The position numbers were made by a program, and so were the translations under genes. From Burkholderia mayonis (GTDB lineage Bacteria; Pseudomonadota; Gammaproteobacteria; Burkholderiales; Burkholderiaceae), in NCBI RefSeq assembly GCF_001523745.2, contig NZ_CP013386.1, positions 1,922,001 to 1,986,000 on the forward strand: 64,000 bases of DNA, given 5' to 3'. Numbering within the stretch: the stretch's first letter is position 1; every line of letters starts with the position of its first letter. The notes under the pieces are model-generated. The model searched no databases. It worked only from the letters and a program-made list of their open reading frames with translations, and had not been told where the DNA came from. This document shows positions 1-64,000 of this stretch, piece after piece.

Positions 1-826
1 CGAACACCGGCATCTGCCACAGGCCGTACTCCAGACCGCTGTAGCCAAGGCGGTAGATCAAGAGCAGTGGCGACAGGCCGATCCAGGCGATTAGCGGCAG
101 GGTCAGCAGACCCAGCGCCAGGCTGCCGCAAACGAAATCACGGAGCTTGAGCAGGGCCAGATACTTGGCCAGCGCGCCCCCAAGGCGAAGCGGCACCGGC
201 TGCTGAGCGGGACCGTCGTGGCGCGGCGCGCCCAGCGTCTCCGGCATCCAGCGCCACAGGCTCAGCGTTACCAGCAGGGTGGTGATGCCCAGCGCGGCGA
301 ATAGCTGGCGCCAGGACAGAATTTCCAGCAGCAGGCTACCCAGCAGCGGACCGGCCAGCGGCGATAGCAGCGCGATATTGGCCAGCAGCGCCATTAGCCG
401 CACCGCGTCGCGTTCGGCGAAGGTTTCCTGCAGTGTGGGGTAGCTGACCACCACGATGAAACCCAGAGCGATTCCCTGGATAAAGCGCAGCAGATTGAAC
501 CAGCCGATGTGCTGGCTACCGCCAGCGGCCAGGCAGGCAAGAGCGAAGATCAGCGTGCCGGCCAGCAGCAGCGGGCGGCGGCCGAAGCGGTCGGACAGCG
601 GGCCGATCAGCCACTGGAAGGCGATGCCACCCAGCAGGAAGGCGCTAAGCGCGGTGGGGACGTGGTGGTTGGATGCGGACAGATCGCGTGTGACTTGCAG
701 CATGGCCGGCATCACCATGTCGCTGGCCAGGTAAGTCAGCAGTTCGAAGGCGGTAAGCAGCAGGCAGAACAGCAGGGCCTGGCGACGGGAAATATGCAGT
801 AGTGGACGGAAAGCCTTTTCTGACAT
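1..826 (-). CDS. MdfA/Cmr-like MFS multidrug exporter, 3' end cut by window edge
   Basis: Inner-membrane drug:proton antiporter of the major facilitator superfamily. The minus strand reads MSEKAFRPLL... from an ATG at 824-826 and stays open to the left edge, giving about 275 residues, roughly two thirds of the ~400 aa family length. TM1 reads LTAFELLTYLASDMVMPAM, which keeps the two acidic residues (here E28 and D36) matching E26 and D34 of E. coli MdfA. GPLSDRFGRRP is the loop 2-3 MFS motif and LRFIQG is the start of the next conserved helix. It stands alone beside IS debris, and its base composition is lower in GC than the core genes at the right end, so acquisition is plausible. Exact substrate unknown. 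Confidence 0.85.
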   Translation of the reverse strand, partial: MSEKAFRPLLHISRRQALLFCLLLTAFELLTYLASDMVMPAMLQVTRDLSASNHHVPTALSAFLLGGIAFQWLIGPLSDRFGRRPLLLAGTLIFALACLAAGGSQHIGWFNLLRFIQGIALGFIVVVSYPTLQETFAERDAVRLMALLANIALLSPLAGPLLGSLLLEILSWRQLFAALGITTLLVTLSLWRWMPETLGAPRHDGPAQQPVPLRLGGALAKYLALLKLRDFVCGSLALGLLTLPLIAWIGLSPLLLIYRLGYSGLEYGLWQMPVF

Positions 827-981
827 GACTGTTGAATGCGTCGTGGAGAAAATATAAGTGTGTTGAGTAAATGGATTGGAGGTTGAGAGGTTAGGCAGTA
901 GGAGGACATATTTTTGATGAGTCTTGCGCGTCCGAATATGTCCAAGGAGTTCCTCCCGTGTCTGAGGACACAAGGACGCCG

Positions 982-1197
982 TTAAGTTCGTGATGTCGTG
1001 GCACGGCGAAACTCCCGTGGCGAACGGTATTTCAGTGCTTCGTACGGGTGGCGCTCATTGTAGTTTTCGAAGGCATCGGCCAGATATGTGAGCGCTGTCG
1101 GCAAATCAGACTTGTTCATGAAGGGAATGTAATCATGCTTCGTGATTTTCACAAACGACTCGGCCATCCCGTTATTCGGAGGTATCCGAAATGCCTC
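982..1197 (-). pseudogene. IS3-family transposase OrfB, C-terminal fragment
   Basis: The reading frame ends in [18 protein letters not shown] and then [20 protein letters not shown], which is the end of the DDE catalytic domain of IS3-family OrfB proteins, including the third-acid region and the closing HPY/SPREF motif. Only about 70 residues remain out of roughly 280, and no OrfA or terminal repeats can be found next to it. It is a remnant and not functional. Confidence 0.75.
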
Positions 1198-1378
1198 GTG
1201 TGAGGCAGGTTAAGTCTTGGATGTCAGCGTCGGATAGATACTCCCCACATTTGTCGAAGTCATTTTCCCCAGTTTTTTATCTGACGGCGCAGCGGTAGCG
1301 GCGCCGTCCTGTCGATCGCCGACCATATCGCCCTTGAGATCCGTCCTGGGGGTGTCGGTGGCCGAGTTGGGGGAAGTG

Positions 1379-1489
1379 ATGACGATTCTGGAAATGCATT
1401 GGCAGGGGCTGAGTGTTTCGGCCATCGCCGCTCGACTGGGTATGGACCGCAAGACCGTTCGCAAATACACCAGGAATGGCGTGCAGCCT
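1379..1489 (+). pseudogene. IS21-family IstA transposase, N-terminal HTH fragment
   Basis: The first 37 codons read MTILEMHWQGLSVSAIAARL followed by GMDRKTVRKY, the helix-turn-helix that opens IstA of IS21-type elements. After about codon 37 the frame leaves the family and runs into sequence belonging to an IS66 fragment on the other strand. The catalytic domain and istB are absent. Confidence 0.65.
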
Positions 1490-1634
1490 TCAGCGCCAGG
1501 CCAGACAGCGATGCGCCCGGTTGCAGGCAGGCATCGATGAGTCGTTGCTTGTCGGCCTGGTCGAAGCTGCGCTTGCCGCCAACACCCATGCGTGCCACCC
1601 GCACGGGCAAAAAGGTCAGTTCATCCTGGGTCAT
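1488..1634 (-). pseudogene. IS66-family TnpA accessory protein, N-terminal fragment
   Basis: The minus strand from the ATG at 1632-1634 reads MTQDELTFLPVRV, then KRSFDQADKQRLIDACLQPG and ASLSGLALK. This is the conserved start of the small TnpA protein of IS66 elements (KR..D...K..LV.ACL.PG.S.SG.AL). It stops matching after about residue 49, exactly where the IstA fragment begins on the other strand, so two truncated elements meet head to head here. Confidence 0.6.
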
Positions 1635-1840
1635 GGATGGCGTCCGCAAGTTGTGGCTGCGGACGCCATCGTGTGCCTTCTCAGCCGCGCAAGCTAGGTG
1701 CGCCGAAATTCGCGCTGACTCTGTGGGTACGTGTTGGCCGGTTGGCGTACTGCCGTCATAGGGCAGTGCCCGCCGCTCGTCGGGCAGGTAGAATCCCATG
1801 CTTGTACTGAATGCGCCCTACGAATGTGAGTGAACCTGCA

Positions 1841-2392
1841 ATGACCGACACGCCCCTTCCAACGCTCGATTCCGCAACAGATCGCGCCGCTGATTCCGCG
1901 GCGGAAGGCCATTTTGACGAGAGCTCCGAAACGCTGCACGAGGACTATCTGTGGCGCGACGGCGGCTGGACTGCGCGCGTGGTTAAGAACCAGGACGACG
2001 ACGGCTGGGCCGTCGAAATGATCAAGGACGGCGAGCCGGAACCCGCGCTTGTCGGTCCATGGACGATGGGCCGCAACAAGAAGGATCCGAAGCCGCTCGA
2101 TACTTCGGCATTCAATACGCTCGTGAAAACCGCGTCAGAGGTATTGCGTCGGCACGAGCAGCAACTGCGCGCGCAGTTGCATAAGCGAGTGACGGTTGCG
2201 GCGGCAACGGGCGAGGGCGAATTGGACATCACGCTGGATATCATTCCCGACGAAGATGAGCCTTACGCACTGCTGACCGCTCTTGACGCCTTCGGCGAGC
2301 AACTCGCTCAAATGCGGGTGGCGGCGAACTTCAAGCTCAGCAAGGCGAGCGCTGTGACCTGGGTGGAAAACGGATTCTGCCGGCCAAGCTGA
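1841..2392 (+). CDS. Hypothetical acidic protein, C-terminus possibly frameshifted
   Basis: A protein of about 183 residues starting MTDTPLPTLDSATD. An upstream in-frame ATG at 1811 exists, but 1841 gives a more natural start. The N-terminal third is rich in Asp/Glu, followed by LWRDGGWTARVVKNQDDDGW (a compact beta-like segment) and a helical region with LRRHEQQLRAQLHKRVTV. No signal peptide or membrane segment, and I do not recognise a family. Near the end the frame reads VENGFCRPS and stops, while the next frame continues as LPAKLTVREQRILP, suggesting a one-base indel near 2376. A short stretch at 12.1 kb encodes the vaguely similar LTVPELRVNASF, so related debris may exist elsewhere. Confidence 0.6.
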   Translation: MTDTPLPTLDSATDRAADSAAEGHFDESSETLHEDYLWRDGGWTARVVKNQDDDGWAVEMIKDGEPEPALVGPWTMGRNKKDPKPLDTSAFNTLVKTASEVLRRHEQQLRAQLHKRVTVAAATGEGELDITLDIIPDEDEPYALLTALDAFGEQLAQMRVAANFKLSKASAVTWVENGFCRPS

Positions 2393-2533
2393 CAGTGCGC
2401 GAACAAAGAATATTGCCCTAGATCGTGCCGCCCAATTGTCCGTACAGATTCGGGTTCGTCCCGGTCAGCTTGATCGGAGCACGCCCCCGTTACTATCTTC
2501 ACACCCCGATAATTGGGGTTTTGGCCAGCCAGG

Positions 2534-2715
2534 CCCGGCATGATTCCCGCCCCCAGTCGCAGTCATGATCCGGGGGGTGTTGTCACCGGGCCTGGTGGGT
2601 GGCTGGTGATCGCTGATAGGGGTTTGGCCGGGATATCCCGACGCCGTCCGTAACGTGGATGCCGAGACTTGCCACCGTTGTTGCAAACCAACCCGTTCAC
2701 TCTGCACAAACTGCG
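2534..2715 (+). ncRNA. Candidate IS110 bridge RNA region (non-coding end)
   Basis: About 180 bases between a small CCCC/GGGG hairpin (2504-2518) and the transposase ATG have no gene. They are G-rich and contain short inverted repeats, for example CCCGG at 2534-2538 with CCGGG at 2570-2574, and a run GGGCCTGGTGGGTGGCTGG near 2588. IS110-type elements are known to express a structured bridge RNA from a non-coding end that specifies target and donor. The position fits, but structure and boundaries are inferred. Confidence 0.35.
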
Positions 2716-3921
2716 ATGCAAGACACACAACAACGTGATGCCGTCGATGTCTTCGTCGGCGTCGATGTCGGTAAAGGCCAGCATCACGCCGTTGCACTCG
2801 ATCGGAACGGCAAGCGCCTGTACAACAAGGCGCTGCCCAACGACGAGGCAAAGCTGCGCGCCCTCATCGCCGAACTCAAGACGCACGGCCGACTTCTATT
2901 CGTCGTCGACCAACCGTCCACCATCGGTGCACTTCCTGTAGCCGTCGCCCGCGCTGAAGGCGTACTCGTCGCCTATCTGCCGGGACTGGCCATGCGCCGC
3001 ATCGCCGACCTGCATGCTGGTGAAGCCAAGACAGATGCCCGAGATGCCGCGATCATTGCCGAAGCTGCTCGCTCGATGCCGCACACGCTGCGCTCGCTTC
3101 GATTGGCCGACGAGCAGCTCGCCGAGCTCACCATGTTGTGCGGCTTCGACGATGATCTTGCCGCCCAGGTCACTCAAACCAGCAACCGCATTCGCGGCCT
3201 GCTCACCCAGATCCATCCGGCGCTCGAGCGCGTTCTCGGACCGCGCCTCGACCATCCAGCGGTGCTCGATCTCCTTGAGCGCTACCCGTCGCCCGCCGCG
3301 CTTGCCGCCACCAGCGAGAAGACGCTCGCCAACCGTCTGACCAAGCTCGCGCCCCGTATGGGTAAAAGCTTGGCGACTGAGATCGTTCAGGCTCTGAGCG
3401 AACAAGCCGTGATCGTGCCCGGCACGCAAGCCGCCACCATCGTCATGCCCCGCTTGGCCCAGCAACTCGCCGCCTTGCGCACGCAGCGTGACGAAATCGC
3501 CGCCGAAGTTGAGCGGCTGGTGCTCGCTCACCCTCTTTGGCCGGTCCTGACCAGCATGCCGGGAGTCGGCGTCAGGACCGCCGCCAGACTCCTGACCGAA
3601 GTCGCCCATAAAGCCTTCGCTTCGGCTGCTCATCTGGCGGCCTACGCTGGCCTTGCCCCGGTCACCCGGCGCTCAGGCTCGTCGATCCGTGGCGAGCACC
3701 CATCCAGACGGGGCAACAAGGTGCTCAAGCGCGCCTTGTTCCTCTCCGCCTTCGCTGCCTTACGAGACCCAGTCTCACGGGCCTATTACTCGCGCAAGAT
3801 CCAGCAAGGCAAGCGCCACAACCAAGCGCTCATCGCACTGGCTCGGCGACGCTGCGACGTCCTGTTCGCCATGCTGCGCGACGGCACCATTTACCAACCC
3901 AAGTCAGCCCCTAACGCTTGA
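2716..3921 (+). CDS. IS110-family DEDD recombinase (transposase)
   Basis: About 401 residues, the usual length for IS110 transposases. The N-terminal RuvC-like DEDD domain opens with VFVGVDVGKGQHHAVALD, has FVVDQPSTIGALP where the second acid lies, and EAKTDARDAAIIA carrying the last two Asp. The C-terminal Tnp_20 domain has MPGVGVRTAARLLTEV, a helix-hairpin-helix-like segment, and the conserved Ser context GSSIRGEHPSRRGNKVLKRA. All appear intact, so the protein may be active. An in-frame ATG at 2659 would add 19 residues. I prefer 2716 because the known start of the domain follows closely. Confidence 0.9.
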   Translation: MQDTQQRDAVDVFVGVDVGKGQHHAVALDRNGKRLYNKALPNDEAKLRALIAELKTHGRLLFVVDQPSTIGALPVAVARAEGVLVAYLPGLAMRRIADLHAGEAKTDARDAAIIAEAARSMPHTLRSLRLADEQLAELTMLCGFDDDLAAQVTQTSNRIRGLLTQIHPALERVLGPRLDHPAVLDLLERYPSPAALAATSEKTLANRLTKLAPRMGKSLATEIVQALSEQAVIVPGTQAATIVMPRLAQQLAALRTQRDEIAAEVERLVLAHPLWPVLTSMPGVGVRTAARLLTEVAHKAFASAAHLAAYAGLAPVTRRSGSSIRGEHPSRRGNKVLKRALFLSAFAALRDPVSRAYYSRKIQQGKRHNQALIALARRRCDVLFAMLRDGTIYQPKSAPNA

Positions 3922-3943
3922 CGAACAACATAGGGGCACCCCC

Positions 3944-4577
3944 CCGACCAAGTCTCCGGCGAAGCCGCGGTCGCAAAGTTGCGCCGTCTGCGTAGCCCAT
4001 TTCTGCGGCGATTGCATCCAGTCCATCGAGCTTGTCTCGATACGATACCTGGCACGCTCGCCCCGTCGATCCTGAAAGCAGGACAGGGGGATTTGCCAGG
4101 CACGACTCCGGCACGCCTTTGCAGCGTCCTCGGGCTTGTTGCGAGGTCGTGGGCGGCCTCTTGCAGCGAGAATCCCCTCGCCAGATTCGTGCGTGTCCAT
4201 TGCTCGAATCGTTCGATGAGAGGATCGCGATGCGCGAGGTGATCGGGGATGACGTATGGCGCCAGAGATACCCGCCCGTCGACCAACATGTCCTGCGCCA
4301 CGAGCGTGGCCAATTCCGGGCTCTCTTGCCGGATCAGCCGGAGCGTGAGATCCAGATGCCCCATCGCCGCGCCAGCGGTCACAACCGGTCCCGAAGGGAC
4401 GAGCTTCGGTCCTGGTCGAGTCGAACCTTAAGGTAGCGGCTTCGGAATAGCGGGCCGAGCCACCCTGTCGTGGTCGCCTCCTGCTCGTCGAGTAGGCCTG
4501 ATTCGGCGAGGCGGAGGGTCCCTGTGCAATCGGCGGCGATTCGGGCGCCTTGTCCTTGCCAGTGGCGCACCGTGATA
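3944..4577 (-). pseudogene. Decayed GlxA-like (DJ-1/PfpI + AraC) transcriptional regulator
   Basis: Pieces of one regulator lie in different minus frames. ARIAADCTGTLRLAESGLLD and EATTTGWLGPLFRSRY come from the DJ-1/PfpI-like domain. After a frameshift near 4390, VTAGAAMGHLDLTLRLIRQE to LATSPRTLQRR covers the end of that domain and the first AraC helix-turn-helix. Another shift near 4100 leads to LSCFQDRRGERAR, and a third to LDAIAAEMGYADGATLR. The start is missing and the end stops at the IS110 element. With at least three indels it cannot give a working protein. Confidence 0.8.
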
Positions 4578-4721
4578 AATGTAATCATGCGCTACGCGCG
4601 CGGACATCCGAGCAGTCTTCAGATTTCGGTATTTCCTGCCTCACAAGAAGCGACCGAGTCATACTAATTCCGTTTCCCGGCAACTGGGCTTGATGAACTG
4701 CTCTCGGGCGCTTGAACTTTG

Positions 4722-4734
4722 TCCCCGTTGGGGA
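4722..4734 (+). promoter_or_regulatory. Palindrome upstream of the small HTH gene, candidate operator
   Basis: TCCCCGTTGGGGA is a perfect palindrome with 5-base arms, followed by TATG. A very similar site sits upstream of the fic gene at 5009-5023. Two matching sites before two adjacent genes suggest binding by one regulator, plausibly the HTH protein itself. Confidence 0.5.
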
Positions 4735-4772
4735 TATGAAGCCGAGAGTGATTTCGACCGATATTGAGGAAC

Positions 4773-5006
4773 ATGATAACGAAGGATAGACTCGCAGCAC
4801 GCTCACAACAGGAACTGCTGCGCGTGGCAATGGATCAGCTCGGGATGACTCGCGCGGAGTTCGCGGTGCGCCTGAGTGTTGCGGCGCGGACCTTGGACAA
4901 ATGGCTTCTGCCGGATGACTCGCCGGACGCGCGCACCATGCCCGACATGGGACGGTCATATGTCCTGGACATCTTGCAGTGGCAAAAAAAACGAAAATCC
5001 ATTTGA
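4773..5006 (+). CDS. Small helix-turn-helix protein next to Fic gene
   Basis: A 77-residue cytoplasmic protein, MITKDRLAARSQQELLRVAM..., with MTRAEFAVRLSVAARTLDKW forming a helix-turn-helix of the XRE/KorC kind, ending in a basic tail WQKKRKSI. The ATG at 4773 is preferred over the TTG at 4764. It lies 54 bases before the fic gene in the same direction, and both are preceded by a similar palindrome. Fic proteins are often encoded with a small partner, but this one does not carry the (S/T)xxxE(G/N) inhibitory motif, which is in the Fic protein itself. A role as autoregulator is inferred. Confidence 0.65.
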   Translation: MITKDRLAARSQQELLRVAMDQLGMTRAEFAVRLSVAARTLDKWLLPDDSPDARTMPDMGRSYVLDILQWQKKRKSI

Positions 5007-5008
5007 TT

Positions 5009-5023
5009 ATCCCTAATGGGGAT
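5009..5023 (+). promoter_or_regulatory. Second palindrome, upstream of fic gene
   Basis: ATCCCTAATGGGGAT has arms ATCCC/GGGAT around a 5-base centre and is followed by ATGC. It shares the core CCC-N3/4-TGGGGATATG with the site at 4722-4734. It overlaps the end region of the HTH gene and lies 38 bases before the fic ATG. Confidence 0.5.
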
Positions 5024-5060
5024 ATGCACTGACTCACAAACAATCCGCTTCGAGAGGCAA

Positions 5061-5861
5061 ATGCCGAATCAATCTGCCGTGCTGCTAAAGAAGATTGACG
5101 CCGACAAGGCGACGCTCGATGCTGCACGTCCGTTTCCTCGGCACACGGTCGCCTCTCTGCGAGAGAAACTGGTGCTGGAGTGGACGTATCACTCGAACGC
5201 GATCGAAGGGAACACCTTGACGCTGCGCGAGACCAAAGTGGTGCTCGAAGGCATCACGGTCGGCGGAAAGACTCTTCGCGAACACTTCGAGGCGACGAAC
5301 CACCGCGACGCGATCCTCTATGTCGAGGGCATTGTATCGAGGGCCGAGGCGTTGTCGGATTGGCAGATCCGCAACATCCACGGGCTCGTGTTGAAAGGCA
5401 TCAACGACGGCGAGGCGGGCCGCTACCGCCACGAGAATGTTGTAATTGCGGGTGCGAGCACGACGCCGCCCGACTTCTTTCATCTGCTCGCTGAAATGGC
5501 GGCACTGATCGACGGGTACGAAAAGGCCGGTGCCATGCATCCGGTCGAACGCGCCGCGGAACTGCACACACGCTTCGCCAAGATCCGTCCGTTCATCGAT
5601 GATAATGGACGGACGGGGCGGCTCCTGCTGAACTTCGAGTTGATGAAAGCTGGCTATCCGCCGGCAATCGTCCGCAAGGAAGATCGGCTCGCCTATTACG
5701 ATGCACTGGACAGCGCCTGTGGAAGTGGCGCCTACGACGACATCACGCAACTGATCGCGGAATCGGTGCAGCGCTCGCTTGACACGTATCTCGACGCGCT
5801 TGGGCTGCGTCCTTCCCCTGAGCCGGATGGCGCTCCACCGTCTTCCGGCTTTCGGATGTAA
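5061..5861 (+). CDS. Fic-fold protein, class II, with degenerate active site
   Basis: Fic proteins usually transfer AMP from ATP to a target hydroxyl group. The start MPNQSAVLL at 5061 follows a GAGAGG Shine-Dalgarno, giving 266 residues. An N-terminal inhibitory motif SNAIEGN (S-x-x-x-E-G) marks class II self-inhibited Fic proteins. The core Fic motif, normally HPFxDGNGRxxR, here reads RPFIDDNGRTGR. The catalytic His is replaced by Arg and the phosphate-loop Gly by Asp, while the Asn and Arg residues remain. Upstream helices (ELHTRFAKI) and downstream LLLNFELMKAGYPPAIV match the family well, so the gene is not otherwise decayed. AMP transfer is probably lost. It may bind nucleotide without catalysis, act as a regulator, or use altered chemistry as a few Fic variants do. 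Confidence 0.85.
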   Translation: MPNQSAVLLKKIDADKATLDAARPFPRHTVASLREKLVLEWTYHSNAIEGNTLTLRETKVVLEGITVGGKTLREHFEATNHRDAILYVEGIVSRAEALSDWQIRNIHGLVLKGINDGEAGRYRHENVVIAGASTTPPDFFHLLAEMAALIDGYEKAGAMHPVERAAELHTRFAKIRPFIDDNGRTGRLLLNFELMKAGYPPAIVRKEDRLAYYDALDSACGSGAYDDITQLIAESVQRSLDTYLDALGLRPSPEPDGAPPSSGFRM

Positions 5862-5874
5862 CTGAGGAATAGCC

Positions 5875-6146
5875 ATGCCGATTCACGAGCGAGTGAATTC
5901 GGAATTCGAGGAAGGCGGCAAGCCCGTCTCCTTCGGAATCGACGATAAAGGGCGTCGGTATGTCAGCGGGGAGTGGGGGGTACGGAGCAGCCATTGCGCT
6001 TGCATTGGTGGGTCAATGCTGCCGTCATTTTGGGCGGGCTCAGCGCTCGGGCGCAGGGCGTTTTTGCGGCCCTAACGTACTTCTGCACGCAGGACGAAAA
6101 GGACCTGACGCGCGAGCGCCCCGTGCCGGCCGGTAGCCGGCGATGA
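5875..6146 (+). pseudogene. Small gene after fic with a single-base frameshift
   Basis: The frame opens with MPIHERVNSEFEEGGKPVSF behind a GAGG Shine-Dalgarno, 13 bases after the fic stop. It reaches a run of six G at about 5974-5979. Adding one G would continue the protein as TEQPLRLHWWVNAAVILGGL and DEKDLTRERPVPAGSRR to a TGA at 6144-6146, about 91 residues with a hydrophobic middle. As written, it instead ends early at 6075. I do not recognise the family. It could be a true mutation, phase-variable slippage in the G run, or a sequencing error. Confidence 0.5.
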
Positions 6147-6169
6147 TCAATTTCAACAGGATAATGACA

Positions 6170-6490
6170 ATGGCAGGTAACAAGCGTACGTATTCGGACG
6201 TAAAGGCACAAATCGAAGCATTGCAGGCAGAGGCATCGGCGCTGCGTGACCAGGAGCTCGCGGCAGTCATTGCCGACGTGCGCGCGAAGGTGGCCGAGTA
6301 TGGACTGACCGAGCAGGACGTCTTCGGCCGTAAGCGTGCGCCCCGAGCACAAGACACTGCCGCCGCAAAAGGCGCGAGCGTTCCGAAGTACCGGCACCCG
6401 AAGACCGGTGCGACATGGAGTGGAAAGGGGCGCGCGCCGGCATGGATCGCGCAGGCCCGGAACCGAGATCGATTTTTGATCAAGCAGTAA
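6170..6490 (+). CDS. H-NS family DNA-binding protein
   Basis: A 106-residue nucleoid-associated silencer. The N-terminal part (SDVKAQIEALQAEASALRDQ) is a coiled-coil oligomerisation helix. The C-terminus has the H-NS DNA-binding signature YRHPKTGATWSGKGRAPAWI, whose GRAPAW core contacts the minor groove of AT-rich DNA. The start at 6170 has AGGA nine bases upstream. Alternatives are 6143 and 6164. An IS5-type element begins directly after its TAA stop. Such proteins commonly travel on islands and silence incoming AT-rich genes, which fits the lower-GC DNA downstream. Confidence 0.85.
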   Translation: MAGNKRTYSDVKAQIEALQAEASALRDQELAAVIADVRAKVAEYGLTEQDVFGRKRAPRAQDTAAAKGASVPKYRHPKTGATWSGKGRAPAWIAQARNRDRFLIKQ

Positions 6491-7409
6491 GAGACGGTTT
6501 CATAAAGGCTGTTCGACGCGCCGGAGTGTATTCCAGCAGATCAAGCAGCAACCGAGTTTGAGGAACGCGCCGTGAATATCAGCACGACGCTCGAAACGAA
6601 TTCGAAGGCGGCGGAAGTGATGCAGCCAGGCATGCGTGCGTTCGACGACCCAGCGATATTTTCCGAGACCGCTGCCATGTTCCGTACGGCGCTTGGCGAT
6701 CAGTGGCTCGATACCGGGCTTGCGCAAAGCTCGTCGATGTCGCTCGGAGTCATAACCACGATCGGCGTAGACCACACGCGGCCTGCTCAGTGGATGGCCG
6801 CGCAATCCGCGAATCGGTGGAATCGCGTCGATCAGCGGCAGCATTGCGTGACGTCGTTGACATTCGCGCCGGTCAGGATCGCGGCGAGCGGCGAGCGGCG
6901 TGCCGTTGGCGTCGGTGACGATGTGGTGCTTGGAACCGGGTCGCGCGCGATCGGTCGGGTTTGGCCCAGTTTTTGACCCGCCCCAACGGCGCGAATCGAT
7001 GATGAATCGACGGCGGCTCGCGAGAAGTCGATCTGGTCTGCCGCTCGCAGCTTCGCGAGAGCAACTCGTGCAAGCGGTCCCACACGCCGGCAGCCTGCCA
7101 GTCGCGTAGCCGTCGCCAACACGTCACGCCCGAGCCGCCCCCCATCTCGGCAGGCAGGTCGCGCCAGCGCAGTCCGGTCTTCAGAACGAACAAGATGCCG
7201 GTCGGCGCGGCGCGATTCGAGACAGGCAGGCGGTCCGGGTTCTTCTCGCGCCGCAGCTTGGGTGGCGATAGTAACGGCTCGATCAGCATCCACAGTTCGT
7301 CGTCGATGATCGGCTTGCCCATCTCTACGGCCTCGGTTATTCCGATGCCTGAGGTTAACGGCTCGCCGAGAAAGTTAACAGCCCCACGGGACCATTTTGA
7401 AACCGTCTC
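6491..7409 (-). mobile_element. IS5-family (IS427-like) insertion sequence, copy 1, decayed
   Basis: The ends are matching inverted repeats, AGAGACGGTTTCA at the left and its complement at the right (to 7410). The flanking trinucleotide TAA occurs on both sides (6488-6490 and 7410-7412), a typical TNA target duplication. About 919 bp. The same element is present as an intact copy in the opposite orientation at 32177-33090. Confidence 0.85.
6500..7322 (-). pseudogene. IS5-family transposase of IS copy 1, frameshifted
   Basis: OrfA starts at 7322 with MGKPIIDDELWMLIEPLL and GLRWRDLPAEMGGGSG. The DDE part continues in other frames as DFSRAAVDSSSIRAVGAG, GVNVNDVTQ-like sequence, and VYADRGYDSERHRRAL with KYRWVVERTHAWLHHFRRLR. 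Compared with copy 2 there are extra shifts near 7060 and 6850 besides the normal slippery A5 (6970-6974 on the plus strand), so no full protein can be made. Confidence 0.8.
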
Positions 7410-7524
7410 TAAAGGTCAGTGCCGTCTCGACGGCGATCATCGGCCTTTCGTCGATTCAACTGTTGATGGTCTTGATTGTCGGCGCGCGAGGCGCCAAAAA
7501 ATCCGCGCCCAGACAGTCCGAGAC

Positions 7525-7696
7525 GGGGTAATCGTCCGAATCGTGCAAAAAATGGCGCTTTGATCCTGAAAACCCGTACCTATCAAGGGCTTGTGCATTC
7601 CCTATTTGAGCAAAGGTCACGGAGCTGCGAAGCCTTGCTGCAAGCACCTCCGCATGTGACGACCGCCAGATTTCGCACGATTCGGACGATTACCCC
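7525..7696. repeat. 172-bp inverted-repeat element, copy A (MITE-like)
   Basis: Both ends begin GGGGTAATCGTCCGAATC and then GTGC, a perfect 22-base terminal inverted repeat (7525-7546 and 7675-7696), continuing imperfectly as AAA..TGGCG. A second element of exactly the same length lies at 26284-26455, with related ends. There is no transposase inside and no clear target duplication. Ends starting with GGGG recall Tn3-type repeats, but this is only a resemblance. Confidence 0.55.
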
Positions 7697-7746
7697 AAAA
7701 AACATCGACATCGAATCGCATATCTTCTCGTAATTTAATGAAAAAC

Positions 7747-7772
7747 ACTCCGACACCATCCGATGTCGGAGT
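7747..7772 (-). terminator. Rho-independent terminator of the EndoU-like toxin gene
   Basis: ACTCCGACA and TGTCGGAGT form a perfect 9-base stem with an 8-base loop. Read on the minus strand it is followed by GTTTTTCATT. It lies 100 bases beyond the stop of the minus-strand gene at 7872. Confidence 0.75.
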
Positions 7773-7871
7773 ACTCCACAGGTCAATTATTTTTCAATCG
7801 ATTACTGGAAAAACATTCAATCCGCAACGCTCGATAAATATAATTGAGCACATTGGATTGCACAAATCCAG

Positions 7872-10151
7872 TTATTTAAGATCGGATTTTGTTTGAGTGT
7901 GTTTTGCTCCTTTCAGGGGATATGCCGTAATAATGTTTCCATCCCCGCCAATCACAATTCTAATATTGGTGTAGGTGTCGTACGTTGAACCGTTAGCAAC
8001 CACGATCGAACTATAGTCGCGAGCGTAAGAAAATCCGGCGACCATCGAATTCCGCTGCGCCTGACTTGAAATAGCGGTTGTGCTGGTCACCGCGCTCATA
8101 ATAATGCGAGTCAACTGATTCTGACCTGCCGTATCATTCCCGACCCCAAGGGCCGCCCAATCTTCCCGGTGACCAATAGACGCATCTTGGGTAATGCCAC
8201 GGTCACGCTGTTGCTGACTAGGGCCGGGGGAAAGAATATGCTGCAAACCGAAGCCGAATCGCCGACCGGTGTTGCTCGCTTGACCTTGGAAGTTCGCATT
8301 CATAAGATAAACGATTCCACGATTATATCCCGACGGCGCTCCGTCACGTGCAATTGCACGAACAGACGCGCCGAAATTTGATGAACTAAATCCTGGCGGA
8401 ATTTGCGACGAATTGACAATTTCTCGAATAAGAGTATTGAAGTTTGCCGTCTGCGTGCCGTCGCTTTGAAGATAATATTGCCCACCGGGTTGAACATTTG
8501 GCGGAACACCAGTTCGATTTCCGGCATCCGAAGTTTTCACTTTAGCCTTTTTAATGCATATCCATCCCTCATCCGATGCTTCTTGGACTGACGAGGATTT
8601 GACGCAAGAAGCACGAATCATCTTCTTACCTCGGTTTCTCACGGCCCCTTTGGTAGACGGTTGGTCCACAGCGCTCGACGAATTCATTACACTTATCACA
8701 CCATCCAAAAGAGTCTCAGCTAACTCAGGATTTTGAATCGCCCACGAATTCACAGCACTATTATTCGTATTAATTGTAGGTGGGCTTGCCGCTCCGGATT
8801 CCAAGGCGTCGGCATAGTCGTGCAATGCACGTCGCATGGTACGAGCATCGTCTAGTGATAAAGCAGTAAACGCCGCGATTGCGGTACTGTCGTCAACGGT
8901 GCAAGCTAGAGGCGATGTCGCGTCATCGGGATCTTCTTGGCCACAAGCCAGCATATTCATCGCCAAATCAACGTCGTCCAAGTTAGGATTGCGTCGCGGC
9001 GGTCCGATTTCTGCAACATCGTACGCTTGCAAGCTATCGATATTCGAAGGCGGTTGAGGTTGCGAGACAATTACAGGATCTATTCTATGGTCGTCCGCGC
9101 CATCAATCGATGGGGCACCGAATAGCCTCTCTACACACCAGAGCCCAAATGTGCTGAGACAATAATAAAAATCGTCAGAGATGCCACGCGGCTGTCGGGC
9201 AGATGCCTTTGTCACAGTGTGCCCAAGATAAACTGCGGCCGCATTATCTGCAAAATATTTGTCGGTTGGATTAGACCCCGCTGGAATATTGCCAACTACC
9301 GATAGATAGTCGTCGTTAAAGGCCGCCGAAGATGAACTTGCGATAATTGGTAAATTCATCCACTGACTCAATGAATAACCATCAACATAAAATGATTGCA
9401 ACGAATCAGTCAACTGCTTTCCAATAACAATCTCGCCGGTATTGGAGTCATATGTTGCCTGGTTGATGTTCACGGAAATGTATCCACTGGAATCGCTCAA
9501 TGAAGGAGCCACATATACAGTCACGACTGCAGCGGTCGCATTTGCATCGAGCGAGTAATTTGCGGAGCTTGACCACCGAAAAAGTATGCCGCTTCCGGAG
9601 GAGTCCGATGCCAGGCCATTGGATGAAACGCTATTGGCGCCATCAATATAGTAAGGAAACAAGAGGGCGGAGGACTTGCTTTGATATGTGGTCCAGTTCT
9701 TGTATGGCGCAGTTCCATATAGGTTAACTTTTACACTGTGGCTTGATGGATCCACGCGCGCTGTAATTCCTGAGAACGCGTACCACGATTTATCTCGATT
9801 GGTCCCAATGCTCTTTGGCGCCGAAGAAGTCAAGCTCGATGGGCGGATATAAAAATTGGCAGACCTGTCCGCACCCAGATTGACTAATAATTGAAATTTC
9901 TGTGTAAATTTTGTTCCGGACAAACTTACCGCGACGTCCGTTCCAAGGGTTTCACTGTTACCGGGAATTTTGGAAAAAATTGAAGTGTTAGTTAATTGTT
10001 TTAAGAGCGTGTCGCCTACGATTTTCTCCGGCAATCCACCGTAATAATTTCCAACAAAATTTGCCGAATTGGCTGCGCTCGAAAACAATGACGCCGCAAT
10101 TACGGAATTAAAGACAAAGAATTTCTTTGCCAGTTTTCGTTTTAGTTCCAT
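7872..10151 (-). CDS. Secreted protein with C-terminal EndoU-like RNase domain
   Basis: About 759 residues. The chosen ATG (10149-10151) has GAGG upstream and opens a Sec signal peptide, MELKRKLAKKFFVFNSVIAA to about residue 28 (SAANSA). Residues about 30-330 are Ser/Thr/Asn/Gly-rich and beta-like. A Cys-containing middle (YYCLSTFGLWCVERLF, MLACGQEDP) follows, then a helical stretch (residues about 400-500). The last ~150 residues resemble bacterial EndoU toxins: FGLQHIL near the start supplies a candidate catalytic His, and NIRIVIGGDGNIITAYPL closes the domain as in the family (IRV.V...G.IITAYP). EndoU toxins cleave RNA, so a role as secreted antagonist or effector is inferred. No immunity gene is seen beside it, and it is monocistronic. 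AT-rich relative to the core genome, so probably acquired. Confidence 0.65.
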   Translation of the reverse strand: MELKRKLAKKFFVFNSVIAASLFSSAANSANFVGNYYGGLPEKIVGDTLLKQLTNTSIFSKIPGNSETLGTDVAVSLSGTKFTQKFQLLVNLGADRSANFYIRPSSLTSSAPKSIGTNRDKSWYAFSGITARVDPSSHSVKVNLYGTAPYKNWTTYQSKSSALLFPYYIDGANSVSSNGLASDSSGSGILFRWSSSANYSLDANATAAVVTVYVAPSLSDSSGYISVNINQATYDSNTGEIVIGKQLTDSLQSFYVDGYSLSQWMNLPIIASSSSAAFNDDYLSVVGNIPAGSNPTDKYFADNAAAVYLGHTVTKASARQPRGISDDFYYCLSTFGLWCVERLFGAPSIDGADDHRIDPVIVSQPQPPSNIDSLQAYDVAEIGPPRRNPNLDDVDLAMNMLACGQEDPDDATSPLACTVDDSTAIAAFTALSLDDARTMRRALHDYADALESGAASPPTINTNNSAVNSWAIQNPELAETLLDGVISVMNSSSAVDQPSTKGAVRNRGKKMIRASCVKSSSVQEASDEGWICIKKAKVKTSDAGNRTGVPPNVQPGGQYYLQSDGTQTANFNTLIREIVNSSQIPPGFSSSNFGASVRAIARDGAPSGYNRGIVYLMNANFQGQASNTGRRFGFGLQHILSPGPSQQQRDRGITQDASIGHREDWAALGVGNDTAGQNQLTRIIMSAVTSTTAISSQAQRNSMVAGFSYARDYSSIVVANGSTYDTYTNIRIVIGGDGNIITAYPLKGAKHTQTKSDLK

Positions 10152-10487
10152 AGCTACCTCGCATTGACTCACATGTTGAAATTGGCCATGTCATGCATGG
10201 CAAGCAAGTGCGCATTGGATTGCCCGTCAAAATCCAATGCGAGATGCGCGGTCGTGCATATAGGCGCGAGCAGGATGAGTTAGAGATTTCATGCCATATG
10301 CCGTCTAAAAAGTTGTGCCCGATGCAACATTGTGATTAAATTAATATTGAATAATATTTCGCAAAAATCAATATTTAACGTTTGTATTTTTATATGCCTA
10401 TTTATTAATACGATTCCCATATTGCACGAATGTCCACTGGGCTAAAGCGTCTTATGCACTTTTGTTCGGTGCGCCCGCCCAAAGAGG
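10152..10487. other. AT-rich spacer without gene
   Basis: About 336 bases upstream of the EndoU-like gene, very AT-rich between 10310 and 10430. It presumably holds the promoter of that gene. I see no convincing coding frame or RNA. Confidence 0.5.
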
Positions 10488-10985
10488 ATGGAAATACGCA
10501 GACCGTACCCGAGTGACATAACGTACGAAGAACGGAACTTCGTTGTGCCGTATCTGACGCTGATGAAGGAAGAGGCGCCGCAGCGCCAATACGAACTGCG
10601 CGAACTTTGCAACGTGTTGGGCTGGTTGGTCCGTGCAGGCGCACCGTGGAGGTTGTTGCCGACAAACTTCCCGCCGTGGGAGGCCGCGTACCAGCAAACC
10701 CAACGATGGCTGTGTGCAGGCTGCTTCGAAGCGATGACCGACGATCTTCGCTCGATAATTCGTGTGCCACACGGACGTCAGGGCCAATCCAGCACGGTGA
10801 TTCTCGATGGGCGAACGTTGCAATCGGCGCGTGAGAGCGGTCCACGCGCGGGATATGACGGCTAAAGGTGCAAACGCGGTAGCGCGCTGGGTGGTCGAAC
10901 ATAGCTTCGGCTGGATTAACCGCTTTCGCAGACTCGCGCGAGACTACGAGCGCTTGCCCGAAATGCATTTCGTCGTCTTCGTCAC
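10488..10985 (+). pseudogene. IS5-family (IS402-like) transposase with internal deletion
   Basis: The first part reads MEIRRPYPSDITYEERNFVV, then GWLVRAGAPWRLLPTNFPPW and [24 protein letters not shown], the N-terminus of IS402-type transposases. A stop follows at once. The next pieces, [20 protein letters not shown] and ERLPE, belong to the very end of the same protein. The middle with the second catalytic Asp is missing, so this is a deletion remnant. Confidence 0.8.
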
Positions 10986-11342
10986 TTTTACGCATGAATC
11001 ATGCCGTCCCGTATTTTTTTTGAAAGTGCATAACACACTGAAAATCGTCTTCATGCCTGCTCTTCACAATGTTATTAGATTCGTCGCGAGAGTCATCATT
11101 GAACCGCTCTAAGCTTTACGGAAACTTCAATTACCAAGATAGTGAAGCACCGAAAAATCTTTTTGCGACGCAAAAACTACCATTCAATTGACGGACTTTT
11201 TTGGCAATTTCCAGAGTTATTTTTAATACCGTATCATGTTTTTCATAAGTCATTCTGAACAATTGTCATGTCACGTGAATTAACAGTGGGGAGCGTCGCA
11301 AACTAACCTTCAGCCTGGTAAAGCCTCGACCGAAGATCGTGC
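10986..11342. other. AT-rich stretch without recognisable gene
   Basis: The sequence from 11060 to 11300 is AT-rich, with tracts such as TTTTTTGGCAATTTCC and TATTTTTAATACC. No frame of useful length, no clear repeat, and no RNA gene was identified. Confidence 0.5.
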
Positions 11343-11479
11343 GACGACCAGTTCACGGCGAACGCGTTCACCGACGCTGTTCTGGGCCGAGGCATCCGAC
11401 TGTCGATGGACCGCAATGGAAGCTGGCGCGGCAACGTGCTTGTTGAGCGCGTATGGCGCAGCATCAAGTACGAGGGGTC
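11343..11479 (+). pseudogene. IS3-family OrfB fragment
   Basis: The frame reads DQFTANAFTDAVLGRGIRLS, MDRNGSWRGNVLVERVWRSI and KYEG, the segment of IS3-type OrfB between the second catalytic Asp (DQGSQFT) and the third acid (normally NVFVERLWRSVKYEE). Both ends are lost. It breaks off exactly where a GTGTGC sequence typical of a group II intron start appears. Confidence 0.75.
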
Positions 11480-12055
11480 GTGTGCTACGAACGCAACGGT
11501 TCGAAGTCAGAGTCATTGTGATGCTTTATCAAAGACGAGGGCGAGCCCTCGGAGTCGGCTTGCAGGAGCAGGCTTCAAACCGCCACAAGCGGCGACAGTT
11601 AAGCGCTCGCGTGGTGAGCGTTGATGGAAAAGGCGGAGCTCGACTCCGTCAGGTGAGGGTCAGGAAGACGAACGCGAGTGAACCGCTGATGACGTGTCGA
11701 AACGTACGAACTGAAGTCGAAATCGGGATAGTAAGGTTGAAGGCTCTTTAATGGGACTGGACCGAAGGAACGCCGTCGTCCGGCCTGACCGCGCGAGCAA
11801 CCCGCAATGAAGAGGACCTGAGTAGTAACCTCTACCGACTCTGGAACTGGCTGTCCTCGGGTAGTTGCATTCCGCCTCCCGTGCGGTGCGTGGAAAATCC
11901 AAATTTCGATGGCAAGGCAATTCCGTTAGGAATACAGACCGTGTCGGATCGCATCGTGCAAATGGTAGTACGGCGATATCTCTAACCGATTCTGGAGCCA
12001 GTGTTCCATAACGATTCGATGGTTATTAGCCGCAATCCAAAACGCTCTGATTAGG
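11480..12055 (+). mobile_element. Group II intron remnant with reverse transcriptase start
   Basis: GTGTGC at 11480 fits the GUGYG 5' end of group II introns and interrupts the IS3 fragment. Downstream, GTGAACCGCTGATGA..., ACTGAAGTCGAAATCGGGAT and a G/C-rich hairpin region resemble domain I RNA. From 11806 the frame NEEDLSSNLYRLWNWLSSGS, CIPPPVRCVENP, GIQTVSDRIVQMVVRRYL and PILEPVFHNDS matches the first two blocks (RT0/RT1) of intron-encoded reverse transcriptases. A stop after RRYL, a further shift and loss of the rest make it dead. Confidence 0.7.
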
Positions 12056-12208
12056 TTTCCGCAACAGTGATGCCGAAACCGAGCCCGAGGATGGCGCTGA
12101 TGACGCGTCGACCCAGATTCTACGATATCGCCTCACCAACCTGACAGTGCCCGAACTGCGGGTAAACGCCAGCTTCGCCGACCTTGACTTGGTGCATCGC
12201 GCACCTAT

Positions 12209-12224
12209 ACTAACCCGCGTTAGT
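12209..12224 (+). promoter_or_regulatory. LacI-type palindromic operator upstream of the glycan-locus regulator
   Basis: ACTAACCCGCGTTAGT is a 16-base palindrome with one mismatch and a central CG, the usual shape of LacI-family operators. It lies about 94 bases before the preferred GTG of the regulator. A related half-site (GCTAACGC, 13660-13667) occurs upstream of the first operon gene. Autoregulation is inferred. Confidence 0.5.
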
Positions 12225-12317
12225 CGTTGATTAGCCAGCAGGGCAGTGATCGCCGTGCGAGTTGCATTTAGCCTTCAGATTGACGCTGAAGGTGATTCGA
12301 ATCAGGGGCAATTTCCA

Positions 12318-13376
12318 GTGAGTCGCGTAACCAGCAACCAGGTAGCCCAACTTGCCGGTGTGTCGAGAACAACGGTGTCATTCGTGTTGAACGGTGTCAC
12401 CGGCATGGGAATCAGCGAGGAAACTCGCACTCGCGTGCTCACGGCAGCTAGAAAGCTCGGCTATGTTCCGAACGCCATGGCTCGATCGCTCGCCAGTGGT
12501 TCGACGAAAACGATCGCGCTCCTCATGCCTCACGGCGATCATATTCACATCGACGTCGACGCCTATCTTCCTCGATTTCTCGCAGGGCTGACCACAGCAT
12601 GTCACGCGAACGGCTACAAGGTCATACTCGAGCCCATTAAGGAATCGCACCGCCCGGGAGCGTTTCTTGATCTCGTGGATAGTGGGCGCATCGATGGTTT
12701 GGTGGTTCTGAATCCACGAAGGCTTGACGATGGCTACCTCCGTAAGCTGGCCCATAAGAAATTTCCGCTCGTCGTCTTCGGCTCGAACCTGACCGATTCG
12801 CAACCGATATGTGCTATTGGCGTCGACAACCGATCTGCCGCTCAACGAGCAACGGAGCATCTGCTTGACCTTTGCCATGAGCGAATTGCACATATCGGCT
12901 TCGCATCCGAGGACTATCAGGTAGTGCACGACCGCCTGGATGGCTTCCGACAAGCACTGGACGCACGCGGTCTGGATGTGCGTCCGGAATGGATTGCATT
13001 CGCCGATTACAGCGCGCAAAGCGGTTATGAAGCCATGCGAAAAATGCTCTCTCGATCATCTCGCATGACAGCGCTGTTCGCCGGTAACGACACTGTAGCG
13101 TTCGGCGCGATGGCCGCGATCCGCGATGCTGGATTGCGCATTCCGGAAGACCTGGCGGTCGTCGGTTACGACGATATTCCGCTCGCGGCATTCGCGGCGC
13201 CTCCACTCACGACGGTTCGTACCGAGCCGTTCAAGGAGGGCAATGACGCGGCAGACATGTTGCTTGGACTTATTGCCGGAAACCCAGCCGATGGGCTGCA
13301 TTTTCGCGGAGTCGCCCCATTGGTTGTCCGACAATCCTGCGGTGCATGTTTTCCAAATATAGAGAAGCGAAACTGA
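12318..13376 (+). CDS. LacI-family regulator of the alpha-galactoside locus
   Basis: About 352 residues. The N-terminal HTH reads VTSNQVAQLAGVSRTTVSFV with the hinge TAARKLGYVPNAMARSL. The rest is a periplasmic-binding-protein-like sensor domain ending in VGYDDIPLAAFAAPPLTTVR, the usual LacI C-terminal signature. I favour the GTG at 12318 (AGGGG upstream) over the GTG at 12246, because the HTH begins there. It is transcribed towards the secreted enzyme, ABC importer and alpha-galactosidase genes, with 366 bases of spacer. The likely role is repression of that operon until its sugar ligand binds. The ligand is unknown but by context a galactoside. Confidence 0.85.
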   Translation: MSRVTSNQVAQLAGVSRTTVSFVLNGVTGMGISEETRTRVLTAARKLGYVPNAMARSLASGSTKTIALLMPHGDHIHIDVDAYLPRFLAGLTTACHANGYKVILEPIKESHRPGAFLDLVDSGRIDGLVVLNPRRLDDGYLRKLAHKKFPLVVFGSNLTDSQPICAIGVDNRSAAQRATEHLLDLCHERIAHIGFASEDYQVVHDRLDGFRQALDARGLDVRPEWIAFADYSAQSGYEAMRKMLSRSSRMTALFAGNDTVAFGAMAAIRDAGLRIPEDLAVVGYDDIPLAAFAAPPLTTVRTEPFKEGNDAADMLLGLIAGNPADGLHFRGVAPLVVRQSCGACFPNIEKRN

Positions 13377-13742
13377 AAGTTGACCAAACACGACACACGT
13401 GAAAATCTGTTGCTCATTGGATTCAAGGCAAGCCGGTGAACAGCTCTTTCCATGATTTAATTGTCGGTGGGCGGAATAACGGCTACCCATGCGAATGAAG
13501 GCATAGGGCTAGGGTAGGTCATCGTCACAATGACTTCCAAACAATGGTCTGCAACACATCTTTTATGAACTACTCGTTCAGAAAGATTGAGATTCTTCTA
13601 ATTTATTTGTACTACTAATATTTATGTTGTGATCAACTGTCATCGCTATTAATTGGTACGCTAACGCACCACAAAGTCCCGCGATAAGTCGCGATTGCCA
13701 TTTAATTAGTAATGCATATAAATTTGAACAGGGGATTTACAA
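13377..13742. other. AT-rich promoter region of the glycan operon
   Basis: No gene is visible. The right half is AT-rich (TTCTAATTTATTTGTACTAC) and contains TGGTACGCTAACGCACCA at 13654-13671, an imperfect palindrome related to the site before the LacI gene, plus a small GCGA/TCGC inverted repeat at about 13680. Probably holds the operon promoter and operator. No -10/-35 pair stands out enough to call. Confidence 0.4.
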
Positions 13743-15803
13743 ATGAGAGGAAACAATCGACCACGGGGGCCCGAGCCGTATCGCGGCCATGCGACCGTCC
13801 TCTGCGCAACTTTGGCTCTATGCTGGATCGAATTGGCACATGCCACTTGCCCGGCCAATTTCCAGACCCTGAAATTTAGCGATCCGGGTTTCGAACTGGC
13901 AGATGCTGTGGGTTACGCTTGTCCAAGCACATGGACTGTGACATCGGGGGCAGGATGCGCTTCGAACAACTCGCACACCGGTAGCCGAGCAGCGTTCCTG
14001 CCAGGGGCGGACGGCTATTCTGTTTCACAGGCAGTCACTGCTCCGGTAAGCGGATCATTTGACATCTCCGCATGGATTGCAGCGGCCAACGGAGCAGGCG
14101 GTACCTTTTCAGTCCAGGTGGCAGGCCAACCCGTTCAGACGATCACACTTCCCCCCGCCATCTCGACCACGAATTACATCAAGTACACCATCCCGCGTGT
14201 TTCAGTTTCCGCGAATAGCACGGTGACGGTCGCCTTCACGTCGTCGAGCGGGCGCCAGTGGATCAATATCGACGATATCGAGGTCGTGTCCTCGGCACCC
14301 AACGATCCGCAAATTTCCTCGGATAACGCGACCGTCGTCGCGATGTTCAACTGGGCGAAGACAAAGGCCAACTCCTGGGTACGCCAAGCCTGTACAACTG
14401 GCGTCACCAACCTGGATGAGAATAACAAGAGTGGCCAAGGCAGCGCGACATATGCTCTGTCTTACTGGGCTGGCTATCCATTCCGCTCCTACTACTACTC
14501 CCGCGACTTTGCGCACCAGTTCATTGGTGCGCACATGCTGGGACTCGACGCACAAAACAAGACAATGCTAACCGCGTTCGCGTCGACGGCAACTTCCTCG
14601 CGTCAATACTACCCTGCATGGGCGCTGAATTTCGACGGATCGATTGGGAAAACCGATTATTCGAGCGACACATCGTTTGTGCGGGAATTGCCTGCACCAT
14701 TCGAACTTGTGCAGCGTGTCGCAGACGGATATCGTTGGACTGGGGACGCAGATTATGCATCAACGACCGGCTCGCTATACCCGTTCGTGCAGGGCACAGT
14801 CAGTACCTTCGTAGACGACCACTACGGGATACTCGCCGATGGGACGGCCAATGGGCAGCAAGTCAAGGTCGCGCAGGAAAGCGGCTCCGATATCTGGTCT
14901 GGCGTCGCGAGCTACAACGAGGGGGCGCCAGGAAATCCAGTCGAAGCGGCCGACGCGCTGTCCAGCCAATATCAGGCCTATCGCGCGATGCAACAGCTGG
15001 CAACGGCCGCCAGCGATAGCACGACGGCGAGTACCTATGCGAACAAAGCCGGCGACCTGAGAACCTATTACAACAATCCGTGGAGTGTCTATTCGTCCAC
15101 CTCGAACGAGGTAGTACGCAGCTATGACGCGTCTGCGCAAAAATCCATCGCATGGGGCGGCGAGATGAGTTGGTTCCCTCCCATGAAAGGCATCATGGAC
15201 CCGGGTACGCGTCGCAATCAATACATGACCTGGCTCAACACCACTGCGCTCAGTTCGACGCCGGCCAATCTCGAGGCCGTGACCTACCTTCCCGACGCTT
15301 TCTTCGCCGTCCACGATGGCACCACTGCATGGGCATGGATGCAATATGTCTACAACCACATCAACGACGTACACGGGGGCTATGGCAACAGCTTCATCAA
15401 TGCAGACTACCCGGAAGTGTCATTCACGCTCGTCGGGCAGGCGATTGCCGGTCTCCTCGGCGTCGAACCAGATGCACCTAACACCAGGTTGACCACGATT
15501 TCGCAACTGCCGTCCAGCGGCATGACCTGGCTCCAGGTCTCGCACATCCCGATCGGGACCGGCAAGGTCACCGTCAGACATGACGGCACGACAAAAAGCA
15601 CGCTCACCAATGAGAACTCCACCGGGGGATCGACCTACACGTGGCATGCGCGATTCTCTGGCACCTACGCCAAGATCACAGTCAATGGCGTATCCCAGAC
15701 GGCGCAAACCGAGCAGCCGGAGGGCAGCAATGGCCCTACCTACACGTATGTAGACGTTACGGTCGCGCCACAGAGTACCGCGATTGTGCAGGCTTCGAAT
15801 TGA
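13743..15803 (+). CDS. Secreted six-hairpin glycosidase-like protein A with N-terminal beta-sandwich
   Basis: 686 residues, exported by a long signal peptide (hydrophobic ATVLCATLALCWIELAHA, residues about 19-36). Residues about 40-185 form a jelly-roll, carbohydrate-binding-like domain (FSDPGFELADAVGYACPSTW). Residues about 190-580 are helical with aromatic and acidic motifs typical of (alpha/alpha)6 sugar enzymes: YYYSRDFAHQFIGAHMLG, ELPAPFELVQRVADGYRWTG, ASYNEG, MSWFPPMKG and ADYPEVSFTLVGQAIAGLLG. A C-terminal beta domain (residues about 590-686) follows. A paralogue at 22589 shares the SRD, ELPAPFEL and YPEVSF motifs. First gene of the operon, 43 bases before the ABC ATPase. I cannot place it in a named GH family. 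Glycan cleavage is inferred from fold and neighbours. Confidence 0.6.
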   Translation: MRGNNRPRGPEPYRGHATVLCATLALCWIELAHATCPANFQTLKFSDPGFELADAVGYACPSTWTVTSGAGCASNNSHTGSRAAFLPGADGYSVSQAVTAPVSGSFDISAWIAAANGAGGTFSVQVAGQPVQTITLPPAISTTNYIKYTIPRVSVSANSTVTVAFTSSSGRQWINIDDIEVVSSAPNDPQISSDNATVVAMFNWAKTKANSWVRQACTTGVTNLDENNKSGQGSATYALSYWAGYPFRSYYYSRDFAHQFIGAHMLGLDAQNKTMLTAFASTATSSRQYYPAWALNFDGSIGKTDYSSDTSFVRELPAPFELVQRVADGYRWTGDADYASTTGSLYPFVQGTVSTFVDDHYGILADGTANGQQVKVAQESGSDIWSGVASYNEGAPGNPVEAADALSSQYQAYRAMQQLATAASDSTTASTYANKAGDLRTYYNNPWSVYSSTSNEVVRSYDASAQKSIAWGGEMSWFPPMKGIMDPGTRRNQYMTWLNTTALSSTPANLEAVTYLPDAFFAVHDGTTAWAWMQYVYNHINDVHGGYGNSFINADYPEVSFTLVGQAIAGLLGVEPDAPNTRLTTISQLPSSGMTWLQVSHIPIGTGKVTVRHDGTTKSTLTNENSTGGSTYTWHARFSGTYAKITVNGVSQTAQTEQPEGSNGPTYTYVDVTVAPQSTAIVQASN

Positions 15804-15846
15804 GCATGCGTACGCGGTTAAACAACAGGGTTATACGGAGACTGGC

Positions 15847-17091
15847 ATGGCAAGCGTAGTACTGAAAGGCGTGTCCAAAGGGTACGGAAACAGTCCGCCT
15901 ATCGTTCGGAATGTCGATCTCGACATCGCCGAAGGCGAATTCTGTGTATTTCTTGGTGCATCGGGCTGCGGCAAATCCACCCTGCTGCGCATGATCGCTG
16001 GGCTCGAAGATGTCACGGAGGGAGACATCTATATTGGTCAACAGAGAATGAATCTCGTACCGCCCGCGCGCCGCGGCGTGGCGATGGTGTTCCAGAGCTA
16101 TGCGCTCTTTCCTCACATGACCGTGTATGAAAACCTGTCCTTCGGACTGACGCTGTCCGGAACGCCCAAGGCAATGGTCCGAGAAAAGGTTCTCAACGTA
16201 GCGCACGCACTCCAGATCGAACATTTGCTGGATCGCAAGCCGCGAGCACTTTCCGGCGGCCAGCGACAACGCGTTGCGATCGGGCGCGCCATCGCCCGCG
16301 AGCCTGGTGTTTTTCTGTTCGATGAGCCGCTTTCCAATCTGGACGCAGCCTTGCGTGTGCAGACACGCCACGAGATCGCACGAATTCATCGCGAAATTGG
16401 CCACGCATCCACCATTTATGTCACCCACGATCAAGTGGAAGCCATGACCCTCGCAGATCGAGTGGTACTGCTTAACTCTGGCGAGACCGCTCGCCGGATG
16501 GGGAGCCTGGCGCAATCCGGACCGCCACTCGAGCTCTATTACCATCCACGAAGTCGCTTCGTTGCCGAATTCATTGGTTCTCCGAAGATGAATTTTATCG
16601 ACGCCGAACTCATGGACGCTGGCGATCATCTGGCCCAAATGCGTCTGGCCAGCGGAGACGTGCTTTCTGCATGCATCGATGCGAGACACCTGAGTCCGGG
16701 TGCGTCACTCACGCTTGGCGTTCGTCCGGAAGATCTCATTCTCGGCACTCAGACGCAGCATTTCGTACGTGAAGTCATGTGGCAGGAGCGCCTGGGCGAA
16801 GCGACCTATGCCTACCTGAATGGCGGTGACGCGGGTTCGCAATGGATCGCCAAACTGCCTGGTGCGACAAACGTCAGCGCTGGCCAGCGCCTTCCGCTTT
16901 CCGTGCCTCCCGACAAACTGCATGCGTTCGATATCGACGGCAATGCACTGCGACGCTGCCTCGCTCCGCACCCGCCGACAACTACCGTGCCATTCATCGA
17001 AGGCGATTTCGTCGATCGAGCCGGTAGCTCAAGGGTCGCTCGAATGCACGCAGATGGACATTACGACATGTACGGACGCCATTACCAGTAA
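15847..17091 (+). CDS. ABC sugar importer ATPase (MalK/UgpC/MsmX type)
   Basis: About 414 residues. Walker A is GASGCGKST, the Q-loop is VFQSYALFPHMTVYENL, the signature is LSGGQRQR, and Walker B is VFLFDEPLSNLD, with the switch His in YVTHDQVEAMTLADR. The C-terminal half (residues about 240-414) is the regulatory TOBE/OB domain of MalK-type proteins (LGVRPEDLIL). The ATG at 15847 has a GGAG ribosome site. It drives uptake by the two permeases encoded downstream. The linker ETARRMGSLAQSGPPLELYY has a few extra residues compared with the usual GRIEQ.GTP.ELY. Placement of the ATPase before the binding protein is unusual but stays within one operon. Confidence 0.9.
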   Translation: MASVVLKGVSKGYGNSPPIVRNVDLDIAEGEFCVFLGASGCGKSTLLRMIAGLEDVTEGDIYIGQQRMNLVPPARRGVAMVFQSYALFPHMTVYENLSFGLTLSGTPKAMVREKVLNVAHALQIEHLLDRKPRALSGGQRQRVAIGRAIAREPGVFLFDEPLSNLDAALRVQTRHEIARIHREIGHASTIYVTHDQVEAMTLADRVVLLNSGETARRMGSLAQSGPPLELYYHPRSRFVAEFIGSPKMNFIDAELMDAGDHLAQMRLASGDVLSACIDARHLSPGASLTLGVRPEDLILGTQTQHFVREVMWQERLGEATYAYLNGGDAGSQWIAKLPGATNVSAGQRLPLSVPPDKLHAFDIDGNALRRCLAPHPPTTTVPFIEGDFVDRAGSSRVARMHADGHYDMYGRHYQ

Positions 17092-17126
17092 TACTGGCGC
17101 CACAAAAAATCAATGAGGAGAATCAT

Positions 17127-18365
17127 ATGGAGACGCGAAGGAAACTACTGAAAATTGCATTATTGCCATTGATCGTAATAACTGCGCTGAACGCCAATGC
17201 CGCGACCCTTGTCATCAATACAGACACATCCGATCAGGCGGTAAAAGCGGCCTTCGATGCGGCCGTGAACGATTTCAAGGCCGAGAATCCCGACATACAG
17301 GTCAAGGTAAACCGCTTCGACCACGATGCCTATAAGACAGCAATCCGGAACTTCCTGACTGCCGACGCGCCCGACGTGGTGAACTGGTACCCAGGTCACA
17401 AGATGGAACCGTTCGTACGGGCAGGGCTCTTTGAAGACGTGTCCGATATTTGGACAAAATATACCCTCGATGCCAAACTTAAATCCGCCGCCCCCGCAAT
17501 GATGCTGAACGGAAAAAAATGGGGTATCCCTTACACGTATTATCAGTGGGGCATCTACTACCGAAAAGATATTTTTTCGAAAGTTGGCATCGAGCCACCT
17601 AGCACCTGGCAGGAATTGCTCGACGCATGTGCAAAGCTCAAGGCAAACGGCGTCACGCCGTTCGTCATCGGGACCAAGGAACCGTGGCCGAATCTTGCGT
17701 GGTTCGACTACCTCGACCTGCGTGTAAACGGATTTGTATTCCACATGGCCCTGACAGGCGGCAAGGTCCCCTTCAAGGATCCGCGTGTGCGAGCGGTGTT
17801 CGATCGTTGGGATCAGTTGACGAAGCCCGGCTACTTCCTGGCCAATCACGCGTCGTACACATGGCAGGAAGCTTCGGCGTTGCTGGCCCAGGGCAAGGGT
17901 GCGATGTACCTGATGGGCAATTTCGTAGTGGCGCCCATGAAGCAAGCAGGCCTTGACGCCGATAAGCTGGGATTCATGCCGTTTCCCGTCATCGATCCAT
18001 CGATCCCTCGTGCGGAGGAAGCGCCGATCGAGTCGATCCACATCCCGGCAAACGCGAAAAACAAGGCTGATGCACGCCGCTTCCTCGCCTACATGACACG
18101 AGCGGATGTGCAAGCCAAGTACGGCGAGCGAACCGAGGAACTGCCGGTCAATCAGGATGCGCCGCCACCGAGTGACCCCTATCTGAAGGCGGGTGCGGCA
18201 CTGCTCGCGAAGGCACAGGGACTCTCCCAATTTTTCGATCGAGACTCTTCCCCGGAGTTGACCCAGGCCGCCATGGATGCATTCGAGCGGTACATGTTGA
18301 AACCCGACACACGCGACGCCGCACTTGATCGTCTTGAGCAAGTACGTCAGCGCGCTTACAAGTAA
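17127..18365 (+). CDS. Periplasmic sugar-binding protein of the ABC importer (family 1)
   Basis: 412 residues. The Sec signal METRRKLLKIALLPLIVITA to NANA has no lipobox, so the mature protein is free in the periplasm. It has the CUT1 binding-protein pattern: an N-terminal lobe with VNWYPGHKMEPFVRAGLFED, GKKWGIPYTYYQWGIYYRKD and later GKGAMYLMGNFVVAPMKQAG. Tyr/Trp-rich segments suit stacking on sugar rings. An AATGAGGAGAATC leader provides a strong ribosome site, fitting the high expression usual for binding proteins. Lies 35 bases after the ATPase gene. Ligand probably an oligosaccharide released by the secreted enzymes. Confidence 0.88.
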   Translation: METRRKLLKIALLPLIVITALNANAATLVINTDTSDQAVKAAFDAAVNDFKAENPDIQVKVNRFDHDAYKTAIRNFLTADAPDVVNWYPGHKMEPFVRAGLFEDVSDIWTKYTLDAKLKSAAPAMMLNGKKWGIPYTYYQWGIYYRKDIFSKVGIEPPSTWQELLDACAKLKANGVTPFVIGTKEPWPNLAWFDYLDLRVNGFVFHMALTGGKVPFKDPRVRAVFDRWDQLTKPGYFLANHASYTWQEASALLAQGKGAMYLMGNFVVAPMKQAGLDADKLGFMPFPVIDPSIPRAEEAPIESIHIPANAKNKADARRFLAYMTRADVQAKYGERTEELPVNQDAPPPSDPYLKAGAALLAKAQGLSQFFDRDSSPELTQAAMDAFERYMLKPDTRDAALDRLEQVRQRAYK

Positions 18366-18427
18366 GCACCGAATCACTCGCGCCCGGGGCGGGCGCGATA
18401 CTGCGCCCATCCGGCATTGGAGGTCAC

Positions 18428-19351
18428 GTGCGATTCACTGCCACGTCTATCGAACGCTCGTCCATGACATTCTGGGAACGTCACCAGCGCACGATCGCGC
18501 CATGGCTCTTTCTTGCACCCGCGCTTGCGCTATTTTCCGTGTACGTCGTGGCTCCCATCATTCGTTCAATCGGGTTCGGCTTTTACTCGTGGGATGGCTT
18601 GAGCGCGCCGCGTTTCATCGGCCTCGAAAACTATTTCGAGCTCTACGGTGATCCGAACTTCTGGATCGCTGTCAAGAACAATTTTATCTGGCTGGCATGC
18701 TTTCTCCTTGCCGTGCCGGCCGGCCTTTTCTTCGCACTTTTCCTGAATCAAAACGTCTTCGGCATGCGGGCCATCAAATCGCTCTTTTTCTTCCCCTTCG
18801 TCATTTCACAGGCCGTGGTCGGACTCGTGTTCGGCTGGTTCTATGAGCCATCCAATGGCCTTCTGTTTCACGCGCTGCATTGGTTCGGCGTCACGCCCGT
18901 AGCCGTGCTCTCCGATGAACGATACGTTACCTACGGAATCGTTGCCGCTGGGCTCTATCCGCAGATCTCGTATTGCATGATTCTTTACCTGACCGGACTC
19001 TCGAACGTCCGCGCCGATCTGATCGAAGCGGCCCGTCTCGAAGGCGCGCACGGCTGGCGAATGCTGTGGTCCGTCATCCTGCCGCAACTGCGCTCGGCGA
19101 CGTTCGTCGCGATAGTCATTACGGTCGTCGGTGCGCTACGCAGCTTCGATATGGTGTCGATCATGACCCAGGGCGGTCCTTACGGATCGTCGCGGGTCCT
19201 TGCCTATTACATGTACGAGCAAGCACTTGGCGATTACGGCTACCGAGTCGGATACGGCTCAGCCATCGCGACGATCTTGTTTCTGATCATGCTGATCTAC
19301 ATCGGCTTCGTGCTCGCTCGCGTCTACAAGCAGGAAAGGGAGTTCGTCTGA
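18428..19351 (+). CDS. ABC sugar importer permease (MalF/UgpA type)
   Basis: About 307 residues with six predicted membrane helices (WLFLAPALALFSVYVVAPII is the first). The cytoplasmic EAA loop, EAARLEGAHGWRMLWSVILP, contacts the ATPase. The start is a GTG at 18428 preceded by TTGGAGGTCAC, a good ribosome site. An internal Met at codon 13 (MTFWERHQRT) is an alternative start. The gene ends directly against the ATG of the second permease, so the two are translationally linked. Confidence 0.9.
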   Translation: MRFTATSIERSSMTFWERHQRTIAPWLFLAPALALFSVYVVAPIIRSIGFGFYSWDGLSAPRFIGLENYFELYGDPNFWIAVKNNFIWLACFLLAVPAGLFFALFLNQNVFGMRAIKSLFFFPFVISQAVVGLVFGWFYEPSNGLLFHALHWFGVTPVAVLSDERYVTYGIVAAGLYPQISYCMILYLTGLSNVRADLIEAARLEGAHGWRMLWSVILPQLRSATFVAIVITVVGALRSFDMVSIMTQGGPYGSSRVLAYYMYEQALGDYGYRVGYGSAIATILFLIMLIYIGFVLARVYKQEREFV

Positions 19352-20203
19352 ATGTTTCCCACACCGATTGCACAGGCCAGTCGCCCCACTCAGTGCCTCT
19401 ACCGGGTAGCGGTTACGGTTGCGCTCGTCATCTGGCTCTTGCCGCTGCTGGGGATCGCGTTGACGTCAATCCGTGGCCCCGCCGACATTTTTTCCGGAAA
19501 TTACTGGGGGTGGCCGACCCAATGGCAGATCGTCGAGAACTATCGCGAAATTTTTTCAGACACGCCTCTCGCGCATTATCTCGTCAACACTTGCCTGATC
19601 ACCATCCCGTCGGTAATCGGCGCCGTGGCACTGAGTTGCATGGCCGGCTTTGCGCTCGGCGTATACCGATTCAGGCTCAACCTGCCGGTCTTCTTCCTCT
19701 TCCTGGCGGGCAACTTCGTGCCGTTTCAGATCCTGATGATTCCCGTACGTCTCATGAGTCTTCGGCTCGGACTCTATAACTCGGTGTCCGGCCTCGTGTT
19801 GTTTCATATCGCGTTCAACACGGGCTTCTGTACGTTTTTCATGCGCAATTTCATCCTCGAACTGCCACGCGAGCTGATCGAGGCCGCGCGTATGGATGGC
19901 GCCAGCGAATTCCAGGTTTTCTACAAGGTCGTATTGCCGCTTGTGCGGCCGGCAATGGCTGCGATTTCCGTCCTTGTTTTTACCTTCGTGTGGAACGACT
20001 ACTTCTGGGCCACCGTACTCGTGCAAGGCGATCACGCCATGCCCGTCACGGCAGGACTGAAAACACTGAGCGGTATTTGGGTCGCGCAATGGCATCTCGT
20101 CGCGGCAGGTTCGCTCGTCGCGGCTCTCCCGCCCGTGCTCATTTTCTTCCTCAGGCAACGACACTTTATCGCAGGTCTCACGATGGGGGCCACCAAGGGC
20201 TAG
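19352..20203 (+). CDS. ABC sugar importer permease (MalG/UgpE type)
   Basis: 283 residues with six membrane helices and the EAA motif EAARMDGASEFQVFYKVVLP. It opens immediately after the TGA of the partner permease. Together with the ATPase, binding protein and first permease this is a complete CUT1-type importer. The gene for the cytoplasmic alpha-galactosidase starts 4 bases after its stop, so import and hydrolysis are coordinated. Confidence 0.9.
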   Translation: MFPTPIAQASRPTQCLYRVAVTVALVIWLLPLLGIALTSIRGPADIFSGNYWGWPTQWQIVENYREIFSDTPLAHYLVNTCLITIPSVIGAVALSCMAGFALGVYRFRLNLPVFFLFLAGNFVPFQILMIPVRLMSLRLGLYNSVSGLVLFHIAFNTGFCTFFMRNFILELPRELIEAARMDGASEFQVFYKVVLPLVRPAMAAISVLVFTFVWNDYFWATVLVQGDHAMPVTAGLKTLSGIWVAQWHLVAAGSLVAALPPVLIFFLRQRHFIAGLTMGATKG

Positions 20204-20207
20204 ACGT

Positions 20208-22349
20208 ATGTTCAACACAAAACTTATCCAACTGAATGGCTCAAATCTGTGTATCGCGCTGGAGAAATCGGCCGATACGCCGCCTCTATGGCGCCATTTC
20301 GGCACGAAACTGGAACCGCACGCCATCACCTGGCGTGCGGATGACGCGCGCCCCCATCCGCCGACGATACTCGACGGCGACCCGCCATTCACGGCGTTTT
20401 CGACGCACGGATTCGGCTGGTTCCATCAACCGGCACTCGTCGGAAGTCGGCCCGGCGAAGTTGGCGACATCGACTGGGCTCAGAACTTCCACCTCGACGA
20501 GTTGAGTGTCGACAACCACTCGATAACGATGAAGCTGAGCGATGAGCAGGCCGAGCTGGGCGCAATCCTCAATTACACGATCGATCCCGCATCCGACGTC
20601 GTGACGATGTGGGCCGAATTGGAGAACCGCGGCGCAACCCCATTCCGTGTCGATTGGCTAGCCGCCGCCGCGGTGCCGCTGCCGCCAGACGCGGATCGGG
20701 TCCTGGGTTTCTCTGGCCGCTGGACACTGGAATTCCTGGAAAAGCGCGAAATGCTGGGTTCCGCAACGTGGAGACGCGACAACCGGCGCGGTCGCACTTC
20801 TCACGACTCGTTTCCGGGAGTCATGGTCGGCTCATCGCTGGCGGACGATGCGGGCGCCGTATACGGCGCGCATCTCGGATGGAGCGGAAACCACACCATC
20901 ATTATCGAACCGATGACCGACGGTCGCCGGCAGCTGCAATTGGGAGAGTGGCTGGCACCGGGCGAAGTCGTGCTTGCCCCGGACCAGCGCTATCGCACCC
21001 CATGCGCCTTCCTTTCATACAGTGAGCACGGCCTGAATGGCTTAAGTGCGCAGTTCCACCGTTTCGTTCGGGCGAATGTGCTGCGCTGGCCACGGCAACA
21101 CATGCAGCCTCGACCTGTCATCCTTAATACGTGGGAAGCCACGTACTGCGACCATGATCTCGAGGGGCTCAAGGAACTGGCGAGTGCGGGAGCACAGATC
21201 GGTATCGAGCGATTCGTCCTCGACGATGGCTGGTTCCATCGACGCGACAGCGATCGCGCGGGACTGGGCGATTGGTGGCCCGATGCGAACAAGTATCCTC
21301 AAGGGCTCACGCCACTCATCCATCACGTTCGAGGTCTGGGCATGGAGTTCGGCCTATGGATCGAACCTGAAATGGTCAATCAGGATAGCGAATTGTATCG
21401 CGCTCGACCGGACTGGATTCTCCAGCTCGACGGTCGACCACTCGTGACAGGACGTAATCAGCTCGTACTGGACCTCACGGAACCGGATGTGCCCGAATAT
21501 ATCTTCAAGCATATCAGCGCCTTGCTGCGCGAGCATTCGATCTCCTATCTCAAGTGGGACATGAACCGCGATCTCGCCACGGCAGGCCATCGCGGCATTC
21601 CCGCATACAGGCGTCAGACCCATGCGTTCTATGCGTTGCTCGACCGGTTACGCACTGCGTTCCCTTCCGTGGAAATCGAGAGTTGCGCCTCTGGCGGCGG
21701 ACGTGCCGATTACGGCGTGCTGGCTCGCATGCACCGCGTCTGGGCGAGCGATTGCAATGACGCACTCACGCGCATCGGTATTCAACGCGGCTTTCTGCGT
21801 TTCTTCCCTCCCGAGCTCATGGGGGCGCATATCGGAGCCGACTGCTCCCACACGACCGGCCGTCGGCACACTCTTGCCTTCAGGGCTGCAGTCGCGCTCT
21901 TCGGTCATCTTGGCGTGGAGATCGACCCACGAGCAGCACCTGCCGACGAGATTAAAGCCCTCATGCGCTGGATCGCCATATACAAGGAATGGCGGCCGGT
22001 CTTACATGCTGGAACCCTCCATCAGGGGCATGTCGGAGAGGCGCTCTCCTGGACTCAGGTCGTCGCCGAAGACGGAAATGCATCACTTCTGGCGGTCTAT
22101 CGACTATGCGAGGACGACGCGCGATACGCCACGCCGCTAAAGATCAACGGATTGAGGCGCGACATCGCCTATCGAATGCAGATGCTCTATGCCCCTGTCG
22201 CGCCACATTTCGTGAAACCGACGGATATGTTCACGACGATGCAGAACGAAGGCGTCGTGATCTCGGGCGCAAGCCTGCTGGACTTCGGTATGCCACTTCC
22301 ACCCATGCCGCCTGAATCCGCTGTCGTGATTTCTATAACGTCGGCCTAG
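20208..22349 (+). CDS. GH36 alpha-galactosidase
   Basis: 713 residues, the usual size for GH36. It hydrolyses terminal alpha-galactose from oligosaccharides. The sequence shows an N-terminal beta-supersandwich, then a (beta/alpha)8 barrel with FVLDDGWFHRRD, GLWIEPEMVNQDSELY, YLKWDMNRD (Asp nucleophile in KWDMN), ESCASGGGRADYGVL, and WASDCNDALTRIGIQRG (acid/base Asp in SD). A C-terminal beta domain follows. No signal peptide, so cytoplasmic, acting after the ABC importer it is fused to in the operon. All catalytic motifs are intact. This is the strongest clue to the substrate of the whole locus. Confidence 0.95.
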   Translation: MFNTKLIQLNGSNLCIALEKSADTPPLWRHFGTKLEPHAITWRADDARPHPPTILDGDPPFTAFSTHGFGWFHQPALVGSRPGEVGDIDWAQNFHLDELSVDNHSITMKLSDEQAELGAILNYTIDPASDVVTMWAELENRGATPFRVDWLAAAAVPLPPDADRVLGFSGRWTLEFLEKREMLGSATWRRDNRRGRTSHDSFPGVMVGSSLADDAGAVYGAHLGWSGNHTIIIEPMTDGRRQLQLGEWLAPGEVVLAPDQRYRTPCAFLSYSEHGLNGLSAQFHRFVRANVLRWPRQHMQPRPVILNTWEATYCDHDLEGLKELASAGAQIGIERFVLDDGWFHRRDSDRAGLGDWWPDANKYPQGLTPLIHHVRGLGMEFGLWIEPEMVNQDSELYRARPDWILQLDGRPLVTGRNQLVLDLTEPDVPEYIFKHISALLREHSISYLKWDMNRDLATAGHRGIPAYRRQTHAFYALLDRLRTAFPSVEIESCASGGGRADYGVLARMHRVWASDCNDALTRIGIQRGFLRFFPPELMGAHIGADCSHTTGRRHTLAFRAAVALFGHLGVEIDPRAAPADEIKALMRWIAIYKEWRPVLHAGTLHQGHVGEALSWTQVVAEDGNASLLAVYRLCEDDARYATPLKINGLRRDIAYRMQMLYAPVAPHFVKPTDMFTTMQNEGVVISGASLLDFGMPLPPMPPESAVVISITSA

Positions 22350-22588
22350 GGGGGGAGGCGTAGCAAGCGGACACATTGTGACGCTGCATGAATGCGCAAC
22401 TCACGCATCAAGGACAAGATCGTTCCACCTTTGATTGTGCGGCACCTCGTGGATATGGATTTTACTGAGTTTCACTTGCTCACGTTTTGATGATTATAAA
22501 AATAATTTAGCACTACGACGTATTTACTTTTTATGATCACCTTGACCTGAGCACGGCTGCTCCACCCTTAACTTCAAGGAGTCGAAAC

Positions 22589-24454
22589 ATGAATGCCAAT
22601 TCCAAAATAGGCCAGCGCTTCACGCCTTCCATGAGCAATTTAAGCACAGTAAAAACGATTAATTCGTGGAATAAATCCATGGCTCGATTTAAACCAAACA
22701 CATTGATCGTGGCCATGTTCCTCAGTGGTTTACTTTTCGGCTTCCAGGGTGAGGCGATCGCAGAATTGACAGCAACTTCCAGCGAACCAACACCGGCATC
22801 CGATCAGGGAACCTTGGCGAGCGGCTTTAATGCTGCAGTCGCCGAGGCTCGTACGCTGGACTTCACTCCAACGAACTATTCGACACTGTATAACGCAAAC
22901 ATACAAAGTTGGAAAAACGACAAATTGACGGATAACACAACGTTCGCATGCCCGAATCCGAGCACCAATCCTACGCTCTCACCCGGATATCTTGCAGGCC
23001 TCTGGGATCGATGTGCTTACTACTCAAGGGATTATGTCCATCACGCTACCGGCGCGTATTATCTCGGCTACTACGAGCAGAACTATACAATGGCCGATAA
23101 GTTCGCCACGACGTACCACGTAAATGGCGGCGTCAACGCGCCTTATTGGGCAATCAGCGTTATGGGGCTTCCGTACGAGCAGGGTGACGAATTGCCAGCC
23201 CCGTTTGAGCTCGGTGAAAATATTGCAAAAATGTATCGACTTACGGCCGACAGTCGATATCTTGGGCAGGACTTTAAGAACTACATTTCACAAATGACAA
23301 GTTACGTCAATGCAACCAGTACTGTGGGCAATACGAGTGGAACGTCTCTCAATCCGGATGGATTTCGGATGGCTCGAACGCAGAATGGCGAGACGGCATC
23401 CTACAACGAGAAATTATATGATAATACCGGGTCATCTAATGGCCAATTATACGCAAATAAGACACTTCTTTTAGGGGGGGATTTGGCCGCGAGCCAGATT
23501 GCGTACTATCGAGCCATTTCAAATTATCCTGACCTCGCAACGCAATACTCCCCGGGAAACTATAGCAATCTGCTGAAAAATTTTAACTCTAATTGGTATT
23601 CGTCAAGCGCGAACCATTTTTACGTTGGTCTCGTCGGAGATTCTGGCACATATTACTCAAGCAATTCAACCCCAAACTATTCAAGCCTGACTTACGCTGA
23701 TTTGTATATCAGAGAACCCAACATAATTCCCCTGTACAAGGGCGTCATTACGGATCCCGCAAAAATTCAAAGCCAGGCAAATTACATTGACACCAAGGAA
23801 GAGTTAAATTATGCCAACAGCAATTATAACCTCGGGTATCCTGGTATCGAGTATCATACCTATATGCCAAGTTCCTTCTATAATGCCAATATGCCCGATA
23901 AGGCATGGAAATGGTTGACGAGATTGGCAAAGTGGCAAGTTAACAATAATACCGGCGCGTATCCGGAGGTCTCTTTTGCAATGATCTCCGATACAATTAC
24001 GAAGGTTCTTGGGCTGGACTACGATGCACCGAACAGCGTGCTTTCTACGCTCAGCGGTCTTCCGTCTACGTTTGCAGCCGGGAATTACGTTAAGGTGAGC
24101 AATATTCCGATTTACAACAAAGCGAAGAATGCCACCATAAACGTTAACGTTACTCAAAAAGTTAATGCTGGCGGTTCGATTGAGACTGATCTTGGATTTG
24201 CTACAGATCTTACTACCGTGGCATGGAATCAAGGATTCCATTGGGTGCCGAAATTTAACAACTCCGGCACAAATACTCACTGTACCGTGACCACTACGTA
24301 TACCAACGGATCAACAGGTGCGTCCACTTGGAATCTGGTGACAGATCCGACGACTAATATTTCTTCCTGCTTGGATAGTAACAAGCAGGGTGTCTGGGTC
24401 TACACAGGCCAGGGAGCGAACGTTACGTCCGTAGCAGCTTCTCTTGCCCCTTAA
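22589..24454 (+). CDS. Secreted six-hairpin glycosidase-like protein B, paralogue of A
   Basis: 621 residues. An AAGGAG site precedes the ATG at 22589. The hydrophobic export segment comes late (LIVAMFLSGLLFGFQG, residues about 39-54, then EAIA), so a 30-residue extended N-region or a later start at 22679 is possible. The helical core shares YYSRDYVHHATGAYYLGYYE, GDELPAPFELGENIAKMYRL, TASYNEK and YPEVSFAMISDTITKVLGLD with protein A but lacks its N-terminal beta-sandwich. A C-terminal beta domain follows. It is separated from the alpha-galactosidase by about 240 bases, is more AT-rich than the upstream operon, and is Asn/Tyr-rich. Probably a second enzyme for the same polymer. No named GH family recognised. 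Confidence 0.6.
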   Translation: MNANSKIGQRFTPSMSNLSTVKTINSWNKSMARFKPNTLIVAMFLSGLLFGFQGEAIAELTATSSEPTPASDQGTLASGFNAAVAEARTLDFTPTNYSTLYNANIQSWKNDKLTDNTTFACPNPSTNPTLSPGYLAGLWDRCAYYSRDYVHHATGAYYLGYYEQNYTMADKFATTYHVNGGVNAPYWAISVMGLPYEQGDELPAPFELGENIAKMYRLTADSRYLGQDFKNYISQMTSYVNATSTVGNTSGTSLNPDGFRMARTQNGETASYNEKLYDNTGSSNGQLYANKTLLLGGDLAASQIAYYRAISNYPDLATQYSPGNYSNLLKNFNSNWYSSSANHFYVGLVGDSGTYYSSNSTPNYSSLTYADLYIREPNIIPLYKGVITDPAKIQSQANYIDTKEELNYANSNYNLGYPGIEYHTYMPSSFYNANMPDKAWKWLTRLAKWQVNNNTGAYPEVSFAMISDTITKVLGLDYDAPNSVLSTLSGLPSTFAAGNYVKVSNIPIYNKAKNATINVNVTQKVNAGGSIETDLGFATDLTTVAWNQGFHWVPKFNNSGTNTHCTVTTTYTNGSTGASTWNLVTDPTTNISSCLDSNKQGVWVYTGQGANVTSVAASLAP

Positions 24455-24491
24455 TCCCTCTGGGTTGATCGATAAACTAATGATAAATGAG

Positions 24492-24529
24492 GCCGACGCG
24501 CGAAGGACTAATGTCGCGTGTTGGCTTTG
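24492..24529 (+). terminator. Hairpin after glycosidase-like gene B
   Basis: GCCGACGCGCGA (24492-24503) pairs with TCGCGTGTTGGC (24514-24525) over 12 positions, two of them G-U, followed by TTTGT. The U-tract is weak, so it may terminate inefficiently. Confidence 0.45.
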
Positions 24530-24588
24530 TCGACCTGTGAATTGTCACTGAAACTCTAGCGTCGTGAACGAGCGAATATTGAGCACCT

Positions 24589-24906
24589 ATGCGAGCTTAT
24601 TTTGTCGACTCACCATTTCGTTATGGACGATCGCCGACTATCGCGCCGTCGGTCCAGTGGCACCCTGATTTCGCGCGCATCCGCGAACATGTTTCGAACG
24701 ATATCGCCGACCAAATCGAGGAGGCTATTCTGTCGGGTCAGTTCAAACCCGGAGAAAAGCTTCCAACTCAGCGAGCGATCGCGGATTTTTTAGGGTTCCA
24801 TTTGAACACGGTTTATGCAGCATACAAGGAGCTCGCTCGCCGTGGCTTCACCAAGGGATTCGCTCGTCGCGGGACGTTCGTCATTGACAATGGGGTTCGC
24901 AGTTGA
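24589..24906 (+). CDS. Short GntR-type winged-helix regulator
   Basis: 105 residues. The only domain is a GntR winged helix: ISNDIADQIEEAIL-like helix, GEKLPTQRAIADFLGFHLNT as the HTH, and the wing RRGTFV. MocR- and YtrA-type regulators share this layout. Here there is no aminotransferase or ligand domain, so it is either a YtrA-type short protein or a truncated MocR. It follows the second secreted enzyme and could regulate that gene or the downstream secreted protein. No operator is visible. Confidence 0.7.
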   Translation: MRAYFVDSPFRYGRSPTIAPSVQWHPDFARIREHVSNDIADQIEEAILSGQFKPGEKLPTQRAIADFLGFHLNTVYAAYKELARRGFTKGFARRGTFVIDNGVRS

Positions 24907-25031
24907 AGCGATGTCAAGTTGAGCGGTCAGGCGATCAATTGGAGGCATGATTGCCTCGGCCGTTTCACCTCAAAATCTCACAAGACCATCCGAACGAGCG
25001 CGGCAACCTCTACATCAACATGGAGATTAAC

Positions 25032-26063
25032 ATGAAGCGTAAGACTAGCGCAGTATTTTTCCTGGGTTGCATGACTTTGATTGGAGGAACGGCCCGGGGG
25101 GTCGGAGTCGCGAGCATCAACTTTCGCACAACTGCTACAACTGATATTACCGCGTCGCTGGTAGCGAGCGGACTAAATTCTGTGGGATCCGATTGGTATC
25201 CAAATATGACCATCAATGGAGCGACTTGTCTGCAAGATGGCGACATGTTGAAATTGAGATGCGGCAGCATTGAAGTTCAGGCATATACGAATTCTAGTGA
25301 CACAGACAATGCCGAATTCAGATTTTACAATCTCTCCCCTGGGACGTCATATAATATTTCGCTACGTGCAAGCAGTTGGTCTGGAGGTGGGCAAGGTAGC
25401 GGATCGACAACATTCCAAACGCGCTACGGCTACTCCCAAATAGATAGGGCTGCTTGGAGCGGCAAGGAATTGGATGCGTCACGGCACGAGACAAATTGCG
25501 GCAACGTTGGCCAGCTAAATTGCTGGCAGTGGGATGATCAGGTTCGAGATAATCTCGTTATGGATTCTACTCAACTCGATTGGACTTCAACCATTCGAGA
25601 TGGCGGACAATTCCCGGAAGATGGCAGGTATATTTTTGTGTACAGGACGATCGATAATACTCTTGTTCTTAGAAAATATGATCGCGCCCACAATGACGAA
25701 AATCAGTCTTGTTTGGCTTATAGCAAATATAGATTTAAGCCGAATTTGAATAGCGATGGCTCATATAAGCACGTTCGCCATAGCCAGCTAAATGGTGGGT
25801 GGAGCCCTGTGTGGTGTGCCGGAGAAATGACCGTGAAATTTGGACAACTCTGGAGATTAAATAATGCATCCGGCCACTATCAACCACCTCAGACGTGTCT
25901 TGCGTACGTCGAAGACACACTTAGAACATTCCAGTATTCATTTGCTCCTGATTATGTGAGTGGAAATTATTCGACGGTTTCGACGGCAGAGTCGAACTGC
26001 GACACCGTTCCGGATCCGCTGCCTAGCCAGGACGATAGGGACGAAGTTCCTGGCATGCCCTAA
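25032..26063 (+). CDS. Secreted protein with beta-sandwich and SGHYxP-motif C-terminal domain
   Basis: About 343 residues from the ATG at 25032 (TGGAG upstream). An alternative in-frame ATG lies at 25020. The signal peptide MKRKTSAVFFLGCMTLIGGT is followed by a beta-rich FN3-like domain (residues about 25-125, PGTSYNISLRASSW). The C-terminal ~200 residues hold YIFVYRTIDNTLVLRKYDRA, RHSQLNGGWSPVWCAGEM and LWRLNNASGHYQPP. The pattern HS.L..G....AGE.....G.L..LNN.SGHY.P is a motif I associate with C-terminal regions of various bacterial secreted or toxin-like proteins of unclear activity. It ends with an acidic tail. Low GC, probably acquired. Function not assigned. Confidence 0.6.
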   Translation: MKRKTSAVFFLGCMTLIGGTARGVGVASINFRTTATTDITASLVASGLNSVGSDWYPNMTINGATCLQDGDMLKLRCGSIEVQAYTNSSDTDNAEFRFYNLSPGTSYNISLRASSWSGGGQGSGSTTFQTRYGYSQIDRAAWSGKELDASRHETNCGNVGQLNCWQWDDQVRDNLVMDSTQLDWTSTIRDGGQFPEDGRYIFVYRTIDNTLVLRKYDRAHNDENQSCLAYSKYRFKPNLNSDGSYKHVRHSQLNGGWSPVWCAGEMTVKFGQLWRLNNASGHYQPPQTCLAYVEDTLRTFQYSFAPDYVSGNYSTVSTAESNCDTVPDPLPSQDDRDEVPGMP

Positions 26064-26589
26064 TCTGTAGCTGTCAAACGAAGTAAAGTTGGTGCAAATT
26101 TCCACTAAAGTCGAGAATTTTTCGATTCGACAACGCAATCCGATGGAATAATCCTTATGTGACAATGGTTTTCGACCGATTGACGTAAAGATGAAACCCT
26201 TTTTTGGAAACCGATGTCGCATCTGAACATTTGACGGAGCGCCTATCGCCAGGTCACGAGCCGCAGCACTTCTTGTACTTCTTAGGGTAATCGTACCTTT
26301 CGCGAAATTTCTGGCGGCTCGGTTATGAAAATCGTAATCAATCAATGCGTTGGCGGCCTTCGCGATCGCAGCAGGCACGCAAACCGCAGAGCCTTGGCAG
26401 AAGCGGTTCTGCGCTTGGCCACCGCCATCTTTCGCACGAAAGGCACGATTACCCCAAGGAGGCGCCCGTCAAGCTGTCCCAAATGATGGGATTGCCCTCT
26501 GGGAAAATTGGTATTCGACGGGGTGCGGATCATGTACGGCGTGGATGTTCGCGCGCGTACAGCTATATCGGTAGTAGTCGAGGCGGACA
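26064..26589. other. Spacer holding a 172-bp repeat, no gene
   Basis: Between the secreted protein gene and the response regulator. The central part is the second 172-bp inverted-repeat element (26284-26455). Just left of it the minus strand could encode RQKFRERYDYPKKYKKCCGS, resembling a SEC-C zinc motif, but the frame is only about 22 codons long. No promoter stands out. Confidence 0.4.
26284..26455. repeat. 172-bp inverted-repeat element, copy B (MITE-like)
   Basis: The left end is AGGGTAATCGTACCTTTCGC. The right end, read inwards on the minus strand, is GGGGTAATCGTGCCTTTCGT. Both carry CCTTTCG where copy A (7525-7696) carries CCGAATCG at both of its ends, so the two arms of each copy match each other better than they match the other copy. 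The length is identical, 172 bases. The interior resembles copy A near the right end (GAAA..TGGCGGT). Confidence 0.55.
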
Positions 26590-27288
26590 GTGATTATTTA
26601 TTTGATTGAGGACGACGAGGATCAGGCGCGGTATTTCCAAGCCATGCTGGAACGGGCCATGTGGGCCGTGCAGGTGTTTCCGGATGGCACGCGCGCGTTG
26701 AGAGCGATTCAGCGTACTGCACCGGACGTCATCGTGCTCGATCTCCGACTGCCGGATATCGACGGATTTCAGATCATTGCATGGGTACGCGAGCACTACG
26801 CAGCACTGCCTGTGCTTGTCCTCACAAGCGCCACGCTCGAGTCGGATCTCGTTGAAGCGCTGGAGGCGGGGGCAGACGACTTCCTCGTCAAGCCGCCGCG
26901 CGAGCGAGAGCTCGTGGCGCGGATCAAGGCGCTCCACCGCAGAACCATCGAATTCAGGGATAGCTTGACCTCGATCACGTTTGGGGCATACCGGATCGAG
27001 ACCATGGAGCGCGCGATTTATCTCGATAACGGAAGGGTTTCGCTATCTCCAAAGGAGTACGAGATTGTTGAGTTGCTTGTGCGGAACGTAGGGCAAGTCG
27101 TATCGCGCGAAACCATGATCGGTCGTGTGTGGGGGCGCGCGGTCGGGGACGAGAGTTCCCGCACGCTGGACACGCATATCTATCGAATTCGGCAGAAGCT
27201 CAACCTGTCGCGGCGCAATGGCGCGCTGCTCCGCTCGGTCTACACGCACGGATACAGGCTGGATGAGGTGGGTTGCACGGCGGAATAA
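26590..27288 (+). CDS. Orphan OmpR/PhoB-type response regulator
   Basis: 232 residues. The receiver domain has the acidic pair EDDED at residues 7-11, the phosphoacceptor Asp in VIVLDLRLPDIDGF and the Lys of FLVKPP. The C-terminal winged helix reads LSPKEYEIVELLVRNVGQVV and ends DTHIYRIRQKL...SVYTHGYRL. The start is a GTG. No histidine kinase gene is adjacent. It sits about 250 bases upstream of the trimeric autotransporter gene in the same orientation, so it may control the adhesin cluster. Confidence 0.9.
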   Translation: MIIYLIEDDEDQARYFQAMLERAMWAVQVFPDGTRALRAIQRTAPDVIVLDLRLPDIDGFQIIAWVREHYAALPVLVLTSATLESDLVEALEAGADDFLVKPPRERELVARIKALHRRTIEFRDSLTSITFGAYRIETMERAIYLDNGRVSLSPKEYEIVELLVRNVGQVVSRETMIGRVWGRAVGDESSRTLDTHIYRIRQKLNLSRRNGALLRSVYTHGYRLDEVGCTAE

Positions 27289-27541
27289 AAAGCATGATCG
27301 TGATTTTTCCTGGGTGATTGGATAGGGGGATTCTGAATTTTGTCCTCGATAACAGGCGCCGATATAGCGTACAAATTCGCGCAAACGTTTCACATCGTTT
27401 TTGATCCGCATTAGCCGATTGAATAATTTAATTTTCAATATTTAAAGAATTTGTATAGAAAAGTTCATATTTGATATGGTCTCAGGCAAATAAATTCCTC
27501 GCTGCAATCGGATGTTTTTGAATCGACTTGGTGAGGATGGA

Positions 27542-30013
27542 ATGAACAAGACATATCGGGTGAGGTGGAGCGAATCGCGGGGCGAGTGGGTTGTGGCGCC
27601 GGAGACTGCATCTGCAGCGGGGAAGGGGCGGTCGCTGAAGTCCGCACGGAGAGCGCGTGTCATTACGCGCGCGAATGCACTTGCATTTGCGCTCGGTGTC
27701 GCAGCGTGCGGCGCGGCATACGGGCAGGCGTCGGGCTTCTCCGGGATTCCGGACACGAATGGCGGAAAGGTCGGAGCGGGTATTCCGACGGGCAATACGA
27801 CGACTGAGTTCATTGCCATCGGCAATGGCGCAGGACAGAACGTTAGCGCTCCAGCGGATGCGAACAACAAAGGTCCCGGCGACGACTATGCAATTGGCAC
27901 GTCCGCAGGTAACAACGTGACCGGACACTACAATCTGGCGTTCGGTTACCAAACGGGCAGCAACGTGACCGGCACGAGCAATAACGCGATCGGTGCGCAG
28001 GCTGGCCAGAATGTCAGCGGCCTGGCCAATCTCGCGATCGGTAACATGACCGGCAACGCCGTGAGAGGTACTCGCAATATCGCGTTCGGTGATTTTGCCG
28101 GAACGAACGTGACGGGCGACGAAAACCAGGCAAGCGGCAATATGGCCGGCTACAACGTGACCGGCTCGGACAATCAGGCGAGCGGATATCACGCAGGCTT
28201 CAACGTCGTCGGCCAGCGCAATCTCTCGCAGGGCCTTCTGGCGGGCAATGGCGTCTCCGGCGTCGACAACCAGGCCGCGGGGGAGAGCGCAGGGAGTAAC
28301 GTGACCGGCAGCTTCAACCTGTCGAGCGGCTTCCAGGCCGGCAACAGCGTATCGGGCGACGGCAATCAGGCAAGCGGCTTCAAGGCTGGCCAAAACGTCA
28401 GCGGCGCGAACAATCTCGCGTTCGGAAGCACGGATCCGGGCGCCACGACGGTTGGTACCGGCAGCGACGTGACAGGGAACAACAACCAGGCCATGGGACA
28501 TCAGGCCGGACAAAAGGTGTCGGGCGACAACAACATTGCGTTCGGTACTTTGGCTGGCAACAACGTGACCGCAGGCAACACGATCAGCATCGGTATGGCG
28601 GCGGCGGCAACCGCAAATGATGCGATTGCGGTCGGCACAAGCGCCATAGCCAATTCGGCCAGCGCTGTCGCGATCGGCAATCTGGCCACGGCAACCGGTG
28701 GCCAGGCCGTGTCGATCGGCGCCGCAAACACGGCAAGCGGAAACGGCGCCGTCGCGATCGGCGATCCGAACGTTGCAACGGGTACCGGTGCCGTAGCCCT
28801 TGGCGCAAATAACACCGCCAACGGCCAGGGCGCCGTCGGCCTCGGCAATCAGAACTCGGCGACCGGCCAGGGTTCGGTCGCGATTGGCAACACGTCGGTT
28901 GCATCCGGCACAGGCTCGCTCGCATTTGGCGATACGGCGAGCGCATCTTCGAACGGCGGCGTCGCACTCGGTAGCAGCACGGTTGCCAACCGCTCCGGCA
29001 TGAACGGAGCAAAGGAACTGTTCTCGAACATGGTGGTGGGTTCGACCGTCGGTGCCGTGTCGGTCGGCGCACCTGGGGCAGAGCGCCAGATCACGAACGT
29101 CGCGGGTGGCACGCAGGACACCGACGCGGTCAACGTCCGCCAGCTCAAGTGGGTGCACGACAACGCCGTCAATTACGACATCAACCCGGATGGCTCGATC
29201 AATTACACCAGCGTTACGCTGAATCCGACCGGGCTGCCGGTCGGCATCCACAATCTCGCGCCGGGCGTTATCGGGCCGAACAGCCTCGACGCGGTCAACG
29301 GTAGTCAGTTGTTTACGCTGAAAAACGATTTGACCAACTCGATCGACCAGGTGCAGAAAAATCTGGACCAGACGAACCAGACACTCAACCAGACGAATCA
29401 AACGCTCAACCAGACGAACCAGACTGTTCAGCAGATTCAGTCGACCCCGACGTCGACAGGGGGCGGCGACAAGTGGGTGACCGGCAATCCGACGACCTAT
29501 ATCGCGCCGTCTGCAACCGGCGTCGATTCGACTGCGATCGGTTCGGGTGCCCGGTCGAGCGGTCGCAACAGCGTCGCACTCGGCAACGGATCGACCGACG
29601 GCGGCCAGGATAACGTGGTGTCGATCGGTTCCACAGGCAACGAGCGCCGCATCGTCAACGTCGCCAAGGGGGTGAACGGAACCGATGGTGTCAACGTGTC
29701 GCAGTTGAACGATGCGATCAATCAGTCGACCGACAATTTCAACCAGCAGCTCGGCGGAATCAGGCAGGACGTCAACAACGTTGCGCGTGCCGCGTACGGC
29801 GGCATCGCCGCGGCGACCGCGCTGACGATGATTCCCGAGGTCGACAAGGACAAGACGATCGCTGTGGGTGTCGGCGGCGGCACGTATCGTGGATATCAGG
29901 CGGTCGCGCTCGGTGCGACGGCGCGCATTACCGAGAACATCAAGTTCCGCGCCGGCGTCGGCATGAGCGGCGCGGGCACGACGGCCGGCGTCGGTGCTTC
30001 GATGCAGTGGTAA
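27542..30013 (+). CDS. Trimeric autotransporter adhesin (YadA/BpaC-like)
   Basis: About 823 residues. The ATG at 27542 opens the extended signal ESPR motif (MNKTYRVRWSESRGEWVV), followed by the hydrophobic NALAFALGVAACGAAYGQA. Residues about 60-330 are ~14-residue head repeats of the type NVTG..NQASG..AG, then classic YadA-head repeats (SAVAIGNLATATGGQAVSIG). A neck (VNVRQLKWV) leads to a stalk with TNQTLNQTNQTLNQTNQTV, a second head piece (DSTAIGSGARSSGRNSVALG) and neck (NVSQLNDAIN). The final ~70 residues form the YadA membrane anchor. It is assembled as a trimer in the outer membrane and mediates adhesion. Burkholderia BpaC/BoaA adhesins have this layout. Downstream OmpA-like and TPR genes complete a typical cluster. 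Confidence 0.92.
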   Translation: MNKTYRVRWSESRGEWVVAPETASAAGKGRSLKSARRARVITRANALAFALGVAACGAAYGQASGFSGIPDTNGGKVGAGIPTGNTTTEFIAIGNGAGQNVSAPADANNKGPGDDYAIGTSAGNNVTGHYNLAFGYQTGSNVTGTSNNAIGAQAGQNVSGLANLAIGNMTGNAVRGTRNIAFGDFAGTNVTGDENQASGNMAGYNVTGSDNQASGYHAGFNVVGQRNLSQGLLAGNGVSGVDNQAAGESAGSNVTGSFNLSSGFQAGNSVSGDGNQASGFKAGQNVSGANNLAFGSTDPGATTVGTGSDVTGNNNQAMGHQAGQKVSGDNNIAFGTLAGNNVTAGNTISIGMAAAATANDAIAVGTSAIANSASAVAIGNLATATGGQAVSIGAANTASGNGAVAIGDPNVATGTGAVALGANNTANGQGAVGLGNQNSATGQGSVAIGNTSVASGTGSLAFGDTASASSNGGVALGSSTVANRSGMNGAKELFSNMVVGSTVGAVSVGAPGAERQITNVAGGTQDTDAVNVRQLKWVHDNAVNYDINPDGSINYTSVTLNPTGLPVGIHNLAPGVIGPNSLDAVNGSQLFTLKNDLTNSIDQVQKNLDQTNQTLNQTNQTLNQTNQTVQQIQSTPTSTGGGDKWVTGNPTTYIAPSATGVDSTAIGSGARSSGRNSVALGNGSTDGGQDNVVSIGSTGNERRIVNVAKGVNGTDGVNVSQLNDAINQSTDNFNQQLGGIRQDVNNVARAAYGGIAAATALTMIPEVDKDKTIAVGVGGGTYRGYQAVALGATARITENIKFRAGVGMSGAGTTAGVGASMQW

Positions 30014-30033
30014 TCGACGTTCAATCGACAGCG

Positions 30034-30055
30034 GGCGCATCGTTATCGATGCGCC
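30034..30055 (+). terminator. Intercistronic hairpin between adhesin and OmpA-like gene
   Basis: GGCGCATCG-TTAT-CGATGCGCC is a perfect 9-base stem with a tetraloop, 20 bases after the adhesin stop. There is no following U-tract, so it may stabilise mRNA ends or attenuate rather than terminate fully. Confidence 0.5.
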
Positions 30056-30085
30056 GTACCGCGACAAAAACACGGGATAAAAGTC

Positions 30086-30772
30086 ATGTACAAAGCGATT
30101 TTTCTCGGCGTCTCGGCAGCATTTCTGCTCGGCGCCTGCACCAGTGCAACGGGACCACGATTCAACGCTTATGTTGTCTCGGACAGCGCCGGCGCGAAAT
30201 CCTACAAGGTCGAATGCCACGGCCTCTTCGAAGGCGCGGGCGTGTGCCGCGACAAGGCACAGGAAATCTGCGGCGATCAGAAGGTGCACGTGCTGAAAGG
30301 CGTCGGACCGCTCGCCCACGACGACGATGTCCGGACGCTGGTATTCCAGTGCGGCGAACCCGAGCAGCCGGCTGCGGCCACGACGTCGTCTGCACCGATC
30401 CGCCTCAGTGCCGATACATTGTTCGCATTCGATCGCTCGGACCAAGCGTCGATGACCGAGGAGGGCAGGCAACAGCTGTCGCAGCTCGCGCTGAGCTTGA
30501 ACGAGCAGCATGGGCGTTCGGTGACGATCGTCGGTTATACCGACCGCCTCGGCGGTAGTGACTACAACCAGCGATTGTCCGAAGCGCGCGCGAAGACGGT
30601 CGGTGACTATCTGATTGTTGCGGGCTTGCCTGCGAGCGATGTCCATACCGAAGGGCGTGGAGCGAACGATCCGCTCGTGGAGTGCCGGCAAGGCGACCGC
30701 AAGGCACTGATCGCCTGTCTGGCGCCAAATCGTCGTGTCGAAGTTTCCGTAACCGGATCAGGCGGAGCGTGA
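30086..30772 (+). CDS. OmpA-family lipoprotein
   Basis: 228 residues. The lipoprotein signal MYKAIFLGVSAAFLLGAC has the lipobox LGAC (Cys18). Residues about 30-95 hold four Cys (VECHGL, GVCRDKAQEICGD, FQCGEP). The C-terminal OmpA domain (residues about 105-225) includes LFAFDRSDQASMTEEGRQQL, VTIVGYTDRLGGSDYNQRLS and the NRRVEV end, binding peptidoglycan. It follows the trimeric adhesin and precedes a TPR protein by one base, as in other Burkholderia adhesin clusters, and may help anchor or assemble the adhesin. Confidence 0.88.
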   Translation: MYKAIFLGVSAAFLLGACTSATGPRFNAYVVSDSAGAKSYKVECHGLFEGAGVCRDKAQEICGDQKVHVLKGVGPLAHDDDVRTLVFQCGEPEQPAAATTSSAPIRLSADTLFAFDRSDQASMTEEGRQQLSQLALSLNEQHGRSVTIVGYTDRLGGSDYNQRLSEARAKTVGDYLIVAGLPASDVHTEGRGANDPLVECRQGDRKALIACLAPNRRVEVSVTGSGGA

Positions 30773-32176
30773 CATGGCACAGGCGCTCGACGCTGACGGC
30801 TGGATCTTGCGCGCCGAACAATTGCTCAATGCCGGCCGTCCGGACGAGGCCGGATTATTTGCCGCGGAGGCGCTCGCACTTGCGCCAGAAGACGCGCGAG
30901 CGTCGAAGGTCTTCGGCATCGCCGCATGCATGCGCGGCGATTATTCAGCGGGGCTTTTGTATCTTGAACGTGCGCGCATGCGGATGCCGGAAGACGCGAA
31001 TCTGCATTACAACCTTGCGGTCGCGCTCGAACGAACGGGATCACACGAGCGCGCTGCGCTGAGTTACCGGAACTGCTTGCGTTTGCAGCCCGATCATGCG
31101 GGCGCTTTGTGGAACCATGGCGAATACCTGCGATTGAACGATCACTTCGAAGAGGCGGCGTGCTGTTTCGAAGCGCTCGAGACGGCGGGGCATCAATACC
31201 CGTCGATGCATCACCGGATGGCCGTCGTCTACGCGCATTTGCGGCGGCCCGCCGATGCAGCGCGGCATTTCGATCTTGCAATGAAGGAGAGCGACGATAC
31301 GCGGCTTACGCAGTGGGAGCGTGCGCATTTCCTGTTGGGAACGAAGGACTTCACGCAAGGTTGGCAGGACTACGGCGTGCGTTTCGAAATCGATCATCTG
31401 ATCAACGTATCGTGTCATCCCTTTTCGATGCCGCTTTGGCGTGGAGAATCGCTCGTCGGCAAGACCGTTCTGGTGCATGGCGAGCAAGGACTCGGTGACG
31501 AGATCATGTTTGCTTCGATGATCCCGGAACTTGCTCGGCAGGCGCGTCGCGTCGTGCTCGCCTGCTCATCGTCTCTCGTGACATTGTTCCAAGGTGCGTT
31601 TCCATCCGTCACCGTGCGCGCGCATCGAGTCGGGGTAGCGCCCGCACTGATCGACGACCTCGGGCCGATCGACTATCAGTCGCCGATTGGCAGCCTGGCT
31701 CGCTGGTTGCGTCCGAGTGCTGCATCGTTCGGAGCGGGCGAATCGTACCTGCGGGTGAATTCAGAGAGGGTTGCGTGGTTCGGCGGGCAACTTCGCGCAC
31801 TCGCTCCGCGATCGCGTCATGCGTTGAAAGTCGGTGTGACATGGGGATCGAATCCGGCGAAATCGGTGCCGTCCGCTGCTCGCCGCGCAATGCGCAAGAG
31901 CATCCCGTTGCCGTTGCTCGAACCCCTCGCGCAATGCCCAGACATTCAGTTCGTGAGCCTGCAGAATGCCGAACTGGGTGACCAGGGCGCGACCGCGCCG
32001 CGTCTCGACCTGATCGACTTCAGCCACGCGTTGAAGGATTTCTCCGACACCGCGGCGCTCTGCGCGAACCTCGATGCTGTCGTGACGGTCGATACGTCGA
32101 TCGCCCACCTTTCCGCCGCCCTCGGGAAGCCCACCTATGTATTGCTGATGCGTCATTGCGACTGGCGGTTCGGTTA

Positions 32177-33090
32177 GAGACGGTTTCAAAAAGGCCCGGT
32201 GGGGCTGTTAACTTTCGCGGCGAGCTGTTAACCTCAGGCATCGGAACAACCGAGACCGAGGAGATGGCCAAGCCGATCATCGACGACGAACTGTGGATAT
32301 TGATCGAGCCGTTATTGCCGCCACCCAAGCCGCGGCGCGAGAAGAACCCAGGCCGCCTGCCTGTTTCGAATCGCGCCGCGCTGACCGGCATCCTGTTCGT
32401 TCTCAAGACGGGACTGCGCTGGCGCGACCTGCCCGCCGAGATGGGCTGCGGCTCGGGCGTGACTTGCTGGCGACGGCTACGCGATTGGCAGGCTGCGGGC
32501 GTATGGGATCGCCTGCACGAATTGCTGCTCGCGAAGCTGCGAGCAGCAGACCAAATCGATTTCTCGCGAGCCGCAGTCGATTCCTCATCGATTCGCGCCG
32601 TTGGGGCGGGCCAAAAACTGGGCCAAACCCCACCGATCGCGCGCGACCCGGTTCCAAGCACCACATCGTCACCGACGCCAATGGCACGCCGCTGGCGGCG
32701 ATCCTGACCGGCGCGAACGTTCACGATGTCACGCAGCTGCTGCCGCTGATCGATGCGATTCCGCCAATTCGTGGATTGCGCGGCCACCCACTGCAGAGAC
32801 CGCGCGTGGTCTACGCCGATCGCGGTTACGACTCTGAGCGGCATCGACGAGCGTTGCGCGATCGCGGTATCGAGCCGGTTATCGCCAAGCGCCGCACCGA
32901 ACATGGCAGCGGCCTTGGAAAATATCGCTGGGTCGTTGAACGCACGCATGCCTGGCTGCATCACTTCCGTCGTCTCCGCATTCGTTTCGAGCGCCGTGCA
33001 GACATTCACGGCGCGTTCCTCAAACTCGGTTGCTGCCTGATCTGCTGGAATACCCTTCGGCGGGCCGACCAGTCTTTATGAAACCGTCTC
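32177..33090 (+). mobile_element. IS5-family (IS427-like) insertion sequence, copy 2, intact
   Basis: The ends GAGACGGTTTCA and its complement bound a 914-bp element flanked by TTA on both sides (32174-32176 and 33091-33093). It is in the opposite orientation to the decayed copy 1 at 6491-7409, from which it differs by scattered changes. The insertion inactivates the TPR gene. Confidence 0.92.
32264..33081 (+). CDS. IS5-family transposase, OrfA/OrfB joined by -1 frameshift
   Basis: OrfA starts at the ATG 32264 (MAKPIIDDELWILIEPLL) and contains DLPAEMGCGSG and AAVDSSSIRAVGAGQK, with the first catalytic Asp in VDSS. At the slippery CAAAAAC (A5 at 32613-32617) a -1 shift continues as TGPNPTDRARPGSKHHIVTD, then VYADRGYDSERHRRALRDRG and KYRWVVERTHAWLHHFRRLR, giving the full DDE domain of about 270 residues. 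Without the shift OrfA ends at 32707. It looks functional. Confidence 0.88.
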
Positions 33091-33239
33091 TTATGAGGGG
33101 GATCGATGTATCTGGTATGGGTCGATGAGATTATTGCGCCAGGTGACGCAAGGCGACTGGCGGCCGGTTGTGGAACTGGCGATCGACGCACTGAAGCGCT
33201 GTCCGCGCCTAACGACATCGGGGGAGGCAAGTTGTGAAC

Positions 33240-33356
33240 ATGGATCCGCAATTGACTGAAAAGCTGCTTGAGATACAGGCCGAGATCGAAGCTCTGAGTC
33301 GGAAAGCGAAGGCCGCGGCGATCGTGCAGGTCATACAGTTGATGGCGGTCGACGCC
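33240..33356 (+). pseudogene. H-NS-like gene, N-terminal fragment
   Basis: The frame opens MDPQLTEKLLEIQAEIEALS and RKAKAAAIVQVIQLM, the coiled-coil N-terminus of Burkholderia H-NS-like proteins. It loses resemblance at about codon 39, and the DNA-binding motif (GRAPAW) is absent. It overlaps the end of the TPR gene. Probably cut by the rearrangement that created the junction with the next remnant. Confidence 0.5.
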
Positions 33357-33400
33357 TCATCGAACGATCGAACGCCAGGATGGTCACGACGCCGCGCCTT

Positions 33401-33583
33401 TCACGGCATTCCCCGCCGCCGTCTCCGACGAGCCGCGCGCGCTTCCCACCAGTACTTGCCCGCGCGCAGTTGCGGATCGTGGATCGTCAGATATGTCGTG
33501 CTCCACAGTTGCGCGGCGTTCGCCTCCGTCGCGTCGGCGCTGCGCGTGCCGAACGCCTCCGTCTGGTTGACCCTGCCTCGTTT
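33401..33583 (-). pseudogene. Unidentified C-terminal gene fragment
   Basis: The minus frame reads GRVNQTEAFGTRSADATEAN, AAQLWSTTYLTIHDPQLRAG and KYWWEARAARRRRRRG to a TGA at 33401-33403. The codon usage is GC-rich like the core genome, and it is flanked by an H-NS fragment and an IS3 remnant. I do not recognise the family. The upstream part is missing. Confidence 0.35.
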
Positions 33584-33601
33584 TCACGTACAGCAAGCAA
33601 C

Positions 33602-33935
33602 TCATGCGGCAATCAAGCTGGCCTCGTAGTCGACGGGGGTAAGGAAGTCGATCGAGGTATGCAGGCGTTGCCGATTGTAATAGCCCTCGATCCAATCGAC
33701 GATATCCAGGCGGGCGTGGGCACGCGTTGCGTAGTGAGTCTGGTAGATTCTTTCGACCTTCAGCGTCTTGAAGAAGCTCTCCATCGAGGCGTTATCCCAG
33801 GCGTTGGCACGGCGGCTCATTGAAACGTTTAACGCTGTACTGGTCGCGATGTGCGTCAATCCAGGCGTACCTCACCGCGACCCCTTCGCGAAGTACGCCG
33901 TCGCCTTTCGAAGAATTTCGATACGATGCCTCACG
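33602..33935 (-). pseudogene. IS3-family element with internal deletion (OrfA end, OrfB start and end)
   Basis: On the minus strand, RHRIEILRKATAYFAKGSR is the end of OrfA. VRYAWIDAHRDQYSVKR is the start of OrfB. Directly after it, out of phase, comes MSRRANAWDNASMESFFKTL, IEGYYNRQRLHTSIDFLTPV and DYEA, the end of OrfB. The catalytic middle of OrfB, about 180 residues, is deleted. Beyond 33930 two copies of ATCGGACATT occur (33963 and 33989), possibly from another IS end. Confidence 0.75.
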
Positions 33936-34078
33936 AAAGCGTGCGCTTCAACCAAGGCAGGAATCGGACATTTCTAACGAGCCCAAATCGGACATTACAA
34001 CTTAGCCATTACAGCTGTTCCGCTGATCATAACTATTATGTAAAATTAAGGATTCCTTATAAGATCGCTCACCTCACC

Positions 34079-34211
34079 TAGTATCCGCCGACGCTCAACG
34101 CCGCGAACAACAGCGATCGCCAGGAGCGCATCGAGCGCCGCGTCGCCTGCGCTCAGCTGCTGCGCGCGCTGCTCAAATATCTCGACCTTGCCAGCCCGCG
34201 CGTCGGAATCC
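34079..34211 (+). pseudogene. Possible gene fragment (YPPTLNAANNSDRQ...)
   Basis: The plus frame reads YPPTLNAANNSDRQERIERR, VACAQLLRALLKYLDLASPR and VGI, a helical basic segment with gene-like codon use but no start nearby, breaking off where the 120-bp inverted repeat begins. It may be a remnant of a replication or regulatory protein from an integrated element. I could not identify it with certainty. Confidence 0.3.
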
Positions 34212-34214
34212 GGG

Positions 34215-34333
34215 GTCCCCTTGATTTCAATGTCGTTTACCGGGTTAGGCCGGCCTAGCTCCGACAACGGTCAGCGGTCTGCCCCTTAAATAATATTCCA
34301 TCCAATCAAGCACTTCCTGACTGGTCTTTTGGC
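34215..34333 (+). repeat. Left arm of ~120-bp inverted repeat at the island junction
   Basis: Its reverse complement matches 34502-34624 along nearly the whole length, including AAGACCAGTCAGGAAGTGCT, ATATTATTTAAGGGGCAGAC and GGTAAACGACAT. About 170 bases separate the arms. The arms diverge by several substitutions and small indels, so the duplication is old. Confidence 0.8.
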
Positions 34334-34433
34334 GTCGCGCGAAGACCTTCCCCATACGAGTCTAACGTTAGAAAACCGTATTTGTACAGTTCATAGACTC
34401 ATGATCCACGATAACTGACATTATCGCGGTAAA

Positions 34434-34462
34434 GCGGCTCCCGAGGGGCCATCGGGAGCCGC
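34434..34462. terminator. Strong hairpin between the inverted-repeat arms
   Basis: GCGGCTCCCGA and TCGGGAGCCGC form a perfect 11-base stem with a 7-base loop. There is no U-tract on either strand. A perfect 12-base palindrome TCTAACGTTAGA lies to its left (34361-34372). These suggest a regulatory or recombination region between the repeat arms. Confidence 0.5.
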
Positions 34463-34501
34463 AGTCCGCACGGCAATCCCGGGCAAGGAGGTCTTCACGC
34501 T

Positions 34502-34624
34502 AGGCAAAAAGACCAGTCAGGAAGTGCTTGATTTGACGGGATATTATTTAAGGGGCAGACGGATAGGCCTTGTCGGGCCTAGGCCGGTCTACCCCGGTAA
34601 ACGACATCAAAATCAAGGTGACCC
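34502..34624 (-). repeat. Right arm of ~120-bp inverted repeat at the island junction
   Basis: Partner of 34215-34333. Uniform GC-rich Burkholderia core sequence begins immediately to its right, so this arm marks the likely edge of the accessory region. Its frame KTSQEVLDLTGYYLRGRRIG could be the tail of a mobile-element gene. Confidence 0.8.
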
Positions 34625-34874
34625 CTTTGTAACGGCGTGTTCGCCGCGAAATGCGGCCCAATCCGCGTCGGCGACGCGATTCGACGCCGAAGTCCGCCGG
34701 GCGCGCCGCAGCGCGCGGCAGAAGCGGCGGCCCCGACGATGCAAGGCGAGCGGGCGCGACCGATTGTTACACGATGCGGCGCGCGCGACGCCCGGCCTAT
34801 ACTAGCCGTTGCCTGTACAACCGGCCGCCGGCCCGCGCGAACGGACCGGCGCGCCATCGCTCTCGGAGCCCCGC

Positions 34875-35165
34875 ATGCACTACCTGCTGACCTACGAACT
34901 CGTCGACGACTATCTCGAACGGCGCGGCGCGTACCGCGCCGAGCACCTCACGCTCGCACAGGCGGCGACCGCGCGCGGCGAGCTGCTGCTCGCAGGCGCG
35001 CTCGCCGATCCGGCCGACCAGGCCGTGCTCGTGTTCGACGCGCCTTCGTCCGCCGTCGCCGAAGCGTTCGCGCAAGCCGATCCGTACGTCGCGAACGGCC
35101 TCGTCAAGCGCTGGCGGGTGCGGCCGTGGACGGTCGTCATCGGCAAGCACGCGACGCCCGCCTGA
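34875..35165 (+). CDS. YciI family protein
   Basis: 96 residues. MHYLLTYELVDDYLERRGAY, EHLTLAQAATARGELLLAGA, DPADQAVLVFDA and DPYVANGLVKRWRVRPWTVV follow the YCII fold: an antiparallel ferredoxin-like sheet with a conserved H (here HL) and the DP.....L motif. Some relatives act as small dehydrochlorinase-like or binding proteins, and the role here is unknown. The ATG at 34875 is chosen because the family starts with M.Y.L. Convergent with corA, only 13 bases apart. Confidence 0.85.
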   Translation: MHYLLTYELVDDYLERRGAYRAEHLTLAQAATARGELLLAGALADPADQAVLVFDAPSSAVAEAFAQADPYVANGLVKRWRVRPWTVVIGKHATPA

Positions 35166-35178
35166 CGCGCGCGCCGGC

Positions 35179-36156
35179 TCACAGCCAGCCGGCTTTCCTG
35201 AAGCGCCGCCACAGGAACAGGTCGGCGGCGGCCATCGCGCCCAGGCACACGTAGAAGCCGAAGCGCCAGTGCAGCTCCGGTATGTTGTTGAAATTCATCC
35301 CGTAGATTCCGGCGATCATCGTCGGGATCGCGAACAGTGCGGCAAACGAGCCGAGTCGCTTCGTCACTTCGTTTTCCGCGAGCGAGATCATGCCGAGGTT
35401 CACCTGGATCGCGGTGACGAGCATCTCGCGCCGCCCTTCGATCGTCCGCACGATCCGCAGCAGATGGTCGTAGACATCGCGAAAATAATGGTCCATCCCC
35501 GCGCAGACCTGCGGAATGCGGCCGCCGACGAGCTTCGCGAGCGGCTCGACGAGCGGCGCCGTGTGCTGGTGCAGCATCACGAGCCGGCGCTTGAGCGTGT
35601 AGAGATCCTCGATCAGCGCGCGGGCGGCCGCCGTGCCCGTCTTCTCGAAGATCCGGTCCTCGAGCGCCTCCAGCTCCGCGCTCAGCGCCTCGAGCGTCGG
35701 GAAATAGCGGTCGACGACCTGGTCCATCAGCGCGTAGAACACGTACGCCGAGCCTTCCTTCAACAGATGCGGCTCGCGCTCGCAGCGGGCGCGCACCGCG
35801 CGGAAATCCTGCTCGGCGTGATTGCGGATCGACAGCACGTAGTTCGGGCCGACGAACACGTTCAGCTCGCCGAGCTGGAGCTCGCCTTGCTCGTCGATCT
35901 CCACCGTGTGCAGCACCGCGAACAGCGCATCGCCGTACTCCTCGATCTTCGGACGCTGGTGGCCCTTGCGTGCGTCCTCGAGCGCGAGCTCGTGCAGGCC
36001 GAACTCCTCGCCCATCCGCTCGATCTCGTCGGGCTCGGGATCCTTCAGGGCGACCCAGACGAAGCACTCCGGCTTCGCGACATAGTCGCCGATGTCGTCG
36101 ATGTCGATGTCGGCCAGCTTGCGGCCATCCTGGTATGCGGCGCAGTTGATCAGCAT
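35179..36156 (-). CDS. corA: Magnesium/cobalt transporter CorA
   Basis: 325 residues from the ATG at 36156 (MLINCAAYQDG). An upstream ATG at 36189 gives 11 extra residues but no better match. The cytoplasmic funnel is followed by two C-terminal membrane helices, LFAIPTMIAGIYGMNFNNIP with the signature YGMNF, and a second (FYVCLGAMAAADLFLW) ending in the basic RRFRKAGWL. It forms a pentameric inner-membrane channel for Mg2+ and Co2+. Minus strand, single gene. Confidence 0.95.
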   Translation of the reverse strand: MLINCAAYQDGRKLADIDIDDIGDYVAKPECFVWVALKDPEPDEIERMGEEFGLHELALEDARKGHQRPKIEEYGDALFAVLHTVEIDEQGELQLGELNVFVGPNYVLSIRNHAEQDFRAVRARCEREPHLLKEGSAYVFYALMDQVVDRYFPTLEALSAELEALEDRIFEKTGTAAARALIEDLYTLKRRLVMLHQHTAPLVEPLAKLVGGRIPQVCAGMDHYFRDVYDHLLRIVRTIEGRREMLVTAIQVNLGMISLAENEVTKRLGSFAALFAIPTMIAGIYGMNFNNIPELHWRFGFYVCLGAMAAADLFLWRRFRKAGWL

Positions 36157-36356
36157 GCTCTTGCTAGGTTCGAAGCGATTCCGGCGCACAGTTTAGCCGC
36201 TCTCTCGCGCCGTGGCGGCGGCGCGTCGCTTGCGCGGGCCGCCGTTATTGGTCATGATCGGCATCGTGCACGCGTCGCCGCCCGCTCGTGCGGGCGGCGC
36301 TCCCTCGAATCGTCCGGCGGCCCGCGCCGCCGACCTGACCATCAAGGAGGCTGCGA

Positions 36357-36514
36357 TGTGGTATTTCTCATGGATTCTCGGCATCGGCGTCGCGCTCGGC
36401 TTCGGCATCATCAACGCGATGTGGCTCGAGGCGAACGGCACCCTCCCGGCCGACGTCCCCGACGACAAGAACCGGGCAGACGGGCCTGCTGTTTCGGAGG
36501 GCGGCCGTTCGTGA
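36357..36514 (+). CDS. cydX: CydX/YbgT-type small subunit of cytochrome bd oxidase, orphan
   Basis: 52 residues, one membrane helix. MWYFSWILGIGVALGFGIIN AMWLEA is almost the consensus of CydX, the small subunit that stabilises heme b in cytochrome bd. The C-terminal tail is longer and polar. AAGGAGG lies 7 bases before the ATG. cydA and cydB are not next to it in this window (corA is upstream and divergent), so it would act in trans or be a relic of an operon split. Its stop overlaps the GTG of the next gene. Confidence 0.8.
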
Positions 36515-37131
36515 CGTATCTGGTGTTTTTCTGCGGCCATGCGGGCACCGGCAAGACGACGCTCGCGAAGCGGCTGATCCGGCCGCTGATGAAGACGACG
36601 GGCGAGGCGTTCTGCCTGCTCGACAAGGACACGCTGTACGGCCGCTACAGCTCGGCCGCGATGGGCGCACTGACGCACGACCCGAACGACCGAGACAGCC
36701 CGCTCTATCTTCAGCATCTGCGCGACCCTGAATACCAGGGGCTTCTCGACACCGCGCGAGAGAACCTGGCGCTCGGGATCAGCGTGATCGTCGTCGGGCC
36801 GCTGTCGCGCGAAGTGCGCGACCGGCGGCTGTTCGACCGCGCGTGGCTCGGCGTCGGGCCCGACGTCGAGCTGCGCATCGTCTGGGTCCACACGTCGGAG
36901 GAGACCGCGCATGCGCGGATCGTCGCGCGCGGCAATCCGAACGATGCGTACAAGCTCGCGCACTGGGACGAATACCGGCAGCGCCGCTTCATTCCGTCGG
37001 GCGCGCAGTGCGACGGTCTGCTGATGTTCGACAACACCGCGCCGTCGGATACGGCCGTCGACGTGCTGCTCGACCACATCGCGCCGCCGCCCGCGCGCGG
37101 CACGTCGACGGTGCCGCCGCTGCCCGCCTGA
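36511..37131 (+). CDS. P-loop kinase-like ATPase
   Basis: 206 residues starting at the GTG 36511, whose GTGA overlaps the cydX stop, so translation is coupled. Walker A is GHAGTGKTT near residue 9. LLDKDTLYGRYSS carries an acidic lid-type motif, and VIVVGPLSREVRD a Walker-B-like strand. HARIVARGNPNDAYKLAHWD resembles the LID region of AAA_33-type small kinases. The substrate is unknown. A link to bd-oxidase is only suggested by the coupling to cydX. Confidence 0.75.
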   Translation: MTYLVFFCGHAGTGKTTLAKRLIRPLMKTTGEAFCLLDKDTLYGRYSSAAMGALTHDPNDRDSPLYLQHLRDPEYQGLLDTARENLALGISVIVVGPLSREVRDRRLFDRAWLGVGPDVELRIVWVHTSEETAHARIVARGNPNDAYKLAHWDEYRQRRFIPSGAQCDGLLMFDNTAPSDTAVDVLLDHIAPPPARGTSTVPPLPA

Positions 37132-37174
37132 TGCGGCGCGGCCGCGAGGCCCTGCCCCCGTCACGACACGCACG

Positions 37175-37210
37175 AAAAAGCGCCGGGCGGCCCGAAGGCC
37201 GGCCCGGCGC
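37175..37210 (-). terminator. Rho-independent terminator of the saccharopine-dehydrogenase-like gene
   Basis: Read on the minus strand, GCGCCGGGCCGGCC-TTCG-GGCCGCCCGGCGC is a near-perfect stem (one bulged base) followed by TTTTTCG. It lies about 100 bases after the gene's stop at 37312. Confidence 0.8.
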
Positions 37211-37311
37211 ATGGTCGCGGCTCGCGCATCGCGACCCGGTTCGGCCGTCGCATCGCCGGCAGGCCGCGATGCATGGCGCGCGTGCGCGACCGCGCACGCG
37301 CGCCGAACGCG

Positions 37312-38412
37312 TTACGCGAGCGCGTGCATCCGCTCGAGCGTGCCGCCTTCGTACAGCTTGCCGAAGCGGTTTGCGAGGAACGCGTGGAGCGGCACCTGCT
37401 CCTGGCGCACGAAACCGCTTTGCGGCAGCTTCTTCTCGCGAAACAGATCGAGCACTGCGCACATCGCGCCCGCCGTCGTGATCTGGATCGCGCTCATCGG
37501 CATCCCGCAGATCTCCTTCGCGAAGATCTTGCGCGTGAAGACGTCCTGCACGAGCTGGCCGTGCTTCACGCCCGTCACCGTGACGAACACGAGCACGACG
37601 TCCTGCTTCGTCGACGGCACTGCGCGGCGCATGATCGACTTCAGCGTATCGCGGTCGGTCGACAGACGCAGGTCCTCGAGCAGGAACTGGATCAGCTCGC
37701 GGTGGCCCGGATAGCGGACCGACTTGTAATCGAGCGTCTCGACCTTGCCTTCGAGCGTCTCGCACAGCGTGCCGAGGCCGCCCGACGTGTTGAACGCCTC
37801 GTATTCGATGCCGTCGAGCGAGAAATGCTCGAGCCCTTCGAGCGGCTGCACCCACTGGCGGCGGCCGTCGCGGACCGCTTCGCACGGCTGGCAGTATTCG
37901 TTGATGAGGCCGTCGACGCTCCACGTCAGGTTGTATTTGAGCGCGTTGGTCGGATACTCGGGCAGCGCGCCGACGCGCATCTTCACGTCGCGCACTTCGG
38001 AAAAGCCGTTGACGAGCTCGTGCGCGGCGATGCCGATGAAGCCCGGCGCGAGGCCGCATTGCGGCATGAACGCGCGGTCGGCGCCTTCGGCGAGCTCGCG
38101 GATCGCGCTCGTCGCGCGCACGTCCTCGGTCAGATCGAAATAATGGACGCCCGCGGCCTTCGCGGCGGCCGCGACGTTGATGGCCAGGTAGTACGGCAGC
38201 GCGTTGACGAGCGCGTCGAAGCCCTTCACCGCTTCGCGGATCGCGGTCGCATCGGCGGAATCGACGCGCTGGGTCGCGATGCCTTCCTTTGCGAGCTTCG
38301 CGAGCGCGTCCGGGTCGCGATCGAACGCGACGACTTCGTAGTCGCCGGTTTCGCGCAGCAGATGAGCGATGGTGTGACCGATGAGACCTGCGCCGACGAT
38401 GGCGATTTTCAT
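37312..38412 (-). CDS. Saccharopine dehydrogenase family oxidoreductase
   Basis: 366 residues from the ATG at 38412 (MKIAIVGAGLIG), which has GGAGAGA upstream. A longer in-frame start at 38619 would run through the operator. The Rossmann motif GAGLIGHTIAHLL is followed by FDRDPDAL. ALPYYLAINVAAAAKAAGVH and FMPQCGLAPGFIGIAAHELV are typical of the saccharopine/lysine-2,6 dehydrogenase group. It probably acts in lysine or related amino acid catabolism. An inverted repeat upstream (38524-38563) suggests control by an Lrp-like or other dimeric regulator. Confidence 0.85.
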   Translation of the reverse strand: MKIAIVGAGLIGHTIAHLLRETGDYEVVAFDRDPDALAKLAKEGIATQRVDSADATAIREAVKGFDALVNALPYYLAINVAAAAKAAGVHYFDLTEDVRATSAIRELAEGADRAFMPQCGLAPGFIGIAAHELVNGFSEVRDVKMRVGALPEYPTNALKYNLTWSVDGLINEYCQPCEAVRDGRRQWVQPLEGLEHFSLDGIEYEAFNTSGGLGTLCETLEGKVETLDYKSVRYPGHRELIQFLLEDLRLSTDRDTLKSIMRRAVPSTKQDVVLVFVTVTGVKHGQLVQDVFTRKIFAKEICGMPMSAIQITTAGAMCAVLDLFREKKLPQSGFVRQEQVPLHAFLANRFGKLYEGGTLERMHALA

Positions 38413-38523
38413 GTCTTCTCTCCTGACAAGGTGATTGTTGTAAACGGCGTGTTGCCCTGTCGAAGAGTGTAGGGATGTGCAAAAACACTTTATAGATGAA
38501 AACTGATGCGGAACGACGTCAAT

Positions 38524-38563
38524 TTTCGACGAATTGTCGATTGTTTTAGACGATTCGTCGAAA
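38524..38563 (-). promoter_or_regulatory. Inverted-repeat operator upstream of the saccharopine-dehydrogenase-like gene
   Basis: TTTCGACGAATTGTC and GACGATTCGTCGAAA form 15-base arms with one mismatch around a 10-base AT-rich spacer, 112-151 bases upstream of the start codon. An Lrp/AsnC regulator gene lies 2 kb away (40369-40830) and is a possible, unproved partner. Confidence 0.65.
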
Positions 38564-38876
38564 GCGATCAATAGACCGTCGATTCGCGCGGACCGCCCGC
38601 CGATGCCGCGCCTCGGCAACGCCGCGCCGCATGGCCTCGGCCGCTATCCGGCGTGCGTCGCCCGCCCACCAGATTTCGTAGCTTGACGGCGTGCTTTCGG
38701 CTTACTTACGCTCGATCGCAGGTATCGTCGACGCCGTCCTCGCTCGGCCGGCGCGCCGATCCCACCCGGTCCCGGCGAACCGCCGAACGCGTCGCCGGCC
38801 CATCGCGGCGCCCCCTTCGGGGCGGCCGACTCGTCCGAGGCCGGCCGGTCTCGGTCCCATCCGCTGGAGAAGAACA

Positions 38877-39200
38877 ATGACAATCGTGACCCGGAACGCA
38901 TGCCGTCTGATCCGTCTTGCCGTCGTCGCAGGCTTCGCGTCGCTCGCCGCCGCGCCTGCCGTGCACGCGGCGAAAGTCAGTCAGGAGGGGCGCTGCTCGA
39001 TCAAGGAAAACGCACCCGCCGATCCGTGCAAGGCCGACCGGGGGCGGTCGGCCACGGGCGTCGTTCCGGGCAAGAGCCACGACGCGTGCACGGCGGCCAA
39101 AAAGCTCGCGCGGGAGAATCTGGAAGCGCTCGTCTCGAACAAGACGTGCATGAAGTACACAAACTGCAGCAAGCCCTGCAAAGTGATCGAATCGCAGTGA
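38877..39200 (+). CDS. Small secreted cysteine-rich protein
   Basis: 107 residues. The signal peptide MTIVTRNACRLIRLAVVAGF with ASLAAAPAVHA precedes a mature part of about 75 residues with six Cys (GRCSIK, ADPCKAD, HDACTA, KTCMKY, TNCSKPCK), enough for three disulfides. The helical segment AKKLARENLEALVSNKT is positively charged. The ATG at 38877 follows GGAGAAGAAC. Family of unknown function in Burkholderia. Convergent with the zinc-ribbon gene. Confidence 0.7.
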   Translation: MTIVTRNACRLIRLAVVAGFASLAAAPAVHAAKVSQEGRCSIKENAPADPCKADRGRSATGVVPGKSHDACTAAKKLARENLEALVSNKTCMKYTNCSKPCKVIESQ

Positions 39201-39228
39201 CCCGACGGCGCGCGCAAACGGCCGCGCG

Positions 39229-40308
39229 TCATGCGGCGCCTGGGCGCCGCCGCTCGTCTTCTGCGCGGCTCACCGACGTCCCGCAGCCGCTGCAGAACGG
39301 AAAGAACGCGAAGTTGCGCGTGCCGCACCCGCACTGCTCGAACAGCTTGAGCCCGCAATGGATGCAGAACGTCGCACTGTCGCCGCCGAGGTTCCACGGC
39401 TTGTCGCACGACGGGCAGAGCTTCTTCTGATACGCGGCGATCGCCTTTTCGTAGCCGATCGCCTGCGCGCGCTCGTGCTGGCTGCGCCGCATCTCCTCGC
39501 GCTTGCGTTCGACGTAGCGCTGAAACGCACGCAGCATGTAGACACCCGCGAACACCGTCAGCACGATGCCGACGATGACGCGCACGTAGCCGCCGAAGCT
39601 CGGCAGATACGGCACGAGCTCGACGAAGAACGCCGTCAGCGCGAACATCCCGAAGCCATAGACGAACGGCCAGTAGCGCACCTTCCGGTAACGGACGAAG
39701 AGCCAGACGGCGAGCACGAGAATCGGCAGCGTGAACGCGAGCCGCCACGCGAACACGACGAGCTCGTAGCGGCGGCTCGCCTGCTCGAAGCTGCGCTCGG
39801 CCTGCGCCTGCGATTGCGCGAGCTGCGCGCTCACGTCGTCCTGCCGCTTGCGCAGCGCGTCGAGCTGGTCGTTGATCCGATCCTGCTGGCGCTGCCATCC
39901 GGTCACCGCCGCCTGCAATTCGTCGAGCTGGCGCGTGCGCGCGAGCACGTCCGGATTGCGGCTCGCGTCACCCGTCGCGCTGCGCGTCGCGATCCAGTTG
40001 CGAAAGCTCTCCTTCGCCTGGTCGTAGTCCTGCTGCGCGCGGTTGCGGGCGGTCGTGAACGCGTCGGCCTTGTCCGTCAGCGCGCTCTGCTCGCGCTGCA
40101 GTTCCCGCTGCGCCGCGCGCAGCGACGCGTCGGCCTGCGTATCGGCGTAGCGCGCGAGCGTCGGCGGCCCGCCGCGCGGCGCGAACGCCATATCGCGGAT
40201 CACGAGGCTGCCCAGCATGTTGAGGAACAGCGCGAACGCCACGGCGATGCCCCACGACGCGATCTGCAGCAGCCGCTCGGGGCGCGAATAGGTTTGGCTC
40301 GTCGTCAT
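39229..40308 (-). CDS. Membrane protein with coiled coil and C-terminal zinc ribbons
   Basis: 359 residues. A membrane helix at residues 17-36 (ASWGIAVAFALFLNMLGSLV) precedes a long periplasmic coiled coil (residues about 60-175, RELQREQSALTDKADAFTTA). Three further helices (WRLAFTLPILVLAVWLFV, YGFGMFALTAFFVELV, VRVIVGIVLTVFAGVYML) follow. The cytoplasmic C-terminus has two zinc ribbons: CPSCDKPWN..FCIHCG, and CGCGTRN..FCSGCG. Function unknown. The layout suggests a sensor or scaffold in the inner membrane. Confidence 0.7.
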   Translation of the reverse strand: MTTSQTYSRPERLLQIASWGIAVAFALFLNMLGSLVIRDMAFAPRGGPPTLARYADTQADASLRAAQRELQREQSALTDKADAFTTARNRAQQDYDQAKESFRNWIATRSATGDASRNPDVLARTRQLDELQAAVTGWQRQQDRINDQLDALRKRQDDVSAQLAQSQAQAERSFEQASRRYELVVFAWRLAFTLPILVLAVWLFVRYRKVRYWPFVYGFGMFALTAFFVELVPYLPSFGGYVRVIVGIVLTVFAGVYMLRAFQRYVERKREEMRRSQHERAQAIGYEKAIAAYQKKLCPSCDKPWNLGGDSATFCIHCGLKLFEQCGCGTRNFAFFPFCSGCGTSVSRAEDERRRPGAA

Positions 40309-40368
40309 GATCCCGGCCTCTCGTCAAGGTTGTCTTGTTCGTCTTCGCACGTCGGGCGACGCGGCGCG

Positions 40369-40830
40369 TCAGCCGATCGTCCCGCGGTCGATCTTGCGCG
40401 CGAGGATGATCGACGTCGTCGTCCGCTCGACGCCTTCGAGTGCGCCGATCTGATCGAGCAGGTCGTTCAGGCGCTCGGGCGAATCGGCGCGCAACCACGC
40501 GACGTAGTCGTACTCGCCGCTCACCGCGCACAGCAGCTGCACCTCAGGCATGCGGTCGAGGCGCTTCAGCACGTCCTTGCCGTACTTCGGCGCGAGGATG
40601 ACGCCGACGTATGCGTAGATGCTCGCGTCGAGCACGTCCTGCCCGAGCCGCACGCTGTAGCCCGCGATCACCTGCGTGCGCTCGAGCCGCGCGATCCGCG
40701 CAAGCACGGTCGTGCGCGCGACGCCGAGCTGCCGCGCGAGATCCGCGACGCTCGCACGGGCGTTCGCCTGCAGCAGCGCGACGAGGTTGCGGTCGAGTTC
40801 GTCGAGTTGATCGAGTCGAGGTGGACGCAT
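40369..40830 (-). CDS. Lrp/AsnC family transcriptional regulator
   Basis: 153 residues, the normal size. The N-terminal HTH reads LDELDRNLVALLQANARASV and LARQLGVARTTVLARIARLE. The C-terminal RAM domain runs from YAYVGVILAPKYG to LLCAVSGEYDYVAWLRADSP and ERTTTSIILARKIDRG. It binds DNA as a dimer of dimers and responds to amino acids. The neighbouring operator at 38.5 kb and the amino acid dehydrogenase suggest a possible target. Confidence 0.9.
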   Translation of the reverse strand: MRPPRLDQLDELDRNLVALLQANARASVADLARQLGVARTTVLARIARLERTQVIAGYSVRLGQDVLDASIYAYVGVILAPKYGKDVLKRLDRMPEVQLLCAVSGEYDYVAWLRADSPERLNDLLDQIGALEGVERTTTSIILARKIDRGTIG

Positions 40831-40929
40831 GGCGGATCGACGAATGAAGGTGCCGCGATGATAGCGCCGAACTGCCGCGCGCCCAACCATGCGCGCGCCA
40901 GGCGCGCGGCGTCGGACGGCGGGCCGCGT

Positions 40930-41212
40930 GCGGTCCAGCTCACGACGCCGACGCCCGGCGGCGGAAATGCCTTGTAGAAGCCTTGTCGCGCGAACTGCGC
41001 GTTTAGTTCGGCAAGCGGCCGCGACTCGTCGTGCCGCAGGAAGATCGTGAGCAGGATCGCATTGCCAGTCGTCGCGGCGGCCGAGCCGGGCACGGGCGTG
41101 GCCGGCTCGGCCGCCGCGGCGAGCTGTGCGTCGGCGACGCCGCCCGCGAGCGCGAGCGCAATCAGCACTGCGGCGCAGCCCAGTCTTACCGAGTGATGTC
41201 TTCGTCATGTGC
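40930..41212 (-). pseudogene. Secreted-protein gene, frameshifted at the start and cut at the end
   Basis: ATGACGAAGACATCACTCGG on the minus strand (from about 41208) looks like a real start, but the signal peptide CAAVLIALALAGGVADA continues only in the +1 frame. The following NAILLTIFLRHDESRPLAEL, NAQFARQGFYKAFPPPGVGV and VSW have real-protein character, then the frame runs into the promoter region of the AsnC-type gene. Apparently a small periplasmic protein truncated by a deletion. Confidence 0.4.
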
Positions 41213-41520
41213 ATCTGTGACGCCTCCACGAAAAAGCGCGTCGATCGGGCAAGCGACGCGCGCCGCAGCGTTCACACGGTCGAACGACGGCCGCCCGGCG
41301 CCCGGCGCACGGACGTGCCCGCAACCGGCCGCCCGCGCCGGGCCCTGTCGCACCGAACCACGACCTTACGATTTCGATTCGTTTCGGTTGTAAGCAGATG
41401 TCGCATCGCCGCCCAACGGCCCGATACCGTGCTATTAATAGCGCGGGACGCGCGCTGCGCATGCTGTCGGGCGCCGCGCCTCGCATCCGGATCCCGTTCG
41501 ACGACCACACAGGAGCTCCA

Positions 41521-42039
41521 ATGAAAAAGATCACGCTGACTTTCGCTGCCGCGCTCGCGCTGACGGCCGCGCTAGCGCATGCCCAGGCGCCCGCGTCGAT
41601 GCCGGCCGCAGCGGCCGCCTCCGCCCCCACCCCGGCCGCGCGCCATGAAGCGCGCGTCGAGAAGCGCATCACGTACCTGCACAACCAGTTGAAGATCACG
41701 CCGGAGCAGGAATCGCAATGGAAGACGTTCGCCGATACGATGCGCGACAACGGCGCGACGATGGCGCGTCTCTATCGCGAACGGATCGAGAACAAGAACA
41801 CGTCCGCGCTCGACGACATGAAGCAGTACGCCGAGCTGACGCAGACGAATGCCGACGGCGCGAAGAAGCTCACCGACGCGTTCGCGCCGCTGTACGCGAG
41901 CTTCCCCGCCGAGCAGAAGGCGCTCGCCGACTCGACGTTCCGCAAGTGGCTGCACCCGGAGCCGGGCAAGGCCCGCGCACGCAAGCATTCGGGCAAGGCG
42001 GACGGCCAGGCCGCCGCGAGCTCTGGCGCCGCGCAGTAA
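41521..42039 (+). CDS. Periplasmic LTXXQ-motif (Spy/CpxP-like) protein
   Basis: 172 residues. The signal peptide MKKITLTFAAALALTAALAHA is clear, and AGGAGC lies upstream of the ATG at 41521. The mature protein is helical and charged. LKITPEQESQWKTFADTM is the first LTxxQ-type motif (here ITPEQ), the second is degenerate (YASFPAEQKALADSTF), and the tail is Lys/Ala-rich. Relatives are envelope-stress chaperones or regulators of Cpx-type systems. No sensor gene adjoins. Confidence 0.8.
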   Translation: MKKITLTFAAALALTAALAHAQAPASMPAAAAASAPTPAARHEARVEKRITYLHNQLKITPEQESQWKTFADTMRDNGATMARLYRERIENKNTSALDDMKQYAELTQTNADGAKKLTDAFAPLYASFPAEQKALADSTFRKWLHPEPGKARARKHSGKADGQAAASSGAAQ

Positions 42040-42283
42040 CGCGTGTCGCGCGAGTCTGCGCGCGGCGCGCTCACGTCCGGTCGCGACGCGCCGCGCAACT
42101 GTGCGGCCGCGTCGCGACCGGACGGACGGCGAACCGCCCAGCGGCTACCTGCAAGCACGCATTCGCATCATCGACCCGCGATCGCCGGCGCCGCTCGTCT
42201 GCTCATCTGCTCGCCCTCGCACGCGGGCCCCGGCGGGCTTTCCTACCCGGCTCCCGCGTCGGCGAGCATACCGCGCCCATCCG

Positions 42284-43312
42284 TCACCGCGCGGACGTGA
42301 CCCGTTCGATCATCGCCCGCACCGCGCGCATTTGCGCCCCCGACTTAAGCGCATAGTTCTGCCCGGTATACGCGTACCAGTCCCAGCACCCCTGAGGATT
42401 GCTCGGCATGCTCGTCTTCGCGACCTGCGGATACAGCACGACGATCCCGTTCGCATCGGCCCAGTTGTCGTACGTCGTCATGTCGCGCACGACGGCCGCC
42501 GACTGCAGGCAGCCATGAAACACGACATGAACCTTGCAGCCGGCATTCGTGTCGCACGCGCGCGGGACGTATGCATAGCCGTCCGCCGCGAGCCCGCTCG
42601 ACGCCGGCGCGAACTCGCGCTGGTCGAACGCGATCGCCCGTCCGGTCGGCTGGGCAACGGGCGGCGAGAGCGCGCCATAGATCGTCTCGAGCAGCGCGCC
42701 CGCCTGGTCGTAGCCCGACTGGCCGACCTTGCAGTGGCTGATGTACGGTGAGGCATTCGCGTCGCACACATTGCCCGCGGACGGCGTGATGAATGCATGC
42801 CCGGCCGGGATGTCGGCGACATAGATGATGTTCGACACGGGCACGCCGGCGAGCCAGAAGAACGACCACGTCGCATCGACGGCGGACTGGTGAACGATCG
42901 TGTCTTTCGTACCGCTGAACAGATAGATCTTCGCGCGCTGCAGGTTCGCGAGCGGATCGATCTGGCCGCTCGCCGCGAAGCCTTGCGCGGCGGTCAGCAG
43001 CAACCCCGAATCCGGCACCATGTTCGGCACGAGGCCCATGCACACGCCCGTGTTCGCGAGGCTGCCCGCCGCGCAGTAGTACGGACCGCCCGCAATCGCG
43101 CCCGCGCCGATCACCGATGCCGAATAAGCAACCTGGTATTGGATCGCCATGTACGCGCCAGACGACAGCCCGGACACCGACACCTGGTTCGCGTCCGCGC
43201 GCAGCATGGGCAGCGGCGGCGAAGCTTGCGCGCTCGCGGGCGCGACGGCGGCGAGCATGATCGTGAGCGCGGCGGCGAGCGTCGCGCGCGCGGCGGCATA
43301 GCGCATCTGCAT
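42284..43312 (-). CDS. Extracellular PHB depolymerase-like esterase, copy 1
   Basis: 342 residues from the ATG at 43312 (MQMRYAAARATLAAALTIML), preceded by AAGGGGAAATCC. A signal peptide precedes an alpha/beta-hydrolase domain. The lipase box is GLSSGAYMA (nucleophile Ser), and GTKDTIVHQ and AGHAFI supply candidate Asp and His. GCWDWYAYTGQNYA closes the protein. These secreted esterases are often named poly(3-hydroxybutyrate) depolymerases, although true substrate may differ. A paralogue with about 75-80% similar sequence lies at 44124-45137, and the pair arose by duplication together with the PGDYG gene. Confidence 0.88.
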   Translation of the reverse strand: MQMRYAAARATLAAALTIMLAAVAPASAQASPPLPMLRADANQVSVSGLSSGAYMAIQYQVAYSASVIGAGAIAGGPYYCAAGSLANTGVCMGLVPNMVPDSGLLLTAAQGFAASGQIDPLANLQRAKIYLFSGTKDTIVHQSAVDATWSFFWLAGVPVSNIIYVADIPAGHAFITPSAGNVCDANASPYISHCKVGQSGYDQAGALLETIYGALSPPVAQPTGRAIAFDQREFAPASSGLAADGYAYVPRACDTNAGCKVHVVFHGCLQSAAVVRDMTTYDNWADANGIVVLYPQVAKTSMPSNPQGCWDWYAYTGQNYALKSGAQMRAVRAMIERVTSAR

Positions 43313-43503
43313 GGATTTCCCCTTGGTCTGCGCCGAGCGACGGCCGCGACGGCCGGCGTCGATCGGACGGGTCAAGACAGTCGGACGGTAAATCGAGACG
43401 CGATCACTTCATATTCGTCCCAACGCCCGCCACCTGCAAGGTTGGCGTTCACGCGCGTCCGGATTCGCGCTAAAGTGATGCGCTTTTATTGACGAAAATC
43501 GAC

Positions 43504-43938
43504 ATGATCGAACTGAAAAACGTCGACCTCCGCAATGATCCCGGCGCGTTGCGCGTCGTCAAGGACGAAACGGTCCAGGTCGAATTCGCCGCGCAGCCGG
43601 GCGAATTGATGAGCCTCGAAGGCCCGAACCGCTATGCGGCGGGAGACGCGCTCGTCACCGGTTCGACGGGCGACCGCTGGGTGGTGTCGCGCGAGCGCTT
43701 CGACGCGAAGTACGTGCCCGCCGCCGAAGAACTCGTGCACGGCGAGCCGGGCGGCTACCGCAACCGCCCGGCCGTCGTGCTCGCGAAGCGGATGGACGCG
43801 CCGTTCTCGATCGCGCGTTCGGCGGGCGGCGACACGCTGCGCGGCGACGCGGGCGACTGGGTGATGCAGTACGCGCCGGGCGACTACGGCGTCGTGCAGG
43901 CGAAGCGCTTCGCGCAGGTGTACCGCGAGGCGGACTGA
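43504..43938 (+). CDS. PGDYG-motif protein
   Basis: 144 residues starting MIELKNVDLRNDPGALRVVK. A TTG at 43489 is an alternative. It has no signal peptide. FAAQPGELMSLEGPNRYAAG, DRWVVSRERFDAKYVPAAEE and VMQYAPGDYGVVQAKRFAQV with the PGDYG motif near the end define the family, whose role is unknown, though related proteins bind or sense small molecules. Divergent from esterase copy 1, start codons 192 bases apart, so they share a promoter region. Confidence 0.75.
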   Translation: MIELKNVDLRNDPGALRVVKDETVQVEFAAQPGELMSLEGPNRYAAGDALVTGSTGDRWVVSRERFDAKYVPAAEELVHGEPGGYRNRPAVVLAKRMDAPFSIARSAGGDTLRGDAGDWVMQYAPGDYGVVQAKRFAQVYREAD

Positions 43939-44123
43939 CGCCTGCGCGCGCGGCGCGCCGTTCACCCGTGTACCGGTCTTGCATCCGCGCGCCGATCGTA
44001 CGTCCGCGCGGCGGTCGGTGAGCGGCGAACGAAGCCCGCGCGCCCCGTTGCACGCGCGGGGTCCACCGCCGTCCGCCGCCCGCCCGTGCTCTTGCCGCGC
44101 TCTTGCGCGACCACGTTCCCGCG

Positions 44124-45137
44124 TCAGGGCACCGACGTCACCCGCTCGATCATCTTCCGCACTGCGCGCATCTGCGCGCCCGATTTCAGCGCGTAGTTCT
44201 GCCCGGTATACGCAAACCAGTCCCAGCATCCCTGGGGATTGGCGGGCAAGTCGGCCGCCACCTGCGGATACAACATGACGATTTTGTTCGCATCGGCCCA
44301 GTTCCGGTACGTAGTCATGTCGCGCACGACGTCCGCCGATTGCAGGCAGCCGTGAAACACCACGTGGACCTTGCAGCCCGCGCTCGCGTCGCACGCGCGC
44401 GGCACGTATGCGTAGCCGTCCCTCGCGAGCCCGCTCGACACCGGCGCGAACTCGCGCTGGTCGAACGTGATCGCGCGTCCCGTCGGCTGCTCGACGGGCG
44501 GCGAAAGCGGCCCGTAGATCGTCTTAAGGAGCGCCCCAGCCTGATCGTAGCCCGCCTGCGCGACGGTGCAATGATTGATGTACGGCGCGGCATTCGCGCT
44601 GCATACGTCGCCCGACGACGGCGTGACGAACGCATGCCCGGCCGGCACATCGACGACGTAAGCGAGATTCGTCGCGGGTACGCCGGCTTGCCAGAAGAAC
44701 GACCACGTCGCGTCGACGACGGGCTGACCCACGACCGCATCCTTCGTGCCGCTGAAGAGATAGACCTTCGCGTGCTGCAGATTCGCGAGCGGATCGATCA
44801 GACCGCTCGCGGCGAAATCCCGCGCCTTGATCAGCAATTGCTTCGAATCCGGCATGCCCTGCATGCAGGGCTTCGCATTGACCAGTTCGCCCTTCGCGCA
44901 ATAATACGGACCGCCCGCGATCACGCCCGCGCCGATCACCGATGCCGAATACGCGACCTGGTACTGGACCGCCATGTACGCGCCCGACGACAGCCCGGAC
45001 ACCGACACCTGATGCGAGTCCGCACGCAGCGCGGGCAACGTCGGCGAAGCTCGCACGTTCGAGGACGCAACGACCGCGAGCATGATTGGGAGCGCGGCGG
45101 CGAGCATCGCACGCGACGCAACGTGACGTATCTGCAT
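44124..45137 (-). CDS. Extracellular PHB depolymerase-like esterase, copy 2
   Basis: 337 residues, MQIRHVASRAMLAAALPIML, again with a signal peptide and an AAGGGGAAGTTC ribosome site. The lipase box GLSSGAYMAV, GTKDAVVGQ, AGHAFVTPSSG and GCWDWFAYTGQNYA match copy 1. All catalytic positions are kept, so both copies may be functional, with differences in the N-terminal loops (KGELVNAKPCMQGM against AGSLANTGVCMGLV). Confidence 0.88.
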   Translation of the reverse strand: MQIRHVASRAMLAAALPIMLAVVASSNVRASPTLPALRADSHQVSVSGLSSGAYMAVQYQVAYSASVIGAGVIAGGPYYCAKGELVNAKPCMQGMPDSKQLLIKARDFAASGLIDPLANLQHAKVYLFSGTKDAVVGQPVVDATWSFFWQAGVPATNLAYVVDVPAGHAFVTPSSGDVCSANAAPYINHCTVAQAGYDQAGALLKTIYGPLSPPVEQPTGRAITFDQREFAPVSSGLARDGYAYVPRACDASAGCKVHVVFHGCLQSADVVRDMTTYRNWADANKIVMLYPQVAADLPANPQGCWDWFAYTGQNYALKSGAQMRAVRKMIERVTSVP

Positions 45138-45327
45138 GAACTTCCCCTTTTGTCATGCCGATCGGCCGTCGAATGCGTTCGGGGTCGATCGGCCGGTTGG
45201 CGAAACCGCTCGGCACATCGAGACGCGATGCCGGCATCTTGACCGCGCCGCCGCGTCGTCGACAAGCGCGGCGCCCGTGCGGATCCGGTTTCAAATCGGC
45301 GCGACGTTTTTTTTTCGGCACGAACCG

Positions 45328-45390
45328 ATGCGATCGCGTTGAAAGGTGCCGACCTTCGCAACGATCCCGATGCGAGGCCAACCATCGAAG
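45328..45390 (+). pseudogene. Start of a duplicated PGDYG gene, decayed
   Basis: The frame IALKGADLRNDPDARPTIEG corresponds to the first 20 residues of the intact PGDYG protein (IELKNVDLRNDPGALRVVKD). Its distance from esterase copy 2 (ATC codon 196 bases from the ATG) equals that in the intact pair (195 bases). The rest of the gene is lost. This shows that esterase and PGDYG gene were duplicated as a unit. Confidence 0.65.
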
Positions 45391-45743
45391 GGCAAGGCAA
45401 TCCGAGAAAAACGTCGTGCGCGGATGCATCGCACCGCGGAACCGATGCGTGTCGCGCACGCTCGCCTGAAAACGCGTGCACGTCGCAAGCAGGACGAAGC
45501 CGTTCCGCGCGGGGAAGGCAGGCCGTCGTCGAATCGCGCTCGAGCAGGACGCCGATCCGGCCGGTGGGAGGGGCCATTCGCCACGACGTGAAACGAAAGG
45601 CTCGTGGAAGCTCTCGCCCGCACATCCGGCAGGCGGGATCGAGGCCATGCCCTTGACGACGCATGTCGGCGCCGGCCGATCGCCGGACTGCCGGCGCGTC
45701 GCGACCGATCGTCAGCGTGGCGATCGCGAACGCGCGCCGCCCG
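45391..45743. other. Stretch without recognisable gene
   Basis: After the PGDYG remnant and before the DUF3022 stop. Frames exist, as expected in GC-rich DNA, but none has a family pattern. Possibly the worn remainder of the duplicated unit. Confidence 0.4.
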
Positions 45744-46106
45744 TCACGCGAACTCGTCGCCCAATTCGAGCGTCGTCTCGCGCGGCACCGCCTCGCCCGC
45801 CGCGTGCCGCTCCTCGAGCGTGCCGAGCATCGCCTCCACGTATGCGCGCAGCACCGCATGGCTGCGTGCGTGCTGCATCGGCTTGAACGCGAGATAGCGC
45901 CGCAGCGCGGTGGGCGCGAAGCGCACGTCGAGCGTCATCTTGCGCGGCGTCGCGCCGAAACGCATCGCAAGCCAGTGCACGGCAAGGAAACGCCCCGCTT
46001 CGTCGGTGCGTTCGGCAAAGTGCGTCTGCTCGGGAAAGAGATCGCAGATCACGCGCGCGAGCTCGTCGAATTCGGCGCTCGCGCAGTCGTATTGATAATC
46101 GTCCAT
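45744..46106 (-). CDS. DUF3022 family protein
   Basis: 120 residues from the ATG at 46106 (MDDYQYDCASAEFDELARVI). Motifs are DLFPEQTHFAE, GRFLAVHWLAMRFGATPRKM and TLDVRFAPTALRRYLAFKP. This is a Burkholderia-restricted family of unknown function, cytoplasmic, with no membrane segment. It lies 14 bases after the stop of the YhfC-like gene upstream in the same direction, so the two are probably co-transcribed. Confidence 0.75.
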   Translation of the reverse strand: MDDYQYDCASAEFDELARVICDLFPEQTHFAERTDEAGRFLAVHWLAMRFGATPRKMTLDVRFAPTALRRYLAFKPMQHARSHAVLRAYVEAMLGTLEERHAAGEAVPRETTLELGDEFA

Positions 46107-46120
46107 CGTCGCGTCTCGGT

Positions 46121-46909
46121 TCAGCGTGCGGCGCGCGCGGGCCGGCACTGTTTCATCAGCGCGCCGGCGAAGCCCGCCGTCAACAGCAGATACAGCGCGA
46201 CCATCCATTCGAATGGCACGCCGCCACCGTTATACAGGATCGACGGCAGATCGATGATCGGATGCAACACGACAATCGCCGGCAGGATCCAGCGCTTGCC
46301 CGCGCGAATGCCGCGCCACATCAGCACGGAAAGCGCGACCTGGACGACGAACGCGGCGACGCGCTCGAGCGCCGACACCGCGACCAACGCCGGCGACATC
46401 GTCGCGAGCATCACCTGGATGCGCAGCGCGAGGTCGGCGGGCATCGTCGAGAGCTGCGCGTTCAGCTCGCCGCGGTTCGCGAGCCACGCGAGATAGACCC
46501 ACTGCGCGAGCACGACGACGCCGACGAACCATGCCTGCGCGCCGCCGTGGCCGATCCCGTTGGAGAGGCCACGGGCGTCGCCGTCCGACGCGCCGTAGCG
46601 CCTCGCGAGAAAGCGCAGCCCGAGATAGCGGCCGATCTCCTCGAAGAGCGCGGCGACGACGGTGCCGAACACCGCGAACGTGACGGGCTTCGACAGCCAC
46701 AGCACGGCCGATGGCTGGCTGAGCAGCACCGCGTAGAGACCGCGTTCGAGCAGCGTCGCGAACAGCATGTAGACGGCGACGCCGACGATCGCGTCGCGCC
46801 GGTCGAGCGCCATCGGCTTGCGGAGGAGTCGATAGAGGCCGATCGGCAGCAACGCCACGACGAGCGTGGCGATGACGAGCGCCGCCAGCGTGACGGGAGC
46901 AACGGTCAT
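46121..46909 (-). CDS. YhfC-family intramembrane protease-like protein
   Basis: 262 residues from the ATG at 46909 (MTVAPVTLAALVIATLVVAL), with about seven membrane helices. Conserved residues of the CPBP/YhfC type are EEIGRYLGLRF (paired Glu in a helix), GLSNGIGHGGAQAWF with the His, and HPIIDLPSIL with another His and Asp, forming a putative metal or catalytic site in the membrane. Substrate unknown. Upstream partner of the DUF3022 gene. Confidence 0.8.
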   Translation of the reverse strand: MTVAPVTLAALVIATLVVALLPIGLYRLLRKPMALDRRDAIVGVAVYMLFATLLERGLYAVLLSQPSAVLWLSKPVTFAVFGTVVAALFEEIGRYLGLRFLARRYGASDGDARGLSNGIGHGGAQAWFVGVVVLAQWVYLAWLANRGELNAQLSTMPADLALRIQVMLATMSPALVAVSALERVAAFVVQVALSVLMWRGIRAGKRWILPAIVVLHPIIDLPSILYNGGGVPFEWMVALYLLLTAGFAGALMKQCRPARAAR

Positions 46910-46961
46910 GACAATCCTTGTTCGGAACCCGCACCGGTGCGGTGCGTGCCCCGAATGATAC

Positions 46962-48005
46962 TCAGCTTGCGGTCGATGCGCGCACGCGAAGCTCGCCGGG
47001 CAGCAGCGCTTCGTGGAAGTCGCCCGTGCCGCCGTCGATCCGCTCGTGGACGAATTCGACCGCGCGATAGCCGATGTCATAAGTCGGCTGGCGGATCGTC
47101 GTCACGCCGATCAGCTCCGCCCAGTCGGGATCGTCGATCGCGATCAGCGCGACTCGCTTCTGCCACGCGTCCCCGAGTCGCGCGTGCAGATGCCGCGCGA
47201 TCGCGAGCGCCACTGGCGCATTCGCCGCGAAGATCGCCGGCCGCACCGGCTCGCCCGCAGCCGCGTCGATGCGCGCGTCGAGCGCCGCGAGCGCGCGCTG
47301 CGTCGAATCCGGGTTCTTCGGTTCAAGCACGATCGTCGGATGCAGGGTGCGCCCCGACGCGGCGATCTTCGCGCGAAACGCCGCCTCGCGCAGCCGCCGC
47401 GAGCTGACATGCTCGAAAGGCTGCACGACGAAATGAATCGACTGGAAGCCCTGCGCAAACAGGTGCTGCAAGCCCATCTCGATCGCGGCCGTGTTGTCGA
47501 GGCCGATCATGTCGGCCTCGAAGCCTTCGACGTTGCGGTCGACGAGCACGGTCGGGATGCCGCCGCCCTGCAGCGACTTCAGCGCGTTCTCGTCGGCGCC
47601 GAGCGCGTTGACGATCATGCCTTCGACGCGGTAGGTGGTGAGCAACTGTAGATAGCGCCGCTCCATCTCGAGCTCGTTCGCCGCGTGGCAGATGAGCGGC
47701 ATGTAGCCGAGCGCATGGCACGCGGCTTCGACGCCGCGCAGCACTTCGACCGTATAGGGATTCGTCAGGTCCGCGGCAAGCAGGCCGAGGAGCCGGTTGC
47801 GGCCGCGCTTCAGGCCGCGCGCCATCTGGTTCGGACGGTAGTTCAGGCGCGCGATCGCATCCTCGATGCGCTTGCGCAGGTCGGCGGACAGCACGTTCGT
47901 CTCGCCGTTCAGATAGCGCGACACGCTGGTCTTGCCAGTGCCCGCCTCGCGGGCGACGTCGCTGATCGTCGCGGGACGCGACGGTTGAGTTCGGGATTCG
48001 CTCAC
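46962..48005 (-). CDS. ptxS: LacI-family regulator of 2-ketogluconate use (PtxS)
   Basis: 347 residues. The HTH is ATISDVAREAGTGKTSVSRY LNGETN with hinge AIARLNYRPNQMARGL, and the sensor domain ends VALIAIDDPDWAELIGVTTI. It lies downstream of the kguE-K-T-D operon in the same direction, as PtxS does next to kgu genes in Pseudomonas. PtxS represses these genes and is released by 2-ketogluconate. A matching palindrome precedes kguE (52864-52877). The name is assigned from context and family. Confidence 0.8.
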   Translation of the reverse strand: MSESRTQPSRPATISDVAREAGTGKTSVSRYLNGETNVLSADLRKRIEDAIARLNYRPNQMARGLKRGRNRLLGLLAADLTNPYTVEVLRGVEAACHALGYMPLICHAANELEMERRYLQLLTTYRVEGMIVNALGADENALKSLQGGGIPTVLVDRNVEGFEADMIGLDNTAAIEMGLQHLFAQGFQSIHFVVQPFEHVSSRRLREAAFRAKIAASGRTLHPTIVLEPKNPDSTQRALAALDARIDAAAGEPVRPAIFAANAPVALAIARHLHARLGDAWQKRVALIAIDDPDWAELIGVTTIRQPTYDIGYRAVEFVHERIDGGTGDFHEALLPGELRVRASTAS

Positions 48006-48637
48006 AGTGGCGCCTCGTGACGAGCGGCCCGCGCCGCCTCGTGAACGGGCGGGTCATTGTTGTTGGATGAAAAGGCCAACTGACGATGTCTCCTGTCGGC
48101 CGATTCCGGCCCGGCAAAGCTACGGACGGCGCACGAGCGCCCATCTTGCCGCGACGGCTCCGCGACGATTAGCGGGCGATCATAACGCAGGCGATCGGGC
48201 CGTACCAAGACGGCCTCCTCTAGCGTGGAGGGGCGCGCGGCGCGCCGTGCGGCAGATGAAGCGGCGCGCATGCCGGATGCGCGTCGCGCAACGGCAGCGC
48301 ATTGCCGCCGCCGTTGCAACGCGCAAATCGAAAGAAAGATCGCTGCGTCGCGCATCATCGCGTTCTCCGCATCGAAGCCTGCGTTCACGGGCAAGCCCGC
48401 AAGCTGTCGGACTGCCGACGATTCGGCGGCCGAATCTCAGATCCGATCCCGCCGCGAAGCGGGCCGCGTCCGACGTCGCGCCCGCCATCGCCGCGCCGCA
48501 TGCGATCCGGCGGATCGATCCGCAAAGCGCATGGATGTCCGCCAAACGCACCGCCTCGCGTATTCGAGTCCATACCGCTCGCCCCCGTACTTCGCCATCG
48601 CGCGCGGCGTGCATGCCGCGCGCGATCCGCTCGGCGC
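48006..48637. other. 630-bp GC-rich intergenic region in the kgu cluster
   Basis: Between kguD and ptxS. Many overlapping frames run through it because of the GC content, but none shows a family pattern or plausible start. It presumably contains the ptxS promoter. No PtxS-type palindrome was found here. Confidence 0.5.
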
Positions 48638-49615
48638 TCAAGACGCCGATTGTGCTCGCTTCAGCACGTCGCGGTTGACGACGTTGCACGCAAGCGTGCC
48701 GTCGAGCGCCGCGATCAGGTTCTCCGCCGCGCAGCGCGCCATCGCATGGCGCGTCTCGCGCGTCGCCGAGCCGATGTGCGGCAGCGCGACGACGTTTTTC
48801 ATCGACAACAGCGGCGAATCCGCGGCGAGCGGCTCGCGCTCGAACACGTCGAGCCCCGCCGCGCGGATCGTGCCCGCACGCAACGTGTCGATCAGCGCGG
48901 CTTCGTCGACGACGGGCCCGCGCGACGCGTTCACGAGGATCGCGCTCTTCTTCATCTTTGCGAATTCGCGCGCGCCGATCAGATGCCGCGTGTCCGGCGA
49001 AAGCGGCACTTGCAGGCATACGAAATCGGCGGTTGCGAGCAGCTCGTCCAATTCGACGCGGCGCGCGCCGAATTGCGCTTCCGCCATCGGATTCGCGCTG
49101 CGGTTCGTGTACAGCACCTGCATCCGGAAGCCGAGCGCCGCGCGGCGCGCGACCGCCGCGCCGATGCGCCCGAGCCCGACGATGCCGAGCGTCTTGCCGT
49201 TCACGTCAGCGCCGTACAACGACTCGCCGATGCTCTGCCGCCACTGCCCCGCCTTCACGTATTCAGCGAGCTCGACGACGCGCCGCGCGCTCGCGAGGAT
49301 CAGCGCGAACACGGTATCGGCCGTCGCTTCGGTCAGCACGTCGGGCGTGTGCGCAAGCACGATCCCGCGACGCGTCAGATCGGCGACGTCGAAGTTGTCG
49401 AAGCCGACCGAGATCGTCGACCACGCGCGCAGGCGCGGCGCGCGATCGAGCAGCTCGGGCGTGATTCTGAGACTCGCGCCGAGCGCGCCGTCGGCGGCGT
49501 CGAGCGCGCGCGCGAGCGCGTCGGCGCCGTCGACGACGGTCACCTCGGCGCGCTCGCGCAGGGTCGCGAGCACGTCGTCAGGGAGCGGCTTGTAGACGAC
49601 GATGCGATGCTTCAT
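48638..49615 (-). CDS. kguD: 2-ketogluconate reductase (2-hydroxyacid dehydrogenase)
   Basis: 325 residues. The NAD(P)-binding motif is GIVGLGRIGAAVARR. Catalytic residues are Arg in VNASRGPVVDE, Glu in FEREPLAADSP, and His in LPHIGSATRETR. Of the GhrB/TkrA type, which reduce 2-ketogluconate or its 6-phosphate to (6-phospho)gluconate with NADPH. It follows the transporter gene by 4 bases in the operon kguE-kguK-kguT-kguD. Confidence 0.88.
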   Translation of the reverse strand: MKHRIVVYKPLPDDVLATLRERAEVTVVDGADALARALDAADGALGASLRITPELLDRAPRLRAWSTISVGFDNFDVADLTRRGIVLAHTPDVLTEATADTVFALILASARRVVELAEYVKAGQWRQSIGESLYGADVNGKTLGIVGLGRIGAAVARRAALGFRMQVLYTNRSANPMAEAQFGARRVELDELLATADFVCLQVPLSPDTRHLIGAREFAKMKKSAILVNASRGPVVDEAALIDTLRAGTIRAAGLDVFEREPLAADSPLLSMKNVVALPHIGSATRETRHAMARCAAENLIAALDGTLACNVVNRDVLKRAQSAS

Positions 49616-49619
49616 CGAT

Positions 49620-50897
49620 TCATTTTCCTTGCAACGGATGAGCGAGCGGCGGCGTCTCGCCCGCCTGCTTCACGGACAGCGTGAGCACGACGGCCGCGAC
49701 GAGCGCGGCGCTCATGAAAGCATAGGACGCGACGGGCGAGCCCGTCGCGCCGTTCAGATAGCCGACGACGTACGAGCCGACAAACGAGCCGAGCGCGCCC
49801 ATGCTGTTGATGAGCGCCATCGCGCCGCCCGCGACGTTCTTCGGCAACAGCTCCGGCACGATCGCGAAGAACGGCCCGTACGGCGCATACATCGCCGCGC
49901 CCGCGATGACGAGGAGTGCGTACGATATCCAGAAGTGCGTCGAGCCGAGCGCGTACGACGCGGCGAACGCGGCCGCGCCGATCAGCAGGAACGGCCACAC
50001 GAAGCCCTTGCGCGAGCCGAGCTTGTCGGACGCCCACGATGCGGCGAGCATCGCGATCGTCGCCGCGAGATACGGCAGCGCGGAGAGCCACCCCGTTTCG
50101 ACCATGCCGAGCGCCGAGCCGTTCTTCACGATCGACGGCAGCCACAGCACGAAGCCGTACACGCCGATGCTCCAGCAGAAGTACTGCGCGCACAGTTTGA
50201 CGACGGCGGGCGAGCGAAACGCCTCGCGATAGTTGCGCACCGGCTTGAGCGCCGCCTGCTCGGCGGCGAGCGCGGCGTCGAGATCGCGCTTTTCCTGATC
50301 GGTGAGCCACTTCGCCTGCGCGGGCTTGTCCTGCACGAGGAACCACCAGCAGACGGCCCACACGACGGCGGGCAGCCCTTCGGCGATGAACATGTGCCGC
50401 CAGCCGAATTCGTGGACGAGGTAGCCCGACACAACCGACATCCACAGCACCGTGACCGGATTGCCGAGGATCAGGAACGTGTTCGCGCGCGAGCGCTCGC
50501 GCTTCGTGAACCAGTTGCTGATGAAGACCAGCATCGCGGGCATCACCGCAGCCTCGACGACGCCGAGCAGGAAGCGGATCGCCATCAGCGACGGGATGTT
50601 GCTGACGACGCCCGTGAGCGCCGCGCAGCCGCCCCACAGCACGAGGCTCCAGAACACGAGCGTCTTCACGCTGCGCCGCTCCGCATAGATCGCGCCCGGG
50701 ATCTGGAAGAAGAAGTAGCCGAGGAAGAACAGCGCGCCGATCAGCGACGACAGCCCCTTGCTGATGCCGAGATCCTGGTTGATCCCGGCCGCGGCGGCGA
50801 AGCCGTAGTTCGCGCGGTCGAGATACGCGAGGCTGTACGTGATGAAGACGATCGGCATGATCGTCCACCAGCGGCGAAGCGCGAGCGTTGCGGGCAT
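49620..50897 (-). CDS. kguT: MFS 2-ketogluconate transporter
   Basis: 425 residues with 12 membrane helices of the anion:cation symporter family. RWWTIMPIVFITYSLAYLDR ANYG opens TM1, IRFLLGVVEAAVMPAML is motif-like in TM4, and WFTKRERSRANT follows. The long central loop has a charged segment (WLTDQEKRDLDAALAAEQA). By its place between the kinase and reductase genes it imports 2-ketogluconate. Substrate is assigned from context. Confidence 0.88.
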   Translation of the reverse strand: MPATLALRRWWTIMPIVFITYSLAYLDRANYGFAAAAGINQDLGISKGLSSLIGALFFLGYFFFQIPGAIYAERRSVKTLVFWSLVLWGGCAALTGVVSNIPSLMAIRFLLGVVEAAVMPAMLVFISNWFTKRERSRANTFLILGNPVTVLWMSVVSGYLVHEFGWRHMFIAEGLPAVVWAVCWWFLVQDKPAQAKWLTDQEKRDLDAALAAEQAALKPVRNYREAFRSPAVVKLCAQYFCWSIGVYGFVLWLPSIVKNGSALGMVETGWLSALPYLAATIAMLAASWASDKLGSRKGFVWPFLLIGAAAFAASYALGSTHFWISYALLVIAGAAMYAPYGPFFAIVPELLPKNVAGGAMALINSMGALGSFVGSYVVGYLNGATGSPVASYAFMSAALVAAVVLTLSVKQAGETPPLAHPLQGK

Positions 50898-50981
50898 GAT
50901 GTGAGTCTCCTGTTTCGAGCGGCGCCGTATGAAACGCGCGGTTCGCCGCGATTGTGCCCGTCCTGCGTCGGGACGGGCGGC

Positions 50982-51971
50982 TTATCGGGCGAGCGGCGCC
51001 TCTAGCCGATCCGGCGCATTGCTCAGGTTTTCGATTCGATCGAGCTGCTCGCGCGTCGGCAATCCTTCCGAATCGCCGATCACCTGGATCGCGAGCGCGC
51101 CGATCCGGTTGCCGCGCGCGACCGCGTCTTCGATCGCGCGGCCTTCGAGCAGCGCGCTCACGACGCCGACCGCGAAGCCGTCGCCCGCGCCGACCGTGTC
51201 GACGACGTGTTCGACGCGCTCGGCCGCGACCGTCCCCTCGCGCCCGTCGGCCGTGCGGAAATACGCGCCCGCCGCGCCGAGCTTGATCACCACGCCGCGC
51301 GCGCCCCGCTCGAGGTAGAAGCGCGCGATCTCGGCGGGCGTGTCGAGCCCTGTCAACTGCCGTCCTTCGGCGAGCCCCGGCAGCACCCAGTCCGCATGCT
51401 CGGCGAGCGCGTTCAGCGTGCGCGCCATCGCTTCCGGCGACGGCCACAGCGTCGGCCGCAGGTTCGGATCGAATGATACCGTCTTGCCCGCCGCGCGCAT
51501 CGCGCGCGCGAGGTGGAACGCGAGCTCGCGCGACGATTCGGACAGCGCGGGCGCGACGCCCGTCAGGTGCAGGTGCCGCGCGCCGAGCACGTAGTCGGAC
51601 GCGTAGTCGTCGAGCGACAGTCGGCTCGCGGCCGAGCCCTTGCGGAAATATTCGACTGCGGGATCCGCACCGCCGGTCGCGCGCGACTTCAGCTGGAAGC
51701 CCGTCGGATAGCGCGCATCGACCGTCACGCACGACGCGTCGACGCGCTCGCGCGCGAGCGTGTCGAGCACGTAGCGGCCGAACGAATCGGCGCCGACGCG
51801 GCTGATCCAGCCGACGCGAAAGCTGAGGCGCGCGAGGCCGATCGCGACGTTCAGATCGGCGCCCGCGATACGCTTCGTGAATTGCGTCGCGCTGTCGAGC
51901 GGACCGGGCTCGGCCGCGACGAACATCGCCATCGCTTCGCCATAGGTGACGACGTCGAGCGGGGCTGGCAT
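50982..51971 (-). CDS. kguK: 2-ketogluconate kinase (PfkB family)
   Basis: 329 residues from the ATG at 51971 (MPAPLDVVTYGEAMAMFVAA). The ribokinase/PfkB fold has NVAIGLARLSFRVGWISRVG at the start and VDTVGAGDGFAVGVVSALLE at the end, the latter with the catalytic Asp and anion hole (GAGD). FDPNLRPTLWP is a typical KdgK/KguK sequence. It phosphorylates 2-ketogluconate at C6 with ATP. 84 bases separate it from kguT. Confidence 0.88.
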   Translation of the reverse strand: MPAPLDVVTYGEAMAMFVAAEPGPLDSATQFTKRIAGADLNVAIGLARLSFRVGWISRVGADSFGRYVLDTLARERVDASCVTVDARYPTGFQLKSRATGGADPAVEYFRKGSAASRLSLDDYASDYVLGARHLHLTGVAPALSESSRELAFHLARAMRAAGKTVSFDPNLRPTLWPSPEAMARTLNALAEHADWVLPGLAEGRQLTGLDTPAEIARFYLERGARGVVIKLGAAGAYFRTADGREGTVAAERVEHVVDTVGAGDGFAVGVVSALLEGRAIEDAVARGNRIGALAIQVIGDSEGLPTREQLDRIENLSNAPDRLEAPLAR

Positions 51972-52053
51972 GGGTTGGCTTACTCCTTCGGTCAGCGGCC
52001 CGGAGCCGGCGCAAGCGCAAAGCTTGGCCGAGCCGGGCACGAGTGGGTGGGTT

Positions 52054-52818
52054 TCATGCGGCCTTCAGCCACGCGACGCGCGTCGTCGCATCGTCGGCCA
52101 CGCGCGCCGCGTCGAGCGGAAATTCGATTCCGCGCGGCGCCATGCGCGGCAGCAGCGCGAGCGCGTCGTCGCAGAAGCGGTCGTGCGGCGGCGGCGCGAT
52201 CGCGAAGCGGCGTGCGCCCTCGCCGCCGACCGCCTTGCAATGGATGTATGCGACGTGTTCCGCCAGCGCGCGCGCGGCGGCGAGCGGCGCTTCGCCCGCC
52301 CATAGCCAGTTGCCGATGTCGAACGTCATGCCGATGAGCGCCGGGAACGCTTCGTCGCGCAGCGCGGCGAACAGCGACGTGAACTGCGCGAGCGCGCCGC
52401 CCTGCCGCATCTGGCCGTTCTCGACGAGCACGCGGGCACGCGCGCCAAGCGTCGCGGCGGCGATCTCGGCCGCGTGCGCGTGCGCGGCGAAACCGCCCAG
52501 CTGGAATTTGACGAAGCGCGCGCCGAGCGCGTCGGCTTCCGCGAGCGTCGCGGCGAGCGCGTCGCGGTTCAGGCCGCCGTCGTCCGCGTAGAGCGTCGCG
52601 GGCGTCGAGTACACCGACCACAGCCCGGCCGCGGCGAGCGCGCAGCCAAGCTGCGCGAGCGCGGGCGTCGCCGCGTCGTCGTCCGACGCGAACAGCTCGC
52701 GCCGCACCTCGAAACCCGCCGCGCCGGCGTCCGCCGCCGCGGCGACGAATGCGCGATGGCCCGCGCGGCGCACCGCGTCCGCGCCGAAGGCGCTCGCGAC
52801 GATCACGATGTCGACCAT
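52054..52818 (-). CDS. kguE: Sugar isomerase/epimerase of the 2-ketogluconate operon
   Basis: 254 residues from the ATG at 52818. TIM-barrel of the xylose-isomerase-like AP-endonuclease-2 type: ARFVKFQLGGFA, VLVENGQMRQGG, IGMTFDIGNWLWAGE (metal-site Asp) and YIHCKAVGGEG (metal-site His). In Pseudomonas kguE begins the kguEKTD operon. Its exact reaction is not well established. A perfect palindrome lies 46-59 bases upstream of the start. Confidence 0.82.
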   Translation of the reverse strand: MVDIVIVASAFGADAVRRAGHRAFVAAAADAGAAGFEVRRELFASDDDAATPALAQLGCALAAAGLWSVYSTPATLYADDGGLNRDALAATLAEADALGARFVKFQLGGFAAHAHAAEIAAATLGARARVLVENGQMRQGGALAQFTSLFAALRDEAFPALIGMTFDIGNWLWAGEAPLAAARALAEHVAYIHCKAVGGEGARRFAIAPPPHDRFCDDALALLPRMAPRGIEFPLDAARVADDATTRVAWLKAA

Positions 52819-52863
52819 GCTTTGCTCGTCTCTCCTCTGCGATCGGATGTTGTCGGAACTGCT

Positions 52864-52877
52864 TGGAACCGGTTCCA
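52864..52877 (-). promoter_or_regulatory. PtxS-like operator upstream of kguE
   Basis: TGGAACCGGTTCCA is a perfect 14-base palindrome with the central CCGG. PtxS of Pseudomonas is known to bind TGAAACCGGTTTCA, differing only at two symmetric positions. The site sits 46-59 bases upstream of the first kgu gene, fitting repression. Confidence 0.8.
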
Positions 52878-53099
52878 TTCGCCAATGGACGAATAGTGCG
52901 CCGAGCGTTCGAAGCGAACCATAGAGGAAATCCCTAGGCACGGCCTCCGGTGAACCCGCAGCGTTGACGCACGCGAACTAAGCGCCGCCGGTGCACAATA
53001 GCCGATGGCATATCGCCGGGATGCGGACGAAAACCGATTGTTCTGCGCCAGCGGACGTCCCTGGCGGTTCGTCCCGCCCATCCCACAGGAGCAAACGGC

Positions 53100-53438
53100 A
53101 TGCTCGTCCCGTACCTGCTTGCGAGCGCACTCTTCTTTCTCCTCGCCGTCCCGCTCGCGGCGAAGCGGATCGGCCCCAACCGCTTCTACGGCGTCAGGAC
53201 GCGCGCGACGCTGCGGGACGCCGCGCTCTGGTATCGCCGCAACTGGATCTTCGGCCTCGCGCTGATGCTCACGAGCACCGTATTCATCATCGTCATCGGG
53301 TATTGCCGCCTGCGCGGCGCGCGCGTGCCGAACGCCGTGCTGCTGGCTGCGTTCGTCGCCGAAATCGCCATACCAGCCGGCCTCTGCTTCATTTCACCCG
53401 GGCCGCCGGGCGACCACCCCGACCGCGGCCGTCGTTAA
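53100..53438 (+). CDS. SdpI/YhfL-like membrane protein
   Basis: 112 residues with three predicted membrane helices: VPYLLASALFFLLAVPLA, WIFGLALMLTSTVFIIVIGY and VLLAAFVAEIAIPAGLCFI. IGPNRFYGVRTRATLRDAAL WYRRNW fits the SdpI-family motif (N..YG.RT..T......W...N). In Bacillus SdpI gives immunity to a toxin. Here no toxin partner is seen and the role is unknown. GGAG precedes the ATG. Confidence 0.75.
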   Translation: MLVPYLLASALFFLLAVPLAAKRIGPNRFYGVRTRATLRDAALWYRRNWIFGLALMLTSTVFIIVIGYCRLRGARVPNAVLLAAFVAEIAIPAGLCFISPGPPGDHPDRGRR

Positions 53439-53454
53439 CCGGCCGCCGCCCGCA

Positions 53455-54360
53455 TCAAGCCGGATCGGCCTGCGCGACGCACAGCTCGAGAAAGCGCGCG
53501 GCGACGCGCGACGGCGTCGCGCCGTGCGGCACGAGGATCGAGAAATGGCGCGTGAGCGGCTCGGGCGCGATCGACACCATCGCGAGCGCCGCGTCGTCGT
53601 GCCGGAGCGACATCGCGGACACGAAGCCGATGCCCATTCCTGCACGCACCGCCTCCTTCACCGCCTCGACGCCCGCGATCTCGAACGCGACCGTGAGCGG
53701 CGTCGCCGCGCGTGCGAACGCGCGCTCGACGAGCTGCCGCACGCCCGAGCCCGCTTCGCGCAGCACGAGCGGATACGCGGCGAGCTCGTCGAGCGTCGCA
53801 CGCGGACGGCCTCGCGCTCGACGCACGGCGAGCGGATGCAACGCCGGCACGATCGCGACGATCTCGTCCTCGCGCCACTCGTGAACGGTCGTGCCGGCCG
53901 GCAGCGCGTCTCCGGGCGGGCCTTCGACGAGCGCGATATCGAGCGACGCGAGCGACGCGACGACGTCCGACGTGTTGCCGCTCATCGTCTGGATCGCGAC
54001 GTCGGGCGCGAGCGGGTGAAACGCGGCGAGCAGGTACGGCAGCAGGTAGCTCGCCGGCGTCGTGCTCGCGCCGATCCGCAGCGTGCCGCGCTCGAGCCCG
54101 CGCACCGCGTCGCGATACGCGCGCGCCTGCGCGTACGCGTCGCGCAGTTGCGCCGCATGCCGTGCGAGCGCCTCGCCGACCGGCGTGAGACGCACGCCGC
54201 GCCCGTCGCGCTGGTACAGCGGCTCGCCGAACTCGTCCTGTAGCTGGCGCAGCTGGCCGGACACCGCCGGCTGCGACAAATGGAGCGCGAGCGCCGCGCG
54301 GCTGATGTTCCGGCGCTCGGCGACTACGGCAAACGTTATCAGTTGATCAGGGGTCATCAC
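53455..54360 (-). CDS. LysR-family regulator, divergent from yeiH-type exporter
   Basis: 301 residues. The HTH is ISRAALALHLSQPAVSGQLR QLQDEFGEPLYQRDGRGVRL at residues about 18-57. The effector domain resembles CbbR/CysB-type regulators. The start ATGATG gives MMTPDQ. It is transcribed away from the exporter gene, with 111 AT-rich bases between the two starts. LysR regulators of this kind (YeiE-like) control the neighbouring YeiH gene. Confidence 0.9.
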   Translation of the reverse strand: MMTPDQLITFAVVAERRNISRAALALHLSQPAVSGQLRQLQDEFGEPLYQRDGRGVRLTPVGEALARHAAQLRDAYAQARAYRDAVRGLERGTLRIGASTTPASYLLPYLLAAFHPLAPDVAIQTMSGNTSDVVASLASLDIALVEGPPGDALPAGTTVHEWREDEIVAIVPALHPLAVRRARGRPRATLDELAAYPLVLREAGSGVRQLVERAFARAATPLTVAFEIAGVEAVKEAVRAGMGIGFVSAMSLRHDDAALAMVSIAPEPLTRHFSILVPHGATPSRVAARFLELCVAQADPA

Positions 54361-54362
54361 TC

Positions 54363-54389
54363 TAAAATATCGGATTTTTGGATATTTTA
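54363..54389. promoter_or_regulatory. LysR-binding palindrome between lysR and yeiH-type genes
   Basis: TAAAATATC - 9 bases - GATATTTTA is a perfect inverted repeat containing the T-N11-A layout of LysR boxes. It lies directly upstream of the lysR start and about 83 bases from the exporter ATG. Confidence 0.65.
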
Positions 54390-54471
54390 CGTTACAAATG
54401 ACGATTTTTCATATCGATATAACCAAATTAGGATTAGGCCCGTTGTCACGGAAAACGAATCGAACGACGCC

Positions 54472-55539
54472 ATGTCCACGCTCACCTCCCCCCAACTCAG
54501 CGCCGCCGCACCGTCGATGCGCGGACGGCTCAACGGCATCCTGTTCGTCGGCCTCTTCGCGCTCGCCGTCACGAGCGTCGCGCAGATGCCCGCGATCGCG
54601 CATTTCGGCTTGAGCCCGCTCATCGTCGGAATCGTCGCGGGCGCGCTGTACGGCAACCTGCTGCGCGACGGGATGCCCGCGAGCTGGGCGGCCGGCGTCG
54701 ACTTCTCGGCGCGCAAGCTGCTGCGGATCGCCGTGGCGTTCTTCGGATTGCGCGTGAGCCTGCAGGAAATCGCGCAAGTCGGCCTGCCGGGGCTCACGGT
54801 ATCGGCGCTCGTCGTCGTGAGCACGCTCGCCGTCGGCACCTGGGCCGGCATCAAGCTGATGAAGCTCGATCGCGACGCCGCGCTCCTGACCGCCGCCGGC
54901 AGCGCGATCTGCGGCGCGGCCGCCGTGCTCGCGTTCGAATCGACGCTGCGCTCGAAGCCGCACCAGAGCGCGATGGCGGTCGGCAGCGTCGTGCTGTTCG
55001 GCACGCTGTCGATGTTCGCGTACCCGCTCGCCTACCGCGCCGGCTGGCTGCACCTCGACGCGACGGGCCTCGGCCTCTTCTTCGGCGGCACGATTCACGA
55101 GGTCGCGCAGGTGGTCGGCGCGGCGAGCGACGTCGGCCCGGAAGTCACGCGCGTCGCGACGATCGTCAAGATGACCCGCGTGATGCTGCTCGTCCCGGTG
55201 CTGCTCGTGCTGGGCGCGTGGCTCGCCCGCTCGGCGCGCCGGTCGGCGGCCGGTCACGGCGCGCCGCGCAAGCTCGCGGTGCCGTGGTTCGCGCTCGGCT
55301 TCCTCGGCTTCGTCATCGTGAATTCGCTGCAAATGCTCCCCGCCGCCGCGATCGGCACGCTCAACGCGCTCGACACGTTCGCGCTGACGATGGCGATGAC
55401 GGCGCTCGGCATCGAGACGCGGATGTCGCAGATCCGCGCGGCCGGCCCCCGTGCGCTCGCGACGGGCCTCATTCTGTACGCATGGCTAACCTTCGGCGGC
55501 TATGCGATCGTCTGGGCGACGGAGCGCTGGCTTGGCTGA
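54472..55539 (+). CDS. YeiH/YadS-family putative sulfate exporter (UPF0324)
   Basis: 355 residues from the ATG at 54472, about ten membrane helices. Family motifs present are FFGLRVSLQEIAQVGLPGLT, AAGSAICGAAAVLAFESTLR, FGGTIHEVAQVVGAASDVGP and VTRVATIVKMTRVMLLVPVL. Relatives are proposed to export sulfite or taurine-derived ions, and the substrate here is unproved. Under a divergent LysR regulator. Confidence 0.88.
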   Translation: MSTLTSPQLSAAAPSMRGRLNGILFVGLFALAVTSVAQMPAIAHFGLSPLIVGIVAGALYGNLLRDGMPASWAAGVDFSARKLLRIAVAFFGLRVSLQEIAQVGLPGLTVSALVVVSTLAVGTWAGIKLMKLDRDAALLTAAGSAICGAAAVLAFESTLRSKPHQSAMAVGSVVLFGTLSMFAYPLAYRAGWLHLDATGLGLFFGGTIHEVAQVVGAASDVGPEVTRVATIVKMTRVMLLVPVLLVLGAWLARSARRSAAGHGAPRKLAVPWFALGFLGFVIVNSLQMLPAAAIGTLNALDTFALTMAMTALGIETRMSQIRAAGPRALATGLILYAWLTFGGYAIVWATERWLG

Positions 55540-55639
55540 ACGGCCGTCCTCGTCTTCGCACCGCCGCGCCGCGTCCGCCCCGCGCACGCGGCGCGATGCT
55601 ATTCTTCCGCTCGATTTCATCCGCAGAACCACTTCCGTC

Positions 55640-57379
55640 GTGCTCTCGTTCCTGCTCAAGCTGCGCACCCGCGCACAAACGCTGTTTCGCCTGTCCGACG
55701 CGCACACGATGCTCGTCTGGTCAGTGATCGTCGGCATCGGCGGCGCGCTCGCGACGGTCGCGTTCCGCGAAGGGATCGAGCTGATCCAGCGCGCAGTTTC
55801 CGGCACGAGCGGCAGCTTCACCGAAATGGCGAAGCGCCTGCCTTGGCAGATCCGCTTCTGGCTGCCGGCCGCGGGCGGCTTCCTCGCGGGCTGCGTGCTG
55901 CTCGTCGCGCAGCGCGGCGCGCGCAAGGAAAGCAAGACCGACTACATGGAAGCCGTCGCGCTTGGCGACGGCATCGTGCCGGTGCGACAGAGCCTGTGGC
56001 GCAGCGCGTCGTCGCTGCTCACGATCGGCAGCGGCGGCTCGATCGGCCGCGAAGGGCCGATGGTGCAACTGGCCGCGCTCGCCGCGTCGCTCGTCGGCCG
56101 CTTCGCGCACTTCGATCCGCCGCGGCTGCGCCTCCTCGTCGCATGCGGCGCGGCAGCGGGGATCACGTCCGCGTACAACGCGCCGATCGCGGGCGCGTTC
56201 TTCGTCTGCGAGATCGTGCTCGGCTCGATCGCGATGGAGAGCTTCGGGCCCGTCGTCGTCGCGTCGGTCGTCGCGAACATCGTGATGCGCGAGTTCGCCG
56301 GCTACAAGCCGCCTTACGAGATGCCGGTGTTTCCGGCCGTCGCCGGCTGGGAAGTGCTGCTCTTCGTCGCGCTGGGCCTGATTTGCGGCGCGGCCGCGCC
56401 GCAGTTCCTGCGCCTCCTCGATCTGTCGAAGACGCAATTCAAGCGCCTGCCCGTGCCGCTGCCGGTGCGGCTCGCGCTGGGCGGCCTCTTCGTCGGCGTG
56501 ATCTCGGTGTGGGTGCCCGACGTCTGGGGCAACGGCTACAGCGTCGTCAACGCGATCCTGCATTCGCCGTGGACCTGGCAGGCGCTCGTCGCGGTACTCG
56601 TCTTCAAGCTGATCGCGACCGCGGCGACGGCAGGCTCCGGCGCGGTCGGCGGGATCTTCACGCCGACGCTCTTCGTCGGGGCGGTGGTCGGCTCGCTGTT
56701 CGGCATCGCGCTGCATGCGCTGATGCCCGGGCACGTGTCCGCGTGGTACGCGTACGCGATGGTCGGCATGGGCGCGTTTCTCGCGGGCGCAACGCAGGCG
56801 CCGTTGATGGCGATCCTGATGATCTTCGAGATGACGTTGAGCTACCAGGTCGTGCTGCCGCTGATGATGTCGTGCGTCGTCGCGTACTTCGCGGCGCGCG
56901 CGATCGGCAAGACGTCGATGTACGAGATCACGCTGCGCCGGCATCGCGACGACGAGGCGCGGATGCGCCTGCGCACCGCGCAGATGCGCGACCTGATCCA
57001 GCCCGCCGCGACCGTCGTGCCGCTCACGGCGAGCGTCGCGGACATGACGCGCGTGTTCCTCGAATATCCGGTCAAGTATCTGTACGTGACTGACGACGCC
57101 GGGCGCTTCCGCGGCGCGGTCGCGCTGAAGGACATCACGTCCGATCTGCTCGAGAAGCGCGACACGACGCACAAGCGTGCGGCGAACTACCTGCACACGC
57201 CGTTTCCGCTGCTCACGCCGGACATGCCGATCGGCGCCGCGCTCGAGCACTTCATGCAGTTCCAGGGCGAGCGGCTGCCCGTCGTCGAGCGCGAGGACGA
57301 TCCGACGCTCGCGGGCGTCGTCTACAAGACGTCGCTCCTCGACGCGTATCGTCGGATGAACATGGATCTCGAGCGCTGA
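55640..57379 (+). CDS. ClC-family chloride channel/antiporter with CBS domains
   Basis: 579 residues if started at the GTG 55640 (VLSFLLKLRTRAQTLFRLSD). The open frame extends to 55502 but overlaps the yeiH-type gene. The selectivity elements are GSGGSIGREGPMVQ (with the external gate Glu in GREGP) and GAVGGIFTPTLFVGAVVGSL. The C-terminus holds two CBS domains (residues about 430-575, DLIQPAATVVPLTASVADMT ...). It moves Cl- or exchanges it for H+ across the inner membrane. Confidence 0.9.
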   Translation: MLSFLLKLRTRAQTLFRLSDAHTMLVWSVIVGIGGALATVAFREGIELIQRAVSGTSGSFTEMAKRLPWQIRFWLPAAGGFLAGCVLLVAQRGARKESKTDYMEAVALGDGIVPVRQSLWRSASSLLTIGSGGSIGREGPMVQLAALAASLVGRFAHFDPPRLRLLVACGAAAGITSAYNAPIAGAFFVCEIVLGSIAMESFGPVVVASVVANIVMREFAGYKPPYEMPVFPAVAGWEVLLFVALGLICGAAAPQFLRLLDLSKTQFKRLPVPLPVRLALGGLFVGVISVWVPDVWGNGYSVVNAILHSPWTWQALVAVLVFKLIATAATAGSGAVGGIFTPTLFVGAVVGSLFGIALHALMPGHVSAWYAYAMVGMGAFLAGATQAPLMAILMIFEMTLSYQVVLPLMMSCVVAYFAARAIGKTSMYEITLRRHRDDEARMRLRTAQMRDLIQPAATVVPLTASVADMTRVFLEYPVKYLYVTDDAGRFRGAVALKDITSDLLEKRDTTHKRAANYLHTPFPLLTPDMPIGAALEHFMQFQGERLPVVEREDDPTLAGVVYKTSLLDAYRRMNMDLER

Positions 57380-57391
57380 TCGCTCGCGGGC

Positions 57392-57413
57392 AGCGGGCGT
57401 TCGAACGCCCGCT
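57392..57413 (+). terminator. Palindromic hairpin after the ClC gene
   Basis: AGCGGGCGT-TCGA-ACGCCCGCT is a perfect 9-base stem with a tetraloop, 13 bases after the stop codon. No U-tract. The palindromic sequence can act on either strand. Confidence 0.5.
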
Positions 57414-57569
57414 GAGCCGGCTGCCGGCGCGCGGCTTGGCGCGCCCCGGGATCGCGCGGAAATCGACTGAAAAAACGGCTGAAACAAGCGAAGAAGCGCG
57501 GCGGCGAATCGAGACACCGGCGCGAAACGCCCGCGCGAGGAACGACGACGGAACGCCGCGCCGCCTTCG

Positions 57570-58190
57570 TCAGTCCGGCGCGCGCCCGAGCACGACCCGT
57601 GCGAAGAAGCCGGCGAGCACCTCCTGCGCGGTATCGCCCGTCACGTGCCGCGGGTCGGCCGCATGGTACGACTGTACGCCGTCGCACAAGCTCATCAGCC
57701 CGAGCGCGAGCACGTCGGCGGGCAACAGCAGCGGCGTGCCCACGCGCTCGGCGAACGTCAGGATGTAATGCGCGAAGCGATCGCGCTTTTCCTTCACGAA
57801 TTCGTTGAAACGCGCGCGGAACTTCGCGTCGCGCGTCGCCTGCAGCTTCGCCTCGCCCCACAGCAGAAACGCCTGGCTGTTGCGGAAGAACTGGCTGTAG
57901 TACTCGAGCGCGTGCGCCTCCATCTGGTCGCGCGTGCCGCCGCTCTCGAAGATCTTCTGCAGATCGGACTCCGCTTCTTCGTGATCGCGCCTGAGCAGCT
58001 CGAGCAGCAGTTCGGCCTTGCCGCGGAAGTTCGAATAGAACGCGCCGCGCGTGTAGCCCGCCGCTGACGCGATGTCCTCGACGCTCGTCGCCACGTAGCC
58101 CTTCTTCGTGAAAGTCGTGTGCGCAGCGTTGAGCAGACGCTCGCGCGTCAAGTCCTTGCTCTGTTCTCGGGTCAGGCGGGTCGGTCTCAT
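57570..58190 (-). CDS. TetR-family repressor of the RND efflux operon
   Basis: 206 residues from the ATG at 58190 (MRPTRLTREQSKDLTRERLL). An earlier ATG at 58208 adds 6. The HTH is TSVEDIASAAGYTRGAFYSN FRGKAELL, as in AcrR-type repressors. It is divergent from the MFP gene with 193 bases between, containing a small palindrome. Expected to repress the efflux operon until a drug binds. Confidence 0.9.
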   Translation of the reverse strand: MRPTRLTREQSKDLTRERLLNAAHTTFTKKGYVATSVEDIASAAGYTRGAFYSNFRGKAELLLELLRRDHEEAESDLQKIFESGGTRDQMEAHALEYYSQFFRNSQAFLLWGEAKLQATRDAKFRARFNEFVKEKRDRFAHYILTFAERVGTPLLLPADVLALGLMSLCDGVQSYHAADPRHVTGDTAQEVLAGFFARVVLGRAPD

Positions 58191-58240
58191 GGCCGGGAAG
58201 TCTAGCATCTTCTCGCGAATCGAAACACCTTTGCATCCAG

Positions 58241-58254
58241 ATACAACCCTGTAT
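58241..58254. promoter_or_regulatory. Palindrome between tetR and the RND operon
   Basis: ATACA-ACCC-TGTAT lies about 50 bases before the TetR start and about 130 before the MFP start. Short but perfect, and placed where a TetR operator is expected. Confidence 0.45.
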
Positions 58255-58383
58255 TAGAATTCAGCGAAGTCTTTGTAAGCAAAAGTCAGCAACGCGCGCG
58301 CCGATTGTTTTGCCGCGTGCGACGCCGGGCAAGCGCATCCGGCTTGCCGGCTTTTTCCGTTTTCTCCTGTCCGAGGGGTCACC

Positions 58384-59499
58384 GTGAATCGTTCCGGTTC
58401 TCGCGCCGCGCTGATGATCGGCGTTGCGCTCATCGTTGCTGCCTGCCACCGCAAGGAAGCCGCGCCGCCCGCGCCGCGCCCCGTGGTCGCCGTGCCGGCC
58501 CAGGCGGACGGCGTCGCCGCCGCCGTGTCGCTGCCCGGCGAGATCCAGTCGCGCTACGCGACGCCGCTATCGTTCCGGATCGCCGGCAAGATCGTCGAGC
58601 GCAAGGTGCGCCTCGGCGACACCGTGAAGAAGGGGCAGGTCGTTGCGCTGCTCGACACGTCCGACGTCGCGAAGAACGCAGCGAGCGCGCAGGCGCAGCT
58701 CGACGCCGCGGCGCATTCGCTGACCTTCGCGCAGCAGCAGGTCCTCCGCGACCGCGCGCAGGCGCGCGAGAACCTGATCGCGCCCGCGCAGCTCGAGCAG
58801 ACCGAGAACGCGTATGCGTCGGCGCGCGCGCAGCGCGACCAGGCCGCCCAGCAGCTCGCGCTCGCGAAGAACCAGTTGCAATACGCGACGCTCGTGGCCG
58901 ATCACGCGGGCTACATCACCGCCGAGCAGGCCGACACCGGGCAGAACGTGTCCGCCGGCCAGCCGGTCTATCAGCTCGCGTGGTCAGGCGACGTGGACGT
59001 CGTCACCGACGCGCCGGAAAGCGAGCTGCCGCGCCTCATTCCGGGCCATGCAGCGCGCGTCACGCTGCCGGCGCTGCCCGGCCGCACGTTCGACGCGCGC
59101 GTGCGCGAGATCGCGCCCGCCGCCGATCCGCAGAGCCGCACGTACCGCGTGAAACTCACGCTCGCGCAGCCCGATCCAGCGGTGCGGCTCGGGATGACCG
59201 CGAACGTCGCGTTCTCGTCCGACGCGTCGGGCAACGCGAGCGCGCAGACGCGCTTCACGCTGCCGTCGACGGCCCTCTTCCACGCGGGCGACGCGCCCGC
59301 GCTGTGGGTCGTGCGCAAGCAGGACGACACGCTCGAGCTGCGGCGCGTCGACATCGTCCGCTACAACGAGCGCACAGTGACCGTGTCGGGCGGAATCCAG
59401 CCGGGCGAGCGCGTCGTGCTGCAAGGCGTGCACACGGTGAGCGCGGGCGAGAAGGTGCGCGCGGTGCGGCCGCTTCATCCCGAGGACGTCGCGTCATGA
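58384..59499 (+). CDS. RND efflux periplasmic adaptor lipoprotein (MFP, HlyD-like)
   Basis: 371 residues. It starts with a GTG (GTGAATCGTTCC) and has a lipobox, LMIGVALIVAAC (Cys20). The lipoyl-type domain (KVRLGDTVKKGQVVALLDTS), alpha-hairpin (residues about 95-165, AQAQLDAAAHSLTFAQQQVL) and beta-barrel (GRTFDARVREIAPAADPQSR) are in normal order. It links the inner-membrane pump to the outer-membrane channel. Its stop overlaps the pump's ATG. Confidence 0.92.
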   Translation: MNRSGSRAALMIGVALIVAACHRKEAAPPAPRPVVAVPAQADGVAAAVSLPGEIQSRYATPLSFRIAGKIVERKVRLGDTVKKGQVVALLDTSDVAKNAASAQAQLDAAAHSLTFAQQQVLRDRAQARENLIAPAQLEQTENAYASARAQRDQAAQQLALAKNQLQYATLVADHAGYITAEQADTGQNVSAGQPVYQLAWSGDVDVVTDAPESELPRLIPGHAARVTLPALPGRTFDARVREIAPAADPQSRTYRVKLTLAQPDPAVRLGMTANVAFSSDASGNASAQTRFTLPSTALFHAGDAPALWVVRKQDDTLELRRVDIVRYNERTVTVSGGIQPGERVVLQGVHTVSAGEKVRAVRPLHPEDVAS

Positions 59500-62400
59500 C
59501 GGCGGGCCGACAAGAAGGCGGACGCTTCAACCTGTCCGCATGGGCGCTGCGCCATCAGGCGCTCGTCGTCTACCTGATCGCGCTCGCGACGATCGCGGGC
59601 ATCCTCGCGTACACGCGTCTCGCCCAGTCGGAAGATCCGCCGTTCACGTTCCGCGTGATGGTGATTCGCACGTTCTGGCCCGGCGCGACCGCGCGCCAGG
59701 TGCAGGAGCAGGTCACCGACCGGATCGGCCGCAAGCTGCAGGAGACGCCCGCGATCGACTATCTGCGCAGCTACTCGCGCCCCGGCGAATCGCTGATCTT
59801 CTTCGCGATGAAGGATTCGGCGCCCGTCAAGGACGTGTCGGAAACGTGGTATCAGGTGCGCAAGAAGGTCGGCGACATCTCGATGACGCTGCCGCCCGGC
59901 GTCCAGGGGCCGTTCTTCAACGACGAATTCGGCGACGTCTACACGAACATCTACACGCTCGAGGGCGACGGCTTCTCGCCCGCGCAGCTGCACGACTACG
60001 CGGACCAGTTGCGCGTCGTGCTGCTGCGCGTGCCGGGCATCGCGAAGGTCGACTACTTCGGCGATCCCGATCAGCGAATCTTCGTCGAGATCGACAACAC
60101 GCGCCTCGCGCGGCTCGGGATCTCGCCGCAGCAGATCGCGCAGGCGATCAACGCGCAGAACGACGTGTCGTCGCCGGGCGTGCTGACGGCCGCGCACGAC
60201 CGCGTGTTCATCCGCCCGAGCGGCCAGTACGAGAGCGTCGGCGCGATCGCCGACACGCTGATCCGCATCAACGGCCGCACGTTCCGCCTGGGCGACCTCG
60301 CGACGATCAAGCGCGGCTACGATGATCCGCCCGCCACGCAGATGCGCGCGAACGGCCGCGCCGTGCTCGGCATCGGCGTCACGATGCAGCCGGGCAGCGA
60401 CGTGATCCGGCTCGGCAAGGCGCTCGATGCGAAGTCGAAGGAATTGCAGGCGCAGTTGCCCGCGGGTCTCAAGCTGAACGAAGTGTCGAGCATGCCGCAC
60501 GCGGTGTCGCATTCGGTCGACGATTTCCTCGAGGCGGTCGCCGAGGCGGTCGCGATCGTGCTGATCGTGAGCCTCGTGTCGCTCGGCCTGCGCACCGGGA
60601 TGATCGTCGTGATCTCGATCCCGGTCGTGCTCGCCGTCACCGCGCTCTTCATGTACCTGTTCGACATCGGGCTGCACAAGGTGTCGCTCGGCACGCTCGT
60701 ACTCGCGCTCGGCCTGCTCGTCGACGATGCGATCATCGCGGTCGAGATGATGGCCGTGAAGCTCGAGCAGGGCTTCAGCCGCGCGCGCGCCGCCGCGTTC
60801 GCCTATACGAGCACCGCGTTCCCGATGTTGACGGGCACGCTCGTCACCGTGTCCGGCTTCCTGCCGATCGCGCTCGCGAAATCGAGCACCGGCGAATACA
60901 CGCGGTCGATCTTCGAGGTGTCCGCGATCGCGCTGATCGCGTCGTGGTTCGCGGCCGTCGTGCTGATTCCCCTCCTCGGCTATCACATGCTGCCCGAGCG
61001 CAAGCATCCGCCGAAGGACGCGGCGGCGGGCGGCACGCCGCCTGCCGCCGCCGCGCACGGCCGCGACCATGAGCACGACATCTACGACACGCGCTTCTAC
61101 GCGCGGCTGCGCGTGTGGATCAACTGGTGCATCAAGCGGCGCTTCATCGTGCTCGCGATCACGGGCGCGCTGTTCGTCGTCGCGCTCGCGGGCTTCTCGC
61201 TCGTGCCGCAGCAGTTCTTCCCGAGCTCCGACCGCCCCGAGCTGCTCGTCGATCTGCGGCTGCCCGAAGGCGCATCGTTCGACGCGACGCTCAAGCAGGC
61301 GCAGCGCCTCGAGAAGCTGATCGAAAAACGGCCCGAAATCGACCATTCGGTGAACTTCGTCGGCTCCGGCGCGCCGCGTTTCTATCTGCCGCTCGACCAA
61401 CAGCTGCAGTTGCCGAACTTCGCGCAGTTCGTGATCACCGCGAAGTCGGTCGAGGATCGCGAAAAGCTCTCCGCGTGGCTCGCGCCGATGCTGCGCGACC
61501 AGTTCCCGGCGGTGCGCACGCGGATCTCGCGGCTCGAGAACGGTCCGCCCGTCGGCTATCCGGTGCAGTTCCGCGTGAGCGGCGACAGCATCGTGACCGT
61601 GCGCTCGATCGCGGAAAAGGTCGCGGCGACGATGCGCGCCGACTCGCGCGCGGTCAACGTCCAGTTCGACTGGGACGAGCCCGCCGAGCGCTCGGTGCGC
61701 TTCGAGCTCGACCAGCACAAGGCGCGCGAGCTGAACGTCACGTCGCAGGACGTCGCGGGCTTCCTCGCGATGACGCTGTCCGGCACGACGGTCACGCAGT
61801 ACCGCGAGCGCGACAAGCTGATCGCGGTCGATCTGCGCGCGCCGCGCGCGCAGCGCGTCGATCCGGCGAATCTCGCGAACCTCGCGATGCCGACGCCGAA
61901 CGGTCCGGTGCCGCTCGGCTCGCTCGGGCGCTTCCACAACACGCTCGAATACGGCGTCGTCTGGGAGCGCGACCGCCAGCCGACGATCACCGTGCAGTCC
62001 GACGTGGCGGCGGGCGCGCAAGGGATCGACGTCACGCACGCGATCGACACGAAGCTGAACGAATTGCGCGGGCAGTTGCCCGTCGGCTACCGGATCGAGA
62101 TCGGCGGCTCCGTCGAGGAAAGCGCGAAGGGGCAGACGTCGATCAACGCGCAGATGCCGCTGATGGTGATCGCCGTGCTGACGCTGCTGATGATCCAGTT
62201 GCAGAGCTTCTCGCGCGTGTTGATGGTCGTGCTGACCGCGCCGCTCGGAATGATCGGCGTCGTCGGCACGCTGCTGTTGTTCGGCAAGCCGTTCGGCTTC
62301 GTCGCGATGCTCGGCGTGATCGCGATGTTCGGGATCATCATGCGCAACTCGGTGATCCTCGTCGACCAGATCGAGCAGGACATCGCCGCCGGCCACGGCC

Positions 62401-62654
62401 GCTTCGACGCGATCGTCGGCGCGACGGTACGGCGGTTCCGGCCGATCACGCTGACGGCCGCGGCCGCCGTGCTCGCGCTGATTCCGCTGTTGCGCTCGAA
62501 CTTCTTCGGCCCGATGGCGACCGCGCTGATGGGCGGCATCACGAGCGCGACCGTGCTGACGCTCTTCTTCCTGCCGGCGCTCTACGCCGCGTGGTTCCGC
62601 GTGAAGCCGGACGAGCGCGACCCGGAGCCGCCCGTCACGCCCACGGGAGCCTGA
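59496..62654 (+). CDS. RND-family inner-membrane multidrug/solvent exporter
   Basis: 1052 residues. The ATG at 59496 overlaps the adaptor stop (ATGA). It has twelve membrane helices and two large periplasmic loops. TM4 has the proton-relay pair in LGLLVDDAIIAVEMM (DD), and TM10-11 has MFGIIMRNSVILVDQIEQDI. The N-terminal FNLSAWALRHQALVVYLIAL, then SEDPPFTFRVMVIRTFWPGA, marks the efflux branch related to VexK/MexK-type pumps rather than classical AcrB (TM1 has no FI.RP). Substrates not deducible. Confidence 0.93.
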   Translation: MTAGRQEGGRFNLSAWALRHQALVVYLIALATIAGILAYTRLAQSEDPPFTFRVMVIRTFWPGATARQVQEQVTDRIGRKLQETPAIDYLRSYSRPGESLIFFAMKDSAPVKDVSETWYQVRKKVGDISMTLPPGVQGPFFNDEFGDVYTNIYTLEGDGFSPAQLHDYADQLRVVLLRVPGIAKVDYFGDPDQRIFVEIDNTRLARLGISPQQIAQAINAQNDVSSPGVLTAAHDRVFIRPSGQYESVGAIADTLIRINGRTFRLGDLATIKRGYDDPPATQMRANGRAVLGIGVTMQPGSDVIRLGKALDAKSKELQAQLPAGLKLNEVSSMPHAVSHSVDDFLEAVAEAVAIVLIVSLVSLGLRTGMIVVISIPVVLAVTALFMYLFDIGLHKVSLGTLVLALGLLVDDAIIAVEMMAVKLEQGFSRARAAAFAYTSTAFPMLTGTLVTVSGFLPIALAKSSTGEYTRSIFEVSAIALIASWFAAVVLIPLLGYHMLPERKHPPKDAAAGGTPPAAAAHGRDHEHDIYDTRFYARLRVWINWCIKRRFIVLAITGALFVVALAGFSLVPQQFFPSSDRPELLVDLRLPEGASFDATLKQAQRLEKLIEKRPEIDHSVNFVGSGAPRFYLPLDQQLQLPNFAQFVITAKSVEDREKLSAWLAPMLRDQFPAVRTRISRLENGPPVGYPVQFRVSGDSIVTVRSIAEKVAATMRADSRAVNVQFDWDEPAERSVRFELDQHKARELNVTSQDVAGFLAMTLSGTTVTQYRERDKLIAVDLRAPRAQRVDPANLANLAMPTPNGPVPLGSLGRFHNTLEYGVVWERDRQPTITVQSDVAAGAQGIDVTHAIDTKLNELRGQLPVGYRIEIGGSVEESAKGQTSINAQMPLMVIAVLTLLMIQLQSFSRVLMVVLTAPLGMIGVVGTLLLFGKPFGFVAMLGVIAMFGIIMRNSVILVDQIEQDIAAGHGRFDAIVGATVRRFRPITLTAAAAVLALIPLLRSNFFGPMATALMGGITSATVLTLFFLPALYAAWFRVKPDERDPEPPVTPTGA

Positions 62655-62656
62655 CC

Positions 62657-64000
62657 ATGCGCGTTTCGATCCAATCGTTCCCGGCCCGCGCCGCGCGGTG
62701 CGCGACGGCCGCGGCCGCCGTCGCCGCGCTGGCCGGTTCGCTCGCCGGCTGCTCGTTGTTCGCGCCGAGCGACGCGCCGCCCGCAATGCCGTTGCCCGCA
62801 CATTACGGCGCGACGCCGCTTCCCGAGCGCACCGCCGCGGCGCAGGGCGTCGCGCAGCGCTTCGACGTCGGCGCGCAGCCGGTGCCCGACTGGTGGAAGC
62901 AGTACCGGTCGCCCGCGCTCGATTCGCTCGTCGACGAAGGCTTGCGCAACAGCCCGACGCTCGCCGCCGCCGAGAAAAACCTGACTGCCGCGCGCGAGCA
63001 GTTGCGCGCGCAGATCGGCAGCTCGCTGCTGCCGTCGATCGACGCGGGCGGCCAGGCGACGCGCGAGCGTGCGCTCGGCGTGCCGACGTTCGGACCGCAG
63101 ACCGTGCTCTACAACGTGTTCGCGGGCCAGTTGCAGGCGAGCTACACGCTCGACCTGTTCGGCGCCGCGCGCTTCGCGAACCGCGCGCTGTCCAGGCGCG
63201 TCGACGTGACCGCATACCAGCTCGAATCCGCGCGACGCGCGCTCGCCGCGAACATCGTGACGGCCGCCGTCACGTCGGCCGCGCTCGCCGAGCAGGTCTC
63301 GACGACCGAACGGCTCGTCGTGCTCGCGCGCGAGCAGGCGAACGACACGGCCGCGCGCTACCGGCTCGGCGCCGCGTCGCATGCGGACATGCTGGACGCG
63401 CAGCAAAGCGCGGCGGCGCTCGAAGCGAGCCTGCCCGCGCTGCGCCAGCAATGGCAGTCGACGCGCCACGCGCTCGCCGTGCTGCTCGGCCGCACGCCCG
63501 ATCAGGCGAGCGCCGGTCTCGCGCTCGCCGACCTGCATCTGCCCGAGGACGTGCCCGTCGTCGTGCCGTCGACGCTGCTCGAAGCGCGGCCCGACATCCG
63601 CGCCGCCGAAGCCGGATTGCAGGCGGCCGCAGCCGAGGTCGGCGTCGCGACCGCGCAGTTGTTCCCGCAACTGTCGCTGTCGGCGTCGATGGGCCATGCG
63701 GGCTTCAACTGGCCTGCGATGCTGTCGGGCGCGGGCGCGATCTGGAGCGTCGGCGCGTCGCTCACGCAGCCGCTCTTCCACGGCGGCGCGCTGCTCGCGC
63801 AGCGCCGCGCGGCGCGCGCGACCTACGACGCGGCCGTCGACCAGTACAAGCAGACCGTGCTCGCCGCGTTCCAGGACGTCGCCGACAGGCTCGCCGCGCT
63901 CGACAACGACGCGAGCGCGCTCGATGCATCGAACCGCTCGGCCGTCGCCGCGCGCGGCGCGTTCGACGACACCGCGGCGCGCGTGCGGCTCGGCGCGCTG
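62657..64000 (+). CDS. Outer-membrane efflux channel (NodT/OprM type), 3' end outside window
   Basis: Starts at the ATG 62657, two bases after the pump's stop. It has a lipobox, LAGSLAGC (Cys32), then the TolC-like barrel/helix domains: NSPTLAAAEKNLTAAREQLR, VFAGQLQASYTLDLFGAARF, LDLFG being typical, and LLEARPDIRAAEAGLQAAAA EVGVATAQLFPQLSL, a NodT hallmark. About 448 residues are present, so only the last few dozen codons are missing. Third component of the tripartite pump. Confidence 0.93.
   Translation, partial: MRVSIQSFPARAARCATAAAAVAALAGSLAGCSLFAPSDAPPAMPLPAHYGATPLPERTAAAQGVAQRFDVGAQPVPDWWKQYRSPALDSLVDEGLRNSPTLAAAEKNLTAAREQLRAQIGSSLLPSIDAGGQATRERALGVPTFGPQTVLYNVFAGQLQASYTLDLFGAARFANRALSRRVDVTAYQLESARRALAANIVTAAVTSAALAEQVSTTERLVVLAREQANDTAARYRLGAASHADMLDAQQSAAALEASLPALRQQWQSTRHALAVLLGRTPDQASAGLALADLHLPEDVPVVVPSTLLEARPDIRAAEAGLQAAAAEVGVATAQLFPQLSLSASMGHAGFNWPAMLSGAGAIWSVGASLTQPLFHGGALLAQRRAARATYDAAVDQYKQTVLAAFQDVADRLAALDNDASALDASNRSAVAARGAFDDTAARVRLGAL

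Follow-up and report, generated by a model that had tools for sequence, protein, structure and literature searches.

A Candidate New Family of (α/α)6 Glycoside Hydrolases Flanking a Sugar Importer and a GH36 Gene in Burkholderia mayonis

Gene Organization of the Locus

The locus described here belongs to a stretch of 64,000 nucleotides of the Burkholderia mayonis genome (contig NZ_CP013386.1, positions 1,922,001 to 1,986,000), which was analysed as a whole and is denoted here as the window. Two enzyme candidates, E1 and E2, are encoded in it together with the following features:

12210..12223, no strand assigned: palindrome CTAACCCGCGTTAG, candidate operator for LacI, whose start lies 22 bp further downstream
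12246..13376, + strand: LacI-family regulator (PF00356 and PF13377)
13743..15803, + strand: E1, enzyme candidate of 686 residues
15847..17091, + strand: ABC transporter ATPase of the MsmK/MalK type (PF00005, PF17912, PF08402)
17127..18365, + strand: solute-binding protein (PF01547)
18428..19351, + strand: ABC permease 1 (PF00528)
19352..20203, + strand: ABC permease 2 (PF00528)
20208..22349, + strand: GH36 alpha-galactosidase (PF02065, E 1.3e-120; PF16875; PF16874)
22589..24454, + strand: E2, paralogue of E1 of 621 residues, lacking the N-terminal carbohydrate-binding module (CBM)

As the initial annotation had proposed, E1 and E2 are diverged paralogues placed on either side of an ABC sugar importer and a GH36 protein: BLASTP aligned them with 28% identity over 407 residues (97.8 bits, E 2e-25), and a search of the same genome with E2 as the query returned matches at the E1 and E2 sites only (E<=0.001). 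The E1 protein starts with a signal peptide (judged by eye), followed by a CBM35/CBM6-like β-sandwich at about residues 40-185. In Pfam, E1 itself gave no CBM35 or CBM6 profile match above cut-off; among 47 relatives, CBM35 was found in 23 and CBM6 in 14 at E<=1 (best values 2.9e-07 and 2.7e-11, respectively), and the CBM61 structure 2xon appears in the Foldseek list for E1 (TM 0.70 of target), presumably through the N-terminal sandwich. A signal peptide was also recognized by eye in E2, and both proteins look secreted or lipid-anchored.

Within the importer, the reading frame of the ATPase is open from 15784, the ATG at 15847 being the likely start. The best solved relative of the solute-binding protein in the PDB is AcbH (3oo6, E 6.5e-54), which, according to an excerpt of PMC8233162, binds beta-D-galactopyranose. 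The GH36 protein has the N-terminal (PF16875, E 2.7e-41), catalytic (PF02065) and C-terminal (PF16874, E 5.4e-06, 27.2 bits for a cut-off of 27) domains of its family and matches AgaB, AgaA and AgaSK in the PDB (E 1e-104 to 6e-103); it is probably cytosolic, since no signal peptide was seen by eye.

The LacI regulator and the palindrome preceding its gene, absent from the initial annotation, belong to the operon unit. An exact match to CTAACNCGNGTTAG occurs only at the palindrome, both in the window and in the entire genome, and the same palindrome lies upstream of the operon in four related loci (L003, L004, L005 and L100), which, like L101, contain a LacI relative inside the operon. When three mismatches were allowed, the operator pattern was found 17 times in the window versus a mean of 18.5 in shuffled sequences and was thus not enriched, so only the exact site counts. 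None of the other LacI operator patterns tried was found upstream of the operon, nor was a palindrome found in the window directly before E1 or E2. We infer that this LacI protein binds the palindrome and represses.

Sequence Searches for a Named Family

The core shared by E1 and E2 could not be assigned to a sequence family of Pfam, NCBIfam or the PDB. No Pfam or NCBIfam family reached its cut-off in either protein, no GH family model of these two libraries matched at E<=1, and neither did any PDB sequence. Scanning the 47-row alignment A1 of relatives, together with E1 and E2, against Pfam, NCBIfam and PDB yielded no confident GH or lyase family, in agreement with the earlier impression that these proteins fit no known GH family; the same scans gave only carbohydrate-binding modules, lectin or anchor domains, chance-level matches and weak matches of single members, including, in Pfam, one to GH94 (E 0.0014) and one to GH95 (E 0.055). 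A mixed alignment (A4) retrieved 362 database matches and, among the 120 of these listed, the sole catalytic precomputed domain was one PF22422, an MGH1-like family of the GH63 type. The names of the relatives are hypothetical or derive from lectin or CBM domains (among 120 of 190 and 120 of 362 listed), and none of the papers listed in a literature search dealt with this family.

Predicted Fold and Candidate Catalytic Residues

The AlphaFold2 models of E1 (pLDDT 91) and E2 (pLDDT 87) both predict a barrel of 12 helices of the (α/α)6 type, the fold anticipated in the initial annotation. The barrel would span residues 196-571 in E1 and 76-473 in E2, followed in each case by a C-terminal β-sandwich (574-686 and 477-621, respectively). 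The nearest solved folds are those of rhamnosidases, invertases and other (α/α)6 enzymes, at an identity of 7-15%; fucosidases, arabinosidases and glucosidases are also among the fold relatives. The best structural match is followed by several families at a distance of no more than about 3 Z units, and a family missing from the structural lists was not counted as excluded. A similar fold is no proof of function, and phosphorylases, lyases and epimerases have this fold as well.

Residue conservation was evaluated on an alignment of 216 rows, made of E1, E2, P0001-P0205 (P0001 duplicates E2) and nine rows from loci. In E1 numbering, E393 (in the YNE motif), D404, E474, E511 and E558 (in YPEV) are identical in all 216 rows, D255 (in SRD) is identical in 215 with one gap, and E321 (in PFE) varies, being Glu in 208, Asp in five and Asn in three. 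The motifs noticed at the outset are therefore real and, of the acids then put forward as catalytic, those of YNE and YPEV alone make up the candidate pair, because PFE is not invariant and SRD, albeit conserved, more likely positions the substrate or water:

14919..14921, + strand: E1 Glu393 (YNE), candidate general acid, α5-α6 loop, invariant (216/216)
15414..15416, + strand: E1 Glu558 (YPEV), candidate general base, α11-α12, invariant (216/216)
23408..23410, + strand: E2 Glu274 (YNE), candidate general acid, alignment column of E1 E393
23966..23968, + strand: E2 Glu460 (YPEV), candidate general base, alignment column of E1 E558, helix 459-473

By DSSP of the models, E393 is flanked by helices α5 (345-359) and α6 (403-422) of E1, in which α11 spans 526-538 and α12 spans 557-571, and Glu274 of E2 lies between helices 227-240 and 297-311. 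According to an excerpt of PMC8626586, clan GH-L enzymes carry the acid on the α5-α6 loop, the base on the α11-α12 loop, a Tyr before α2 and an Asp on α2. As judged from the models and this excerpt, E393 and E558 occupy the positions that hold the acid and the base in inverting (α/α)6 hydrolases. When the family was compared by hhalign with a GH78 profile (four rows) and a GH15 profile (nine rows), both made with sequences taken from four actinobacterial genomes, no alignment was obtained (probability below 1%; 0.15% for GH15), so the roles given to these residues rest on topology and not on alignment; with so few rows in the profiles, this failure is weak evidence.

Genomic Context of the Relatives

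A gene of an alpha-galactosidase type (GH36, GH36-like, GH27 or GH110-like) is present in 61 of 80 related loci, which strengthens the initial proposal that the substrate has alpha-galactosyl residues. The other 19 have none of the types tested, only one of them (L014) ending within 5 kb. GH27 was found in eight of the 80 loci, a figure that did not change after the ricin domain had been removed from the query as a check for inflation. In L063 and L067, E1 seemed to be fused to GH27, but the two are adjacent genes and the fusion was an out-of-frame artefact. These four alpha-galactosidase-type families accompany E1 across three phyla (Actinomycetota, Bacillota and Pseudomonadota), which suggests that alpha-Gal is split off the product itself; none of them is present in the sole Bacteroidota locus (L077). 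The best solved relatives of the importers' binding proteins are galactose or galactobiose binders, and the ligands of these relatives are galactose in beta linkage or in free form rather than alpha-galactosides. In relatives, the same operon is served by E1 alone or by E2 alone, and three of seven Burkholderiales E2 loci have no operon within 18 kb. The gene context points to galactose, and the substrate would carry alpha-galactosyl residues. The papers listed in a literature search gave no direct support for mushroom fucogalactan as the substrate.

A Model for E1 and E2 and Its Alternatives

Considering the lack of a family match in the libraries searched, the barrel with its paired acids and the galactose-cutting neighbours, E1 and E2 look like a new family of enzymes that degrade galactose-bearing polymers. 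Most likely, they are inverting glycoside hydrolases for glycans bearing alpha-galactosyl residues, new with respect to Pfam, NCBIfam and the PDB. A model for the whole operon, which we consider probable, can be proposed. Outside the cytoplasm, E1, aided by its carbohydrate-binding module, and E2 would break a polysaccharide that contains galactose, or the side chains of it, down to small oligosaccharides, which would enter through the ABC importer and be stripped of alpha-galactose by the cytosolic GH36; with no sugar present, the LacI repressor would sit on the palindrome before lacI and keep the operon off. Hydrolysis, presumably with inversion of configuration, would employ E393 (E274 in E2) as the acid and E558 (E460 in E2) as the base, while Y252, R254 and D255 would shape subsite -1. 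Of its elements, the analysis shows the paralogy, the predicted fold, the full conservation of the residues and their place in the topology, the conserved gene company and the recurring palindrome, whereas secretion, hydrolysis, inversion, the alpha-galactosyl substrate and the action of LacI are inferred.

A bolder version, in which the family would be the first inverting (α/α)6 alpha-galactan depolymerase, making alpha-D-galactosidic cuts within the polymer in Actinomycetota, Bacillota, Bacteroidota and Burkholderiales, usually accompanied by an importer and exo-alpha-galactosidases of its own, and in which E1 and E2 would be alternative isozymes for the same step, is put forward only tentatively. 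No (α/α)6 family is known to comprise alpha-D-galactosidases.

It is rather unlikely that E1 and E2 are hydrolases whose substrate is set by another sugar, such as arabinose, fucose or rhamnose, with alpha-Gal only as a cap and the alpha-galactosidases as chance neighbours. The fold relatives include enzymes for such sugars as well as glucosidases, and the ligands of the binding-protein relatives would also fit; the recurrence of four alpha-galactosidase-type families beside E1 in three phyla, however, argues against it.

That E1 and E2 are very diverged members of GH78 or of another named (α/α)6 family, for instance alpha-L-rhamnosidases exposing alpha-Gal oligosaccharides, appears improbable. 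Rhamnosidases do top the structural lists for E1, over both the barrel and the C-terminal sandwich, as well as the Foldseek list for E2, and the single GH94, GH95 and PF22422 matches could be read likewise, but the identity to the solved structures is very low, no GH model matches either protein at E<=1 and other families score close to the best. The GH78 catalytic profile PF17389 had no Pfam match in E1 or E2 at E<=1 and, for the 47 A1 members, does not appear in the family list, which shows 25 of 31. The GH78 signature DxPxRxExxGWxGD, which includes the general acid, occurs in three of four GH78 proteins but in none of the 216 family rows, and hhalign against the GH78 profile, small as this was, found nothing.

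Even less probable is an activity as (α/α)6 polysaccharide lyases or sugar epimerases: chondroitin ABC lyases rank 33 and 37 in the Foldseek list for E1, and cellobiose and glucose 2-epimerases rank 5 (cellobiose 2-epimerase), 6 and below in that for E2, but the VIA-align lists (50 rows each) are filled by GH chains and name neither class, the invariant Glu pair occupies hydrolase slots, the neighbours are mostly of alpha-galactosidase and galactose-importer types, and an epimerase would ill suit a secreted protein. Inverting phosphorylases like GH94 or GH65 are hardly credible, since phosphorolysis would not pay for proteins that look exported and since the GH65 phosphorylases, according to the excerpt of PMC8626586, have phosphate-binding serines in place of the base Glu, whereas E558 is invariant.

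If the preferred model is true, E1 and E2 would be the founding set of a new glycoside hydrolase family with clear domain boundaries, two candidate catalytic Glu residues open to mutation, a natural pair of isozymes and a conserved operon, the last of which narrows the substrate to galactose-bearing glycans; several hundred proteins (the 362 matches), under hypothetical or lectin/CBM names where listed, would gain a function.

Comparison with Known Systems

The GH78-type alpha-L-rhamnosidases (8iwf, 3cih and 2okx) share with the E1 and E2 models the (α/α)6 barrel plus C-terminal β-sandwich, but have other conserved motifs and an identity of 8-12%. Clan GH-L (GH15 glucoamylases and GH65 hydrolases), as excerpted above, resembles E1 in the acid loop (E393), the base (E558), Y252 and D255; in contrast, neither E1 nor E2 has a GH15 or GH65 match in Pfam at E<=1, and their context is of the galactose and not of the glucose type. 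Neutral/alkaline invertases (GH100) and GH116 beta-glucosidases match the E2 barrel at 9-10% identity, their substrates being, by structure title, sucrose or beta-glucosides. As for the operon, raffinose-type systems for alpha-galactoside utilisation combine MsmEFGK with GH36, and the Burkholderia unit is alike in joining LacI, a sugar ABC importer with an MsmK-like ATPase and GH36. Unlike them, it also has one or two candidates for a secreted depolymerase, which implies a polymer rather than raffinose-type sugars.

Organization of the operon and its surroundings

The two paralogous enzymes described in the initial annotation, E1 and E2, were both recovered as open reading frames with the coordinates listed below, and they align with 28% identity over 407 residues (E 2e-25). 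A search of the 6.59 Mb B. mayonis genome (E ≤ 0.001) revealed no third copy of the family. The importer and GH36 said to lie between them are also present according to Pfam, which identified an MsmK/MalK-type ATPase, a family-1 solute-binding protein (SBP), two permeases and a three-domain GH36.

12210–12223: palindrome CTAACCCGCGTTAG, candidate operator, 22 bp upstream of lacI
12246–13376: LacI regulator, upstream of E1
13743–15803: E1, 686 aa
22589–24454: E2, 621 aa

The spacing amounts to 366 bp 5' of E1, 239 bp 5' of E2, 43 bp 3' of E1 and 0–62 bp across the stretch from the ATPase to GH36. Judged by eye, E1 and E2 have signal-peptide-like N-termini, no signal peptide is apparent in GH36, and some E2 relatives (P0017, P0019 and P0020) carry a lipobox-like LAGC or LTGC.

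It is the position and recurrence of the palindrome, and not its genome-wide uniqueness, that make it a candidate operator, to which the LacI of the operon may bind. The same palindrome precedes lacI in the related loci L004, L005 and L100, and E2 in L003; L005 contains two copies, one of them inside the longest open frame, the true start of which is probably later. No copy was detected among the actinobacterial loci, and the sequence of L101 ends inside lacI. The exact CTAACNCGNGTTAG occurs only at this site in the whole B. mayonis genome, the chance expectation being about 0.4 at equal base frequencies.

The region upstream of the operon is in keeping with an accessory, mobile one, because it contains two open frames with DUF4096, an IS4/5-type transposase domain (6873–7322, − strand; 10488–10865, + strand). 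Between them lies a secreted-looking protein of 766 aa (7872–10172, −) with no Pfam match at E ≤ 1. The window also encodes a Fic-domain protein (5016–5861, +; PF02661), a secreted-looking protein of 370 aa directly 3' of E2 (24951–26063, +), whose sole domain match is a weak fn3, and a trimeric autotransporter of the YadA type (27512–30013, +), comprising an ESPR signal and head, stalk and anchor domains.

Family assignment and architectures

The proposal that E1 and E2 match no nameable GH family was borne out: both fall below every Pfam and NCBIfam cut-off and match no PDB sequence at E ≤ 1. A 47-row profile (a window protein plus 46 of 141 proteins) matched seven PDB chains, aligned on the N-terminal module and mostly known CBM structures; two Adhesin A chains, with E about 4, were discarded as chance matches. 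Among the 47 members, Pfam (E ≤ 1) detected CBM35 in 23 and CBM6 in 14; ricin B domains appeared in nine, and GH94 (E 0.0014) and GH95 (E 0.055) as weak single-member matches, while NCBIfam returned chiefly lectin and anchor domains besides single weak matches. Protein searches yielded 21 relatives for E2 (itself included), 190 for E1 and 362 for the mixed family profile A4; among the matches listed (120 of the 190 and 120 of the 362), the names were hypothetical or derived from lectin or CBM domains. Judged from sequence, E1 and E2 would not qualify as members of GH78.

A third subfamily, in which YFE replaces YNE, is found in three actinobacterial loci that encode E1 as well (L032:1118–3223, L037:12616–15309 and L049:1035–3755). 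The L037 protein has C-terminal fn3 and NPCBM domains, and alignment indicates similar tails in the other two. Bacillota members (L076:8246–12871 and L082:8102–12835) reach about 1550 aa and include Ig-like domains; that of L076 is probably tethered to the cell surface, since it contains S-layer homology domains.

Distribution and descent of E1 and E2

Both enzymes are present in the window and in the B. catarinensis locus L003. The Paraburkholderia loci L004 and L005 have E1 without E2, and two loci from the same family as B. mayonis, L100 (genome G183) and L101 (G137), have the operon with E2 only, which adjoins LacI in the place of E1 in L100 and lies 3' of GH36 in L101; neither genome yielded a second family match. 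The occurrence of either enzyme alone in these operons suggests that E1 and E2 perform one job, or two parts of one. In three other genomes (L097–L099), no operon was found within 18 kb of E2.

Both genes are rare. Within the genus, E1 occurs in 2 of 65 genomes and E2-type proteins in five, the weak cross-matches between the two paralogues having been separated by identity; across the 299 genomes of the family, seven encode E2-type proteins. An E2-type protein with 64% identity to E2 (P0004), named from Burkholderia pseudomallei, represents a cluster of 699 sequences. In a 47-row tree, Burkholderiales E1 is nested with Rhodococcus and Kitasatospora rows (100/100), which is consistent with its transfer from Actinomycetota, and E2 forms its own long branch (100/100); the deep order is unsure, given midpoint rooting and a long-branch warning for P0021, L068 and L077.

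Galactose-related neighbours

A scan of genome contigs turned up 142 relatives; the 80 retained as loci come chiefly from Streptomyces, Kitasatospora and Nonomuraea, the remainder including Burkholderia, Paraburkholderia, Rhodococcus, Saccharopolyspora, Paenibacillus, Gordonibacillus, Agromyces, Algoriphagus and one Ruminococcaceae MAG. Neighbour clustering recovered a LacI-type regulator in 43 loci and a divergent Melibiase-domain protein in 40; one type of SBP recurred in 36 and a gene resembling GH110 in 12. With six phmmer queries (>60 bits), an alpha-galactosidase-type gene was detected in 61 of the 80 loci, which share common ancestry and are not independent events. By type, GH36 was found in five, GH36-like in 42, GH27 in eight and GH110-like in 12, some loci having two types, and trimming the GH27 query left the count the same. 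Among the 19 loci in which these queries detected none are Bacteroidota L077, Paenibacillus L076, a Rhodococcus locus and the two from Agromyces; a single one of the 19, L014, is truncated within 5 kb. As background, PF02065 gave 108 matches in 19 such genomes (~186 Mb, E1 neighbours counted in), or ~1.3% per 22 kb, versus GH36 or GH36-like genes in 46 of 80 loci, this background covering PF02065 only.

Three Paenibacillus loci contain a GH4-type gene (by motif, and by Pfam for the one scanned), and among 54 further neighbours Pfam found GH27, GH36, GH3, GH42 and GH4 (25 of 97 families listed). In Paenibacillus alginolyticus, a GH94-type phosphorylase of 1117 aa with SOGP domains lies near E1 (L071:16153–19506).

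Among solved structures, the closest relative of the SBP in the window is AcbH (PDB 3oo6), described in PMC8233162 as a beta-D-galactopyranose binder. For the SBP in the actinobacterial locus L055 it is 6q5g/6h0h, the latter being Bal6GBP, selective for beta-1,6-galactobiose according to PMC8106489. These relatives point to galactose, but beta-linked or free on the import side.

Candidate catalytic residues and comparison with known enzymes

Four acid motifs had been put forward as catalytic. Over 216 aligned rows, E393 (YNE), D404, E474, E511 and E558 (YPEV) of E1 are constant; D255 (SRD) is Asp in 215 and gapped in the remaining row, Glu is kept at E315 in 214 (Lys in P0014 and P0015), and E321 (PFE) is Glu in 208, Asp in five and Asn in three. 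This conservation, combined with the positions that the residues share with GH65/GH15, would reduce the four to YNE as candidate acid and YPEV as candidate base; SRD would be a binding residue, and the variable PFE is dropped. The other invariant acids lie where alpha6, alpha8 and alpha10 begin and may face the side on which (alpha/alpha)6 barrels have their cleft.

The simplest interpretation is that E1 and E2 belong to a new, secreted family of inverting hydrolases that supply an importer of alpha-galactosides. That they are lyases, epimerases or phosphorylases fits less well with the acid pair, secretion and gene company.

In GH65 and GH15, according to PMC8626586, the acid is located in the alpha5–alpha6 loop and the base in the alpha11–alpha12 loop; the base is contacted by a Tyr located between alpha1 and alpha2, and alpha2 carries an Asp that helps to position the nucleophilic water. 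In the predicted structure of E1, E393 falls within the alpha5–alpha6 loop (residues 360–402), E558 lies where alpha12 begins, Y252 just precedes alpha2 and D255 is on alpha2, the equivalents by alignment column in E2 being E274, E460, Y145 and D148. E393, E558, Y252 and D255 occupy the positions of the acid, base, Tyr and Asp described for GH65 and GH15.
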